45,202 nucleotides of DNA from the NCBI GenBank assembly GCA_017620205.1, contig JAFZQX010000045.1, positions 1 to 45,202 on the forward strand, read 5' to 3'. The position numbers and the translations under genes were made by a program. The stretch's first letter is position 1. Each line of letters begins with the position of its first letter. The notes beneath the pieces were generated by a model, which saw only the letters and a list, made by a program, of their open reading frames with translations, was not told the origin of the DNA and searched no databases. Source of the stretch: Clostridia bacterium. GTDB lineage: Bacteria > Bacillota > Clostridia > UMGS1883 > UMGS1540. This document shows, piece by piece, positions 1-45,202 of this stretch.

Positions 1-3000
1 AAAGAAGTAACAGGATTTGTTCCTTCTCAGGATCATCCCGGCCTTTACGAAGCTAACGTTGACGGCGTTGACAGAATCATGCAGATTTACGTTAACGGCA
101 AAAAACGCTGGATGGCAAGAAGCAACGAATTTGTAAAAGGTGTTGAAAAAAACGACAGCTACGACTGGGACGACCCGGATACAGATTACACATATGACGG
201 CATATATATGTCAAAACAGGATATAGGCTTTTGGGATAACCCCAATGACATTCTCTTCCAGTGGGAACGCAACTGGAAAACACAGATTGTATACCCCGAA
301 GAGATTATGCAGGATCCCGACAATGCGGATCAGGTAATCGTCCGTATGCAGAGGGGTTTCTGGAATTTATTGCGCAAACAAGAAAAAACAAGCGAACAGC
401 CAATGTATCCTCAAGGCAGCGTTTACTTCAGAATTATAAACGCTATGGAGCTTCTCGACAGCCCCGGCGAATTCTACTATAACAGAGCAACCAAAAAGCT
501 CTATTATATGCCCGAAGCTGACGAAGATATGTCAACTGCAAACGTTGTAGTACCGAGGATTGACCATTTTGCTACAATCTACGGTAATGACAAAGACGAC
601 TGCGTACAGAACATAGATTTTAAAGGCATGACGATTGCACACTTTGCTTCAAACTCGGCAGCAGAAGGCTACTGGGGCGAGCAGGGAACGGTTGTTCGTC
701 CGGCTTCCGGTACGCAGGGCGTTGGCCGCTGCGGAATTTACATGTTCTTCTGCGACAACGTAAACTTCTATGACAACTATTTCTACGGCTTTGATGAGGT
801 TTGTATAAACATGCAGGGCGGCGTAAGGAACTGTTCGGTTACAGGCAACGCCTTCTCTGATATCGGTGACGCCGCAGTAACCATCGGTCATGAAAGACAC
901 GCGAATACCAGTAATCCGGACTCATACGCGCCGGTTCCTTCGAATGCTGATACAACCCAGATGGTTTTGACGCGTGACTACGAAAGAATGGCAATATACA
1001 CCTCTTATATAGGTGACAATTATTCAAACAACAGACCACCGGGCTGCAAAGGATTAAACTTCGTAGGTAATTTAAACGGCAACGACATATCGGGTTCAGA
1101 AGTAAATAAATCTTATATGCCGACCGGCGGATATGTATACAAGAACTACCATTGGCGTTCGGACCCGGCAGACGTAGGCAAAGAGAAGAGCTATGTAATG
1201 TATGACTTCTATTCGAAGTTTAAGATTGATAAGGTTACTCTTTGCTGGGACAGAAATCTTATTCAGGCAGACGAAATAGCAAACTTTGAAGTTCTCTTAT
1301 CAAACGATAAGAGCTTCACAACATACGATACTCTATATACTGAAAACGGTACGTATAGCGGAGCAATTTTAGAAATACCCAACTCAAGCTTAACCGGAAA
1401 GTACAGATACCTGATGATAAGAACAATCGGTAATACGCGGTTTGGTCTTTCCCAGGTTTATGCGTTTACATCCGATCTTAAACCTTATACATATAACGTA
1501 GAGCCAACAAACATAACGGTATCGAACAACTATATGACGCGTATCGGCGGCGAAATTCCGCGTTCCTGCGCGATTATGGCATACTATGTTAACGGGTTTA
1601 ACGTAACACATAACGAGCTTTTCGATATAGGCTATTCCGGCATTGAAATAGGTTGGGGCTGGGATACAGCTAAAGACTATACGCGTAATGTAAACTGCTC
1701 ATATAACAGTGTAGATACAACATGCCACATCCTCTTTGACGGCGGCCCGATATACACGCTCGGTCCTCAGCAGGGTTCAATTTATAGAGGCAACTATATG
1801 AACAACTGTATCATGGGCGTTCACAGCTTGTATACGGACACCGCTTCTAAATGGATAACGTGGTGCGACAACGTTGTTGAAAACAGTCACTATGTAATAA
1901 GCCTGTATAACGAAAAAATCACAGATAACTATTACTATAATAACTATGCGACCCATAACCAGAAGCACATGTTTGCCGGAGGGACTATAAACGGAAAAAC
2001 TTATCCGCCCGCTAAGGATTCAAACACATTCGATGATTATGCGAACACTCCCATAGTATTTCCGATGGGTCAGCCTCCGCAAGAAGCGCGGAAGATTATA
2101 TACGATTCCGGTCTGGAAGCTTCTTATAAGCATATCAAAAAATGGGTTCCTGAAGATGTTGAAAACGGCCTTCCCGAAGAAGCAATATCTTACATAAGAG
2201 CTGAGGAATACAACTTAAGAAAAACGTACAACAGCATGCATAAGAAGGAACTCTATAATATGATAAAGAAAGAGGCGGTTGGCGGCGGTGTGTTCGGATT
2301 GGAAGAAGGTCAGTATCCGCCAAAATACAAACCGATACTGGTAGAAGCATACAACCTCTACATTCCCGATAATGCTACCCCGAACCAGACAACTCTTCTG
2401 CGTAATCTTATGAATGAAGTCAGGGAAAGCGTAAAGACAAAGAGCCTGAGTGAAACGCTGGCTGAAATTCAAGAACTTCTTGAAAACGCAAGGACAATAA
2501 GCGACAGTTGCCCGTGCCTCGCATCATTCTCAAACGCAAGTCTTTATGATACTTTCGGCATGATGACGAAAAGTAGCTTTGACGATATAAAAGCAAGATA
2601 TCAAGCGCTTAATAACAGCTACCTCAGCGGTTCGGCATATGAGTATGCATTGCTCGTCGAGGCAGAGGCGCTGCTTGCAGAAGCGCATAACGCGGTATTC
2701 AGCGCTGATATTGTATCTGCAAGCACAGAAGGAATGACAGACGTAAACATAGACAAAGAAAACGAAGAAGTTACATTCTATTTCGCACCCGGAACAAGCC
2801 TTGAGAACAAGAAGCTTGAGCTTACCGCATCACACGGCGCTGTAATAGCGACAAACCTTTCCGATTTGGTTGACCTTTCAACACCTTTAACGGTTACGGT
2901 ATACTGCACCCGCAACAAGGGCTATAAATATTGGACAGTAAAGGCTGAATATGCAGAAGATTCCAACGTCTCCCTCATTGGAAGCACAGCAGGTTCCGGT

Positions 3001-3525
3001 TATACGGACGCTGACAACTGGTTCTCACTCAGGCGCGGCGATAAGCATGTATCACCCACATACGGCGGCGGTCTTATTATCCAGAAGGGCGCTTATGCTA
3101 CAATGGCAAAGAGCTATGACCAAAGTACACACGGCGCATCATTTACATTTGCTCCTTTGTCTCAGTCGGGTAAGCATCAGTTCACAATGGTTCTTGCAAG
3201 CCAGGACTATGAAATAGACAATTCTTTAAAGAACAAAAAGATAGACCGTCTTGAAATAGACTTTAATGACGATAAAGCAACGCTTTATAGAGTTAAATCA
3301 GGCGAAAGAGACGCACAACCTATAAAGAGTAACGTTTCTGCATATCTTAATTATAATCAGCCAAACACAATAAGCTACTCTACGTCGGTTGTGAACAGCG
3401 ATACGAAAGTCACCGTTACAATAAACGGACGGAAAGTATTTGACCAGGCGACTGCAAGTGAAATACAGCTTGATAAAGGATATTTCGGTTTCATATCGCA
3501 GAAATGTAATATTAAGATTTATTAA
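1..3525 (+). CDS. Large secreted right-handed beta-helix protein (5' end cut by window)
   Basis: The frame is open from base 1, so the true start and any signal peptide lie outside the window; the ATG at position 79 is internal. About 1,174 residues are visible. The first half has the look of right-handed parallel beta-helix carbohydrate-active proteins: a segment resembling LLDSPGEFYYNRATKKLYYMP, followed by many short N-rich turns such as SVTGNAF, VTHNEL and NCSYNSV. A discoidin-like (F5/8 type C) stretch of about 110 residues (roughly bases 1150-1490) interrupts the helix. After it come a helical FIVAR-like linker (about 2330-2700), a beta-rich Ig-like segment (about 2700-2950) and a C-terminal jelly-roll/LamG-like domain (about 2980-3525). 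It probably acts outside the cell on a polysaccharide as a lyase or glycosidase-like protein. I cannot assign a catalytic residue or CAZy family. The gene after it follows within 38 bp, suggesting one operon. Confidence 0.75.
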   Translation, partial: KEVTGFVPSQDHPGLYEANVDGVDRIMQIYVNGKKRWMARSNEFVKGVEKNDSYDWDDPDTDYTYDGIYMSKQDIGFWDNPNDILFQWERNWKTQIVYPEEIMQDPDNADQVIVRMQRGFWNLLRKQEKTSEQPMYPQGSVYFRIINAMELLDSPGEFYYNRATKKLYYMPEADEDMSTANVVVPRIDHFATIYGNDKDDCVQNIDFKGMTIAHFASNSAAEGYWGEQGTVVRPASGTQGVGRCGIYMFFCDNVNFYDNYFYGFDEVCINMQGGVRNCSVTGNAFSDIGDAAVTIGHERHANTSNPDSYAPVPSNADTTQMVLTRDYERMAIYTSYIGDNYSNNRPPGCKGLNFVGNLNGNDISGSEVNKSYMPTGGYVYKNYHWRSDPADVGKEKSYVMYDFYSKFKIDKVTLCWDRNLIQADEIANFEVLLSNDKSFTTYDTLYTENGTYSGAILEIPNSSLTGKYRYLMIRTIGNTRFGLSQVYAFTSDLKPYTYNVEPTNITVSNNYMTRIGGEIPRSCAIMAYYVNGFNVTHNELFDIGYSGIEIGWGWDTAKDYTRNVNCSYNSVDTTCHILFDGGPIYTLGPQQGSIYRGNYMNNCIMGVHSLYTDTASKWITWCDNVVENSHYVISLYNEKITDNYYYNNYATHNQKHMFAGGTINGKTYPPAKDSNTFDDYANTPIVFPMGQPPQEARKIIYDSGLEASYKHIKKWVPEDVENGLPEEAISYIRAEEYNLRKTYNSMHKKELYNMIKKEAVGGGVFGLEEGQYPPKYKPILVEAYNLYIPDNATPNQTTLLRNLMNEVRESVKTKSLSETLAEIQELLENARTISDSCPCLASFSNASLYDTFGMMTKSSFDDIKARYQALNNSYLSGSAYEYALLVEAEALLAEAHNAVFSADIVSASTEGMTDVNIDKENEEVTFYFAPGTSLENKKLELTASHGAVIATNLSDLVDLSTPLTVTVYCTRNKGYKYWTVKAEYAEDSNVSLIGSTAGSGYTDADNWFSLRRGDKHVSPTYGGGLIIQKGAYATMAKSYDQSTHGASFTFAPLSQSGKHQFTMVLASQDYEIDNSLKNKKIDRLEIDFNDDKATLYRVKSGERDAQPIKSNVSAYLNYNQPNTISYSTSVVNSDTKVTVTINGRKVFDQATASEIQLDKGYFGFISQKCNIKIY

Positions 3526-3563
3526 TATTAAATTATAAACAAAAAAAGAAAGGTGTTAGGAAA

Positions 3564-4937
3564 ATGAAAAGAACATTTAAAAAGAGCCTAATTATTTTAT
3601 TTGCTCTTGCCGTAGTTATGATGACTATGGTAATGCCTACGGTATCTGCAAACACAGACGTGGCAATCACATTTGATACGGAAGCTATGGAAAATGCTTC
3701 CGGTACCGAAACCGGCCTTCGTGTAACAAACCTTTACCCCACAGCAAGTGGTCGTGAGAGCGTTGAAGGCTATCACATCAAGAACGGTGTTATCAAATTC
3801 AATTTTGATCAAGCTATGGATGAAAGCACTCTTACACCCGAAAACATCAAAGTTAAATTGGCTTCGTCATCCTACATTAATCCGGCAAACCCCAAATTTG
3901 ACGCAAACACGATGGAATGGACATATGAACCCTACGAAGTTACATCAACAAGCTATTCTATTTCAATAGCTGATATGTGTGAAGGCACTATGGTTCACAC
4001 AGTTATATTTACAAGCGGCGTTAAAACAGCAGACGGAACTCCGATAAACGAAGTTTCTAAGAAGTTCCAGACAGGCCGTATTGTAACAACACAGGGTACT
4101 GAAGGCAAATCACTTATGGACGTTGCACACAAAAAAGACATAAAACGTTATGAATCTGACGGTACATTGTCTACACTGGCGAGTGACGGAACCGCATATA
4201 ACCAAAGTAAGAACAACCTAATGGTTGACTATGCGCCGAATATTGACCAGGTAGGTGCACATTTCATCCCTGCAAAAGACGCATATGTAAAAATAGACCT
4301 CGGTAACTACTATAGCATTTATGATGTTGTAATTTACAGCGCATGGGGAGATGAGGATTTCCGTGCTCACAAACCGGTTGCTGTTGCATATTCAAACGAC
4401 CCCGCAGCTACATTTTCATCGGCAAATAGCGTAGGAACTATGGCGGCAAACCAGTATAAATCATCAGGCAGACTGGAAGCCAGCGACGGCGGCAGAGGTT
4501 ACTCACGTTATCTCTCACCCGCAACTCCTTTCAGAGCAAGATACATATTCCTCAGAGCTACAAATACAGGAGATACAGGTGAAAGCGCATCATCAATTAA
4601 AGTAATTGCCGATGTTGATACAGATTACGGTGAGCTGACAGCTAAAAAAGACGGCTCCGCTGTTTCTAAATTCGCAGGCACAGGCACATATGAAGTTTCC
4701 GCACCTGCTACAGAAAACAAAGCCGGCTCAGGCGGCGCTTATATGATAATTGCAGGTTTCGATGCAAACGGTATAGTTACAAAGATTGAATGCTCGGAAG
4801 TATCTGTTTCCGGCGGCAAGGTCTCACTTACAACAACAATTGAAAACGCAAACACAAAATCACTTAAAGCAATTCTTATTAAGAGCTTTTCTGAGCCTCA
4901 GATGCTCACAGACGCACTTATTTTACCTGCTCAGTAA
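3564..4937 (+). CDS. Secreted Ig-like plus discoidin (F5/8 type C) domain protein
   Basis: The 457-residue protein starts with a clear signal peptide: basic MKRTFKK, a hydrophobic core, and a likely cut after VSA near residue 29. Residues about 45-150 resemble an SbsA-type Big_5 Ig-like domain (VIKFNFDQAMDESTLTPENIKV, then a segment ending in a rising strand), common in S-layer-associated proteins. Residues about 185-345 look like an F5/8 type C carbohydrate-binding fold, with AYVKIDLGNYYSIYDVVIYS as the typical first strands. The last about 90 residues are a beta-rich domain that also appears related to the C-terminus of other Clostridia SLH proteins. No SLH repeats or LPXTG motif are seen, so anchoring is unknown. 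A ribosome site AAAGAAAGGTG precedes the ATG. It probably binds sugar or stabilises a surface complex; no catalytic role is visible. Confidence 0.75.
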   Translation: MKRTFKKSLIILFALAVVMMTMVMPTVSANTDVAITFDTEAMENASGTETGLRVTNLYPTASGRESVEGYHIKNGVIKFNFDQAMDESTLTPENIKVKLASSSYINPANPKFDANTMEWTYEPYEVTSTSYSISIADMCEGTMVHTVIFTSGVKTADGTPINEVSKKFQTGRIVTTQGTEGKSLMDVAHKKDIKRYESDGTLSTLASDGTAYNQSKNNLMVDYAPNIDQVGAHFIPAKDAYVKIDLGNYYSIYDVVIYSAWGDEDFRAHKPVAVAYSNDPAATFSSANSVGTMAANQYKSSGRLEASDGGRGYSRYLSPATPFRARYIFLRATNTGDTGESASSIKVIADVDTDYGELTAKKDGSAVSKFAGTGTYEVSAPATENKAGSGGAYMIIAGFDANGIVTKIECSEVSVSGGKVSLTTTIENANTKSLKAILIKSFSEPQMLTDALILPAQ

Positions 4938-4959
4938 TCTGTATTAAGGAGGGATTACT

Positions 4960-5913
4960 GTGAAGAAATTACTTTCAATATTTGTTGCAGCACTCATGAT
5001 TTTGACAATATGTAACTTCACAGCAATGGCGGCAGAAGATTTGTTTGACGTGGCCTTCATTGAGGGAAGTAATATCTTTGTTGTAACTGCCAAAAGTGGG
5101 CTTACCGGTATCAACAATGTTGCGCTTATGGTCAGAGACAGTGGCGGCAATGTTGTGTATATGGATGTTCAAAGAGCCATCAAGCCCGGTCAGGTATACT
5201 TTCAGGTAGACTTGGGCGATAATCTTAATATCGAAACATATACGTTTATCGTGACGTCTGACGGTGATACGTGCGCTTCGCAGACGAAGACATGTTCGTC
5301 TAACGTGCACGGCAGCGGTTCGGGAATTGATCCGATTTACAGCGATTCATTCTTTAATGTTAGTTATGACGCTTCTTTAAACAGATTTGTTGTTAACGGT
5401 GAACTTACAAAGTCGGACGGTTCTCCCGCATTTAACCGTATAGCGCTTTTGGTTTACGAGCCTGAAGCCAACGGCGTGTGCGAAATTTACAGCATAGACG
5501 CTTTAAATGAGTATTCCGGACCGTTTACATTCAATGTACCGATACATCCGATGGCCCCCGCAGGCACTTATACATTTATCGTTTCTTCTGACGGTGATGT
5601 TGTAACAAGCGCCATCAAGACATGCGGACTGAATGATAACTTTGAAACCCACGGAACTATCGCCAAAGGTTCATCTATCGGCGCAACTTATACACTCGCA
5701 GAGGGCGAAGAAGCACCGATGGTAATAATTGCAGTTTACAAGGAAAACAGAATTGTCAGCATGAAAATTTCAGATATTCCGGTAAACGGTAAGGTAACGG
5801 CCGAAATAGAGTTCGGCGCAAATGAAGATACATCCGGTTACAGCGCGAAGGCATTTGTTTGGGAAAACTTTGAAACATTGAAACCCATCAAGAGTGCTCG
5901 CTCCTTAGGATAA
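4960..5913 (+). CDS. Small secreted beta-rich protein of unknown function
   Basis: The start is a GTG placed 6-7 bases after a perfect AAGGAGG, 19 bp downstream of the preceding stop, so it is cotranscribed with the genes before it. The 317-residue product has a signal peptide (MKKLLSIFVAALMILTICNF, cut near AMA-AE). The mature part contains two similar beta-sandwich repeats of about 105 residues. Each ends in a matching phrase, TYTFIVTSDGDTCASQTKTC in the first and TYTFIVSSDGDVVTSAIKTC in the second, so the repeat is an internal duplication. A shorter third segment follows (about residues 225-317). I do not recognise a named family. The paired cysteines at the end of each repeat could form disulfides. 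Position between a discoidin protein and an SLH protein suggests a role at the cell surface. Confidence 0.7.
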   Translation: MKKLLSIFVAALMILTICNFTAMAAEDLFDVAFIEGSNIFVVTAKSGLTGINNVALMVRDSGGNVVYMDVQRAIKPGQVYFQVDLGDNLNIETYTFIVTSDGDTCASQTKTCSSNVHGSGSGIDPIYSDSFFNVSYDASLNRFVVNGELTKSDGSPAFNRIALLVYEPEANGVCEIYSIDALNEYSGPFTFNVPIHPMAPAGTYTFIVSSDGDVVTSAIKTCGLNDNFETHGTIAKGSSIGATYTLAEGEEAPMVIIAVYKENRIVSMKISDIPVNGKVTAEIEFGANEDTSGYSAKAFVWENFETLKPIKSARSLG

Positions 5914-5942
5914 TAGTCGAAAGGAGGAAAAGGGGGGGATAT

Positions 5943-6005
5943 ATGTGGAATATAAAATGCACGAAGCTCCCCTTTGTATATTTTAGATATGAAAAAGGCA
6001 ATTAA
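5943..6005 (+). CDS. Possible 20-codon leader ORF upstream of SLH gene
   Basis: An ATG at 5943 opens a 20-codon frame (begins MWNIKCTKLP) that ends in TAA at 6003-6005, overlapping the start of the next gene in another frame. Upstream are AAGGAGG (5921-5927) and a run of seven G (5932-5938, only 4 bases from the ATG). The downstream SLH gene has no ribosome site of its own, so reading this short frame could deliver ribosomes to its ATG by coupling. It may equally be non-coding, or the G run may hide a sequencing indel. Confidence 0.25.
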   Translation: MWNIKCTKLPFVYFRYEKGN

Positions 6006-7833
6006 ATTTACACTTAGCTTATGTATAGCAATGTCGCTTTTTTCGATGACGGCATTTGCCGATTTCTCTGCGGAGTTTAACGAAGAGAAGGGTGGCAAAT
6101 TTTCGATAACCGTTAACGAACCCGTAGACGGCGAAGGTTATCAGATATGGGTAGGCAATCCCGGCGTTTCGAAGGATGAACTTGCTGATATCTACGATGA
6201 TGAAGACTTTATGTCTTCGGTACGTCACGTGGATTTTGCCATGGCAAAAAGCGCCGATCCGATAACATTTGAGGTGGATTTGTCCGAGACGGAAGAATAC
6301 GGAACTTACGCGATAAGACTTATCCGTTCGGGAATTGACATTATAGAGAATAAATATTTCAAATTCAGATTTATTGACGGAACTCTGGAAGACCGTGCAA
6401 TTGAAAAGTTCATGGGCGTTGAGAGTTCTGAAGATCTTGCGGAAGCCGTAGCTGAGTTTTCGGACGAATCAAATGAATTTATTCCTAAAAAGGATTTGAG
6501 CGTTTTGGGGGATGAGGATATTGTTTCCTCAATCGGTGATGAATTTGTGCTCGTCAGAGATTACAAATATCCGGAAGGCGAATCGTTTACTACAAGCGCC
6601 GATGTTGTTGGCTGCGGTGAAGCTGCCTATGCTGTATCGCTCTTATTAGGCAGCTATTCAGCAGACGCAGCAGAAAAAATAGAAGAATACGGTTCATTTA
6701 TATCTGAGCTTATACCCCAAAAGAAAAATGCTGAGGCAACAATGAAAATTGTTGACGCAACCAAAAAATTTATAGTTGACGCTAAAAGCCTCGGTGAAGT
6801 TCTTTCAAAAGCGAAGGAATACGGCGCGAAAGCAAATAAGGAAACAATAGAAGTCTTTGAAAAGAATAAATCAAAAATCAAGACGTTTGACGACGTTGAA
6901 GCTGTTTTAAAATGGTCGGAAGTTCTCGGTAAGCTGACAAGCGCGGGAAAACGCTCGGAGATAGAGGATATAATTGAGAAAAACGCAGAATTTTTAGGTG
7001 TTGACACATCTGAAAATTCGCATGACGGCATAAGCCTTGCAAAGGTTGCTAAGCGTTTTGATACAAATAAGGCCGCAACGCTCTACGGTCAAGACGCGTT
7101 TAGTAAGTATTATAACAGCCTGGCAGAAGAAATAGCTGAAGAAGAAGAAGAAAAAAGGGATACAGGTAACTCCAGAAAAGTCAGCGGCGGTGGCGGCGGC
7201 GCACTTTCGAGTGGTAAAACAATATACCCCAAAACCGTAGAACAGGTTCCGATAAATACTGATACCGAACAGCAGCAGGATGACGCTTCGGGCTTACCGT
7301 TTAAGGACATAGACGGCTGCGCATGGGCTCATGAATATATCAGAGCTCTGTACGAAAAGAATATAGTAAAGGGTGTAACAGAAGACACCTTTGAACCCGA
7401 CCGTCCCGTAACGCGTGAAGAATTTGTTAAAATGCTTGTTGTTGCATTTGTACTTCAGACTGACAAAAACATGATATTTGACTTTAAAGACGTTACAATA
7501 GACGTTTGGAGTTATCCTTATATAGAAGCTGCGTACCGCGGCGGTATTGTTAGAGGCAAGTCGGCTGATTTATTCGGCAGAACCGATACAATAACGCGTC
7601 AGGATGCGGCAGTTATGATATCAAGAATAATCGGAGCCGAAAGTGATGAAGCTCCTGAGTTTGCAGATGCAGGCTCTATCGCCGAGTATGCTCTCGCCGC
7701 AGTATCCGGCGTATCGGAACGCGGAATAATATTAGGAGATGCAGACGGCAACTTTAATCCGACGGCGGTTACAACCCGCGCACAGGCGGCTACAATTATA
7801 GCAAGAGCAATAGAAGGGGGTAATGCAGAGTGA
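5989..7833 (+). CDS. S-layer-homology (SLH) domain surface protein
   Basis: I place the start at ATG 5989 (614 residues) because it begins a classic signal peptide, MKKAIKFTLSLCIAMSLFSM, cut after AFA. A TTG 15 bases upstream is possible, but neither has a close ribosome site. An N-terminal beta-rich domain (about 25-130) is followed by a long charged alpha-helical region (about 135-385). Next come an acidic stretch and a Gly-rich hinge (SGGGGGALSSG), then three SLH repeats (about 436-487, 497-552, 557-612). The repeats carry the typical FKDIDGCAWAHEYIRALYE and GDADGNFNPTAVTTRAQAA patterns. SLH triplets bind pyruvylated secondary wall polymer, so this protein is likely anchored to the wall with its N-terminus outward. 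It overlaps the next gene by 4 bp (GTGA), which indicates translational coupling. Confidence 0.88.
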   Translation: MKKAIKFTLSLCIAMSLFSMTAFADFSAEFNEEKGGKFSITVNEPVDGEGYQIWVGNPGVSKDELADIYDDEDFMSSVRHVDFAMAKSADPITFEVDLSETEEYGTYAIRLIRSGIDIIENKYFKFRFIDGTLEDRAIEKFMGVESSEDLAEAVAEFSDESNEFIPKKDLSVLGDEDIVSSIGDEFVLVRDYKYPEGESFTTSADVVGCGEAAYAVSLLLGSYSADAAEKIEEYGSFISELIPQKKNAEATMKIVDATKKFIVDAKSLGEVLSKAKEYGAKANKETIEVFEKNKSKIKTFDDVEAVLKWSEVLGKLTSAGKRSEIEDIIEKNAEFLGVDTSENSHDGISLAKVAKRFDTNKAATLYGQDAFSKYYNSLAEEIAEEEEEKRDTGNSRKVSGGGGGALSSGKTIYPKTVEQVPINTDTEQQQDDASGLPFKDIDGCAWAHEYIRALYEKNIVKGVTEDTFEPDRPVTREEFVKMLVVAFVLQTDKNMIFDFKDVTIDVWSYPYIEAAYRGGIVRGKSADLFGRTDTITRQDAAVMISRIIGAESDEAPEFADAGSIAEYALAAVSGVSERGIILGDADGNFNPTAVTTRAQAATIIARAIEGGNAE

Positions 7834-10800
7834 AGAGATACTGTGTGGTTTTACTCACGTTGATATTTGCATTGTCATTATTGGTAATTCCGTCAGGCAC
7901 GGCTTTAGGAGCAGAACTTGCAAATTTGGCGCTCGGTAAGCCTGTAACTGCTACTTCTGAATACAGCGCATTTTATAACATGCCGGCGGTAAACGACGGT
8001 AAAATGGATACCGCGTGGTCTGAAGGCAGCGCCAGACTCGCACCCAGTGATGATCAGGGTAACGACTGGATCCAGATAGACCTCGGCGGAAGATATGATA
8101 TTATAAGCATGATCGCATACTCAAGAAGCGATGTTAATAACGCTTCGGAACGTATGGGTTGGCTTTATCAGGTTGCAGAGTCAGCTGACTTTTCAGACGG
8201 CGTAACAATAGGTATGAAAAGCGCACCCGGCTCTCCCGGTCAGGGATATGAGGTGTCGCTCAAAAAACCTGTTACGGGCAGATATGTCCGCGTTGCATGT
8301 AAGGAATACTTCGTTATCGCGGAAATTGAGGTTTACGGTACACCTGCAACTGAAGCGGCAAAAGGCGAGTATGACGATATAGAAACCGAAGGCAAAATCT
8401 ATAATGCTTCACAGATGGCATATTATCTCGGAATCATGGATGGCGTAGAAGCCAGAGAATTCGGTTACGGATATATTTTGACAAGAGGTGAAGCTGCGGA
8501 AGCCGCTGCAAAACTGCAGGGCTCCGGCGAACTTGACCCTACGGCTACAATATATGAAGACGTACCTTTTGACCATCCAAAGTCCGGCTACATCGCATGG
8601 TGCGAAAAAGCAGGAATAGTTTCAAAGGGAACCTCGTACCGTCCGGATGAATATATTTCAGGCGTTGAGTTTTTAACAATGCTTTTAAGACTTAACGGTT
8701 GGATTTGTCTCGCGCAGGACGGCCAGTATCCCAACAATATAATAACAACTGCTCAAAGACTTAAACTCTTAAAGGGCGTTGACATTGATGTAAAAGACAA
8801 TCTCAATAAATCAAGAGCAATACTTCTTATTTACAATATGCTCACAACTTATATGGCTGATCCTATAATTGTTGACAGAAAAATTATAGGTTATACATGC
8901 GGCGACACATATTTGGAAGAAGTTTTTGACATGGCTCTTTATACGGGCGTTGTTGAGGAAACATCACAGACGGGTCTTGTTGATCCCTCAGGCGCAGGCA
9001 GTAAGCATTTAACCATTGACGCCACAAGATACAAGGATAAATCAGGCAGAGGCTCCGTGTTCCTGGGCGAAAATGTATACTTCTTGAGCGATGATGATAA
9101 TAACGTCCTGCACTTATGGCGTAACCCCTTAATCGGCACACGACAGACAATCATGTGCAAAGATATTGAAAGATCGAATTCGAGTGGTATTACATACTAT
9201 GAAGAAAAGACCGACAAGGTACGCAAAGTGGGTTTTTCTTCGGATGTAAACTTTATTAAAAACGGCGTAGCCAGCGGTGATTTCTCGTTAGATAAGATTA
9301 ATCCCGCAAACGGCAAGCTGGTTCTTATTGACAACGACCTTGACGGCAAGGTGGACGTAATTAAGCTCTATGAACCTCAAGTTTTTGTTGTTGATTATGT
9401 CGGCGTTGACGGCAACCATCTCGGCATCGGTGCACAGAATGGCGATATCCTGGATGTGCCCGAATTTGACGAGCTTGTAATTTCAAGAAACGGATTTGGA
9501 ATGAATGTAGGTGACATTCCGGTAGGTTCTCTTTTATACGCTTATGTTTCCGACAACGGAAAGCATGTTGAGCTTGAAGTTTCGATTGACAGCGTTGAGG
9601 GCATTATTGAATCCCTTTCAAACGAAGATGTTGTAATAGACGGCGTAACATATGAGTTCTCGGAATATTATAAGATTAACAATGCAATAATCGATCAGGT
9701 ACGTCCCGGAGCAAAGGCAAGCTTCCTTTTAGACGAAAACGGTCTTGTTGTTTGGGCTATAAACGACAGCGTTACATCAACGTCGGAAACGCTTTGCGTA
9801 ATACTTGCAATCAGCGAACCTGAAGGATTAGATCCCTTGCAGTTACTTGTGTTTAATGAAGCTAACGAAATGCTTACTATGAGCTTTGCAAACAACGTAA
9901 AGATAGACGGCAGAAAAATGGGCATGTCTCAGATTGAGGCGCTCGGCTCCGGCTATTTTAAAGGCAAAGCGGCAATATACAAATTAAATTCAGACGGTCT
10001 TATTTCATTCTTAAATACCGAAACTCATAATCCTGAAGAGCCTGCAGATAAAATGTCTCCCCAGTCTAAATGGGAGCTCCCGTCGGGATGCGGCAGAGCA
10101 GCAACGGGATTCTATAAGGATAATGAAATGAAATTGCCTATTTATGAAGATTTTCCGGTATTTACCATAGGCAAGGATGCCGGCGGAAATATAGTCACTG
10201 ACATAAACGCAAAGAGCAGCTTCAGCTATAAGACTATCGACTCACTTTATCCGCCGAGCGTGGATGACGAGAGTAAAGGCGATTTCACGTTCTACGGCGA
10301 TGCAGATGATGATTCCCCCGCGTTTGCGGTAAGATTCCTCGGCATAAACGTAGATTCCGATTTCGGCACGATCAAAGCATATTCAAGCAACAGCACAATG
10401 ATTATTGACAGCGTTGCTCAGTGCATAGAGAAAGGCGAAGACACCTACAGAATTTACGGATATAACGCAGCAAGCGGCGCAAGCGTTAAGGCTGTTGTTC
10501 ATCCGGACATTCAGCGCGTAATAAACAGTTACAATGTTTATATCAACAAACCATCAGATATAACATTTACGGGTCTTAACTACATAAGCCCCACATCATC
10601 AACGGGAATAGGCAACTACTGTTCACCAATAACCGACCTTAAAAAAGGTGATATAGTAAGATACGAGCTTACAAGTGAACGTGTAACAGGTCTTGAGAGA
10701 ATATACTGCGTGAGCGATACTGTCTCGACAGATCACAGCGGTCTTATCTGTAACACCGGCGATAACTACTCAAAGAGTTACCGCGCAGGTTACAAAGCGT

Positions 10801-11024
10801 TCAGCGGCAGCATATCAAGAGTCGGCAACGGTATCATCGAATTTGGTAACGGTGAAGGCTTCAGCTACAAAAACAACTCCGGCTTGAAGAACGTTGTAGT
10901 TGTAGAAGGCGACAAGGTATACGGATATGATGCATCTCTTATCCCGATGTATGTATCTGTCGGAAACAAGGCGTTTGTAGTTGTTCTTTCCGGTAAACCT
11001 TCTTATTTGGTAGTGTATAAATAA
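7830..11024 (+). CDS. Discoidin plus SLH-type large surface protein
   Basis: A GTG start overlapping the previous stop codon (GTGA) gives a 1,064-residue product. The signal peptide (MKRYCVVLLTLIFALSLLVI, cut near ALG-AE) leads into an F5/8 type C domain at about 31-172. Marks of that domain are NLALGKPVTATSEYS, WIQIDLGGRYDIISMIAYSR and the closing GRYVRVACKEYFVIAEIEVYG. Residues about 185-345 form one to two SLH-like repeats (YLGIMDGVEAREFGYGYILT; EKAGIVSKGTSYRPDEYISG). The remaining about 700 residues are beta-rich, with repeated short G-x-I/V and Y-D-A turns, and have no motif I can name. This layout is common in large surface proteins of gut Clostridia. It probably presents a sugar-binding module on the wall. 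A strong terminator follows 16 bp after the stop. Confidence 0.82.
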   Translation: MKRYCVVLLTLIFALSLLVIPSGTALGAELANLALGKPVTATSEYSAFYNMPAVNDGKMDTAWSEGSARLAPSDDQGNDWIQIDLGGRYDIISMIAYSRSDVNNASERMGWLYQVAESADFSDGVTIGMKSAPGSPGQGYEVSLKKPVTGRYVRVACKEYFVIAEIEVYGTPATEAAKGEYDDIETEGKIYNASQMAYYLGIMDGVEAREFGYGYILTRGEAAEAAAKLQGSGELDPTATIYEDVPFDHPKSGYIAWCEKAGIVSKGTSYRPDEYISGVEFLTMLLRLNGWICLAQDGQYPNNIITTAQRLKLLKGVDIDVKDNLNKSRAILLIYNMLTTYMADPIIVDRKIIGYTCGDTYLEEVFDMALYTGVVEETSQTGLVDPSGAGSKHLTIDATRYKDKSGRGSVFLGENVYFLSDDDNNVLHLWRNPLIGTRQTIMCKDIERSNSSGITYYEEKTDKVRKVGFSSDVNFIKNGVASGDFSLDKINPANGKLVLIDNDLDGKVDVIKLYEPQVFVVDYVGVDGNHLGIGAQNGDILDVPEFDELVISRNGFGMNVGDIPVGSLLYAYVSDNGKHVELEVSIDSVEGIIESLSNEDVVIDGVTYEFSEYYKINNAIIDQVRPGAKASFLLDENGLVVWAINDSVTSTSETLCVILAISEPEGLDPLQLLVFNEANEMLTMSFANNVKIDGRKMGMSQIEALGSGYFKGKAAIYKLNSDGLISFLNTETHNPEEPADKMSPQSKWELPSGCGRAATGFYKDNEMKLPIYEDFPVFTIGKDAGGNIVTDINAKSSFSYKTIDSLYPPSVDDESKGDFTFYGDADDDSPAFAVRFLGINVDSDFGTIKAYSSNSTMIIDSVAQCIEKGEDTYRIYGYNAASGASVKAVVHPDIQRVINSYNVYINKPSDITFTGLNYISPTSSTGIGNYCSPITDLKKGDIVRYELTSERVTGLERIYCVSDTVSTDHSGLICNTGDNYSKSYRAGYKAFSGSISRVGNGIIEFGNGEGFSYKNNSGLKNVVVVEGDKVYGYDASLIPMYVSVGNKAFVVVLSGKPSYLVVYK

Positions 11025-11040
11025 AGGTAGAGTAGACGGC

Positions 11041-11087
11041 AAGTGCCAAACCATACATTATGTTTGGTTTGGCGCTTGCGCTTTTTT
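11041..11087 (+). terminator. Rho-independent terminator after surface-protein operon
   Basis: AAGTGCCAAACC pairs with GGTTTGGCGCTT (one G-U pair) around a loop of about 10 bases, followed by GCGC and a run of six T. It lies 16 bp after the preceding stop codon and closes the surface-protein operon. Confidence 0.85.
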
Positions 11088-11109
11088 GAGAATAAAAAGG
11101 ATGAGATAT

Positions 11110-12441
11110 ATGGATACGGTAAAAATAGATTTATCAGTTAAAAAAGGGAAAATAAACCCCATGCACAGCGTAAATAACGGCCCTGTTTTAAGCCGTAATT
11201 TAGGAAACGGAGAATGGTTTCAAAAAGCGCACATCCCGTATGCAAGACTTCACGACTCCGCCCTGTGCCCCATATACGGCGGCTGCCATACCGTTGATAT
11301 TTTAAATATCTTTCCGGATTTTGACGCAGACCCCGAAGACCCCAAAAGCTATGACTTTGCCATGACGGATAAATATCTTGCCGATATTATATCTGTCGGC
11401 ACGGAGCCTTTTTACCGCCTCGGCGCGTCTATCGAGCACGGAATTAAAAAGTATCAGATTTATCCGCCGAAGGATTTTAAAAAGTGGGCGCGCATCTGCG
11501 AAGGTATTATCCGCCACTATACCGAAGGCTGGGCAGACGGCTTTAAGTATAAAATAGAATACTGGGAAATATGGAACGAGCCCGATACAGGCTATAAACA
11601 GGGCAACAGCCCCACATGGCGCGGCACGATGGACGAGTTTTTTGAGTTTTTTAAGGTTGCTCTTATATACTTAAAGGACAAGTTCCCGCACCTTAAAATA
11701 GGCGGTCCCGCGCTCTGCTCCGTAACGGACAGCAGAGATATTTTAGAGGATATGATGACGTATCTTACAAAAGGCGGGCGCGCTCCCTTAGACTTTTTCT
11801 CATGGCATCTTTACGGTAATACACCGAATGAATTTGAACGAAAGATAAAGATAGTTGACGAGGTTTTGCAAAAATACGGCTATTCGGATGCCGAGAGTAT
11901 CTTAAACGAATGGAACTATGTTAAAGACTGGGAAAAAATAGGCGAGAGCTATAAGACAATGACGTCCCTTAAGGGCGCGGCTTTCGTTGCGGGCGCAATG
12001 TGCGAGAGCCAGCGCTGCGGTCTTGACCATCTTATGTACTATGACGCAAGACCGTGTGTTTTCAACGGTATGTTCCACTGGCAGACAAGAGAGCCGCTTA
12101 AAGGATATTATCCGTTTTTGATGTTTAATAAGCTCTATGAGCTCGGTACGGAAGCGGAGTATTCGTCGGATTCCGACAAAATATTTGCCTGCGCCGCGGT
12201 AAAAGACAATAAGGCGGCAGTAATGCTGACATATTTTGATGATGAAAACGGCGCGGAGGCAAAAGAAGTTAAGCTTGATATAGCCGGCTTTGACGGCGGC
12301 AAAAAGCTTACATATTATCTTCTTGACAACGATAATGACTGTGAGATTGTAAAAGAAGAGATTTACGGCGGCAATGAGATCATGCCACACATAAAAATGA
12401 ACAATTATGACGTTGTTCTGATTGAGATTGAAAAAATTTGA
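11110..12441 (+). CDS. GH39-type glycoside hydrolase (beta-xylosidase-like)
   Basis: The product (443 residues from ATG 11110) resembles GH39 enzymes, a (beta/alpha)8 clan-A family. The acid/base residue is the Glu of YWEIWNEPD (about residue 147) and the nucleophile the Glu of ILNEWNY (about residue 257). Also typical are the early strand RLHDSAL and FFSWHLYG, and a C-terminal beta-sandwich of about 90 residues. It lacks a signal peptide, so it should act in the cytoplasm on imported oligosaccharides. Length is a little short of the usual about 500 residues. I chose ATG 11110 because AAAAAGG ends 9 bases before it. ATG 11101 is also in frame, and the TTG at 11086 falls inside the terminator T-run. 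GH39 covers xylosidases, iduronidases and others, so the substrate is open. Confidence 0.85.
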   Translation: MDTVKIDLSVKKGKINPMHSVNNGPVLSRNLGNGEWFQKAHIPYARLHDSALCPIYGGCHTVDILNIFPDFDADPEDPKSYDFAMTDKYLADIISVGTEPFYRLGASIEHGIKKYQIYPPKDFKKWARICEGIIRHYTEGWADGFKYKIEYWEIWNEPDTGYKQGNSPTWRGTMDEFFEFFKVALIYLKDKFPHLKIGGPALCSVTDSRDILEDMMTYLTKGGRAPLDFFSWHLYGNTPNEFERKIKIVDEVLQKYGYSDAESILNEWNYVKDWEKIGESYKTMTSLKGAAFVAGAMCESQRCGLDHLMYYDARPCVFNGMFHWQTREPLKGYYPFLMFNKLYELGTEAEYSSDSDKIFACAAVKDNKAAVMLTYFDDENGAEAKEVKLDIAGFDGGKKLTYYLLDNDNDCEIVKEEIYGGNEIMPHIKMNNYDVVLIEIEKI

Positions 12442-12693
12442 GTTCTGACAACCCGTGATAAACGGTACGGCGTTACATATAAAGAAGATAAGATGAAGTA
12501 CGCCATAAAGAAACTCACGGCTGAGGGTTAATATAAGTGATACAAACTGAATAGCAATACCTTTAATATATGATATATTCCCCATGTTTTTAAACGTGGG
12601 AATGTTACCCTTCTTTATCTCTCATGTGTAAACCGGGAACTGGCTTCTTTAAAAGACGGCAGTTCCCGTCACTGAGAGGAATTATACCAAGCG
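12442..12693. other. Non-coding stretch with hairpins and an in-frame 29-codon tail
   Basis: Directly after the TGA of the GH39 gene the same frame stays open for 29 codons to a TAA at 12529-12531, ending in IKKLTAEG. It has no start of its own and no family I know. Two hairpins follow: ATTCCC...GGGAAT at 12577-12603, and a perfect 9-bp stem CGGGAACTG/CAGTTCCCG at 12634-12668. Neither has a T-run. This may be the remains of a lost gene or a structured 3' end. Confidence 0.4.
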
Positions 12694-12721
12694 AAAAAAC
12701 CGCCGGAGACGGCGGTTTTTT
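12694..12721. terminator. Bidirectional terminator between convergent units
   Basis: A-run, CCGCC, loop GGAGAC, GGCGG, T-run: the stem has six A before and six T after it, so it works on both strands. It serves the GH39 gene from the left and the polysaccharide operon from the right. Confidence 0.85.
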
Positions 12722-12753
12722 GTTTTGCTGTATGTTAAGTATAAGATGATTTT

Positions 12754-14190
12754 TCAGGCGGCGTTTCTGTTTTCAAAAAGTTGTTTGATGAAATTGCGTT
12801 TATAAAAAGCAATTCCGAATAAGACAAGAGCTAAAACATATCTTATAATTCTGTAATTATAAAGTGATGTCAAAAGAAAAACCAACGCCAAAAAAGCGAT
12901 GCTGAAAACAAGCGTAACCCCGGCTGTAAACACTTTAGTGCCGCATTTTTTTCTGCAAATTTGTTTAACACTGAAATAGTGTGCAACGGCAAAAACAATA
13001 TAGCAGGCAAGCGTTGTGTAACCGGCCGCAAGATATCCCCACTGCTTTATGCAAAAATAGTTTAGTATTATATTTAGTATAGCCACGAGTATTGAAATAA
13101 TGCTGATTCTTGCAGTTGCTTCGTAATAAGCCTCAACGCTGATATAACGCTGAAATATAAACATAAAGAATACGCTTGCCGTTACGGGAGGTATAATCTT
13201 TAAAGCGGCATAATACTTTGGAGGCGCGAATACAGCCAAAACTTCCGGTGCGAACAAAATAACAAGAATATTGGCAGCCGCCACCAACAGCAATATTTTA
13301 TCCGTTACGGGTTCAATTTCTTTATACTGTTTGTTTTTAAGCTGACGGTACATCCAGGGGAGGAAAGCGTCGTTGATTGCGTAATTGATAAGCTGCATAA
13401 GCATTGCTATCGCATACGCAACGCTGTAAATACCGGCCTCGGCAGAACCTACCATGTTGTTTATCATAATTCTGTCTGCTTGATTTAAAACCGTTGTTGA
13501 AAGTAAATACGGGATAAGAATTATATTGAAAACAAATACTTTTTTCCAATATTCTTTTACAAATAAATGACGGTCTTTTTTCAAAAAACCAAAGTAGACA
13601 AATATTGCCGCAATACCTTGAACCCCTATTCGTGAATATATGGCGGCTGGGCTCTGCAGATTTAATAACAGTATGCCTAATATGCCGATGACGGGCGTCA
13701 AAACAGAAATAGAGAGCGTAGCGGCAATCATCGTTTTATACTTATAGGCAAAGCGCTGCCGTATTGCCCAAAATTCCCACGCGGGATAAACCAGCAGATA
13801 AATAAGCATTGAAATGACGATATGCGTCGGCATCCCCAGTATTTTATTAAAAACAGGAATAAAGCACAGATATAACGCGGTATATACAACTGTAACCGCG
13901 TTGCTGAGACCGAGAACGGACGTTGTATAGCGGTCAACATCCGAATCGTAATTTGTTATGCCTACTTTATAATGACCTCTTGATATTTCAAGCGTCACCA
14001 ATATAAGCAGTACATCAAGCCATGACTGAAAAACCGTATAAGAACCGTATTCTTCTACAGCCAGCAAATGTGTGTAAAGCGGAACTACGATCATCGATAT
14101 GCCTTTATTTAAAAAGTTGCATACAGCGAACCAAAGCGCCGCTTTCGCCTCTATTGACAAAGCTTTATATTTTTGCTTTAGTTTATTCAT
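12754..14190 (-). CDS. Wzx-type oligosaccharide flippase (polysaccharide transporter)
   Basis: This 478-residue, strongly hydrophobic protein has about 12-14 membrane segments and the N-terminal signature of the polysaccharide-biosynthesis flippase group of the MOP/MATE superfamily: KAALWFAVCNFLNKGISMIVVP, then THLLAVEEYGSYTVFQSWLDVL. It would move undecaprenyl-linked repeat units across the membrane for polymerisation. It is the last gene of the 18-kb polysaccharide operon, 30 bp after the LicD gene, with a bidirectional terminator 33 bp beyond its stop. The ribosome site is weak (GTGGTGG). Substrate cannot be read from the sequence. Confidence 0.88.
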   Translation of the reverse strand: MNKLKQKYKALSIEAKAALWFAVCNFLNKGISMIVVPLYTHLLAVEEYGSYTVFQSWLDVLLILVTLEISRGHYKVGITNYDSDVDRYTTSVLGLSNAVTVVYTALYLCFIPVFNKILGMPTHIVISMLIYLLVYPAWEFWAIRQRFAYKYKTMIAATLSISVLTPVIGILGILLLNLQSPAAIYSRIGVQGIAAIFVYFGFLKKDRHLFVKEYWKKVFVFNIILIPYLLSTTVLNQADRIMINNMVGSAEAGIYSVAYAIAMLMQLINYAINDAFLPWMYRQLKNKQYKEIEPVTDKILLLVAAANILVILFAPEVLAVFAPPKYYAALKIIPPVTASVFFMFIFQRYISVEAYYEATARISIISILVAILNIILNYFCIKQWGYLAAGYTTLACYIVFAVAHYFSVKQICRKKCGTKVFTAGVTLVFSIAFLALVFLLTSLYNYRIIRYVLALVLFGIAFYKRNFIKQLFENRNAA

Positions 14191-14220
14191 TCTGTCTATG
14201 CCACCACAATATCAAAATCT

Positions 14221-15060
14221 TTAATCACAAATGTTAAAATCAATATATTCTATATTATCCATATACTCTGTGCGTTCCTCTTCGGGAGGCAGCTTCATGT
14301 AATCGCCGTAGTATTTTTTAAGATACGCGTCTATCTGTTCCGGACCGTAGAATTCCCTGTCCTCAAACTCATATAAAACGGGTTTGCCGTAAATACTCTT
14401 TGACATGCTTTCCTTTTGATAGGTGTGACGTCCGGTCATAGAGCACCATATATCGTGCGTTCCGTCGGAGTATTTTTGCAGGAGCAAATCGAACTTTTCA
14501 TTAAAGCGTCTGTTATTCTGAACGGACTTTAAAATGCCCGCGTAGCACTTTTTCAAAAATCTTTCGAAGGAGGAGTTGTGCTGATAAATTATACAGTTTC
14601 TGCGGCTCTGAAGTTTTTTCATACGCTCTATTTGTTTTGCGTGTTTTTTCTGCTCGCTTTCGCCTTCCGGAACTTCATCCAAAGGAAAAATATCAATATA
14701 AACGGGAACGTCCTGTTTGCCTTCGGCATAATACTTTGTGTTCCAATGAATCATTGTTTTTAAGTTTACAAAGAGGGCGTGAGGATGATAATAGTCTTCT
14801 TTTGATTTATAAGAAATAATTTTATAATTATCAATTGGTTTTTTTTCCAGGAAACTGATAAAACAATCATAACTTTTCCTGGGCATTACGATATCAATAT
14901 CGGTATCCCAGGGGATAAAGCCTTTATGTCTTGCCGCGCCGAGCGCCGTGCCGCCGCCGATATAATATGTAAATTCGGGGTGCGACAGGCAAAGCTTGTG
15001 AATTACATCCATTGTATTTAAAAGTTCTTGCCTAAGCGGCACTAACTGCTTGCTATCCAT
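14221..15060 (-). CDS. LicD-family phosphotransferase
   Basis: The 279-residue protein matches the LicD nucleotidyltransferase-fold family. It carries the YIGGGTALGAARHKGFIPWD stretch followed by acidic metal ligands in DTDIDIV (D52, D54, D56), then a LPLDEVPEG-like segment (IDIFPLDEVPEG). LicD proteins move phosphocholine, or in some cases a ribitol- or sugar-phosphate, onto cell-surface glycans. In a Wzx/Wzy operon it most likely adds a phosphate-linked substituent to the polysaccharide. The start ATG sits behind a GGGGG ribosome site and overlaps the end of the polymerase gene by 8 bp. No choline uptake or choline kinase gene is in the window, so choline as substrate is not supported directly. 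Confidence 0.85.
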   Translation of the reverse strand: MDSKQLVPLRQELLNTMDVIHKLCLSHPEFTYYIGGGTALGAARHKGFIPWDTDIDIVMPRKSYDCFISFLEKKPIDNYKIISYKSKEDYYHPHALFVNLKTMIHWNTKYYAEGKQDVPVYIDIFPLDEVPEGESEQKKHAKQIERMKKLQSRRNCIIYQHNSSFERFLKKCYAGILKSVQNNRRFNEKFDLLLQKYSDGTHDIWCSMTGRHTYQKESMSKSIYGKPVLYEFEDREFYGPEQIDAYLKKYYGDYMKLPPEEERTEYMDNIEYIDFNICD

Positions 15061-16402
15061 TTTGCACTGCCCCCTTTTTATCAGCGGATTTTATTTGATT
15101 CTTTTCTTGCTTATATATTGCTTTTATTACCATAAATGTAAAAATCAAAAATGTGTTTGCGATATAATCAACGGTGCCAAGCATAAACAGCAGAGCGAAA
15201 TAAGCTATTTTTACCGGCTGAACAAAGTTTTCCCGTTTAGTGCCTTTTGTTAAATAGCGCTCCTTTCTCGGCAAAGATGTAAAAAGCGCACCGATAAACA
15301 AGGCGTCCATCGCAAGTCCTTGAATGATACCTATGGAACAAATCCATTCGAGCCAAGTGTTGTGACATGCTCTTGATATGGAAGAATACATTCTTATTTG
15401 GTTAGACCCGACGCCGAAAAACGGGTTTTCTTTAAGCACAATCCCCAGATTTTCCATCCAAATGGAAGCTCTTCCGTACTTGTCAAACAGTCCCGAACGG
15501 CCGTTGTCGCCGCCCAATTGGCTGAGCACAAGTGACGCGGGAACAAAATACAATGCAATTATTACTATAATGCCTATACAGCAAAACAACGCAAGAGTTA
15601 TGATAAAAGCTTTCATGCTGCGCCGGCGGAGATCCGTAAGAACAACTATAAATAACGTCATAAGCAAAACGGCTTGAGCGCCTCTTGAATTTGACGATAT
15701 GATGCAGCAAACTGAAATAATAAGTGCGGCACAGTTGAAAACAAGTCTTTCTTTTTTTATGATCAAGTTATAAAAAGAAAACGCCGCGCCTATAAGAAAA
15801 GGCATGTTAAATGAGTTGGGATCGCTTTCAAAGCCGTGAAGCCTGTATGTCTCAATATACTCGATGCCGGACATTGTACTGTATTTTCGGATTAGTGCTC
15901 CTATTGCACTGCCCGTTGATACTATCCCGGGAATATTTATTCCCATATTAAAGCAAATCTCCGCAAATAAGCAAACCGTTCCAAAGCCTATTACAAGGTA
16001 CAAAACCGAATATATAATTTGTTCAACATCCTGTTTGTCTGCTTTAATGATTTTTATATACAAAAACGCTTCTATAAGTATGATAATAAAATAAATATGC
16101 TGCAGCACGGAAGCAAATATAAAGTCATTTACGATGTCACTTAAAATAAATGCCAAAACTATGATGAAAAACATAATTAATTCATTGAGATATATTTTAA
16201 GTCCTGTTCTAAAGGCTCTGTAAACCAGATAAACAGAAAAGAACATGTATAGCTTTATTGTAGCGCCGCCGATGTGGACACCGTAGCAATCAATCGCAAA
16301 CAGGATCCAAATAACATGTACCGGATCTATCTTTTGCTTGTAAAAGCCTATCAAACTGATGCCTGTTGCAATGGCTGCCCAAATCCAAATCATATATCTC
16401 AC
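15053..16402 (-). CDS. O-antigen ligase / Wzy-like polysaccharide polymerase
   Basis: A 449-residue protein with about 10-12 membrane segments. A large extracellular loop before the last segments contains FGVGSNQIRMYSSISRACHN followed by TWLEWICSIGIIQG. That is the arrangement of the Wzy_C/O-antigen ligase family (a conserved G-V-G-x-N/H pattern and a His-Asn near HNTWLE). Another typical element is GFESDPNSFNMPFLIGAAF near the middle. In a Wzx/Wzy pathway it would join flipped repeat units into the polymer. It overlaps the LicD gene and follows a GT4 gene by 8 bp. Polymerase and ligase cannot be told apart by sequence, but a monoderm host makes polymerase the better reading. Confidence 0.85.
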   Translation of the reverse strand: MRYMIWIWAAIATGISLIGFYKQKIDPVHVIWILFAIDCYGVHIGGATIKLYMFFSVYLVYRAFRTGLKIYLNELIMFFIIVLAFILSDIVNDFIFASVLQHIYFIIILIEAFLYIKIIKADKQDVEQIIYSVLYLVIGFGTVCLFAEICFNMGINIPGIVSTGSAIGALIRKYSTMSGIEYIETYRLHGFESDPNSFNMPFLIGAAFSFYNLIIKKERLVFNCAALIISVCCIISSNSRGAQAVLLMTLFIVVLTDLRRRSMKAFIITLALFCCIGIIVIIALYFVPASLVLSQLGGDNGRSGLFDKYGRASIWMENLGIVLKENPFFGVGSNQIRMYSSISRACHNTWLEWICSIGIIQGLAMDALFIGALFTSLPRKERYLTKGTKRENFVQPVKIAYFALLFMLGTVDYIANTFLIFTFMVIKAIYKQEKNQIKSADKKGAVQNG

Positions 16403-16410
16403 CCTAAAAT

Positions 16411-17508
16411 CTATTGTCCGTCTATAGCCTTTTTTGCGTCATTAACCGCGCGTTCAAACGAATAGTTTTTGTAAATATCCGAAAAAGCGTTTTGGCTTAT
16501 TTCGTCATATTTTTCACTTGATATTGCGCGCTCTGCCGCCGCATATATTCCCTCTGAATTGTTTTCACGGATATAAAATCCGTTTCGGTCATCTTTTATT
16601 ATATCCGCAATTGAACTTACGGGGCTTGCGATGCAGGGGATTCCCATGCTCATTCCTTCCAGGATTGTATTGGAAACGCCTTCTGTGTCGGTGGGGTGCA
16701 GGAGATACTTCCAACGCTTTAGAATATCCCATTTATCTTTGGGGTCTACCCAGCCGAACATTTTGATGCTGCAGTCCAATCCGTTTTCGTAAATATATTT
16801 TTTGCATTCGTCCGATAGAGGCCCGTTTCCGACAATTTCCATAGACCAGTCCGGGTGTTTTTGCAAAACTTTTTGAAAAGCTTTAATTGATTCCAAAACA
16901 TATTTGCCGTTTGCGATTCTGCAAAGCATTCCGACGGTGCTTGTTCTTTCGCAGCTTATGTCTCTTTGCTCCGTATAAAGATGTATCACCTTTCGCCTTT
17001 CATTACGGATGCTGCCTTCCCATTCGTCAAACACTTTTGCGTTTTCCGCGCAAATATAATCCGCGCGGTTTGCAAGGCGGCAAATTCTTTTAAAGGTTTT
17101 GTTTTCCGATTTGTTATTTCCCGATATTTTTTGGGGGTTTCCGTAAATAAAATAATATGTTTTTGCGCGTTTTATTTTTGCCGCGAGATAGGGGAGAATC
17201 ATACCGTCTGCGATCCAGAAAAACACGTTGTCATGTTTTTTTATAAGCTTTAAAGCTTTACAGCCTGCTTTTATCTGAAATGAAAAATACATTAATATAT
17301 TCAGTATTTTATTTGAATTTCTGTTTCTGTTAACCGAGTGAATTTCCGCGCCCGAATCACCGAAAAAATCACAATCAACATTTCCCGAGAGCAAAATACA
17401 TTTTTTTGCGTCAGCTTCGGATATTACTTTTATAAACTTATATAAAGATACTGAACTCGACTTATTTGTTTCGGGAGTCGCGTTTGAAATTACAATGTTT
17501 CTTTTCAT
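16411..17508 (-). CDS. GT4-family glycosyltransferase
   Basis: A 365-residue GT-B enzyme. The C-terminal half shows the retaining GT4 core: VGMLCRIANGKYVLESIKAF, WSMEIVGNGPLSDECKKYI, FGWVDPKDKWDILK, then HPTDTEGVSNTILEGMSMG. The last carries the E-x7-E nucleotide-sugar motif. The N-terminal domain is diverged and lacks the usual GG loop, so its acceptor is not predictable. It likely adds one sugar to the lipid-linked repeat on the inner membrane face. A good AGGAG ribosome site precedes the ATG, and the start overlaps the stop of the upstream GT4 gene by 4 bp. Confidence 0.87.
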   Translation of the reverse strand: MKRNIVISNATPETNKSSSVSLYKFIKVISEADAKKCILLSGNVDCDFFGDSGAEIHSVNRNRNSNKILNILMYFSFQIKAGCKALKLIKKHDNVFFWIADGMILPYLAAKIKRAKTYYFIYGNPQKISGNNKSENKTFKRICRLANRADYICAENAKVFDEWEGSIRNERRKVIHLYTEQRDISCERTSTVGMLCRIANGKYVLESIKAFQKVLQKHPDWSMEIVGNGPLSDECKKYIYENGLDCSIKMFGWVDPKDKWDILKRWKYLLHPTDTEGVSNTILEGMSMGIPCIASPVSSIADIIKDDRNGFYIRENNSEGIYAAAERAISSEKYDEISQNAFSDIYKNYSFERAVNDAKKAIDGQ

Positions 17509-18659
17509 TTTTGCTCCTGATTAATACTTTCAAAGCATTCCGTAATTTTACCCATGTAGTTTTCAAGATTGTTCTCGTGCGCAAATTTTATTCCGTTTGC
17601 CACATATTCCTCTTTGTTTCCAAACTCTTTAAGTATATTTGCGCTTATTGTATCAATATTCTGCGTGGTTTCGTCAAAGACGCAGCCGCTTTTTGAGGCT
17701 TTTAACATTTCTCCCATACCGAGCGTTGAAGTTGCAATTATCATACAACCCGCAGACATAGCTTCAAGCGCTGCGAGAGACATGCCTTCGTTTGAGGGGA
17801 TAATAACGGCGTCGGCGGCTTTCAGCCAGTCCCAAACATTGTTTTGCCTGCCTGCAAAATGAATATTGTTTTGAACGCCGAGCTTTTCGGCAAGCAAACG
17901 GAGCTCTTCGGAATATTCCGGTTCGGAAGAGCTGCTTCCGATAAAAACAGCATGAACATTTCCGTATTGTTTATTCATCGAAGCAACAAGACGGACGGTA
18001 AAATCCTGCCGTTTTGTCGGATGAATAATTCCTATGTGCTCTATTGTTATGTTTCCGTCTTTTTTCAAAAACGGAAAGCTTTCTTTTACATTGGCGGCGT
18101 TACCCGAACTGTATTTTTCAAAATCAACCGGATTATATATGGTTTTAACTTTAGGTTTTCCTTTGGGATTTGTAATTTGGTCCCCAACTACGTTTGCAAC
18201 CGCCAGTATCATTTTCACACATCCGAAAGAGCTGCAAAAATTAATCAGCTTCTTTGTGGGGCCGTCTTCAAAATTGTGATGTAAATGCCATATTACACGT
18301 TTGCTCTTTAGTGTGCCGCAAACTGCAGACCAGGGAAGAGATGCAGGTCCCGGTGCGTATATTATATCGGTTTTTTCTTTTTTGATTATACGGTTTATTT
18401 TGCAAATTGCCCGCGCCGACATGGCAAAATATTTAAAAATAACGCTTTTTCCTTTTACTCCGGCAGGAAGAGATGCGTTTCCGAAAAGATAATACTTGTA
18501 TCCCTTATCTTCAAGCTCCCGTGATAATGCGCCTGTTTCGGGTATAGCCCAAACGACATCAAAATCACCTGTTTTTCTGAGCATATCGGAGACTAAAAGA
18601 CTCATTTTCTGACCGCCGTTTATTTCGGAAAGCGTTTCAATCAGCAAAACCTTTTTCAT
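17505..18659 (-). CDS. GT4-family glycosyltransferase
   Basis: A 384-residue GT-B enzyme that starts MKKVLLIETLSEINGGQKMS, with the GGQ loop expected of GT4 members. Other marks are HLHHNFEDG in the N-terminal domain, IYNPVDFEKYS at the hinge, IEHIGIIHPTKRQDFTVRL, and the donor-binding PSNEGMSLAALEAMSAG with E-x7-E. It is one of three GT4 enzymes in this operon. The number of transferases (three GT4, one GT2, one initiating transferase) predicts a repeat unit of up to about five sugars. It is 2 bp from the phosphodiesterase-like gene upstream and overlaps the downstream GT4 gene by 4 bp. Confidence 0.88.
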   Translation of the reverse strand: MKKVLLIETLSEINGGQKMSLLVSDMLRKTGDFDVVWAIPETGALSRELEDKGYKYYLFGNASLPAGVKGKSVIFKYFAMSARAICKINRIIKKEKTDIIYAPGPASLPWSAVCGTLKSKRVIWHLHHNFEDGPTKKLINFCSSFGCVKMILAVANVVGDQITNPKGKPKVKTIYNPVDFEKYSSGNAANVKESFPFLKKDGNITIEHIGIIHPTKRQDFTVRLVASMNKQYGNVHAVFIGSSSSEPEYSEELRLLAEKLGVQNNIHFAGRQNNVWDWLKAADAVIIPSNEGMSLAALEAMSAGCMIIATSTLGMGEMLKASKSGCVFDETTQNIDTISANILKEFGNKEEYVANGIKFAHENNLENYMGKITECFESINQEQK

Positions 18660-18661
18660 AA

Positions 18662-20101
18662 TTAAACTTCACCCATGATTATTTGGTAAACATCTGTAAG
18701 CTCGTACTGCTCTTTTTCAAGCTTTATACCTTTTGCGCCCAAAAAAGCTGTTTCATACCTATGAGCGCCCGGCGAAAACTGATGCATAAAGCCTTTCTTT
18801 TCAAAAATAACGTCGCCGAGATCCCACGTGGCGCCAAACCGTTCATCAAGCTGAAAAATGATTTCCGGATACCTTGAAAGGTATTCGCCTTTATATAAAG
18901 TATTGGTTCTTCTTATCCATTTGAAAGCGGGAACACCCTCGCCGTCTATCTCATATTTTTGAAGTTTACTTATTATTTCGTCACAAAGCGCGTCAATATT
19001 TTCATTATTCTGCGCCTTTACTCTTATTCCGCCGTAGCTGTAATTTTTCATTGCGGATAAGTCGCTTAAATATGCCACGGTATTGTCCCAATCAAAATCG
19101 GAGGAAGATACAAAAACCTTTTTCCAAAGGGGAATCTTTTTAAGGATAAACTTCATCGGTTTCGGCAAACCGAATTTTTTGACAAACCCGATTCCCATAT
19201 TTCTGATTGTTTTTTTTATGCTGAATCCGCTTTTTTTGCTTGCTTTGTTATTGGCGGATTTCGGTGCCAGATAGCCTTCACGTTTAAGCATTTCATTTAT
19301 TCTCGCGCACCAAACGGGCCTTGCTCCGTGACCGTGATCGCTTATTACAAGCATCGGAGTATCGCCCGCCATAGCGGAAAACTCGCGAAGCACACAGTCA
19401 ACTTTTTTATACATATCAATAATTACCGACCTATATTTGTTGTCTCCCGGATATTCGGGGTGATTTGGATCGCAGTTTCTCCAAAATGCGTGCTGAATGC
19501 CGTCAACCGTTGAAAAATAAGAAAAAAAGACATCGCAGTCTTCCGTTTCAAGCGCCAGCTTTGTAACCCTGTATTCTTCTTCGAATTTTTTAAAGAAGTC
19601 GTCGCGCACAAGAGAAAGCTTCGATTCGGATGTATACTCAAGCTCGCTTCCGAGTATGGCGGCATCCGGTTTATAAAAATCAGCTTTTTCCTTAGGGAAA
19701 GTGTTTATTTTGCCGTCATACGCTCTTGTTATCATCAGACCCGCTATGTCCCAGCCGCGTTTGATGTTCATAGGGAAGAGAACCACATTTTTATAGCCTT
19801 TTTGAGTTAATCTATCCCAAAATACCTTGCCTTTGAATTCATCGTCATCAAATTCATGTGCTTTATATGTGTTATCCTTATCGCCAACATTTACAAAATT
19901 AATGATTCCGTGAACACTCGGGTCATCGCCGGTGAAAATAGTGGCCCAAGCGGGTGTGGTATCCGCAGGAAAAACGCTTCTCATGCGCGGATATCCGTTG
20001 TTTTCAAGCAAGTAATTCAGAAAAGGAAGCTCGGCGCGGTGTGATGCGACATATTCATAGTCCATTCCGTCAACGCCTATTATCAACAGTTTATTTACCA
20101 C
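18662..20101 (-). CDS. Type I phosphodiesterase / alkaline-phosphatase-superfamily protein
   Basis: A 479-residue protein of the nucleotide pyrophosphatase/phosphodiesterase group. Metal-binding features are the N-terminal LLIIGVDGMDYE (D11, D14), the nucleophile region ADTTPAWATIFTG (T48/T49), and the late VISDHGHGARP. No signal peptide or membrane segment is seen, so it works in the cytoplasm. Start is GTG with AAAGAAAGGA about 10 bases ahead. Family members remove or transfer phosphate groups from nucleotides, phospholipids or glycans. Together with LicD and the kinase-like gene next to it, it suggests a phosphate-containing step in repeat-unit assembly. The exact substrate is unknown. Confidence 0.8.
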   Translation of the reverse strand: MVNKLLIIGVDGMDYEYVASHRAELPFLNYLLENNGYPRMRSVFPADTTPAWATIFTGDDPSVHGIINFVNVGDKDNTYKAHEFDDDEFKGKVFWDRLTQKGYKNVVLFPMNIKRGWDIAGLMITRAYDGKINTFPKEKADFYKPDAAILGSELEYTSESKLSLVRDDFFKKFEEEYRVTKLALETEDCDVFFSYFSTVDGIQHAFWRNCDPNHPEYPGDNKYRSVIIDMYKKVDCVLREFSAMAGDTPMLVISDHGHGARPVWCARINEMLKREGYLAPKSANNKASKKSGFSIKKTIRNMGIGFVKKFGLPKPMKFILKKIPLWKKVFVSSSDFDWDNTVAYLSDLSAMKNYSYGGIRVKAQNNENIDALCDEIISKLQKYEIDGEGVPAFKWIRRTNTLYKGEYLSRYPEIIFQLDERFGATWDLGDVIFEKKGFMHQFSPGAHRYETAFLGAKGIKLEKEQYELTDVYQIIMGEV

Positions 20102-20120
20102 AATATATAATTCCTTTCTT

Positions 20121-20783
20121 TTACTTTTTCAAAACAGCGTAAACTGTGCGCATTACCTCATCAAGCATTGCCTGCTTATCCTGACTTCCCGAAATAACAG
20201 CAGCTTCATACATTTTTGCCACCTCGTCATAAAGCGGCTCTCTTATTTCGAGATACAGCGGATCGGGTGTGTCATCCTTTCTTGAAAAGCAAATATCAAC
20301 AGGCGTTTTGATATAAATAAGCCTGTCAGCTTTGGGAGAATGCTTCCATTTCCCGTTCATTGTTTTTACCATGTATTCTTTTCCTAAACCGAGATTTGCC
20401 GCATATGTAACAACGTTATCATAAACATATCTGTCAACAAGCAGGGTATATCCCAGGGCACGCCTTAGCCTTATCCTGAAAAGAATCTGCGCCTTGAATT
20501 CGCACGTGGTAAGAAATGAAAACACATTATATACTAAGCCTTTGTTTGCCTGTTTTCTGAGATTTTCAAGATATGTTTTATAGTCTGTATATTCGTTGCT
20601 GTTGCCTTTCATCAGCAGTTTTTTTGCAAGCTTTATTAAACCGCGTGTTAAAACGGCAACATATGCCGCACGCACAATTTTTACCTTTAAACCGTCTTTT
20701 TTCAGCTGCTCAAATGCATAATCTATACAAGTTGATTTTCCGGAGCCGTCAAGCCCCATAAAACAAATAACAGGTTTTTTCAT
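20121..20783 (-). CDS. Thymidylate-kinase-like P-loop kinase
   Basis: A 220-residue P-loop protein with Walker A GLDGSGKST (residues 10-18) and the DRY element of thymidylate kinase-like proteins (LLVDRYVYDNVVTYAANLG). There is also a lid-type arginine region around ICFSRKDDTPDP. Housekeeping dTMP kinases are of similar size, but the long basic segment at about 40-90 and the operon position speak for a specialised kinase, which such clusters often carry. A possible substrate is a sugar, lipid or nucleotide intermediate. It sits between a GT4 gene (1 bp away) and the phosphodiesterase-like gene (19 bp away). Ribosome site AAAAGGATG supports the start. Confidence 0.75.
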   Translation of the reverse strand: MKKPVICFMGLDGSGKSTCIDYAFEQLKKDGLKVKIVRAAYVAVLTRGLIKLAKKLLMKGNSNEYTDYKTYLENLRKQANKGLVYNVFSFLTTCEFKAQILFRIRLRRALGYTLLVDRYVYDNVVTYAANLGLGKEYMVKTMNGKWKHSPKADRLIYIKTPVDICFSRKDDTPDPLYLEIREPLYDEVAKMYEAAVISGSQDKQAMLDEVMRTVYAVLKK

Positions 20784-20784
20784 T

Positions 20785-21744
20785 TTAACATCCTTTTGTT
20801 ATAACACTTTCTGCGAAATCTGCCGCGTCATCCCAGCTTAAAAAGTTTTTCAAAAGCGGTTTTTCGCTTTTTTCTGAAACCGCCTTTCGGAGCGCCTCGT
20901 TTATCTGACCGCTGTTTTCAATTTCTGTTACCGCGCCTTCTTTGGCGCAGTCAATTTCTTTTTTGCCGATGACCTTATATGACACGGCTGCTGTGCCGCA
21001 AGACAGAGCTTCCATAATTGAAAGCGGAACGGAAATAACATAGTTTCCGCTTTTGGTGGGGAACAGATATGCATCGGCCATCTGATATATTTCCTCAATG
21101 TGTTCAAGATAGCCTTTAATAATTTTAACTCCGTGACTCTCCAAAAACTCTTTTTGTGCGGGATTGTCAAATATGCCGCTGTCTACAAAAAGTCTTTCAA
21201 ATTTATCGGCGTCAACAAGCGCCAAATCTTCAACACCGCGCCCTTTTGACGCATGCCCCACGTGAATCACAAGAGGCTTTCCGGGGCTTATTTCATATTT
21301 CTTTTTAAGCTCCTCTGCGTATTGCTTTGATACGGGGCGGAATTTTTCCGCGTCAATGCCGGCACTGAATTTAACCTTCTCTTTATTGTCTGAAAGGGAA
21401 ATGTCTTTTACATCTTTTTCGGATAAATATAAATAACTGCATTTCAGCGGTTTTTTGTTTACCTTTGAAATAAAGCCGTCCTCAGGCTTTTGAACGGTTA
21501 CAAGCCACACATTTTTATTAAACACCGAAGCGAGATGTATAAGCCAATACATTTTTGATACGGCTCTTACAAAAAACAAAACGCAGTCACTCTGGCGGGC
21601 GCCGCGAATAAGCCCTGCTATATCGCGCACGGAGGTGGTTGTGACCGTGTGTTTTTGTGAAAACCTTTTTGAAAAATGCGTAGCAATATTGTTCATCCCC
21701 TCGTTGAGGAGACCGTTGTTTGTACAAACAATGTGTATCTTCAT
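20785..21744 (-). CDS. GT4-like glycosyltransferase, diverged
   Basis: I start the gene at ATG 21744 (MKIHIVCTNN, 319 residues). A longer in-frame reading would run into the upstream gene, and this ATG has AGGA 9 bases before it. The C-terminal half has the GT4 layout: KPLVIHVGHASKGRGVEDLA, then IYQMADAYLFPTKSGNYVIS, then VPLSIMEALSCGTAAVSY. The first Glu of the usual E-x7-E motif is absent, leaving only the second (MEALSCG). The N-terminal domain is short. It probably transfers a sugar, but the missing Glu lowers confidence that it uses the normal donor mode. Confidence 0.78.
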   Translation of the reverse strand: MKIHIVCTNNGLLNEGMNNIATHFSKRFSQKHTVTTTSVRDIAGLIRGARQSDCVLFFVRAVSKMYWLIHLASVFNKNVWLVTVQKPEDGFISKVNKKPLKCSYLYLSEKDVKDISLSDNKEKVKFSAGIDAEKFRPVSKQYAEELKKKYEISPGKPLVIHVGHASKGRGVEDLALVDADKFERLFVDSGIFDNPAQKEFLESHGVKIIKGYLEHIEEIYQMADAYLFPTKSGNYVISVPLSIMEALSCGTAAVSYKVIGKKEIDCAKEGAVTEIENSGQINEALRKAVSEKSEKPLLKNFLSWDDAADFAESVITKGC

Positions 21745-21748
21745 ATTC

Positions 21749-23245
21749 TTAATCCTGTTTTGTATCGGTAGGGTCTTTTGCTTTTTTAAACACACTTTTG
21801 CTGAGCGTTGCAAACCCTTTGAGTGAGCGTTTAAGGTCTTCGATATCCGTAAGGCCCATCTTTATTCTGTGCAAAATATACCGCGGACGCAGGTAATACT
21901 TTTTTCTTGCATACGCGCAAAAATCAACATATTGCTGAGCCGATATGCCGGGAGTGTTTATAACACAGTTTATGGAGCCGTCCTCCTGACAGTATTCCTC
22001 ATACTTGCCCGAGATATATCCGTTTGATTTAGCCCAATCAAACGCCACTGTTCCGGGATAGGGAATAAGGGGGTAGAACTGTGCTGTATCCGTATTGAAA
22101 CGCAGGGCCGCTTTAAGAGTATCACGCATCGTTTCCATTGTTTCGCCTTCGTTGCCGACCATATAGCACGCGTGTACAAGCAGCTTCGCTTTATGCGCGT
22201 TTTCAATATATTTTTCTATCTGTTCAACCGTAGTACCCTTGCGGATATTATTTAGTATTTTTTGGTCAACGCTTTCAATACCCGGTATAATAAGCTTGCA
22301 GCCGGCTTTTTTCATGAGCTTCATTGTTTCAAGGTCAAGGTTTACCCTTGCGTTGCACATCCAGGGGAGTTTCTTTCCAAGACCTTTTTCTATCATTTTA
22401 TTGCAAAATTCCAAAACCCTTTGTTTATTGACCGTAAATGTATCGTCCTCTATGATTATTTCTTTTACACCGGGCAGGTTTTTTATAATATATTCGTATT
22501 CGGAAATTACGTTATCAATGCTGCGCAGGCGGTATTTGTGACCGTGCATAGTCTGCGGATACACACAGAAATTACACCTTGCCGGACATCCTCTGCCCGT
22601 GAATATCTGAATGGCAGGGTTGTTGGATGCGGCAAAATAATAATCGTTAATATCTAAATAATCGTTAATAAATTCCGCCGCGAACGGTATTTCGTCCAAA
22701 TCCTCAAAATAAGGCCTGTCGGGATTTGTGATGATTTCATCACCTTTTCTGAATGTCAGCCCGAGAACTTCTTCAACGGGCGTTTTATCGCGGATCGCCT
22801 CCGCAAGCTTTAAAACTGTTATATCATATTCATGACGCGCCACGCCGTCTATACGTAAGTCATAACCGAGCGTTTCCTCCGCTGTGGAGGATGGGTGCGT
22901 CCCTACAAGCAAAATAAACGCGGCGGGATACAAATCCTTTAATCTGCAGCCGAAGCGGACGTCCGACATAATAGAGGGCGTGCTTGTGTCAAGCACGAAA
23001 AGCTCCGTATCGGAGCACTCGGACGATACCCATTTAAGCGTTTTTTCTTCATCTGTTCTCGTGGCGCAGCTGTCAAAAAAGCGAATGTCAAATCCGTTTT
23101 TTTTCGCGTATGCGGCTGAATACATCAGCCATAACGGATAATAGATTTCACCGCTGTGACCTATCGAGGGGCTTCTGGATTCTCTTGAAAACTTTCCGTA
23201 TTCTGTTTTAAACGGGGGATTTATAAATGTTATTTTCATTTTCAT
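21749..23245 (-). CDS. B12-binding-type radical SAM protein
   Basis: About 498 residues. The N-terminal domain resembles the cobalamin-binding fold found in B12-dependent radical SAM enzymes (KITFINPPF, LFVLDTSTPSIMSDVRF, AFILLVGTHPSSTAEETL), although the His of the DxHxxG base-on motif is not evident. The radical SAM core has the CxxxCxxC cluster GRGCPARCNFC (cysteines about 210, 214, 217), then IEDDTFTVNKQRV, RVNLDLETMKLMKKAGCKLI and PGIESVDQKILNNIRKGTT. It probably modifies a sugar or lipid carrier by methylation or rearrangement. The start is ATG 23245 or 23239, and the gene overlaps the GT2 gene by 38 bp. Such enzymes appear in some Clostridia glycan clusters, but the reaction cannot be named. 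Confidence 0.85.
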   Translation of the reverse strand: MKMKITFINPPFKTEYGKFSRESRSPSIGHSGEIYYPLWLMYSAAYAKKNGFDIRFFDSCATRTDEEKTLKWVSSECSDTELFVLDTSTPSIMSDVRFGCRLKDLYPAAFILLVGTHPSSTAEETLGYDLRIDGVARHEYDITVLKLAEAIRDKTPVEEVLGLTFRKGDEIITNPDRPYFEDLDEIPFAAEFINDYLDINDYYFAASNNPAIQIFTGRGCPARCNFCVYPQTMHGHKYRLRSIDNVISEYEYIIKNLPGVKEIIIEDDTFTVNKQRVLEFCNKMIEKGLGKKLPWMCNARVNLDLETMKLMKKAGCKLIIPGIESVDQKILNNIRKGTTVEQIEKYIENAHKAKLLVHACYMVGNEGETMETMRDTLKAALRFNTDTAQFYPLIPYPGTVAFDWAKSNGYISGKYEEYCQEDGSINCVINTPGISAQQYVDFCAYARKKYYLRPRYILHRIKMGLTDIEDLKRSLKGFATLSKSVFKKAKDPTDTKQD

Positions 23246-24299
23246 CAAACTCTTTCATTACGGATTTTACCGTTTCAATCATTTCACAGCTGTTAAGATG
23301 ACGGCTTTTAAACGGAATGCTGCAAATACCGGTAAGCGTTCCTACTCCGTAGCTTATATGTAACGTCAGAAAGAAAAAAGGAATCAATAAAAAAAACGGA
23401 TTGAATCCTTTTTTGGCAATCGACGCGGCTGTGCTTATCAGAGCAAAAGCAAGATATGCGCCCCACATTAAAGCTCCCGGCTGCCATATTCCGCGTGCTG
23501 CCAAAAAGCCTGTCGCAATTATGCCGATTAAAAAAGCAAAAGGAATTAAATGATAAGCTGAGATACAGCCGGGACATACGCCGAGAGTAAGACCTATCCA
23601 GTAGCCGTTTCCGTATTTCTGTTTTATCATTTTTCTGAAACTGCTTCTTGCATATTGATAAGATAATATTTGCGGATCAAAACAGAGCTTATATCCCGCT
23701 TTACGTATTCTGAAATGAAGCTCGTTGTCTTCCGTGCGCAGCAGTTTTTCGTTGAATCCGCCTGTGTCTGCAAAAACACTCCGCCTGTATGCGCCGTGAA
23801 ACATTGTTTTTACATACTCTTTTTTTGTTCCGCTTCTTGCCTTGCCTATGCTGCTCCCGAAAAGAGAGTTTTCGGCTTCAAGCAAAGCCTTTCCCCAAAG
23901 AGTTTTGTTTTCAATGATACACGGACGGACTCCACCCGAAACATATTCTCCGCTTTGAAGATTTTTCATATTAAGTTCGATAAAATCACAGGGAATGCTT
24001 GTGTGTGCGTCAACCCTTATGATGACATCGCAAACCGAATTTATAATCGCGACATTCCAGCCCGATGCCTGAATTCTTTTAGGGTTATCGGCAACCGTAA
24101 CAGAAATATATTCGTCTTTGTTTTCCTTCGCGAAATTCTCCATGATTTTTTTTGTCGCGTCCGAAGAACCGCTGTCTACCAAAACGACTTGGGTTTTTTG
24201 GTGAGGGTATGTCTGACTATAGACGTCTTCCAGTAGTTTTGGAAGGATGTTCTCTTCGTTTAATGCAACTATACATAAAGATACTGTTTCAGGATACAT
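23208..24299 (-). CDS. GT2-family glycosyltransferase, ExoA-like, with C-terminal membrane segments
   Basis: A 363-residue GT-A enzyme. The catalytic half has SLCIVALNEENILPKLLEDV, VVLVDSGSSDATKKIM, the DxH-type metal motif in IIRVDAHTSIP, and ED in LLRTEDNELHFRIRKAGYKL. The C-terminal about 110 residues form three to four membrane segments. This layout matches ExoA-type glucosyl- or galactosyltransferases that add an early sugar on the membrane. It overlaps the radical SAM gene start, and a GGAG ribosome site precedes it. Its place next to the initiating transferase fits an early step in repeat-unit assembly. Confidence 0.87.
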   Translation of the reverse strand: MYPETVSLCIVALNEENILPKLLEDVYSQTYPHQKTQVVLVDSGSSDATKKIMENFAKENKDEYISVTVADNPKRIQASGWNVAIINSVCDVIIRVDAHTSIPCDFIELNMKNLQSGEYVSGGVRPCIIENKTLWGKALLEAENSLFGSSIGKARSGTKKEYVKTMFHGAYRRSVFADTGGFNEKLLRTEDNELHFRIRKAGYKLCFDPQILSYQYARSSFRKMIKQKYGNGYWIGLTLGVCPGCISAYHLIPFAFLIGIIATGFLAARGIWQPGALMWGAYLAFALISTAASIAKKGFNPFFLLIPFFFLTLHISYGVGTLTGICSIPFKSRHLNSCEMIETVKSVMKEFDENENNIYKSPV

Positions 24300-24314
24300 T
24301 TTTTCTCCAATTCA

Positions 24315-25004
24315 TTACTGACGCTTTAATACGGAAAAAACTGTATTAAACATTATGCCTATATCTCTTAATAAACCGAACTTTCTGATAGACTCCAAAT
24401 TCAGCTTCATTTTTTCCGGCAATACTTGTTCGATATATGTTTTTTCAACGTCCTCCGAAGAACTCAGTAATTCACTTTCGTTTTTATATATTATACTTGT
24501 TTCGTTCGTGACACCTGCAGGCATCAGAAGTGTTGCGTAGTATTCGGGTTTGTACTGCTCCACATATTTTATGACTTCGGGCCGTGTGCCGACAAAGGAC
24601 ATATTCCCCTCTAAAATATCAAACAGCTGGGGGAGTTCGTCAAGACGGTATTTGCGCAGCTTCCGGCCTATTTTTGTTATTCTGCCGTCATCGCTTACGG
24701 TAAGTGCGGTGTCTTTTGTATCGGCGTCACTTGACATCGTTCTGAATTTATGGATCTTAAAATGCTTGCCGTATGAAGTAACGCGCTCCTGACGGTAGAA
24801 CGCCGTTCCGGGACTGTCTCTTTTTATAAGCAGAGCAATAACAGCCATGGGTACGGCCGTAATTACAACTAAAATGAATGACACTAAAAAGTCAAAAATC
24901 CGCTTAAAAATAAGCTTTATTCTCTTTTTATTCAGTATTTCCCAATATTCCCTGACCTGCGGACATTTCATGTACGCGGGCAGATCCTCCCATTTTTTAA
25001 GCAT
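24315..25004 (-). CDS. Initiating sugar-phosphate transferase (bacterial sugar transferase family)
   Basis: A 229-residue monotopic phosphoglycosyltransferase. Features are KRIFDFLVSFILVVITAVPM (basic entry and a single membrane helix at about 35-60), RDSPGTAFYRQERVTSYGKH, FKIHKFRTMSSDAD, the catalytic RLDELPQLFDILEGNMSFVG (Asp-Glu pair), and TRPEVIKYVEQY. These enzymes move a sugar-1-phosphate from a UDP-sugar onto undecaprenyl phosphate and start the repeat unit. The donor sugar is not readable. The N-terminus (about 30 residues) is longer than minimal PglC-type forms. It is 15 bp from the GT2 gene and 21 bp from the aminotransferase gene, in the middle of the operon. Confidence 0.92.
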   Translation of the reverse strand: MLKKWEDLPAYMKCPQVREYWEILNKKRIKLIFKRIFDFLVSFILVVITAVPMAVIALLIKRDSPGTAFYRQERVTSYGKHFKIHKFRTMSSDADTKDTALTVSDDGRITKIGRKLRKYRLDELPQLFDILEGNMSFVGTRPEVIKYVEQYKPEYYATLLMPAGVTNETSIIYKNESELLSSSEDVEKTYIEQVLPEKMKLNLESIRKFGLLRDIGIMFNTVFSVLKRQ

Positions 25005-25025
25005 AGTAAGACCAGAGTCCTTTAC

Positions 25026-26375
25026 TTATTTCATATATTGCTTTAACACTTCTTTAAATACATCGCATATATATTCAACATCTTCGTCGTTGAGCATTGT
25101 GTTAAACGGAATGGATATGGTATTTTTGTAATAATCGTAAGAATTCGGAAAATCGGAAATATCAAAACCGAGGTGTTTATATGCGGTCATCATCGGAAGC
25201 GGTTTATAATGAACGTTTGTTGATATTCCTTCGGCGGCAAACTTTTTTATGATTTCGTTTCTTTCTTTTTCGTCTGTTGACGGTATACGGATAGTGTAAA
25301 GATGCTTGCCGCTTTCCATATAATCGGTGTGGTGAACTAAATGTGAGGCACCGAGCGCATCGAAAGTTTGGTCATACCTTGCCATAATTCTTGCTCTTTC
25401 GCGGAGAAGTTTTAAATAGCGGTCAAGCTGACGTATTCCTATAGCCGCTATAACATCTGACATGTTATACTTATACCAAGGCCCTATAATGTCATATTCC
25501 CACTTTGCAGCTTGGTTTTTGGAAAATGCATCTTTGTCCTGCCCGTGGAGAGACATAAGCTGAAGCATGCTGTATATTTCTTTGATGTCAACGCCGTCGA
25601 TCGGTGCCCAGGCTGCCGCGCCGCCTTCCGCCGTAGTGAAATTTTTAACCGCATGGAACGAAAAGCTTGTGGCGTCTGCTATGGCGCCGCACATTTTTCG
25701 GGTGGGCTCTGAAAGATGCCGGCTGCCCGAGTGTGACACAACGCGCGATGCACCGAGCGCATGTGCGCCGTCGGCAATAACCGCTGCTCTGCCGAGAGAT
25801 TTTTGGATTTTTGACGAAAGATCCCCAAGGACTGTGCCGTCCGATCCGGCCGCTTTAAACAGGCTCCGTTTTCGTTCGGCAATTTCAAAGATGCGGTCAT
25901 AGTCGCATATAATACCGCCGAAATCAACGGCGACAATAGCTTTTGTTTTTTCTGTTATCGCAGCTTCCAACTTATCGTAATCCATTTCGGGAGAATGGGT
26001 TTTGGGATCTCCACTCTTTTGGATATCTACAAATACAATTTTTGCGCCGCAATGTTCGACAACAGACGCAGTTGCTGTATATGTATAAGCCGGAACGATT
26101 ACTTCATCTCCCGGACCGACGCCTAAAATGCGAAGATTAAGCTCTTCGGAAGCAGTTGCGGAGTTTAGGCAGGCGACACGTTCTTTCCATTTGTCCCGAT
26201 CCGCATCGGTATCTATATCTGTTCTGCCTGTTTCGATATATGCCGCAAGTCTGCGCTCCAGCTTTTTTGTTTTGACGCCTGTTGTGATCCATCCGGAAGT
26301 CAAAGCGTTTATGACTTCGTCAATTTCAAGCTGTCCTATATCCGGAGGATTAAAGCTGATGTTCCTTTTTTCCAT
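25026..26375 (-). CDS. DegT/DnrJ/EryC1/StrS-family sugar aminotransferase
   Basis: A 449-residue PLP enzyme. Motifs are NSATASEELNLRILGVGPGD, EVIVPAYTYTATASVVEHCG, the cofactor Asp in VIADGAHALGA (D202), and the Schiff-base lysine in SFHAVKNFTTAEGGA (K244). Two unusual insertions make it longer than the typical 370-400 residues: about 50-65 (TDIDTDADRDKWK) and about 175-195. Such enzymes form amino sugars from 3- or 4-keto nucleotide sugars, often for glycan repeat units. The AGGAG ribosome site precedes the ATG by 10 bases, and the start overlaps the Wzz/BY-like gene by 26 bp. Confidence 0.9.
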   Translation of the reverse strand: MEKRNISFNPPDIGQLEIDEVINALTSGWITTGVKTKKLERRLAAYIETGRTDIDTDADRDKWKERVACLNSATASEELNLRILGVGPGDEVIVPAYTYTATASVVEHCGAKIVFVDIQKSGDPKTHSPEMDYDKLEAAITEKTKAIVAVDFGGIICDYDRIFEIAERKRSLFKAAGSDGTVLGDLSSKIQKSLGRAAVIADGAHALGASRVVSHSGSRHLSEPTRKMCGAIADATSFSFHAVKNFTTAEGGAAAWAPIDGVDIKEIYSMLQLMSLHGQDKDAFSKNQAAKWEYDIIGPWYKYNMSDVIAAIGIRQLDRYLKLLRERARIMARYDQTFDALGASHLVHHTDYMESGKHLYTIRIPSTDEKERNEIIKKFAAEGISTNVHYKPLPMMTAYKHLGFDISDFPNSYDYYKNTISIPFNTMLNDEDVEYICDVFKEVLKQYMK

Positions 26376-27777
26376 TCAAATCGCGCTCCTTTTTTGATTT
26401 GAAAAGATGAAGTTTTTTTGTACGCTTCTCTTTAACAATATCATGCCAATTGCGTTTGAAATTAACTAAGCCGCCGATAATCGGAATGCCGGATTCTTTA
26501 AGACGCTCAACGGCAATTTTTACGTTGTCAACATACGCCTTGTCAAACGCCGTAACAAACAGGACTGCGTCCGCAATTCTGTTTAGTTCGAGCACTTCTG
26601 CGTCTTCTCCGACAGGCATGGCGTCAATAAATACATAATCGTAGCCTTCCATGGCGGATTTAAGAACATCCAGCATCTCACCGTTTAAGTTTGGAGGATT
26701 ATCGTCAAGCACAACGGGCAATAAGCCAAGGTAGCCGCCTACGTTTACAATTGCGTCAATTTTATCGGATTCTCCGTTATAAAGAGAGTTCAGCGACTGC
26801 TCCGGCTTTAAGTCAACCTCAAACATAGAAGCGAGCATGGGCTTTTTGAAATTGCAGTCGATAAGCAAGGTTTTCTTTCCGATTCCGGCAAACTGCGCTG
26901 CAACCCCGGAAACCAATTTTGAAACACCTTCGCCATGTTCCGTTGATGTAAAATACAGTTTGTTACAGCCTTCTTTTTCCATTCTGTTGATAATAATATG
27001 AGATGCTGCCGCAATTTCTTCTTTGGCGGGTGAGGTGTAATCCGAAAGAGGCTTTTGTTTTGCGAAATCAGCGTCGGTTTCGATACTTTCAAAGATTTCG
27101 ATTCCGAAATAGTCTTCCATATCTGCTTCATTTATTATTGTGGGAGCGATAAGGAATCTCACAATATACCATGCCGCACCTATAAGCAGGCAAGCCAAAA
27201 CCGTAAAAATAAGCAGTGAAGCATTTATTGAGCCTGATATAAGCGTAGCTCTAGGAGGATCAACAACGGAAACTCTGCCAAGCTTTATTGTTTCCGGCAA
27301 TTCCGAATCGACAATCTCGATAAGCGCGGTCATCATACGCAGACCTTCGGTTTCGCTGCGCCAACGCAAAGACATCTCAATAATTTGTGTGTCTTCATAC
27401 CGTACAATTTTAAGCTTTTTCCTGATATCCTTGGGCTCAATGCCAACAAGCTTCAGCTTTTCGATCATACGGTTTAAGGTGTTGTTGCTTTGAAAAATAA
27501 ATAGGGCGGGATCTGTTATATCCTCTGCGAGTTTTATATCGTTCTGGTTGGGATCCTGACTTCTGGATATAAAAGTGCCTTCACGGTTTTGAGCAACAAC
27601 CGCAACCGATGATTTAATATTGTATTCTCTTAATATTTCGCCGCGCAAATATCCGGCGCCGACAAGAATAATACCGATTATTAATCCGACAAAAGTAAAT
27701 GATACAATAAATCTCCAGCCTTTAATCAGGGGATAGAAAATATCATCTATGCGGATTCTTTTTTCATCACTTTGCAT
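26350..27777 (-). CDS. Wzz chain-length domain fused to degenerate BY-kinase
   Basis: A 475-residue protein with two membrane segments (about 21-42 and 188-209) around an extracellular Wzz-type loop, followed by a cytoplasmic CpsD/CapB-like ATPase domain. Walker A' LLIDCNFKKP (D307) and Walker B YDYVFIDAMPV (D385) are present. The Walker A reads HGEGVSKLV where active enzymes have GEGKST: the catalytic Lys is Val 285. The C-terminal tail (KKLHLFKSKKERDLNGKK) lacks the tyrosine cluster that BY-kinases phosphorylate. It therefore looks like a chain-length regulator that lost kinase activity. It overlaps the MotB-like gene by 11 bp and the aminotransferase gene by 26 bp, so it is tightly coupled to both. 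Confidence 0.87.
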   Translation of the reverse strand: MQSDEKRIRIDDIFYPLIKGWRFIVSFTFVGLIIGIILVGAGYLRGEILREYNIKSSVAVVAQNREGTFISRSQDPNQNDIKLAEDITDPALFIFQSNNTLNRMIEKLKLVGIEPKDIRKKLKIVRYEDTQIIEMSLRWRSETEGLRMMTALIEIVDSELPETIKLGRVSVVDPPRATLISGSINASLLIFTVLACLLIGAAWYIVRFLIAPTIINEADMEDYFGIEIFESIETDADFAKQKPLSDYTSPAKEEIAAASHIIINRMEKEGCNKLYFTSTEHGEGVSKLVSGVAAQFAGIGKKTLLIDCNFKKPMLASMFEVDLKPEQSLNSLYNGESDKIDAIVNVGGYLGLLPVVLDDNPPNLNGEMLDVLKSAMEGYDYVFIDAMPVGEDAEVLELNRIADAVLFVTAFDKAYVDNVKIAVERLKESGIPIIGGLVNFKRNWHDIVKEKRTKKLHLFKSKKERDLNGKKEHQL

Positions 27778-29341
27778 TGTTTGTACTCATCCTTTTTTTT
27801 CGATTGATATAAACTATAATAAGTATTATTGCAAATATAAGCAAAACTGCTGCGGCAACCATAGCGGTATCGTGTGACGTCCAGATAAATATTGAAGCGT
27901 GCTGGAGTTTTGCGTTGTCACTTATGATAACATTTATTTTTGACGATTCTTTGGATGCGACTGCAATTGTATAATTGCCGGGCTCCAAGCCTTCCAGAAT
28001 ATAATCCTGACCGGAAGACATCCACGTGTTCAGAAGCTTTCCGTTCGCGTCATAAACTACCACATCAAAGCCTTCCGCAAGTCTCATGAGGATTACGTCT
28101 TTTATGCTGACAACGAGCCTTGTCATATAAATGCTCTCTGATTTTTCCGCATGGCTTTTATCGTCTATTCTGCCGTTTGCGTCAACATCAAAGTTTAGGT
28201 CGCTTATTTTGCTTTTGTATTTATCGGGCAAAGATGTAATTTTAGCTTCATATTTGCGGTCTTTTTCAAGATCCGTAACCGTAATTAAACCGTCTTTATC
28301 AGTTGTGAACTCGCCCTTTTCGGCTATCTTGACTACAACGCCTTCGATAGGCTCGCTGTTGTATTCGTCAAAGATTTTTATTGTCATCTGTGTTTTTTCA
28401 CACTCAACAGTATGAATCTCGTCTTCTTCAGCGCTTGAAACGCTGACGTCAAGCGTGTTTTCGCTTACCGCATAGTACTGCTTTGCGGATTTCTGGCTGA
28501 CGGTGTAACGGCCGAGGTGCAGCTCGTGAGATTCTCCGTAACCGTTTTCATCACAAATAATCTCGTCTACAACATCTCCCTGGCGGTAACGGACGGAGCC
28601 GTCAACAGATACGATGTCATCGGCGGCAAGTACTTCATAAACGCCGTCGGAAACAGGCTGCTTTGTCTCTTCGTCTTCCGCCTGAATGCGGATAATACTC
28701 TTAAGAGGAGACATCAAAACACGAAGGTTATAAGGATATGTCCAGTCGTGCTGCGAGTTTATTTCAAACACAATATCTCTTGAAACACTAAAACCGTCCG
28801 GAGCGTTTAAATTGTGAAGCGAATACTGACCGTAAGGAATCTTTTCCGGCAGGAAAAACGTTCCGTTTTCTGTTGTTTCAAATTGCTGATAAGATGTTTT
28901 TTTCGGGTAATATGTATAGAGGGTTTGAAGGCCTCCGCCGCTGTATTTTTCGGAATAAAGCTCAAATTTTATTCCGCGTTGTTTTATAACCTGATCTGTT
29001 TCTTCGTCAACCACCGTTACGAAAACAGCAACTTTATCGCGGCCTTGCGACGGTATATCGCTGAACTCAGGCGTTTCTTCGTCTTCGCCGCCGCCACCGC
29101 CGCCACCGCCGGCGTTGTTGTTATCGTAATCGTGTTCTTTGGGGCTCGTATTATAATCAGTGGCATATTCGTCCAGGTTGTCTATATCATAATAAGGAAA
29201 ATCATTCTTTCTGGTTTGTGAAATGTATAACAGCAAAAGCATCATTATAAGAAGCACAATCATCAAAATTGCCGCCATAAGGTCAGTGAAAGTTTTCCAA
29301 TAACTTTCCTCTGTGCTTTTTTTTCTGTTTGTTTTTTTCAT
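27767..29341 (-). CDS. MotB/ZorB-like membrane protein with Cna-B/SpaA-like extracellular stalk
   Basis: A 524-residue protein. Residues 14-41 (SYWKTFTDLMAAILMIVLLI then MMLLLLYI) match the plug/transmembrane segment of MotB, ZorB and ExbD relatives, with Asp 20 at the place of the proton-binding Asp. After it come an acidic spacer, an eight-Gly run (78-85), and four beta-sandwich repeats (about 104-197, 214-303, 318-390, 407-485). The repeats have SpaA/Cna-B features such as TENGTFFLPEKIPYGQYSLH and CDENGYGESHELHLGRYTV. A second hydrophobic segment (492-512) and a basic tail (NRKKR) end the protein. No OmpA-like peptidoglycan domain and no LPXTG motif are seen. The gene lies 17 bp after the MotA-like gene, and its stop overlaps the Wzz-like gene. 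Confidence 0.75.
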   Translation of the reverse strand: MKKTNRKKSTEESYWKTFTDLMAAILMIVLLIMMLLLLYISQTRKNDFPYYDIDNLDEYATDYNTSPKEHDYDNNNAGGGGGGGGEDEETPEFSDIPSQGRDKVAVFVTVVDEETDQVIKQRGIKFELYSEKYSGGGLQTLYTYYPKKTSYQQFETTENGTFFLPEKIPYGQYSLHNLNAPDGFSVSRDIVFEINSQHDWTYPYNLRVLMSPLKSIIRIQAEDEETKQPVSDGVYEVLAADDIVSVDGSVRYRQGDVVDEIICDENGYGESHELHLGRYTVSQKSAKQYYAVSENTLDVSVSSAEEDEIHTVECEKTQMTIKIFDEYNSEPIEGVVVKIAEKGEFTTDKDGLITVTDLEKDRKYEAKITSLPDKYKSKISDLNFDVDANGRIDDKSHAEKSESIYMTRLVVSIKDVILMRLAEGFDVVVYDANGKLLNTWMSSGQDYILEGLEPGNYTIAVASKESSKINVIISDNAKLQHASIFIWTSHDTAMVAAAVLLIFAIILIIVYINRKKRMSTNNAK

Positions 29342-29358
29342 AATAACATCCCGCTAAA

Positions 29359-30885
29359 CTAATTATATTGTATCAGCTTTTCAAATTCTTCTTTTGAAGC
29401 ACCGTTTGCCAGATATTTTCCGCAGCCGTATTTGCATCCTGCTTTTATCAGCTCAGCAACCTGCTTCGCGGACGAAATGTTTTCCGCAATACAACCGGTG
29501 TTCTTTTTCCTTGTATAATCAATTACCGTTTTAATATACTCTGCGTCAGATAAGTTATCAACATTTATAATTATTTCGTCGGCTGATATGTTTTTCAGCT
29601 GGTCAAGCGAGCCGTCAAAACCTTTTATAATGACTTTGAAGCCTTTTTTCAAAAGCTGTTCCTCTGTTTTTTTGGCTTCTTTTTCGCACGTTATATAACA
29701 ATCGAAAGCTATTGCTATTTCAATTGCTCTCGGCTCGAGAGAATACTTTTCTGCTAAAGCGCTCATGCAGTCGGCGATATCAAGCGCCATCAGATCTGTT
29801 TTTGAAACGCTCAAAACAACGGGGATTGTCTGATTTCCGTTTGCTTTCCATTCGCTTATGCAGCTGCAGGCATTATCCCAAAGCTTTCTGTTTAGCTTTG
29901 TTATATATCCGTTTGATTCGATAACCGGCATATATACGGAAGGGTGAATCTCACCTAAATCACTGTGCATCCAACGAAGCGCGCAAATGGCTTTAACCGT
30001 TTTTTTCTCTGCAAGTTCCAATATGGGCTCAAACACGAAACCTATTTCACCCTTTTCGGCGGCAGACAGAATATCTATCATTAAGCGCTGTCCACGTATG
30101 CCGCTGTTGTCCGCGCCGTTTAGCATTATGCTGCTGTTGTCTTTTATAATGCTCAGCGTTTCTATTGTTTTCTTTGCGTTTTGCAGCTGTTCAACTCTCA
30201 GAAGCTCGTCGGGAGAAGGTTGTATTTTCAAATGATATTCCTCAATAAAAACCTGCATTTGTCTGAGCATCGAATTCCATATCAAACGGTAAATAACATT
30301 AAAAAGTATTGAAAGAATAACGCCTATTATTGAAGTGTAAAAAGCTGTTGCAATACCTTTTAAAAGCACTTCAATGCTTGTCATGGTTGCTTCAACGGTA
30401 CTGAATGTTACGGCGTTTACACCTGTTATCAAACCGAGAAAAGTTCCGAGCAAGCCAAGCGATGTCAGTGTTCCCGCAATCTGGAGAACAACGCCGCGCC
30501 AGCTTCTGATTGAGACGGAGTCTTCATTGATATAATCTTCAATATCGCTTATTACAATGCCCGTTTCCTTTTGCTTTTCAGCATTTTCAATATAGGAGTC
30601 AAAAAGCTCGTCGAGGTCGCGCTGATAAAAAAACGGTTTAGTATTGGCAACCGAAGTCCAGATGCTGTCAGAGTTTATTTCCTTTGCCTTTTGTATGCTT
30701 TTAAGCCCGGTTTTAAATCCTTTTATGTACATAATACTCGGCGCGATACCGAAAACGGCGCCAAATAAAATAAACGCGCCCATAACTACCGTAACCGCAA
30801 GCGAGAGCAGGTCCGGAGCCATAGCTATGAACGCCAAACAAATACTTCCCAATAATACCGATAAAATAACAACAGTCTTTTTCAT
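29359..30885 (-). CDS. MotA/TolQ/ExbB/ZorA-type channel fused to degenerate EAL domain
   Basis: A 508-residue protein. The N-terminal half has four membrane segments (about 4-21, 28-52, 131-156, 177-203). TM3 contains AGTLTSLGLLGTFLGLITGV, the GLLGT-x2-G core typical of MotA/ExbB/TolQ/ZorA ion channels. TM4 is GIATAFYTSIIGVILSILFN. A cytoplasmic EAL fold follows (about 265-505): GFVFEPILELAEKKTVKAIC, LRWMHSDLGEIHPSVYMPVIES, and a late GCKYGCGKYLA. Catalytic positions are lost: EAL is ICA (300-302) and DDFGTG is KGFDGS. An enzyme-dead EAL may bind c-di-GMP or a protein partner. It is the first gene of the operon, with GAGG 7 bases before its ATG and a strong promoter about 140 bp upstream. Confidence 0.82.
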   Translation of the reverse strand: MKKTVVILSVLLGSICLAFIAMAPDLLSLAVTVVMGAFILFGAVFGIAPSIMYIKGFKTGLKSIQKAKEINSDSIWTSVANTKPFFYQRDLDELFDSYIENAEKQKETGIVISDIEDYINEDSVSIRSWRGVVLQIAGTLTSLGLLGTFLGLITGVNAVTFSTVEATMTSIEVLLKGIATAFYTSIIGVILSILFNVIYRLIWNSMLRQMQVFIEEYHLKIQPSPDELLRVEQLQNAKKTIETLSIIKDNSSIMLNGADNSGIRGQRLMIDILSAAEKGEIGFVFEPILELAEKKTVKAICALRWMHSDLGEIHPSVYMPVIESNGYITKLNRKLWDNACSCISEWKANGNQTIPVVLSVSKTDLMALDIADCMSALAEKYSLEPRAIEIAIAFDCYITCEKEAKKTEEQLLKKGFKVIIKGFDGSLDQLKNISADEIIINVDNLSDAEYIKTVIDYTRKKNTGCIAENISSAKQVAELIKAGCKYGCGKYLANGASKEEFEKLIQYN

Positions 30886-31024
30886 AATACCTCACATTTT
30901 TATCCAAAAGCAGCGGCAATGTATAAAAATCTTCAAAGATTACAAAAGCGTGCTTTTTTAGTTAAAACAATAATCTGCCGATAATTATGCAAATTTGTAA
31001 AATGAGTATAGTATTCCTACTTAA

Positions 31025-31053
31025 AATATATCAAAAAAATGCAGAATTGTCAA
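31025..31053 (-). promoter_or_regulatory. Promoter of the polysaccharide operon
   Basis: On the minus strand TTGACA (31048-31053) and TATATT (31025-31030) are separated by exactly 17 bases, a near-consensus vegetative promoter. Transcription should start near 31018, leaving an untranslated leader of about 130 bases before the MotA-EAL gene. That leader has only short stems (for example AATCT/AGATT followed by a T-run) and no c-di-GMP riboswitch that I can recognise. Confidence 0.75.
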
Positions 31054-31286
31054 TATTTTTTTGTGAAATTTGTTTATTTTTGATTGCGCAATTATCAATG
31101 GCGGAGAACATTTTTGTAAAAGATAAAAAAGCGGTGAATGACAGGAACGGAAAAATGAATGGAAGCTACAAAAAACGCACATTGTTTGTGATATTCTATA
31201 TTCGTAAAGAAAAATAATTCAATTTGTAGGTTTTATATATGAAAAGCAGGTTATTACGGTGTTAAGAGAGAACTAATGAAAAAGTG

Positions 31287-31295
31287 TGGTATGAT
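31287..31295 (+). promoter_or_regulatory. Extended -10 promoter for nucleotidase gene
   Basis: TGGTATGAT is an extended -10 element (TGN plus TATGAT) with no good -35 box 17 bases upstream. Transcription would start near 31302, about 150 bases before the gene. The rest of 30886-31300 is AT-rich, holds the minus-strand promoter, and shows no convincing gene. Confidence 0.45.
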
Positions 31296-31301
31296 AAAAA
31301 C

Positions 31302-31453
31302 AGGGAAGAGGATGAAAAAAACTCTGTTGGAACCCCGAACTGTACACGAAAGAGCTGCGAATACAGCAAAACTGATTCAGGAAGTGTACAAATAACTGTC
31401 CGTTTTATGGTACATCTTTTTTGATATATTATATATGGAAAGGGGATGTACCT
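31302..31453 (+). promoter_or_regulatory. Structured leader with two exclusive pairings
   Basis: TGTACAC (31341-31347) can pair with GTGTACA (31384-31390), enclosing two small hairpins: GCTG/CAGC with a CGAATA loop, and CTG/CAG around ATT. The same second strand (TGTAC, 31385-31389) can instead pair with GTACA (31410-31414), which is followed by six T (31417-31422). This resembles an antiterminator/terminator switch. The terminator stem is short (five pairs plus a wobble). No known riboswitch class is recognised. The ribosome site GGAAAGGGGATG lies just before the gene. Confidence 0.4.
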
Positions 31454-32005
31454 ATGAAAAAGTTTAATATTTTGTGCGACGCGGACGATACCATACAGGA
31501 GCTTATGCCGTATTGGCTCGGAGAGCTTAACGGAAAGTATAATTTAAACGTTAAAAAAGAGGATATAAAATCCTGGGATATTATGAAAGCTTTTCCCACG
31601 CTTTCTGAGGAAGAGGTTTTTGAGCCTTTATACAGGGATGACTTTTGGGATACGACAACGCCCGTTGAAGGCAGCGCGTATTACCTTAAAAAGCTTGTAA
31701 GTGACGGACATAATCTGCTGATAGTTACAGCGAGCAATCCCGAAACGTTTGATGCAAAAACGCGAAAACTTATGGAAATGTTCCCATTTTTAAAGAAAGA
31801 ACAAATTATAAGGGAAAACAATAAACAAACGGTTGACGGTGATATTTTAATAGATGACGGCGTTCACAATCTTTTGGGCGGCAGGTATAAAAAGTTTTTA
31901 TTCAATCAGCCAAACAATTCGCTCTTTAACGAAAAAGAACACGACATCACAAGAGTTTTTTCATGGAAAGAGATTTACGAAAGGATAAGCCGCATGGCGG
32001 CGTAA
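31454..32005 (+). CDS. 5'(3')-deoxyribonucleotidase-like HAD phosphatase
   Basis: ATG 31454 gives 183 residues and sits 8 bases after AAAGGGGATG; an upstream TTG is not needed. The sequence has HAD motif I CDADDT (nucleophile D9, acid/base D11), motif II in LIVTASNPETF, and motif IV in DILIDDGVHNLLGG. The cap and core pattern (WDIMKAFPTLSEEEVFEPLY) matches the NT5C-type deoxyribonucleotidases that dephosphorylate dNMPs or UMP. It likely balances nucleotide pools in the cytoplasm. The phosphatase gene starts 9 bp after its stop, suggesting a two-gene operon. Confidence 0.82.
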   Translation: MKKFNILCDADDTIQELMPYWLGELNGKYNLNVKKEDIKSWDIMKAFPTLSEEEVFEPLYRDDFWDTTTPVEGSAYYLKKLVSDGHNLLIVTASNPETFDAKTRKLMEMFPFLKKEQIIRENNKQTVDGDILIDDGVHNLLGGRYKKFLFNQPNNSLFNEKEHDITRVFSWKEIYERISRMAA

Positions 32006-32014
32006 AGCGAATAT

Positions 32015-32716
32015 ATGATATACGTTATGTCAGACCTTCACGGGCGCTATGATTTGTACATAAAAATGCTCGAAAAAATAAACCTCGGCAAGGAAGATAC
32101 TCTTTATATCCTCGGCGATGTTGTGGACCGCGGTGCGGACGGCGTTAAAATACTTCTTGACATGATGAAAAGGGACAACATAGTTCCGCTTATAGGAAAC
32201 CATGAGCACATGGCATTTAGCGTTTTGAAAAAGTTTTGCGTAGAAATAACGGAGGATAATTACGATAAGCAGATAGACGAAAAGACGTATGACATGTACG
32301 GCATGTGGATTTATAACGGCGGAGAGGATACTCTTAAAGGTTTTATGCGGCTTGACAAAGATAACCGCGAAAGCGTTTTGAATTATCTCGGCGAGTTCGG
32401 GCTTTTTGAGGAGGTTGAAGCCGGCGGGAATAGATTTGTTTTGGCACACGGCGGTTTTGAAAACTTTTCTGAGGACAGGGATTTAGATAGTTACAGCCTT
32501 GAAGAAACAGCCTGGGCACGGTGCGATTATAACAAAAGGTATTTTAAAGATAAATACCTTATCACGGGACATACGCCTACGGCGCTGATAGATAAAAAAA
32601 GCACCGGCAAAATTTATAAGAAAAACGGACATATCGCAATAGACTGCGGCGCGTTTTTTTTAAACAAACTCGGCTGTATAAGGCTTGACGATATGGAAGA
32701 ATTTTATGTAGAATAA
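32015..32716 (+). CDS. PP2A-type metallophosphatase (PrpA-like)
   Basis: A 233-residue calcineurin-like phosphatase. Metal ligands are seen in MSDLHGRYD (D7, H9), LGDVVDRGADG (D35, D38) and IGNHEHM (N62, H63). A later TGHTPT supplies another His. The VDRG form puts it with the bacterial Ser/Thr phosphatases related to lambda phosphatase and PrpA, or with bis(5'-nucleosyl) tetraphosphatases. Its pairing with a nucleotidase makes a nucleotide substrate plausible. No signal peptide. The start ATG has a weak ribosome site, and coupling to the gene ending 9 bp upstream may help. Confidence 0.82.
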   Translation: MIYVMSDLHGRYDLYIKMLEKINLGKEDTLYILGDVVDRGADGVKILLDMMKRDNIVPLIGNHEHMAFSVLKKFCVEITEDNYDKQIDEKTYDMYGMWIYNGGEDTLKGFMRLDKDNRESVLNYLGEFGLFEEVEAGGNRFVLAHGGFENFSEDRDLDSYSLEETAWARCDYNKRYFKDKYLITGHTPTALIDKKSTGKIYKKNGHIAIDCGAFFLNKLGCIRLDDMEEFYVE

Positions 32717-32787
32717 AAAAGTTTAGGGACAACGGAACTTAAAGACGTGATGCAAATTTTGTATAAGAATTTGAAAAATCCGAAAGA

Positions 32788-32882
32788 AAAGGCTATACTT
32801 ATTTAAAAAATAGCCTTTGCGGCAGGAAAGAGTGCCGCTAAAGCAAGAGGAGCAAGGTAAAAATTACCTCGCTCCTCTTGCT
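32788..32882. repeat. Three tandem perfect hairpins between convergent genes
   Basis: Hairpin 1: AAAGGCTAT (32788-32796) with ATAGCCTTT (32810-32818). Hairpin 2: GCGGCA (32819-32824) with TGCCGC (32833-32838). Hairpin 3: a 41-base element (32842-32882) of AGCAAGAGGAGC then AGGTAA, paired with its complement and interrupted only by one A-C mismatch. No proper T-run follows hairpins 2 or 3. They may serve as terminators for the convergent phosphatase and gltD transcripts or protect their 3' ends. Confidence 0.65.
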
Positions 32883-32923
32883 ATGTCTTATTGATGAAAG
32901 GATCATACCGTATGCAGCGGTTA

Positions 32924-34390
32924 TCAAATCATATTGGTATAACCCATAAGGAAAATGTCAACTTCTTTCGCGCAGCGTCTGCCTTCGTTTATGGCACGTA
33001 CTACGAGCGACTGACCTATGTGCATATCGCCCGCGGTAAACACCTTTTCCGCGCTTGATTTATATTTGCCGTCTTCCGTTTTAACGGCGTTTCTCTGTGT
33101 AAGCTCCGCGCCGAACGCTTCGGGAACATATTTCTTTGTGCCGAGAAATCCCGCCGCGATAATCATCATATCGGCGTCAATTGTCTTTTCGGAGTTTTCA
33201 ATTTCACAAAGCTTGCCTTCGCTAAATTCTACCTGAACCGTTTTAAGCGCTTTGAGTTTTCCTTTTTCGCTTATAATCTCTTTAACGGTCGTTTTGTAAA
33301 CTCTCGGGTCCGCGCCGAAAACGGCAATAGCCTCTTCCTGGCCGTAGTCCGTTTTGAGTATTTTCGGCCACTCCGGCCACCCGTTGTTTTCAGTTCGTTG
33401 GAGTGGCGGTTTCGGCATCATTTCAAGCTGAACTACCGATTTTGCGCCGTGTCTTATGCAGGTTCCGAGACAGTCGTTTCCTGTATCGCCGCCGCCGACG
33501 ATTACTACATTTTTGCCTTTGGGATCGTAATATTCTTTATCTTCAAAGTTTGAATTTAAAAGGCTCTTTGTGTTTTTCGTAAGGAAATCTACGGCGAAAT
33601 AAATGCCGTCGCAGTCTCTGCCGGGAGCCGTAATATCCCTCGGCTGATTTGCGCCGCAGCAAAGAATTACAGCGTCAAAATTTTGGAGTATTTCCTGCGC
33701 GGAGATGTCACGTCCAACATCGCAGTTTACCTTGAATTCCACGCCTTCTTTGCGCATTAAATCTATCTTTCTCTCTATAACCTTTTTGTCAAGCTTCATA
33801 TTGGGAATGCCGTACATCAAAAGGCCGCCGACCCTGTCGTTTTTCTCAAAGACTGTAACTTCATGTCCTCTTTTGTTTAAGCAGTCAGCCGCCGCAAGAC
33901 CCGAAGGACCTGAGCCGACTATTGCAACCTTTTTGCCGCTTCTTACCTTCGGCGGTTGCGGTTTTATAAGACCTTTTTTATAACCGTTTTCTATAATATA
34001 AAGCTCGTTATCGTGTACCGTAACGCTTTCGCCGTCCATGCCGTTTACGCATGCAACCTCGCAAAGCGCGGGGCAAACTCTGCCCGTGAATTCGGGGAAG
34101 TTATTCGTTTTAAGAAGTCTTGACAAAGCGTTTTCAAGATTGTCTTTATAGAGCGCGTCATTGAATTCGGGAATGAGGTTATTTAAGGGACAGCCCGTTG
34201 CCATACCGCTTAAAATCATGCCCGACTGGCAAAACGGAACGCCGCAGTTCATACATCTTGCCGCCTGCTCCTTACGCTCTTTCGCCTTTAAGGGGATATA
34301 AAATTCGTTAAAGTTTTTTATGCGCTCTAAAGGGTCAATCCTTTTTTTTGCATTTCTTTTATATTCTAAAAATCCTGTTGGTTTGCCCAT
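32924..34390 (-). CDS. gltD: Glutamate synthase small subunit
   Basis: 488 residues from ATG 34390, overlapping the gltB stop in TGATG; a GTG one codon upstream is also in frame. Fe-S cysteines are in AARCMNCGVPFCQSGMILSG and GCPLNNL; GRVCPALCE adds another pair. FAD binds at VAIVGSGPSGLAAADCL, and NADPH at VVIVGGGDTGNDCLGT. With GltB it makes two glutamates from glutamine and 2-oxoglutarate using NAD(P)H. It ends the operon, with the hairpin cluster about 40 bp beyond the stop. Confidence 0.97.
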   Translation of the reverse strand: MGKPTGFLEYKRNAKKRIDPLERIKNFNEFYIPLKAKERKEQAARCMNCGVPFCQSGMILSGMATGCPLNNLIPEFNDALYKDNLENALSRLLKTNNFPEFTGRVCPALCEVACVNGMDGESVTVHDNELYIIENGYKKGLIKPQPPKVRSGKKVAIVGSGPSGLAAADCLNKRGHEVTVFEKNDRVGGLLMYGIPNMKLDKKVIERKIDLMRKEGVEFKVNCDVGRDISAQEILQNFDAVILCCGANQPRDITAPGRDCDGIYFAVDFLTKNTKSLLNSNFEDKEYYDPKGKNVVIVGGGDTGNDCLGTCIRHGAKSVVQLEMMPKPPLQRTENNGWPEWPKILKTDYGQEEAIAVFGADPRVYKTTVKEIISEKGKLKALKTVQVEFSEGKLCEIENSEKTIDADMMIIAAGFLGTKKYVPEAFGAELTQRNAVKTEDGKYKSSAEKVFTAGDMHIGQSLVVRAINEGRRCAKEVDIFLMGYTNMI

Positions 34391-37300
34391 CACGCTCTGC
34401 CCCCTTTCGTAACTTCGTAAAACGCTTCAATTTCTGCCTGATCCTGCGTCATACCCTTTGCTTTGTACTTTGAAATAAGAGTTAAAATTTTCTTGTAGTC
34501 ATCGGGCATAACAATTTTGAAGTTTTTATACTCGGTATCAAAATTATCAAGTATTCTCTTTGCCTTCGGTGAAGATGTAGCTTCATAGTGTTCCTGCAAG
34601 AGAGAAAGCAGAAGCTTCTTATCGCTCTTTTCGCTGACCTCGTCAACCGTTACAAGCGCTTTGTTTACGTTTTTGTAAAGGCTGTGGCAGGGATCGTAAA
34701 CATACGCCTTGCCGCCACTCATGCCTGCCGCAAAGTTTTTGCCCGTAGGACCGAGTATTACGGCAACGCCGCCCGTCATATACTCAAGACCGTGGTCTCC
34801 CACGCCTTCGCAAACTGCCGTCGCGCCCGAATTACGGACGCAGAAACGCTCGCCCGCAACGCCGTTTATAAACGCTTTGCCGCTTGTAGCGCCGTAGAGC
34901 GCAACGTTACCTATTATAATATTTTCTTCGGGTTTAAAGCTGCTGCCCTTCGGCGGGAAAACTATAAGCTTGCCGCCCGAAAGACCCTTGCCGAAATAGT
35001 CGTTTGAGTCGCCCGAGAGCTTAATCGTTAATCCCTTCGGTATAAACGCTCCGAAGGACTGACCGCCGCCGCCGCGGCAATTAACCGTAAACGTATCGTC
35101 AGGAAGCGTGTTTTTAAAGTTCTTTGTGATAACTGAGCCGAGAATGGTGCCAAGCGTTCTGTCCGTACTTGTAACTTCTATATCCGTTTCGGCTTTATCT
35201 CCCGTTTTAAGTTGGTTTTTAAATTCTTTTAAGAGCACTTTTTCATCAACCGTGTCGCGAAGCTTAAAGTCATAAAGATCTTCTTTATCAAAGCGGCACT
35301 TTTGGTCGGAATCGCTCTTATAGAGAATTTTGCTCATATCAATATGCTCTGCAAGCGGTGCGGTGCTGCTTTCGCGAACCCGCAAAAGCTCGCTTCTGCC
35401 TACCATCTCGTCAACTGTTCTTATGCCGAGCTTTGCCATGATCTCACGAAGCTCTTCCGCGATAAAGTGCATAAAGTTTATAACGTATTCGGGCTTGCCG
35501 CGAAAACGCTTACGAAGCTCCGGATTTTGCGTAGCTATGCCTACGGGGCATGTGTCAAGGTTACATACTCTCATCATAACGCAGCCCATTGTTACAAGCG
35601 GAGCCGTGGCAAAACCGAATTCCTCTGCGCCCAAGAGACACGCAATGGCAACATCACGGCCACTCATGAGTTTGCCGTCCGTTTCAATTACGACTTTGGA
35701 GCGCAGTCCGTTTTGAATAAGCGTCTGGTGCGTTTCCGCAAGGCCGAGTTCCCAAGGAAGACCCGCATTGTGGATTGAGCTCTTCGGAGCCGCGCCGGTA
35801 CCGCCGTCATAGCCCGAAATAAGAATTACCTGCGCGCCCGCTTTCGCAACGCCCGCCGCAATTGTGCCGACGCCCGATTCCGAAACGAGTTTTACGGAAA
35901 TGCGCGCGTCACGGTTTGCGTTTTTAAGGTCATATATAAGCTGTGCCAAATCTTCTATTGAATAAATATCGTGGTGTGGGGGAGGCGAAATGAGTGCTAC
36001 GCCCGGTGTCGAATATCTTGTTTTCGCTATCCAGGGATAAACCTTTTTGCCGGGCAGATGACCGCCCTCGCCGGGTTTTGCGCCCTGCGCCATTTTTATC
36101 TGGATTTCTTTTGCGCTCATGAGGTATTCGCTCGTAACGCCGAATCTGCCCGAAGCTACCTGCTTAATACTGCTTGAAAGATCTGAATAAAGTCTTTCGG
36201 GAAGCTCGCCGCCCTCGCCCGAATTGGACTTGCCGCCTATCTTGTTCATGGCTTTGGCAAGGCATTCGTGCGCTTCCTGCGAAATTGAGCCGTATGACAT
36301 AGCACCCGTTTTAAAGCGCCGAACAATACTGTCTACGCTTTCAACCTCGGAGAGTGGAATTTCTTTCGTCTTATCAAACGTAAACTCCAAAAGTCCGCGA
36401 AGCGTGTGCGGCTTTGTTTCGTCGTCTACAAGCTTTGTGTATTCTTTAAAGAGGTTATAGTCGCCAAGCCTTGTCGCCTTCTGAAGCGCCACTATTGTTT
36501 TCGGGTTATATAAATGGTCGTGCTTTTCTGAGCCGCTTCTGAGTTTATGCTCGCCCGTGCTTTCAAGCTTTGTGTCAACGCCGAGACCAAGCGGGTCAAA
36601 CGCGTGCGAATGGAACCACTCAACCGATTCACCGATTTCGTCAATGCCGATGCCTTCAATGCGGCTTACCGTATTTGTAAAGTATTTATCTATTGTCTTT
36701 TTGTTTATGCCGATAGCTTCAAAAATCTGTGCCGACTGATACGAACGGAGTGTTGAGATACCCATTTTTGAAGCGATTTTTACAATGCCGTGAAGTATTG
36801 CGCTGTTATAGTCGTCAATAGCTACGTGTAAATCTTTATCAAGCATTCCTTTTTCTACGAGCTCGAAAATTGCCTCATCCGCAAGATACGGATTTACGGC
36901 TCTCGCACCGTAACCGAGCAAAAGCGCAAAATGATGAACATCACGCGGTTCCGCGCTTTCCAGAATGATAGAAATGCTTGTGCGTTTCTTTGTTTTTATA
37001 AGGTACTGCTCAACCGCAGACACAGCCAAAAGCGAGGGAATAGCAACGTGGTTTTCGTCAACTCCGCGGTCTGAGAGTATTATAATATTCGCGCCGTTTT
37101 TATACGCCTTGTCTATCTTTACAAAGAGCAAATCAATAGCCTTTTCAAGAGATGTGTTTTTATAGTATAAAAGAGAAACTGTTTCAACTTTAAATCCGTC
37201 GCCCGAAAGCGCTTTGATTTTAAGCAGATCAACGCCCGATAAAATGGGGTTATTAATCTGCAGAACGCGGCAGTTTTCAGCCTGATCGGAGAGAAGGTTT

Positions 37301-38901
37301 CCGTCCGCGCCGACAAATACGGATGTGCTTGTAACTATCTCTTCGCGTATAGCGTCTATAGGCGGGTTTGTAACCTGGGCAAAGAGCTGTTTGAAATAGT
37401 TAAAAAGCGGCTGATGATTTGGAGCCAGAACAGCAAGAGGCACGTCAATACCCATCGCCGCGGTAGCTTCCGCGCCGTCTTTTGCCATAGGCAGAATTGC
37501 GTTTACTATTTCTTCATACGAATAGCCGAAAGCCTTATAGAGCCTGTCGCGCTCTTCCTGAGTTGACATTTCAACTTTTTTATTCGGTATAGGAAGCTCG
37601 CCGAGCTTCTTTAAATGTCTGTCAAGCCATTCGCCGTAGGGGTGGCGGTTTGCAAAATATTCTTTTAATTCATTATCGTCTATAACTTCACCGCGTACCG
37701 TATCAACCAAAAGCATTTTGCCCGGCTGCAGACGTGACTTTTCTATTACGTTTTCGGGTTCAAAATCCAAAACTCCGACTTCGGACGCCAAAACAAGATA
37801 GCCGTCGTTTGTGATATAGTATCTTGAGGGGCGCAGACCGTTTCTGTCGAGCGTTGCGCCGACTGTGTCGCCGTCCGAAAAGAGGATTGAAGCGGGGCCG
37901 TCCCAAGGCTCCATCATTGTGGAGTAATATTTATACATATCCTTTTTTGCCGTGCTCATTGTTTCAATTTTGTCCCACGGCTCGGGGATTGCTATCATCA
38001 TTGCAAGCGGCAACGGGATGCCGTTCATAACCATAAATTCTACGGTGTTGTCAAGCATTGCGGAGTCTGAGCCCTTCGCGTTTATAACGGGCAGGATTTT
38101 TTCCATATCGTCCGCCATTATGGGAGAGGACATGGTTTCTTCACGTGCTAACATTCTCGCGGCGTTACCTTTTATAGTATTTATCTCGCCGTTATGGAGA
38201 ATAAAACGGTTCGGATGCGCGCGCTCCCAGCTCGGGTTTGTGTTTGTTGAAAAACGGGAGTGTACCATAGCAATAGCAGTTTTATAGTCTTTGCTCTGTA
38301 AATCCGAATAAAACTTTCTGAGCTGTGCTACAAGAAACATTCCTTTATAAACAATGGTTCTTGAAGAGAGAGAAACAACATAAGTATTGTCGTTGCTCTG
38401 CTCAAATTCGCGGCGTATAACATAGAGCTTTCTGTCAAATTCGAGACCCTTTTCTATGCCCGCGGGGCGCTTTAGGAAGCACTGCATAATATATGGCTTG
38501 CTGTCTATTGCTTTTTTGCCGAGTATTTCGGGGTTTGTAGGCACATCACGCCAACCTATAAACTCAACGCCCTCTTTTTCCGCTATAAGTTCAAGCATTT
38601 TCATAGCCTGGCTTCTTTTAAGTTTGTCCTGCGGGAAGAAAAACATTCCAACGCCGTAGTCGCGCTCGCTGCCAAGCTCAAAACCACTGTGCTTTTTGAA
38701 AAAGCTGTGCGAAACCTGTACCATAATGCCAACGCCGTCGCCAACTTCGCCGCTGGCGTCTTTGCCGGCTCTGTGTTCAAGCTTTTCAACAATTTTTAAA
38801 GCGTCATCGAGCACTTTGTATTCTTTTTTGCCCTTGATACTGATAACCGCGCCGATGCCGCAGGCATCGTGCTCAAACGCTTCATCATATAATCCTTTCA
38901 T
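34390..38901 (-). CDS. gltB: Glutamate synthase large subunit
   Basis: The 1,503-residue protein has all GltB domains. The glutaminase nucleophile is Cys 14 in EHDACGIGAV, so the first 13 residues are a propeptide that must be removed. The glutaminase domain covers about 14-400 and a central domain about 450-750. The FMN synthase domain (about 790-1190) contains GAKPGEGGHLPGKKVYPWIA and the 3Fe-4S cysteines in GCVMMRVCNLDTCPVGIATQ. A C-terminal GXGXG beta-helix carries repeated G-x2-G-x3-G. It channels ammonia from glutamine to 2-oxoglutarate. The ribosome site GGAGG is good. Normal length for the bacterial form. Confidence 0.98.
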   Translation of the reverse strand: MKGLYDEAFEHDACGIGAVISIKGKKEYKVLDDALKIVEKLEHRAGKDASGEVGDGVGIMVQVSHSFFKKHSGFELGSERDYGVGMFFFPQDKLKRSQAMKMLELIAEKEGVEFIGWRDVPTNPEILGKKAIDSKPYIMQCFLKRPAGIEKGLEFDRKLYVIRREFEQSNDNTYVVSLSSRTIVYKGMFLVAQLRKFYSDLQSKDYKTAIAMVHSRFSTNTNPSWERAHPNRFILHNGEINTIKGNAARMLAREETMSSPIMADDMEKILPVINAKGSDSAMLDNTVEFMVMNGIPLPLAMMIAIPEPWDKIETMSTAKKDMYKYYSTMMEPWDGPASILFSDGDTVGATLDRNGLRPSRYYITNDGYLVLASEVGVLDFEPENVIEKSRLQPGKMLLVDTVRGEVIDDNELKEYFANRHPYGEWLDRHLKKLGELPIPNKKVEMSTQEERDRLYKAFGYSYEEIVNAILPMAKDGAEATAAMGIDVPLAVLAPNHQPLFNYFKQLFAQVTNPPIDAIREEIVTSTSVFVGADGNLLSDQAENCRVLQINNPILSGVDLLKIKALSGDGFKVETVSLLYYKNTSLEKAIDLLFVKIDKAYKNGANIIILSDRGVDENHVAIPSLLAVSAVEQYLIKTKKRTSISIILESAEPRDVHHFALLLGYGARAVNPYLADEAIFELVEKGMLDKDLHVAIDDYNSAILHGIVKIASKMGISTLRSYQSAQIFEAIGINKKTIDKYFTNTVSRIEGIGIDEIGESVEWFHSHAFDPLGLGVDTKLESTGEHKLRSGSEKHDHLYNPKTIVALQKATRLGDYNLFKEYTKLVDDETKPHTLRGLLEFTFDKTKEIPLSEVESVDSIVRRFKTGAMSYGSISQEAHECLAKAMNKIGGKSNSGEGGELPERLYSDLSSSIKQVASGRFGVTSEYLMSAKEIQIKMAQGAKPGEGGHLPGKKVYPWIAKTRYSTPGVALISPPPHHDIYSIEDLAQLIYDLKNANRDARISVKLVSESGVGTIAAGVAKAGAQVILISGYDGGTGAAPKSSIHNAGLPWELGLAETHQTLIQNGLRSKVVIETDGKLMSGRDVAIACLLGAEEFGFATAPLVTMGCVMMRVCNLDTCPVGIATQNPELRKRFRGKPEYVINFMHFIAEELREIMAKLGIRTVDEMVGRSELLRVRESSTAPLAEHIDMSKILYKSDSDQKCRFDKEDLYDFKLRDTVDEKVLLKEFKNQLKTGDKAETDIEVTSTDRTLGTILGSVITKNFKNTLPDDTFTVNCRGGGGQSFGAFIPKGLTIKLSGDSNDYFGKGLSGGKLIVFPPKGSSFKPEENIIIGNVALYGATSGKAFINGVAGERFCVRNSGATAVCEGVGDHGLEYMTGGVAVILGPTGKNFAAGMSGGKAYVYDPCHSLYKNVNKALVTVDEVSEKSDKKLLLSLLQEHYEATSSPKAKRILDNFDTEYKNFKIVMPDDYKKILTLISKYKAKGMTQDQAEIEAFYEVTKGGRA

Positions 38902-38921
38902 AATAACCTCCGGTTAAATGC

Positions 38922-38953
38922 TTTTTCCGCGGCAGACATAAACCGCGGAAAAA
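38922..38953. repeat. Perfect 11-bp palindrome between amt-PII and gltB
   Basis: TTTTTCCGCGG (38922-38932) and CCGCGGAAAAA (38943-38953) are perfect complements around a 10-base loop. The T-run is on the 5' arm and the A-run on the 3' arm on both strands, so it is not a standard terminator. It lies in the 56-bp gap just upstream of the gltB ribosome site and could slow, process or protect the operon mRNA, or serve as an operator. Confidence 0.6.
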
Positions 38954-38957
38954 CAAT

Positions 38958-40706
38958 TTATTCTACATCCTGCAGGGCGTCATAGCCTTCTTCGCCCGTA
39001 CGAACTTTAACAACGTTTTCAACATCGTAAACAAATATCTTTCCGTCTCCGATGTGACCTGTGTAAAGTACCTTTTTGGCGGTCTCAATAACCTGCCTTA
39101 CGGGAACCTGCGCTACAACAATATCAACCTGAATTTTCGGCATAAGGCTGGGCTCGAGTTCAACGCCGCGGTAATATTCCGGTTTGCCTTTTTGAATTCC
39201 GCAGCCCATAACGTGCGAAACCGTCATGCCCGTTATGCCTATATCTATAAGGCTGTTTTTAAGAGCCTCAAGCATTCTTTCTTTGCATATTATTTCTATC
39301 TTTGTAAACTTGTTTGTTTTTTCTTCGTTAAATGTCGGAACTTTCTGAACTTCAACCGCTTCCGAAACGGGAACGCTGCCGGAAACCGCAACGGGCGCTG
39401 CAGGGTTATATTCCATGTGCGGCGCTACAGCAAAGTCCGCATAGGAGTTCGGAAGTCCGTGCTCCGTCATGTCAAGTCCCATAATCTCTTCTTCCGCGCT
39501 TGCGCGAAGACCTACGGTTTTCTTTATAATATTAAATGTAATAATCATTGTGATAACCGTCCACGAAACGATTGCCGCGATGCCCAGGATTTGTATGCCG
39601 AGGAGGGTAAAGCTGCCTGTGTAGAAAAGACCGCGAAGCCCTGCGGGCGCCGCGGGATTTGCCAAAAGCCCTACAGCCAAAGTGCCCCAGATCCCGTTTG
39701 CCATATGAACGCCGACAGCGCCAACGGGATCGTCTATATGAAGCTTTATGTCAAGCGTTTCAACGACTATTACAACCAAAAGTCCCGATACTATGCCGAC
39801 AACGGAAGCGCCGAGTGCATCGAGCGCGTCACAGCCTGCCGTAATTCCGACAAGACCCGCAAGCGATGCGTTTAAGCACATAGAAACATCGGGTTTTCCG
39901 TTTTTAACCCATGTAAATATCATACACGTAACGGTTGCAATAGCGGGCGCTATCGTAGTTGTGAGGAAAACGGAACCGAGCTCCGGAACACTCTTTGCCG
40001 CCGCGCCGTTAAAGCCGTACCAGCCAAACCATAAAATAAAGCAGCCGAGAGCGCCAATGGTTATGGCGTGGCCGGGAATGGCGTTTACTTTTATTACATT
40101 GCCGTTTGCATCTTCTTTGTATTTGCCGATTCTCGGCCCCAGAATCGATGCGCCTATAAGCGCCGCAACGCCGCCTACAGTGTGAATTGCGGCGGAGCCT
40201 GCAAAATCGTGAAAGCCCATTTGCGCGAGCCAACCTGCGGAGTTCCAAACCCAGCCCGCTTCAATAGGATATACTATAAGGGAAATTACTCCCGAATATA
40301 TACAATAGGAAATAAATTTCGTTCTCTCCGCCATGGCGCCCGAAACAATAGTCGCCGCCGTAGCGCAGAAAACGAGGTTAAACACAAAGCTTGAAGCGTT
40401 TGTGTTTATGAAGTTTCCGAAATCCGAAAATATTTTAAGATTCGGAATGCCTATAAAGCCGAGCACATAATCCTCTGCCATCATAAGCGAAAAGCCGAGC
40501 AGTACGAACATTACAGTTCCTATGCAAAAATCCATAAGGTTTTTCATTATGATGTTTCCGGCATTTTTCGCTCTGGTAAAACCGGTTTCAACCATAGCGA
40601 AGCCCGCCTGCATGAAGAAAACGAGTGCTGCTCCTATTAAAAACCAAACCGCAAAAATCTGCTGATTAATGAGGCCTTCAACCATTTTCATCATTTCGCT
40701 GTCCAT
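38958..40706 (-). CDS. amt: Ammonium channel fused to C-terminal PII domain
   Basis: 582 residues. The N-terminal about 440 residues are an Amt/MEP/Rh channel of 11 membrane segments, with [20 protein letters not shown], the periplasmic-gate region [19 protein letters not shown] and [10 protein letters not shown]. After a linker of about 30 residues comes a full PII domain (about 468-582). Its T-loop reads [20 protein letters not shown], with the Tyr equivalent to the uridylylated Y51, and its B-loop region [15 protein letters not shown]. The PII part would gate the pore in response to 2-oxoglutarate and ATP/ADP. It lies between purF (14-bp gap) and gltB (56-bp gap). Such fusions are known in some Clostridia but are uncommon. 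Confidence 0.95.
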
Positions 40707-40720
40707 ATAAAATCATTCCT

Positions 40721-42148
40721 TTAACTCTTCTTTGACCCTTCTGATATTTTTTGGTCGTATTTGTTTTTCGGCACGTCTTTTTGAACAGTTGTGGGGTAAA
40801 CACCGTCAAAGCAAGCGCTGCAGTAGTTGCCGCATTCGATCATATCGCCGAGTCTCTCTTTCGGGAAATATCCGAGGCTGTCAGCGCCTATCAGTTTTTC
40901 AATTTCGGGGACAGTGTATTTGCACGCTATAAGATGCTCTTCGGAATCTATATCCGTTCCGTAATAGCAGGGGTGCAGAAACGGCGGTGCCGAAACGCGC
41001 ATGTGAATCTCCTTGGCGCCTGCTTCACGCAGAAGCTTTACTATTCTGCCGCTTGTTGTGCCGCGTACAATTGAGTCGTCAACCAAAACAACCCGCTTTC
41101 CCGAAACCGTTTCTTTTATGGCAGAAAGCTTTATCCGGACCTGATCAACTCTTGTTTCCTGCGTAGGAGAAATAAAAGTTCTTCCTATATATTTGTTCTT
41201 TATAAGACCTATGCCGTATGGGATTTTTGATTTTTCGGCATACCCCAAAGCCGCGTCAATGCCGGAATCTGGAACGCCGACAACAACGTCTGCTTCCACA
41301 GGATAACATTCAGCTAAAATCGCGCCCGCTTTTTTCCTCGCGCGGTGAACGGAGATACCGTCCAAAACGCTGTCCGGTCTCGCAAAATAAATATACTCGA
41401 AAACGCACGTTTTCTTAGGCTTTGTGCCGCAGTGCTCACGTCTTTCTTCTATACCGTCTTTTGTGAAAACCAAAATTTCGCCGGGTTCTATATCTCTTAT
41501 AAACTCCGCGCCCACAGCTTTTAAGGCGCATGTTTCAGATGCCACAACAAAGCTGCCGTCCTCACGCTTACCGTAGCAAAGCGGTCTGAAGCCGTAGGGG
41601 TCGCGGCAGGCAATAAGTTTTGAAGGGGACATAATTGTGAGTGAATATGCCCCTTCAATAATATTCATTGTGCGGCTTACCGCTTCCTCAATGGAAGGCG
41701 ATGCAAGCCGTTCTTTTGTAATTATATACGCTATTATTTCAGTGTCGCTTGTAGTATGAAATATCGCGCCCGAAAGTTCAAGCCCGTTGCGGAGCGCGTA
41801 CGCATTTGAAAGGTTTCCGTTGTGTGCTATTGCCATTCTGCCCTTCTGGTGGTTAACCTCTATGGGCTGGCAGTTTTTACGATCCGAAGCGCCGCTTGTG
41901 CTGTATCTCACATGTCCAACCGATATATTTCCCTGCGGAAATCCCGTGATGTGTCCGTGATGAAAAACCTCGCCGACAAGCCCCGTGTCCTTGTGCGAGA
42001 AAAACAGTCCGTCATCGTTTACAACAATTCCGCACGCTTCCTGACCTCTGTGCTGCAGGGCGTAAAGACCGTAATACGCAAGTGACGCAACATCGCACCG
42101 CTTGGGCGAAAAAACACCGAACACGCCGCATTCTTCATGAATTGCCAT
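40721..42148 (-). CDS. purF: Amidophosphoribosyltransferase
   Basis: 475 residues. The mature N-terminus should be Cys 7 (MAIHEE-CGVFGVF), the glutaminase nucleophile. The phosphoribosyltransferase part has the PRPP loop RVVLVDDSIVRGTTSGRIVK. Cysteines CGNYCSACFDG near the C-terminus, with an upstream Cys, fit the 4Fe-4S cluster of the Bacillus-type enzyme. The reaction is PRPP + glutamine to phosphoribosylamine, the first committed purine step. It lies between glnN (22 bp) and amt-PII (14 bp), so purine entry appears co-expressed with glutamine supply rather than with the other pur genes. Confidence 0.97.
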   Translation of the reverse strand: MAIHEECGVFGVFSPKRCDVASLAYYGLYALQHRGQEACGIVVNDDGLFFSHKDTGLVGEVFHHGHITGFPQGNISVGHVRYSTSGASDRKNCQPIEVNHQKGRMAIAHNGNLSNAYALRNGLELSGAIFHTTSDTEIIAYIITKERLASPSIEEAVSRTMNIIEGAYSLTIMSPSKLIACRDPYGFRPLCYGKREDGSFVVASETCALKAVGAEFIRDIEPGEILVFTKDGIEERREHCGTKPKKTCVFEYIYFARPDSVLDGISVHRARKKAGAILAECYPVEADVVVGVPDSGIDAALGYAEKSKIPYGIGLIKNKYIGRTFISPTQETRVDQVRIKLSAIKETVSGKRVVLVDDSIVRGTTSGRIVKLLREAGAKEIHMRVSAPPFLHPCYYGTDIDSEEHLIACKYTVPEIEKLIGADSLGYFPKERLGDMIECGNYCSACFDGVYPTTVQKDVPKNKYDQKISEGSKKS

Positions 42149-42170
42149 GTTTTCACTTCCTGTGCAAATG

Positions 42171-44261
42171 TTATCTTACGCTGAATAAAAGCTCGCCGTA
42201 GCCGGGATAGGGCCAGTAATTTCTGTCCGTAATAACTTCCGCTTCGTCAACAGATGCGCGGAGGTCTTCCATAGCGGATATGATAGTGTCTTTAAAGTAT
42301 GTTGCGATAACGAGAGAGTCTTCCGTATCGGGAACATTTTTGATGTCGTTATCAAGTGCCGCACACTTGTCATATATAGAGCCCGAAAGTGCCGAAAGCT
42401 TTGAGATTACGCTTTCTTCGTATTTGCAGTTAGCGGAAGGCACAGCCGCTTTTGTGCTTACGACTCCTTCGCTGAGTGCTTTGATGTATTTAGAAATAGC
42501 GGGCAAAATATCTTTGTTTACCATGTCAACCATAGTAAGCGCTTCGATATTTAATATTTTTGAATAAGTTTCAAGTTTAATTTCGTATCTCGCGCCGAGT
42601 TCGCTCGGTGAGAATACTTTGTGTTCCGAGAAGAGTTTTTCGTTCTTTTCGGCTATATAGTAGGGCAGACAGTCCGGAAGTGTTTTGAGATTTAAGAGGC
42701 CTCTCTTTTCAGCTTCCGCAATCCAAGCGTCGTCATAGCCGTTGCCGTTAAAGATAATTCTCTTGTGGTCGTTAATAACTTTCTTGATAAGCTCATGAAG
42801 CGCTTCCGTAAAGTTTTCTTTGCCTTCAAGCTCGTCTGCAAACTGTTTAAGACTTTCCGCAACAGCAGTGTTTAAAACGATGTTTGCGCCCGAAACGGAA
42901 GCCGCGGAGCCGAGCATACGGAATTCGAATTTGTTTCCGGTAAACGCAAACGGGGAAGTTCTGTTTCTGTCCGTTGTGTCTTTCGGGAAACGCGGCAGGA
43001 CGTGTACGCCTATCTTCATCTGAACTTTTTCTTTTGAATCGTAGCTTTCATCGTTTGCTATTGAATCAAGTATCTCTGTAAGCTCGTCACCCAAAAACAT
43101 TGAAACAACTGCGGGCGGAGCTTCGTTTGCACCGAGCCTGTGGTCGTTTCCTGCCGATGCAACCGAGATACGGAGCATATCCTGATAATCGTCAACGGCT
43201 TTAATAACCGCGCAAAGGAAAGTTAAGAACTGTGCGTTTTCGTGCGGTGTTTCGCCGGGTTCTAAAAGGTTTGCGCCGTCGTTTGTCGTAAGCGACCAGT
43301 TATTATGTTTACCGCTGCCGTTTACGCCTTCAAACGGTTTTTCGTGTAAGAGACAAACCATTCCGTGCTTTTTGGCAATTCTCTGCATAAGCTCCATTGT
43401 GAGCTGGTTGTGGTCTGTCGCTATGTTTGTTGTAGTAAATATAGGAGCTAATTCGTGCTGTGCGGGAGCAACCTCGTTATGCTCCGTTTTAGCGAGAATG
43501 CCAAGCTTCCAAAGCTCTTCGTTCAGCTCTTCCATAAAAGCGGCAACTCTTGATTTGATAGTTCCGAAGTAGTGATCGTCAAGCTCCTGACCTTTCGGTG
43601 ATTTAGCGCCGAAAAGCGTTCTGCCCGTGTATAATAAATCGGGGCGTTTATCAAACATTTCGCGGTCGACGAGGAAGTATTCCTGCTCGGGACCTACTGT
43701 TGTTTTAACCGATGTAGCGTCGCTTCCGAAAAGCTTTAAAATTCTGAGTGCCTGTTTGTTTATAGCTTCCATGGAACGGAGCAAAGGCGTTTTCTTATCA
43801 AGTGCTTCGCCGCCGTATGAGCAAAACGCCGTGGGGATGCAAAGCGTGTTGCCTTTTATAAATGCGAAAGAGGTCGGATCCCATGCCGTATAGCCGCGCG
43901 CCTCGAATGTTGCGCGAAGACCGCCCGAGGGAAAGCTCGATGCGTCCGGCTCGCCCTGTACAAGCTCTTTGCCTTTAAATTCCATTATGATGTGACCGTC
44001 TTCTGTCGGAGAAATAAAGCTGTCATGCTTTTCCGCAGTTACGCCTGTCATCGGCTGGAACCAGTGTGTAAAATGTGTTGCGCCGTTTTCAATAGCCCAA
44101 TCTTTTATGGAATTTGCAACTATATCGGCAATTCCCGCGTCCAGGCGTTTGCCGTCTTTAATGGCGCGCTGTACAGCCTTGTATGCTTCTTTGGGTAGGC
44201 GTTCTTTCATTGTCGCACTGTTAAATACCTTGCTTCCAAACATTTCCGTAACCTTGTTCAT
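42171..44261 (-). CDS. glnN: Type III glutamine synthetase
   Basis: 696 residues with the GSIII N-terminal extension ([38 protein letters not shown]). Catalytic elements are [53 protein letters not shown], and [20 protein letters not shown], typical of the class. GSIII forms large double-hexamer assemblies and makes glutamine from glutamate, ammonia and ATP. First gene of the nitrogen operon; its AAAAGGAGAG ribosome site follows an attenuator leader. A bacterium with only GSIII in this operon often also has GSI elsewhere, which cannot be seen here. Confidence 0.98.
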
Positions 44262-44296
44262 AAATGATCTCTCCTTTTAAAAAAAGTACAAAAAAA

Positions 44297-44338
44297 GAAG
44301 GCAGTGAGACCGGATCTCTCCGAGGCCTCATTGCCTTC
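44297..44338 (-). promoter_or_regulatory. ANTAR-type antiterminator element overlapping terminator before glnN
   Basis: Reading the minus strand, two adjacent stem-loops can form: AGGC-AATGAG-GCCT (44336-44323) and CGG-AGAGAT-CCG (44322-44311). Both have six-base loops with A at position 1 and G at position 4, the pattern recognised by ANTAR RNA-binding regulators. Alternatively the outer arms GAAGGC...GCCTTC pair over the whole segment and are followed by seven T (44296-44290): an intrinsic terminator. The forms are mutually exclusive, so a phosphorylated ANTAR regulator would let glnN be expressed. Confidence 0.7.
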
Positions 44339-44347
44339 AACGTTTTC

Positions 44348-44376
44348 ATATTACCACTTCGTTTTTAAATTGTCAA
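44348..44376 (-). promoter_or_regulatory. Promoter of the nitrogen operon
   Basis: TTGACA (44371-44376) and TAATAT (44348-44353), 17 bases apart on the minus strand. Transcription should start near 44341, immediately before the stem-loop element, leaving a short leader of about 80 bases. Confidence 0.8.
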
Positions 44377-44429
44377 TAAAAATTTGCAAAATTTTTTAAA
44401 AAAATATTTTTACAGCGTTTTGAAATGCG

Positions 44430-44589
44430 GCGAAAACCCTTGCGGAAAGGGCATCTGACGGCTGTATAGAATTATAAAAAAGCCGAAGACAAAACAATCC
44501 GGTGAATTGTTTTGTCCGCCGAGAGTCCCTTCCAAAGAATACGAGCCAAAGGCGAAGTATGATTTGTAAAAAACAGAAAGCACAATAAA
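44430..44589. other. Structured non-coding segment upstream of nitrogen operon
   Basis: This segment between tRNA-Pro and the glnN promoter has a perfect 11-bp stem GACAAAACAAT/ATTGTTTTGTC (44488-44498 and 44506-44516) and a smaller CCCTT/AAGGG stem (44437-44451). I see no gene. From memory, similar phrases recur in non-coding DNA of other gut Clostridia, but this could not be checked. Confidence 0.4.
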
Positions 44590-44621
44590 ATAGGCTTGCA
44601 GGATAAATCCCGTAAGCCTAT
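44590..44621 (-). terminator. Terminator after tRNA-Pro
   Basis: On the minus strand ATAGGCTT pairs with AAGCCTAT, with an inner GGAT/ATCC pairing, and a T-rich TTTTATTG follows. It starts just after the tRNA-Pro CCA end. Confidence 0.7.
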
Positions 44622-44627
44622 AGATTT

Positions 44628-44704
44628 TGGTCGGGATGACTGGATTTGAACCAGCGGCCCCTACGTCCCGAACGTAGTGCGCTACCAAACTGCGCTACAT
44701 CCCG
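44628..44704 (-). tRNA. tRNA-Pro (anticodon CGG)
   Basis: The minus strand folds as a standard cloverleaf: acceptor CGGGATG/CATCCCG, D-arm with AGTTTGGTAGC, anticodon stem CTACG/CGTAG with loop TTCGGGA, T-arm CTGG-TTCAAAT-CCAG. Anticodon CGG reads the proline codon CCG. Discriminator A and the CCA end are encoded. Confidence 0.95.
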
Positions 44705-44721
44705 AAATCACGTGCTTATTT

Positions 44722-44750
44722 AGTATATCACCATGGACAGTATATGTCAA
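44722..44750 (-). promoter_or_regulatory. Promoter of tRNA-Pro
   Basis: TTGACA (44745-44750) and TATACT (44722-44727) are spaced by 17 bases on the minus strand, ending about 18 bases before the tRNA 5' end. Confidence 0.8.
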
Positions 44751-44782
44751 GTATTTTTTAAATAAAATCGCTTTGCGATTTT

Positions 44783-44876
44783 CACCAAACTTCTTCAATT
44801 TTCACTATTACCTGTTACATCAAAAAAACGGCAGGGAAAGTTTAGTGAAGAGTGAATAGTGAAGAGGTAAGAAGTA
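44783..44876. repeat. Imperfect inverted repeat with AGTGAA-type units
   Basis: The right part is a short tandem-like run of AGTGAAG/AGTGAAT units (about 44840-44876), and the left part contains the complementary TTCACTATT with a nearby CTTCTTC. The arrangement resembles a degenerated miniature inverted-repeat element between the two tRNA genes. No coding frame is convincing. Confidence 0.4.
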
Positions 44877-44912
44877 AAAAACGGCAAGTATCTTACGATA
44901 CCTGCCGTTTTT
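44876..44912. terminator. Terminator after tRNA-Met (bidirectional)
   Basis: ACGGCAAGTATC (44881-44892) pairs with GATACCTGCCGT (44897-44908), flanked by A-run and T-run. It directly follows the tRNA-Met 3' end on the minus strand. Confidence 0.88.
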
Positions 44913-44988
44913 GGTAGCGGCGGGTGGACTTGAACCGCCGACCTAACGGGTATGAACCGTTTGCTCTAGCCAACTGAGCTACGCCGCC
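44912..44988 (-). tRNA. tRNA-Met (anticodon CAU, elongator type)
   Basis: The minus strand gives acceptor GGCGGCG/CGCCGCT (one G-U pair), D-arm GCTCAGTTGGCTAGAGC, anticodon stem AACGG/CCGTT with loop TTCATAC, T-arm GGCGG-TTCAAGT-CCACC and an encoded CCA. The G1-U72 pair and lack of three GC pairs in the anticodon stem favour elongator Met over initiator. A lysidine-modified tRNA-Ile2 with CAU cannot be fully excluded. Confidence 0.92.
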
Positions 44989-45009
44989 ATACGTTAAAAC
45001 GCAAATATT

Positions 45010-45038
45010 ATTATACATCTAACTTCTTGCTTTGTCAA
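45010..45038 (-). promoter_or_regulatory. Promoter of tRNA-Met
   Basis: Perfect consensus on the minus strand: TTGACA (45033-45038), 17-base spacer, TATAAT (45010-45015), about 22 bases before the tRNA 5' end. Confidence 0.88.
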
Positions 45039-45089
45039 GTGTTTTCTTCAATTATTTGAATCATTTTTTGCGCACTTCCTAATCGGGGC

Positions 45090-45202
45090 GCAGGAAAAAT
45101 AGTGCAGAACGGGACAGACTGAACCCGAAGGCGTACATAGGTACGTCGAGAGGTGAAGTTTGCTCGTAGCAAAATGCATAAATTCAAAAAGCCTGCTTAT
45201 GC
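45090..45202. other. Unassigned end segment with small palindromes
   Basis: The last 113 bases hold GCGTAC/GTACGT (45131-45146, loop ATAG) and an inverted pair GCATAA/TTATGC (45176-45181 and 45197-45202). No gene or known RNA is recognised. The composition is more GC-rich than the flanking tRNA spacer, which hints at a dispersed repeat. Confidence 0.3.

Follow-up and report, generated by a model that had tools for sequence, protein, structure and literature searches.

Ion-driven motors of the MotAB type are at work in swimming, gliding, secretion, outer-membrane upkeep and phage defense, and to our knowledge none in Gram-positive bacteria is known to serve polysaccharide assembly. The known c-di-GMP brakes, of the YcgR type, act as separate proteins. 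In Myxococcus xanthus, the AglRQS motor, which works with Nfs in assembly of the spore coat, moves an exported capsule-type polymer (PMC3858216), and EcpK, a Myxococcus pseudokinase that is the partner of a co-polymerase, has been proposed to act as a scaffold (PMC12004946).

The stretch of DNA analyzed here (the window; 45,202 nucleotides of a Clostridia bacterium, GenBank assembly GCA_017620205.1, contig JAFZQX010000045.1) encodes a MotA/ZorA-type channel subunit joined to a complete EAL fold. This is a real fusion, for which chance is excluded, and it stands beside a MotB-like gene and a gene for a Wzz-type polysaccharide co-polymerase. The original prediction did not count a MotA-EAL fusion among the established families. 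In line with this, a search of open-access journal papers returned none on such a fusion or on a MotAB-Wzz unit, and the terms EAL, polysaccharide and Clostridia are absent from the main text of a recent survey of MotAB and its nonflagellar relatives (PMC12505986).

With the flagellar MotAB stators this locus shares a channel subunit of the MotA_ExbB fold and a MotB-type helix with an Asp. Unlike in those stators, the MotB-like partner lacks an OmpA domain, and the MotA part scores 40 bits versus about 86-127 for the flagellar-length MotA proteins of the class. A flagellar stator was considered and rejected on account of this weak score and because the source genome has neither FliG (no FliG_C match) nor a second MotA_ExbB gene, the fusion being its sole MotA-type gene. 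Nine fusion-bearing genomes were likewise devoid of a MotA match of flagellar strength (best, 37.8 bits). The nearest characterized channel to the MotA-like half, by sequence, is ZorA, from the ZorAB motor of the Zorya antiphage systems (PDB 8qyd and relatives). However, ZorA has a long helical tail where the fusion has its EAL domain, and instead of the OmpA domain of ZorB the window partner has a SpaA array followed by a second membrane helix. Zorya carries effector genes, whereas the window unit pairs with a polysaccharide co-polymerase.

AglRQS-Nfs is the nearest working precedent, an ion-driven motor of the MotAB/TolQR type that works with an exported capsule-type polysaccharide. Nevertheless, it spans the envelope of a Gram-negative bacterium and includes several parts in the periplasm and outer membrane; neither an EAL fusion nor a SpaA array is described for it (PMC3858216), and it is not known to share one operon with a Wzz/BY-kinase, as the motor genes of the window do. 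The third gene of the window unit likewise combines a Wzz domain with a BY-kinase fold, as in the Wzc/CapAB-type co-polymerases (PCP-2) and EcpK, and its loss of the Walker A Lys and of the Tyr tail is similarly pseudokinase-like; in contrast to the PCP-2 proteins, its gene is at these loci always accompanied by a pair of MotAB-type genes, and the long charged tails of its relatives have no Tyr cluster. Finally, degenerate EAL effectors of the FimX, LapD and YdiV type also use an EAL fold with an altered site for binding or for protein contacts, but their fusion to an ion-channel subunit is not described in the literature searched.

The fusion protein and its operon

The fusion is the first gene of an operon that occupies positions 12754-30885 on the minus strand of the window, in which three genes at the head are followed by polysaccharide genes. 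The features, all on the minus strand, are as follows.

31025 to 31053, minus strand: promoter-like TTGACA-17-TATATT with TG, which precedes the start codon by about 140 bases (a consensus match only)
29359 to 30885, minus strand: 508-aa fusion of a MotA/ZorA-like channel subunit and an EAL domain, gene 1 of the operon (Pfam, structural model, 17 homologous fusions)
30166 to 30885, minus strand: MotA/ExbB/ZorA-type membrane part of the fusion, residues 1-240 (Pfam 4.4e-10, ZorA as top PDB match, conservation)
29362 to 30099, minus strand: EAL-fold domain of the fusion, residues 263-508, with a degenerate active site (Pfam 2.7e-28, Foldseek TM 0.86, motif alignment)
27767 to 29341, minus strand: MotB-like subunit, 524 aa (Pfam SpaA 2.2e-21, ZorB N-terminal match 5e-9, structural model, Foldseek)
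26350 to 27777, minus strand: Wzz-type chain-length determinant with a BY-kinase-like ATPase (NCBIfam matches, motif inspection)
25026 to 26375, minus strand: DegT/DnrJ/EryC1 sugar aminotransferase (Pfam 1.1e-74)
24315 to 25004, minus strand: initiating bacterial sugar transferase, Bac_transf (Pfam 5.8e-52)
23208 to 24299, minus strand: glycosyltransferase of family 2 (Pfam 3e-19)
20785 to 21813, minus strand: group 1 glycosyltransferase
16411 to 18659, minus strand: two group 1 glycosyltransferases (16411-17508 and 17505-18659)
15053 to 16402, minus strand: Wzy_C polymerase/O-antigen ligase-like protein (Pfam 2.3e-13)
12754 to 14190, minus strand: Wzx-like flippase, Polysacc_synt (Pfam 2.4e-16)

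The fusion is read in one uninterrupted frame from the ATG at 30885 to the stop at 29359. Both of its Pfam matches exceed the curated gathering scores: residues 92-211 match MotA_ExbB (PF01618; 39.8 bits against a cutoff of 22.9) and residues 274-493 match EAL (PF00563; 99.4 bits against 31.3). In the N-terminal half, whose top PDB sequence match is ZorA (4e-8), the sequence GLLGTFLG occupies residues 144-151, and its G-x-L-G-T-F-x-G core is kept in all members of the family; T148 and Y183-T184-S185, which lie in predicted channel helices, are invariant or nearly so. The AlphaFold model gives residues 1-220 as four long helices, with low confidence there, followed by an EAL barrel (about residues 262-508) with a pLDDT mostly of 70-92, which Foldseek aligned with the EAL structure of MorA (4rnj; E 8.4e-18, TM 0.86 by target length) and with other EAL structures. 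The channel part with a GLLGT core and the full-length EAL fold that had been read from the letters of the window are thus both present, as is the MotB-like neighbor; the SpaA domains of that neighbor, its lack of OmpA, the co-polymerase gene and the Wzx/Wzy operon go beyond what had been predicted.

The MotB-like protein (model with a mean pLDDT of 80) consists of an N-terminal helix that bears Asp20 and matches ZorB (5e-9), a Gly-rich linker (residues 46-100), SpaA/prealbumin-like β domains (about 101-488) and a C-terminal membrane helix (489-523) that ends in a basic tail. An acidic residue in the helix of the B subunit is a feature of the 5:2 ion-driven rotary motors; Asp20, the residue present here, is invariant in the 20 aligned members and would be an Asp of the proton-carrying type. 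The β part matches Gram-positive pilins and the TIE protein of B. anthracis in Foldseek. Pfam and the model reveal no OmpA-type peptidoglycan-binding domain, the SpaA array and the C-terminal helix being found instead, and no MotB-like member has a C-terminal LPxTG; there is one LPVTG, which is not C-terminal.

The Wzz/BY-kinase protein of the window matches the NCBIfam models EpsG (1.8e-18), eps_fam (4.1e-18) and the Wzz-like polys_exp_MPA1 (2e-10), all below their cutoffs. Judged by the Walker A Lys, Walker A', Walker B and Tyr-rich tail of BY-kinases, the window copy falls short, as the Walker A Lys is replaced (GEGVSK) and the Tyr tail is absent, and the protein is probably a pseudokinase. 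The kinases of the relatives keep the Walker motifs in most cases and have no Tyr cluster; the Walker A Lys is Arg in four of the loci L109-L126. In the proteins of these loci the kinase core is followed by a very long C-terminal tail (about 490 residues at most) that is charged and of low complexity. At L118 (3790-6117) the reading frame, within which the contig ends, encodes SpaA-like domains in the C-terminal, nominally cytosolic part, and these resemble the domains of the MotB-like partner.

Positions 12754-27777 of the window hold the flippase, polymerase, initiating transferase and co-polymerase of a Wzx/Wzy-dependent locus. The operon also contains a LicD gene (14221-15060), a type I phosphodiesterase/nucleotide pyrophosphatase (18662-20101), a weakly thymidylate-kinase-like protein (20121-20783) and a B12-binding radical SAM protein (21749-23248). 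No Rfam element, riboswitches included, was detected upstream of the fusion (positions 29200-31500, E up to 1).

The MotA-like, MotB-like and Wzz/BY-kinase genes form a conserved unit

Relatives were sought with an alignment of two members as the query, taking one genome per species, which yielded 80 loci. The same fusion occurs at 17 of them, in as many other genomes (L109-L124 and L126), so that MotA_ExbB and EAL do co-occur elsewhere. These genomes belong to uncultured Clostridia, mostly from the rumen and gut, and their fusions are 521-557 aa long where the start lies on the contig (that of L124 is lost at a contig end). The fusion is rare: in a sample of 150 genomes of the L115 family one carries it, and none of the other genomes searched in the family and order to which the window belongs has it. 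A 308-aa match in a genome from the family of L115 (L216) proved to be an ordinary ZorA-like protein with a long helical tail, beside an ordinary MotB-like gene. The distant, mostly Lachnospiraceae MotA-like proteins L127-L188 were placed outside the fusion family because, of 30 scanned, all matched MotA_ExbB and none EAL. They make up a large, distinct MotA/ZorA-like family, mostly 370-620 aa long, and several of them adjoin a MotB-like gene of about 250-360 aa.

The 18 EAL domains, that of the window included, form one clade against 28 other EAL domains of the class (support 100/100), which supports a single origin for them. For nine pairs of relatives, dN/dS ranged from 0.009 to 0.18 in the MotA half and from 0.022 to 0.174 in the EAL half, that is, below 0.2 on either side of the junction. 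An assembly or frame error that joins two genes, one of the outcomes that would have undone the original prediction, is refuted, because at least 17 further genomes encode the fusion, its EAL domains are monophyletic and dN/dS is low in both halves; nothing was found in favor of such an error. In one build of the MotA-half tree the fusions form one group (87/84), and in a second build, with more EAL-less rows, this grouping was not resolved. The EAL domain would have been either added in one branch or lost in the other, between which the MotA trees do not decide.

At all 17 fusion loci the MotB-like gene follows the fusion and the Wzz/BY-kinase gene comes next (a contig end removes the third gene in one), which is also the order in the window; in 12 of them the stop of the fusion overlaps the start of the MotB-like gene by 4 bases. 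In five genomes of another genus (L100 and L211-L214) these three genes recur, in unchanged order, and the EAL domain is lacking; the identity between the window and L100 is 40% for the MotA part, 31% for the MotB-like protein and 33% for the Wzz-kinase. Because of these five genomes, the core unit is taken to be the MotA-like, MotB-like and Wzz-kinase genes. Thus, a channel subunit, its MotB-like partner and a co-polymerase constitute a conserved unit, with an EAL domain on the C-terminus of the MotA-like protein in one branch.

Beyond the third gene, among the 15 fusion loci that can be read there, a VanZ-like gene is next in 14, and within reach Wzy is present in 13 and Wzx in 10. The VanZ-like membrane protein (e.g., L112, 14051-14797), which was not seen among the annotated genes of the window operon, is a candidate fourth component. 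The EAL-less units of L211 and L212, judged from the start of the translations, lie beside sugar genes, and those of L100, L213 and L214 do not adjoin any within the 16-20 kb read. Because three of the five lie away from sugar genes, the tie of the unit to the co-polymerase is firmer than its tie to Wzx/Wzy loci.

The EAL active site

A canonical EAL domain from the same genome served as the reference for the active site. The criteria for an active c-di-GMP phosphodiesterase of the EAL type are the EAL Glu, Asn, ExxE, DD, K, D, E and Q, and the window copy fails them: EAL has become ICA, DDFG has become KGFD, K is I and Q is C, so that of 10 catalytic and metal positions one is kept, the Glu in EG(I/V)E. 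Its branch in the EAL tree is very long (1.91). In contrast, the 17 relatives keep about nine of the 10 positions, including the EAL Glu, the Asn, the first Asp of DDFG, the Lys, Asp, Glu and Gln. The first position of ExxE is acidic in all of them (Asp in three), and its second Glu is kept except in one, which has Lys. At the second Asp of DDFG all 17 have Gly, as does the window copy, and this speaks for a phosphodiesterase activity that is low or absent in the family.

It is therefore plausible, from the residues retained, that the EAL domains of the family bind c-di-GMP, and unlikely that the window protein does. The c-di-GMP-related module that had been predicted on the motor ring accordingly stands for the family and, with nine of 10 site positions lost, probably not for the protein from which it was predicted. 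The source genome encodes seven GGDEF domains and two further EAL domains, both canonical-looking. Because the EAL site and the signature residues of the kinase are both lost, the window unit could be decaying, yet its reading frames are uninterrupted and its proteins retain their folds.

A proposed ion-driven motor for polysaccharide export and its alternatives

Taken together, the results suggest an undescribed machine in which ion flow would drive or control the production of a surface polysaccharide. A proton- or sodium-driven motor of the MotAB/ZorAB type, dedicated to a Wzx/Wzy-type surface polysaccharide machine, is the reading to which we lean, by somewhat better than even chances. A MotB-type dimer, whose rigid SpaA array would be anchored back in the membrane by the second helix, would have its two N-terminal helices encircled by five MotA-type subunits (5:2). 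Ion flow would rotate the ring relative to the dimer or move the array, and the motion would be passed to a neighboring Wzz ring, where it might serve assembly and disassembly of the co-polymerase, or help to extrude or place the polymer through the thick wall. The EAL domains would hang in the cytosol beneath the ring; in most members they may bind, and perhaps slowly hydrolyze, c-di-GMP and so gate the motor, and that of the window, its site lost, would be a structural relic or a protein-binding part.

The ring might instead do no mechanical work and sense the membrane potential, the load or the state of the cell wall, switching the EAL domains and with them the breakdown or sequestration of c-di-GMP next to the polysaccharide machine. 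EAL domains are common outputs of sensor proteins, and here most catalytic residues are kept in the 17 relatives and purifying selection on the EAL half is strong. We regard this as unlikely, however, since five genomes retain the three-gene unit without EAL, so that EAL is not its core output; the Gly in place of the second DDFG Asp in every member also counts against it, as does the window copy, which keeps the unit although its EAL is dead. Less probable still is a passive scaffold, in which the MotA/MotB-like pair has given up ion conduction and serves only to organize the co-polymerase in the membrane. The window copy, in which the EAL site is lost along with the Walker A Lys of the kinase, would fit it, as would the scaffold role proposed for EcpK (PMC12004946), but the MotB-like Asp and the channel Thr/Ser of the MotA-like half are invariant or nearly so in divergent members, and a passive scaffold would not need them.

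A Zorya-like antiphage motor that sits in a capsule operon by happenstance is largely refuted and retains a very small probability. ZorA is the top match of the fusion in both PDB and PADLOC (5.9e-17 in the latter), and the N-terminus of the MotB-like protein matches ZorB. Against this, the NCBIfam models for ZorA and ZorB all score under their cutoffs (at best 51.2 bits against 100, for ZorA), the MotB-like protein is without an OmpA or peptidoglycan-binding domain, no ZorC-, ZorD- or ZorE-like effector is found among the annotated genes of the window operon, where genes for polysaccharide production are present instead, as they are at related loci; the partner is a Wzz/BY-kinase in every locus where the gene can be read. 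Membership in Zorya was rejected on the missed ZorA cutoffs, the lack of an OmpA domain and the lack of Zorya effector genes among those annotated.

Under the preferred reading, an ion-driven motor tied to polysaccharide export, the unit would be a variant of the MotAB-type motors, and it may well represent a class of its own. In its full form, a new class of rotary motor in nonflagellated Gram-positive bacteria that uses ions to power or steer Wzx/Wzy polysaccharide export, transmits force through the membrane-anchored SpaA array to the Wzz ring and is gated in one branch by c-di-GMP through an EAL domain on each subunit of its ring, the proposal is tentative, and we hold it with less than even confidence. 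The unit bears on the way in which a long polymer is pushed across a thick wall or comes to be placed on it, and the joining of a motor pair and a Wzz/BY-kinase in one conserved unit makes ion-gradient-driven polymer export directly testable. The members with an active-looking EAL, the window with a dead one and those with none provide a natural comparison series, and the EAL fusion would put second-messenger control within the motor ring itself.
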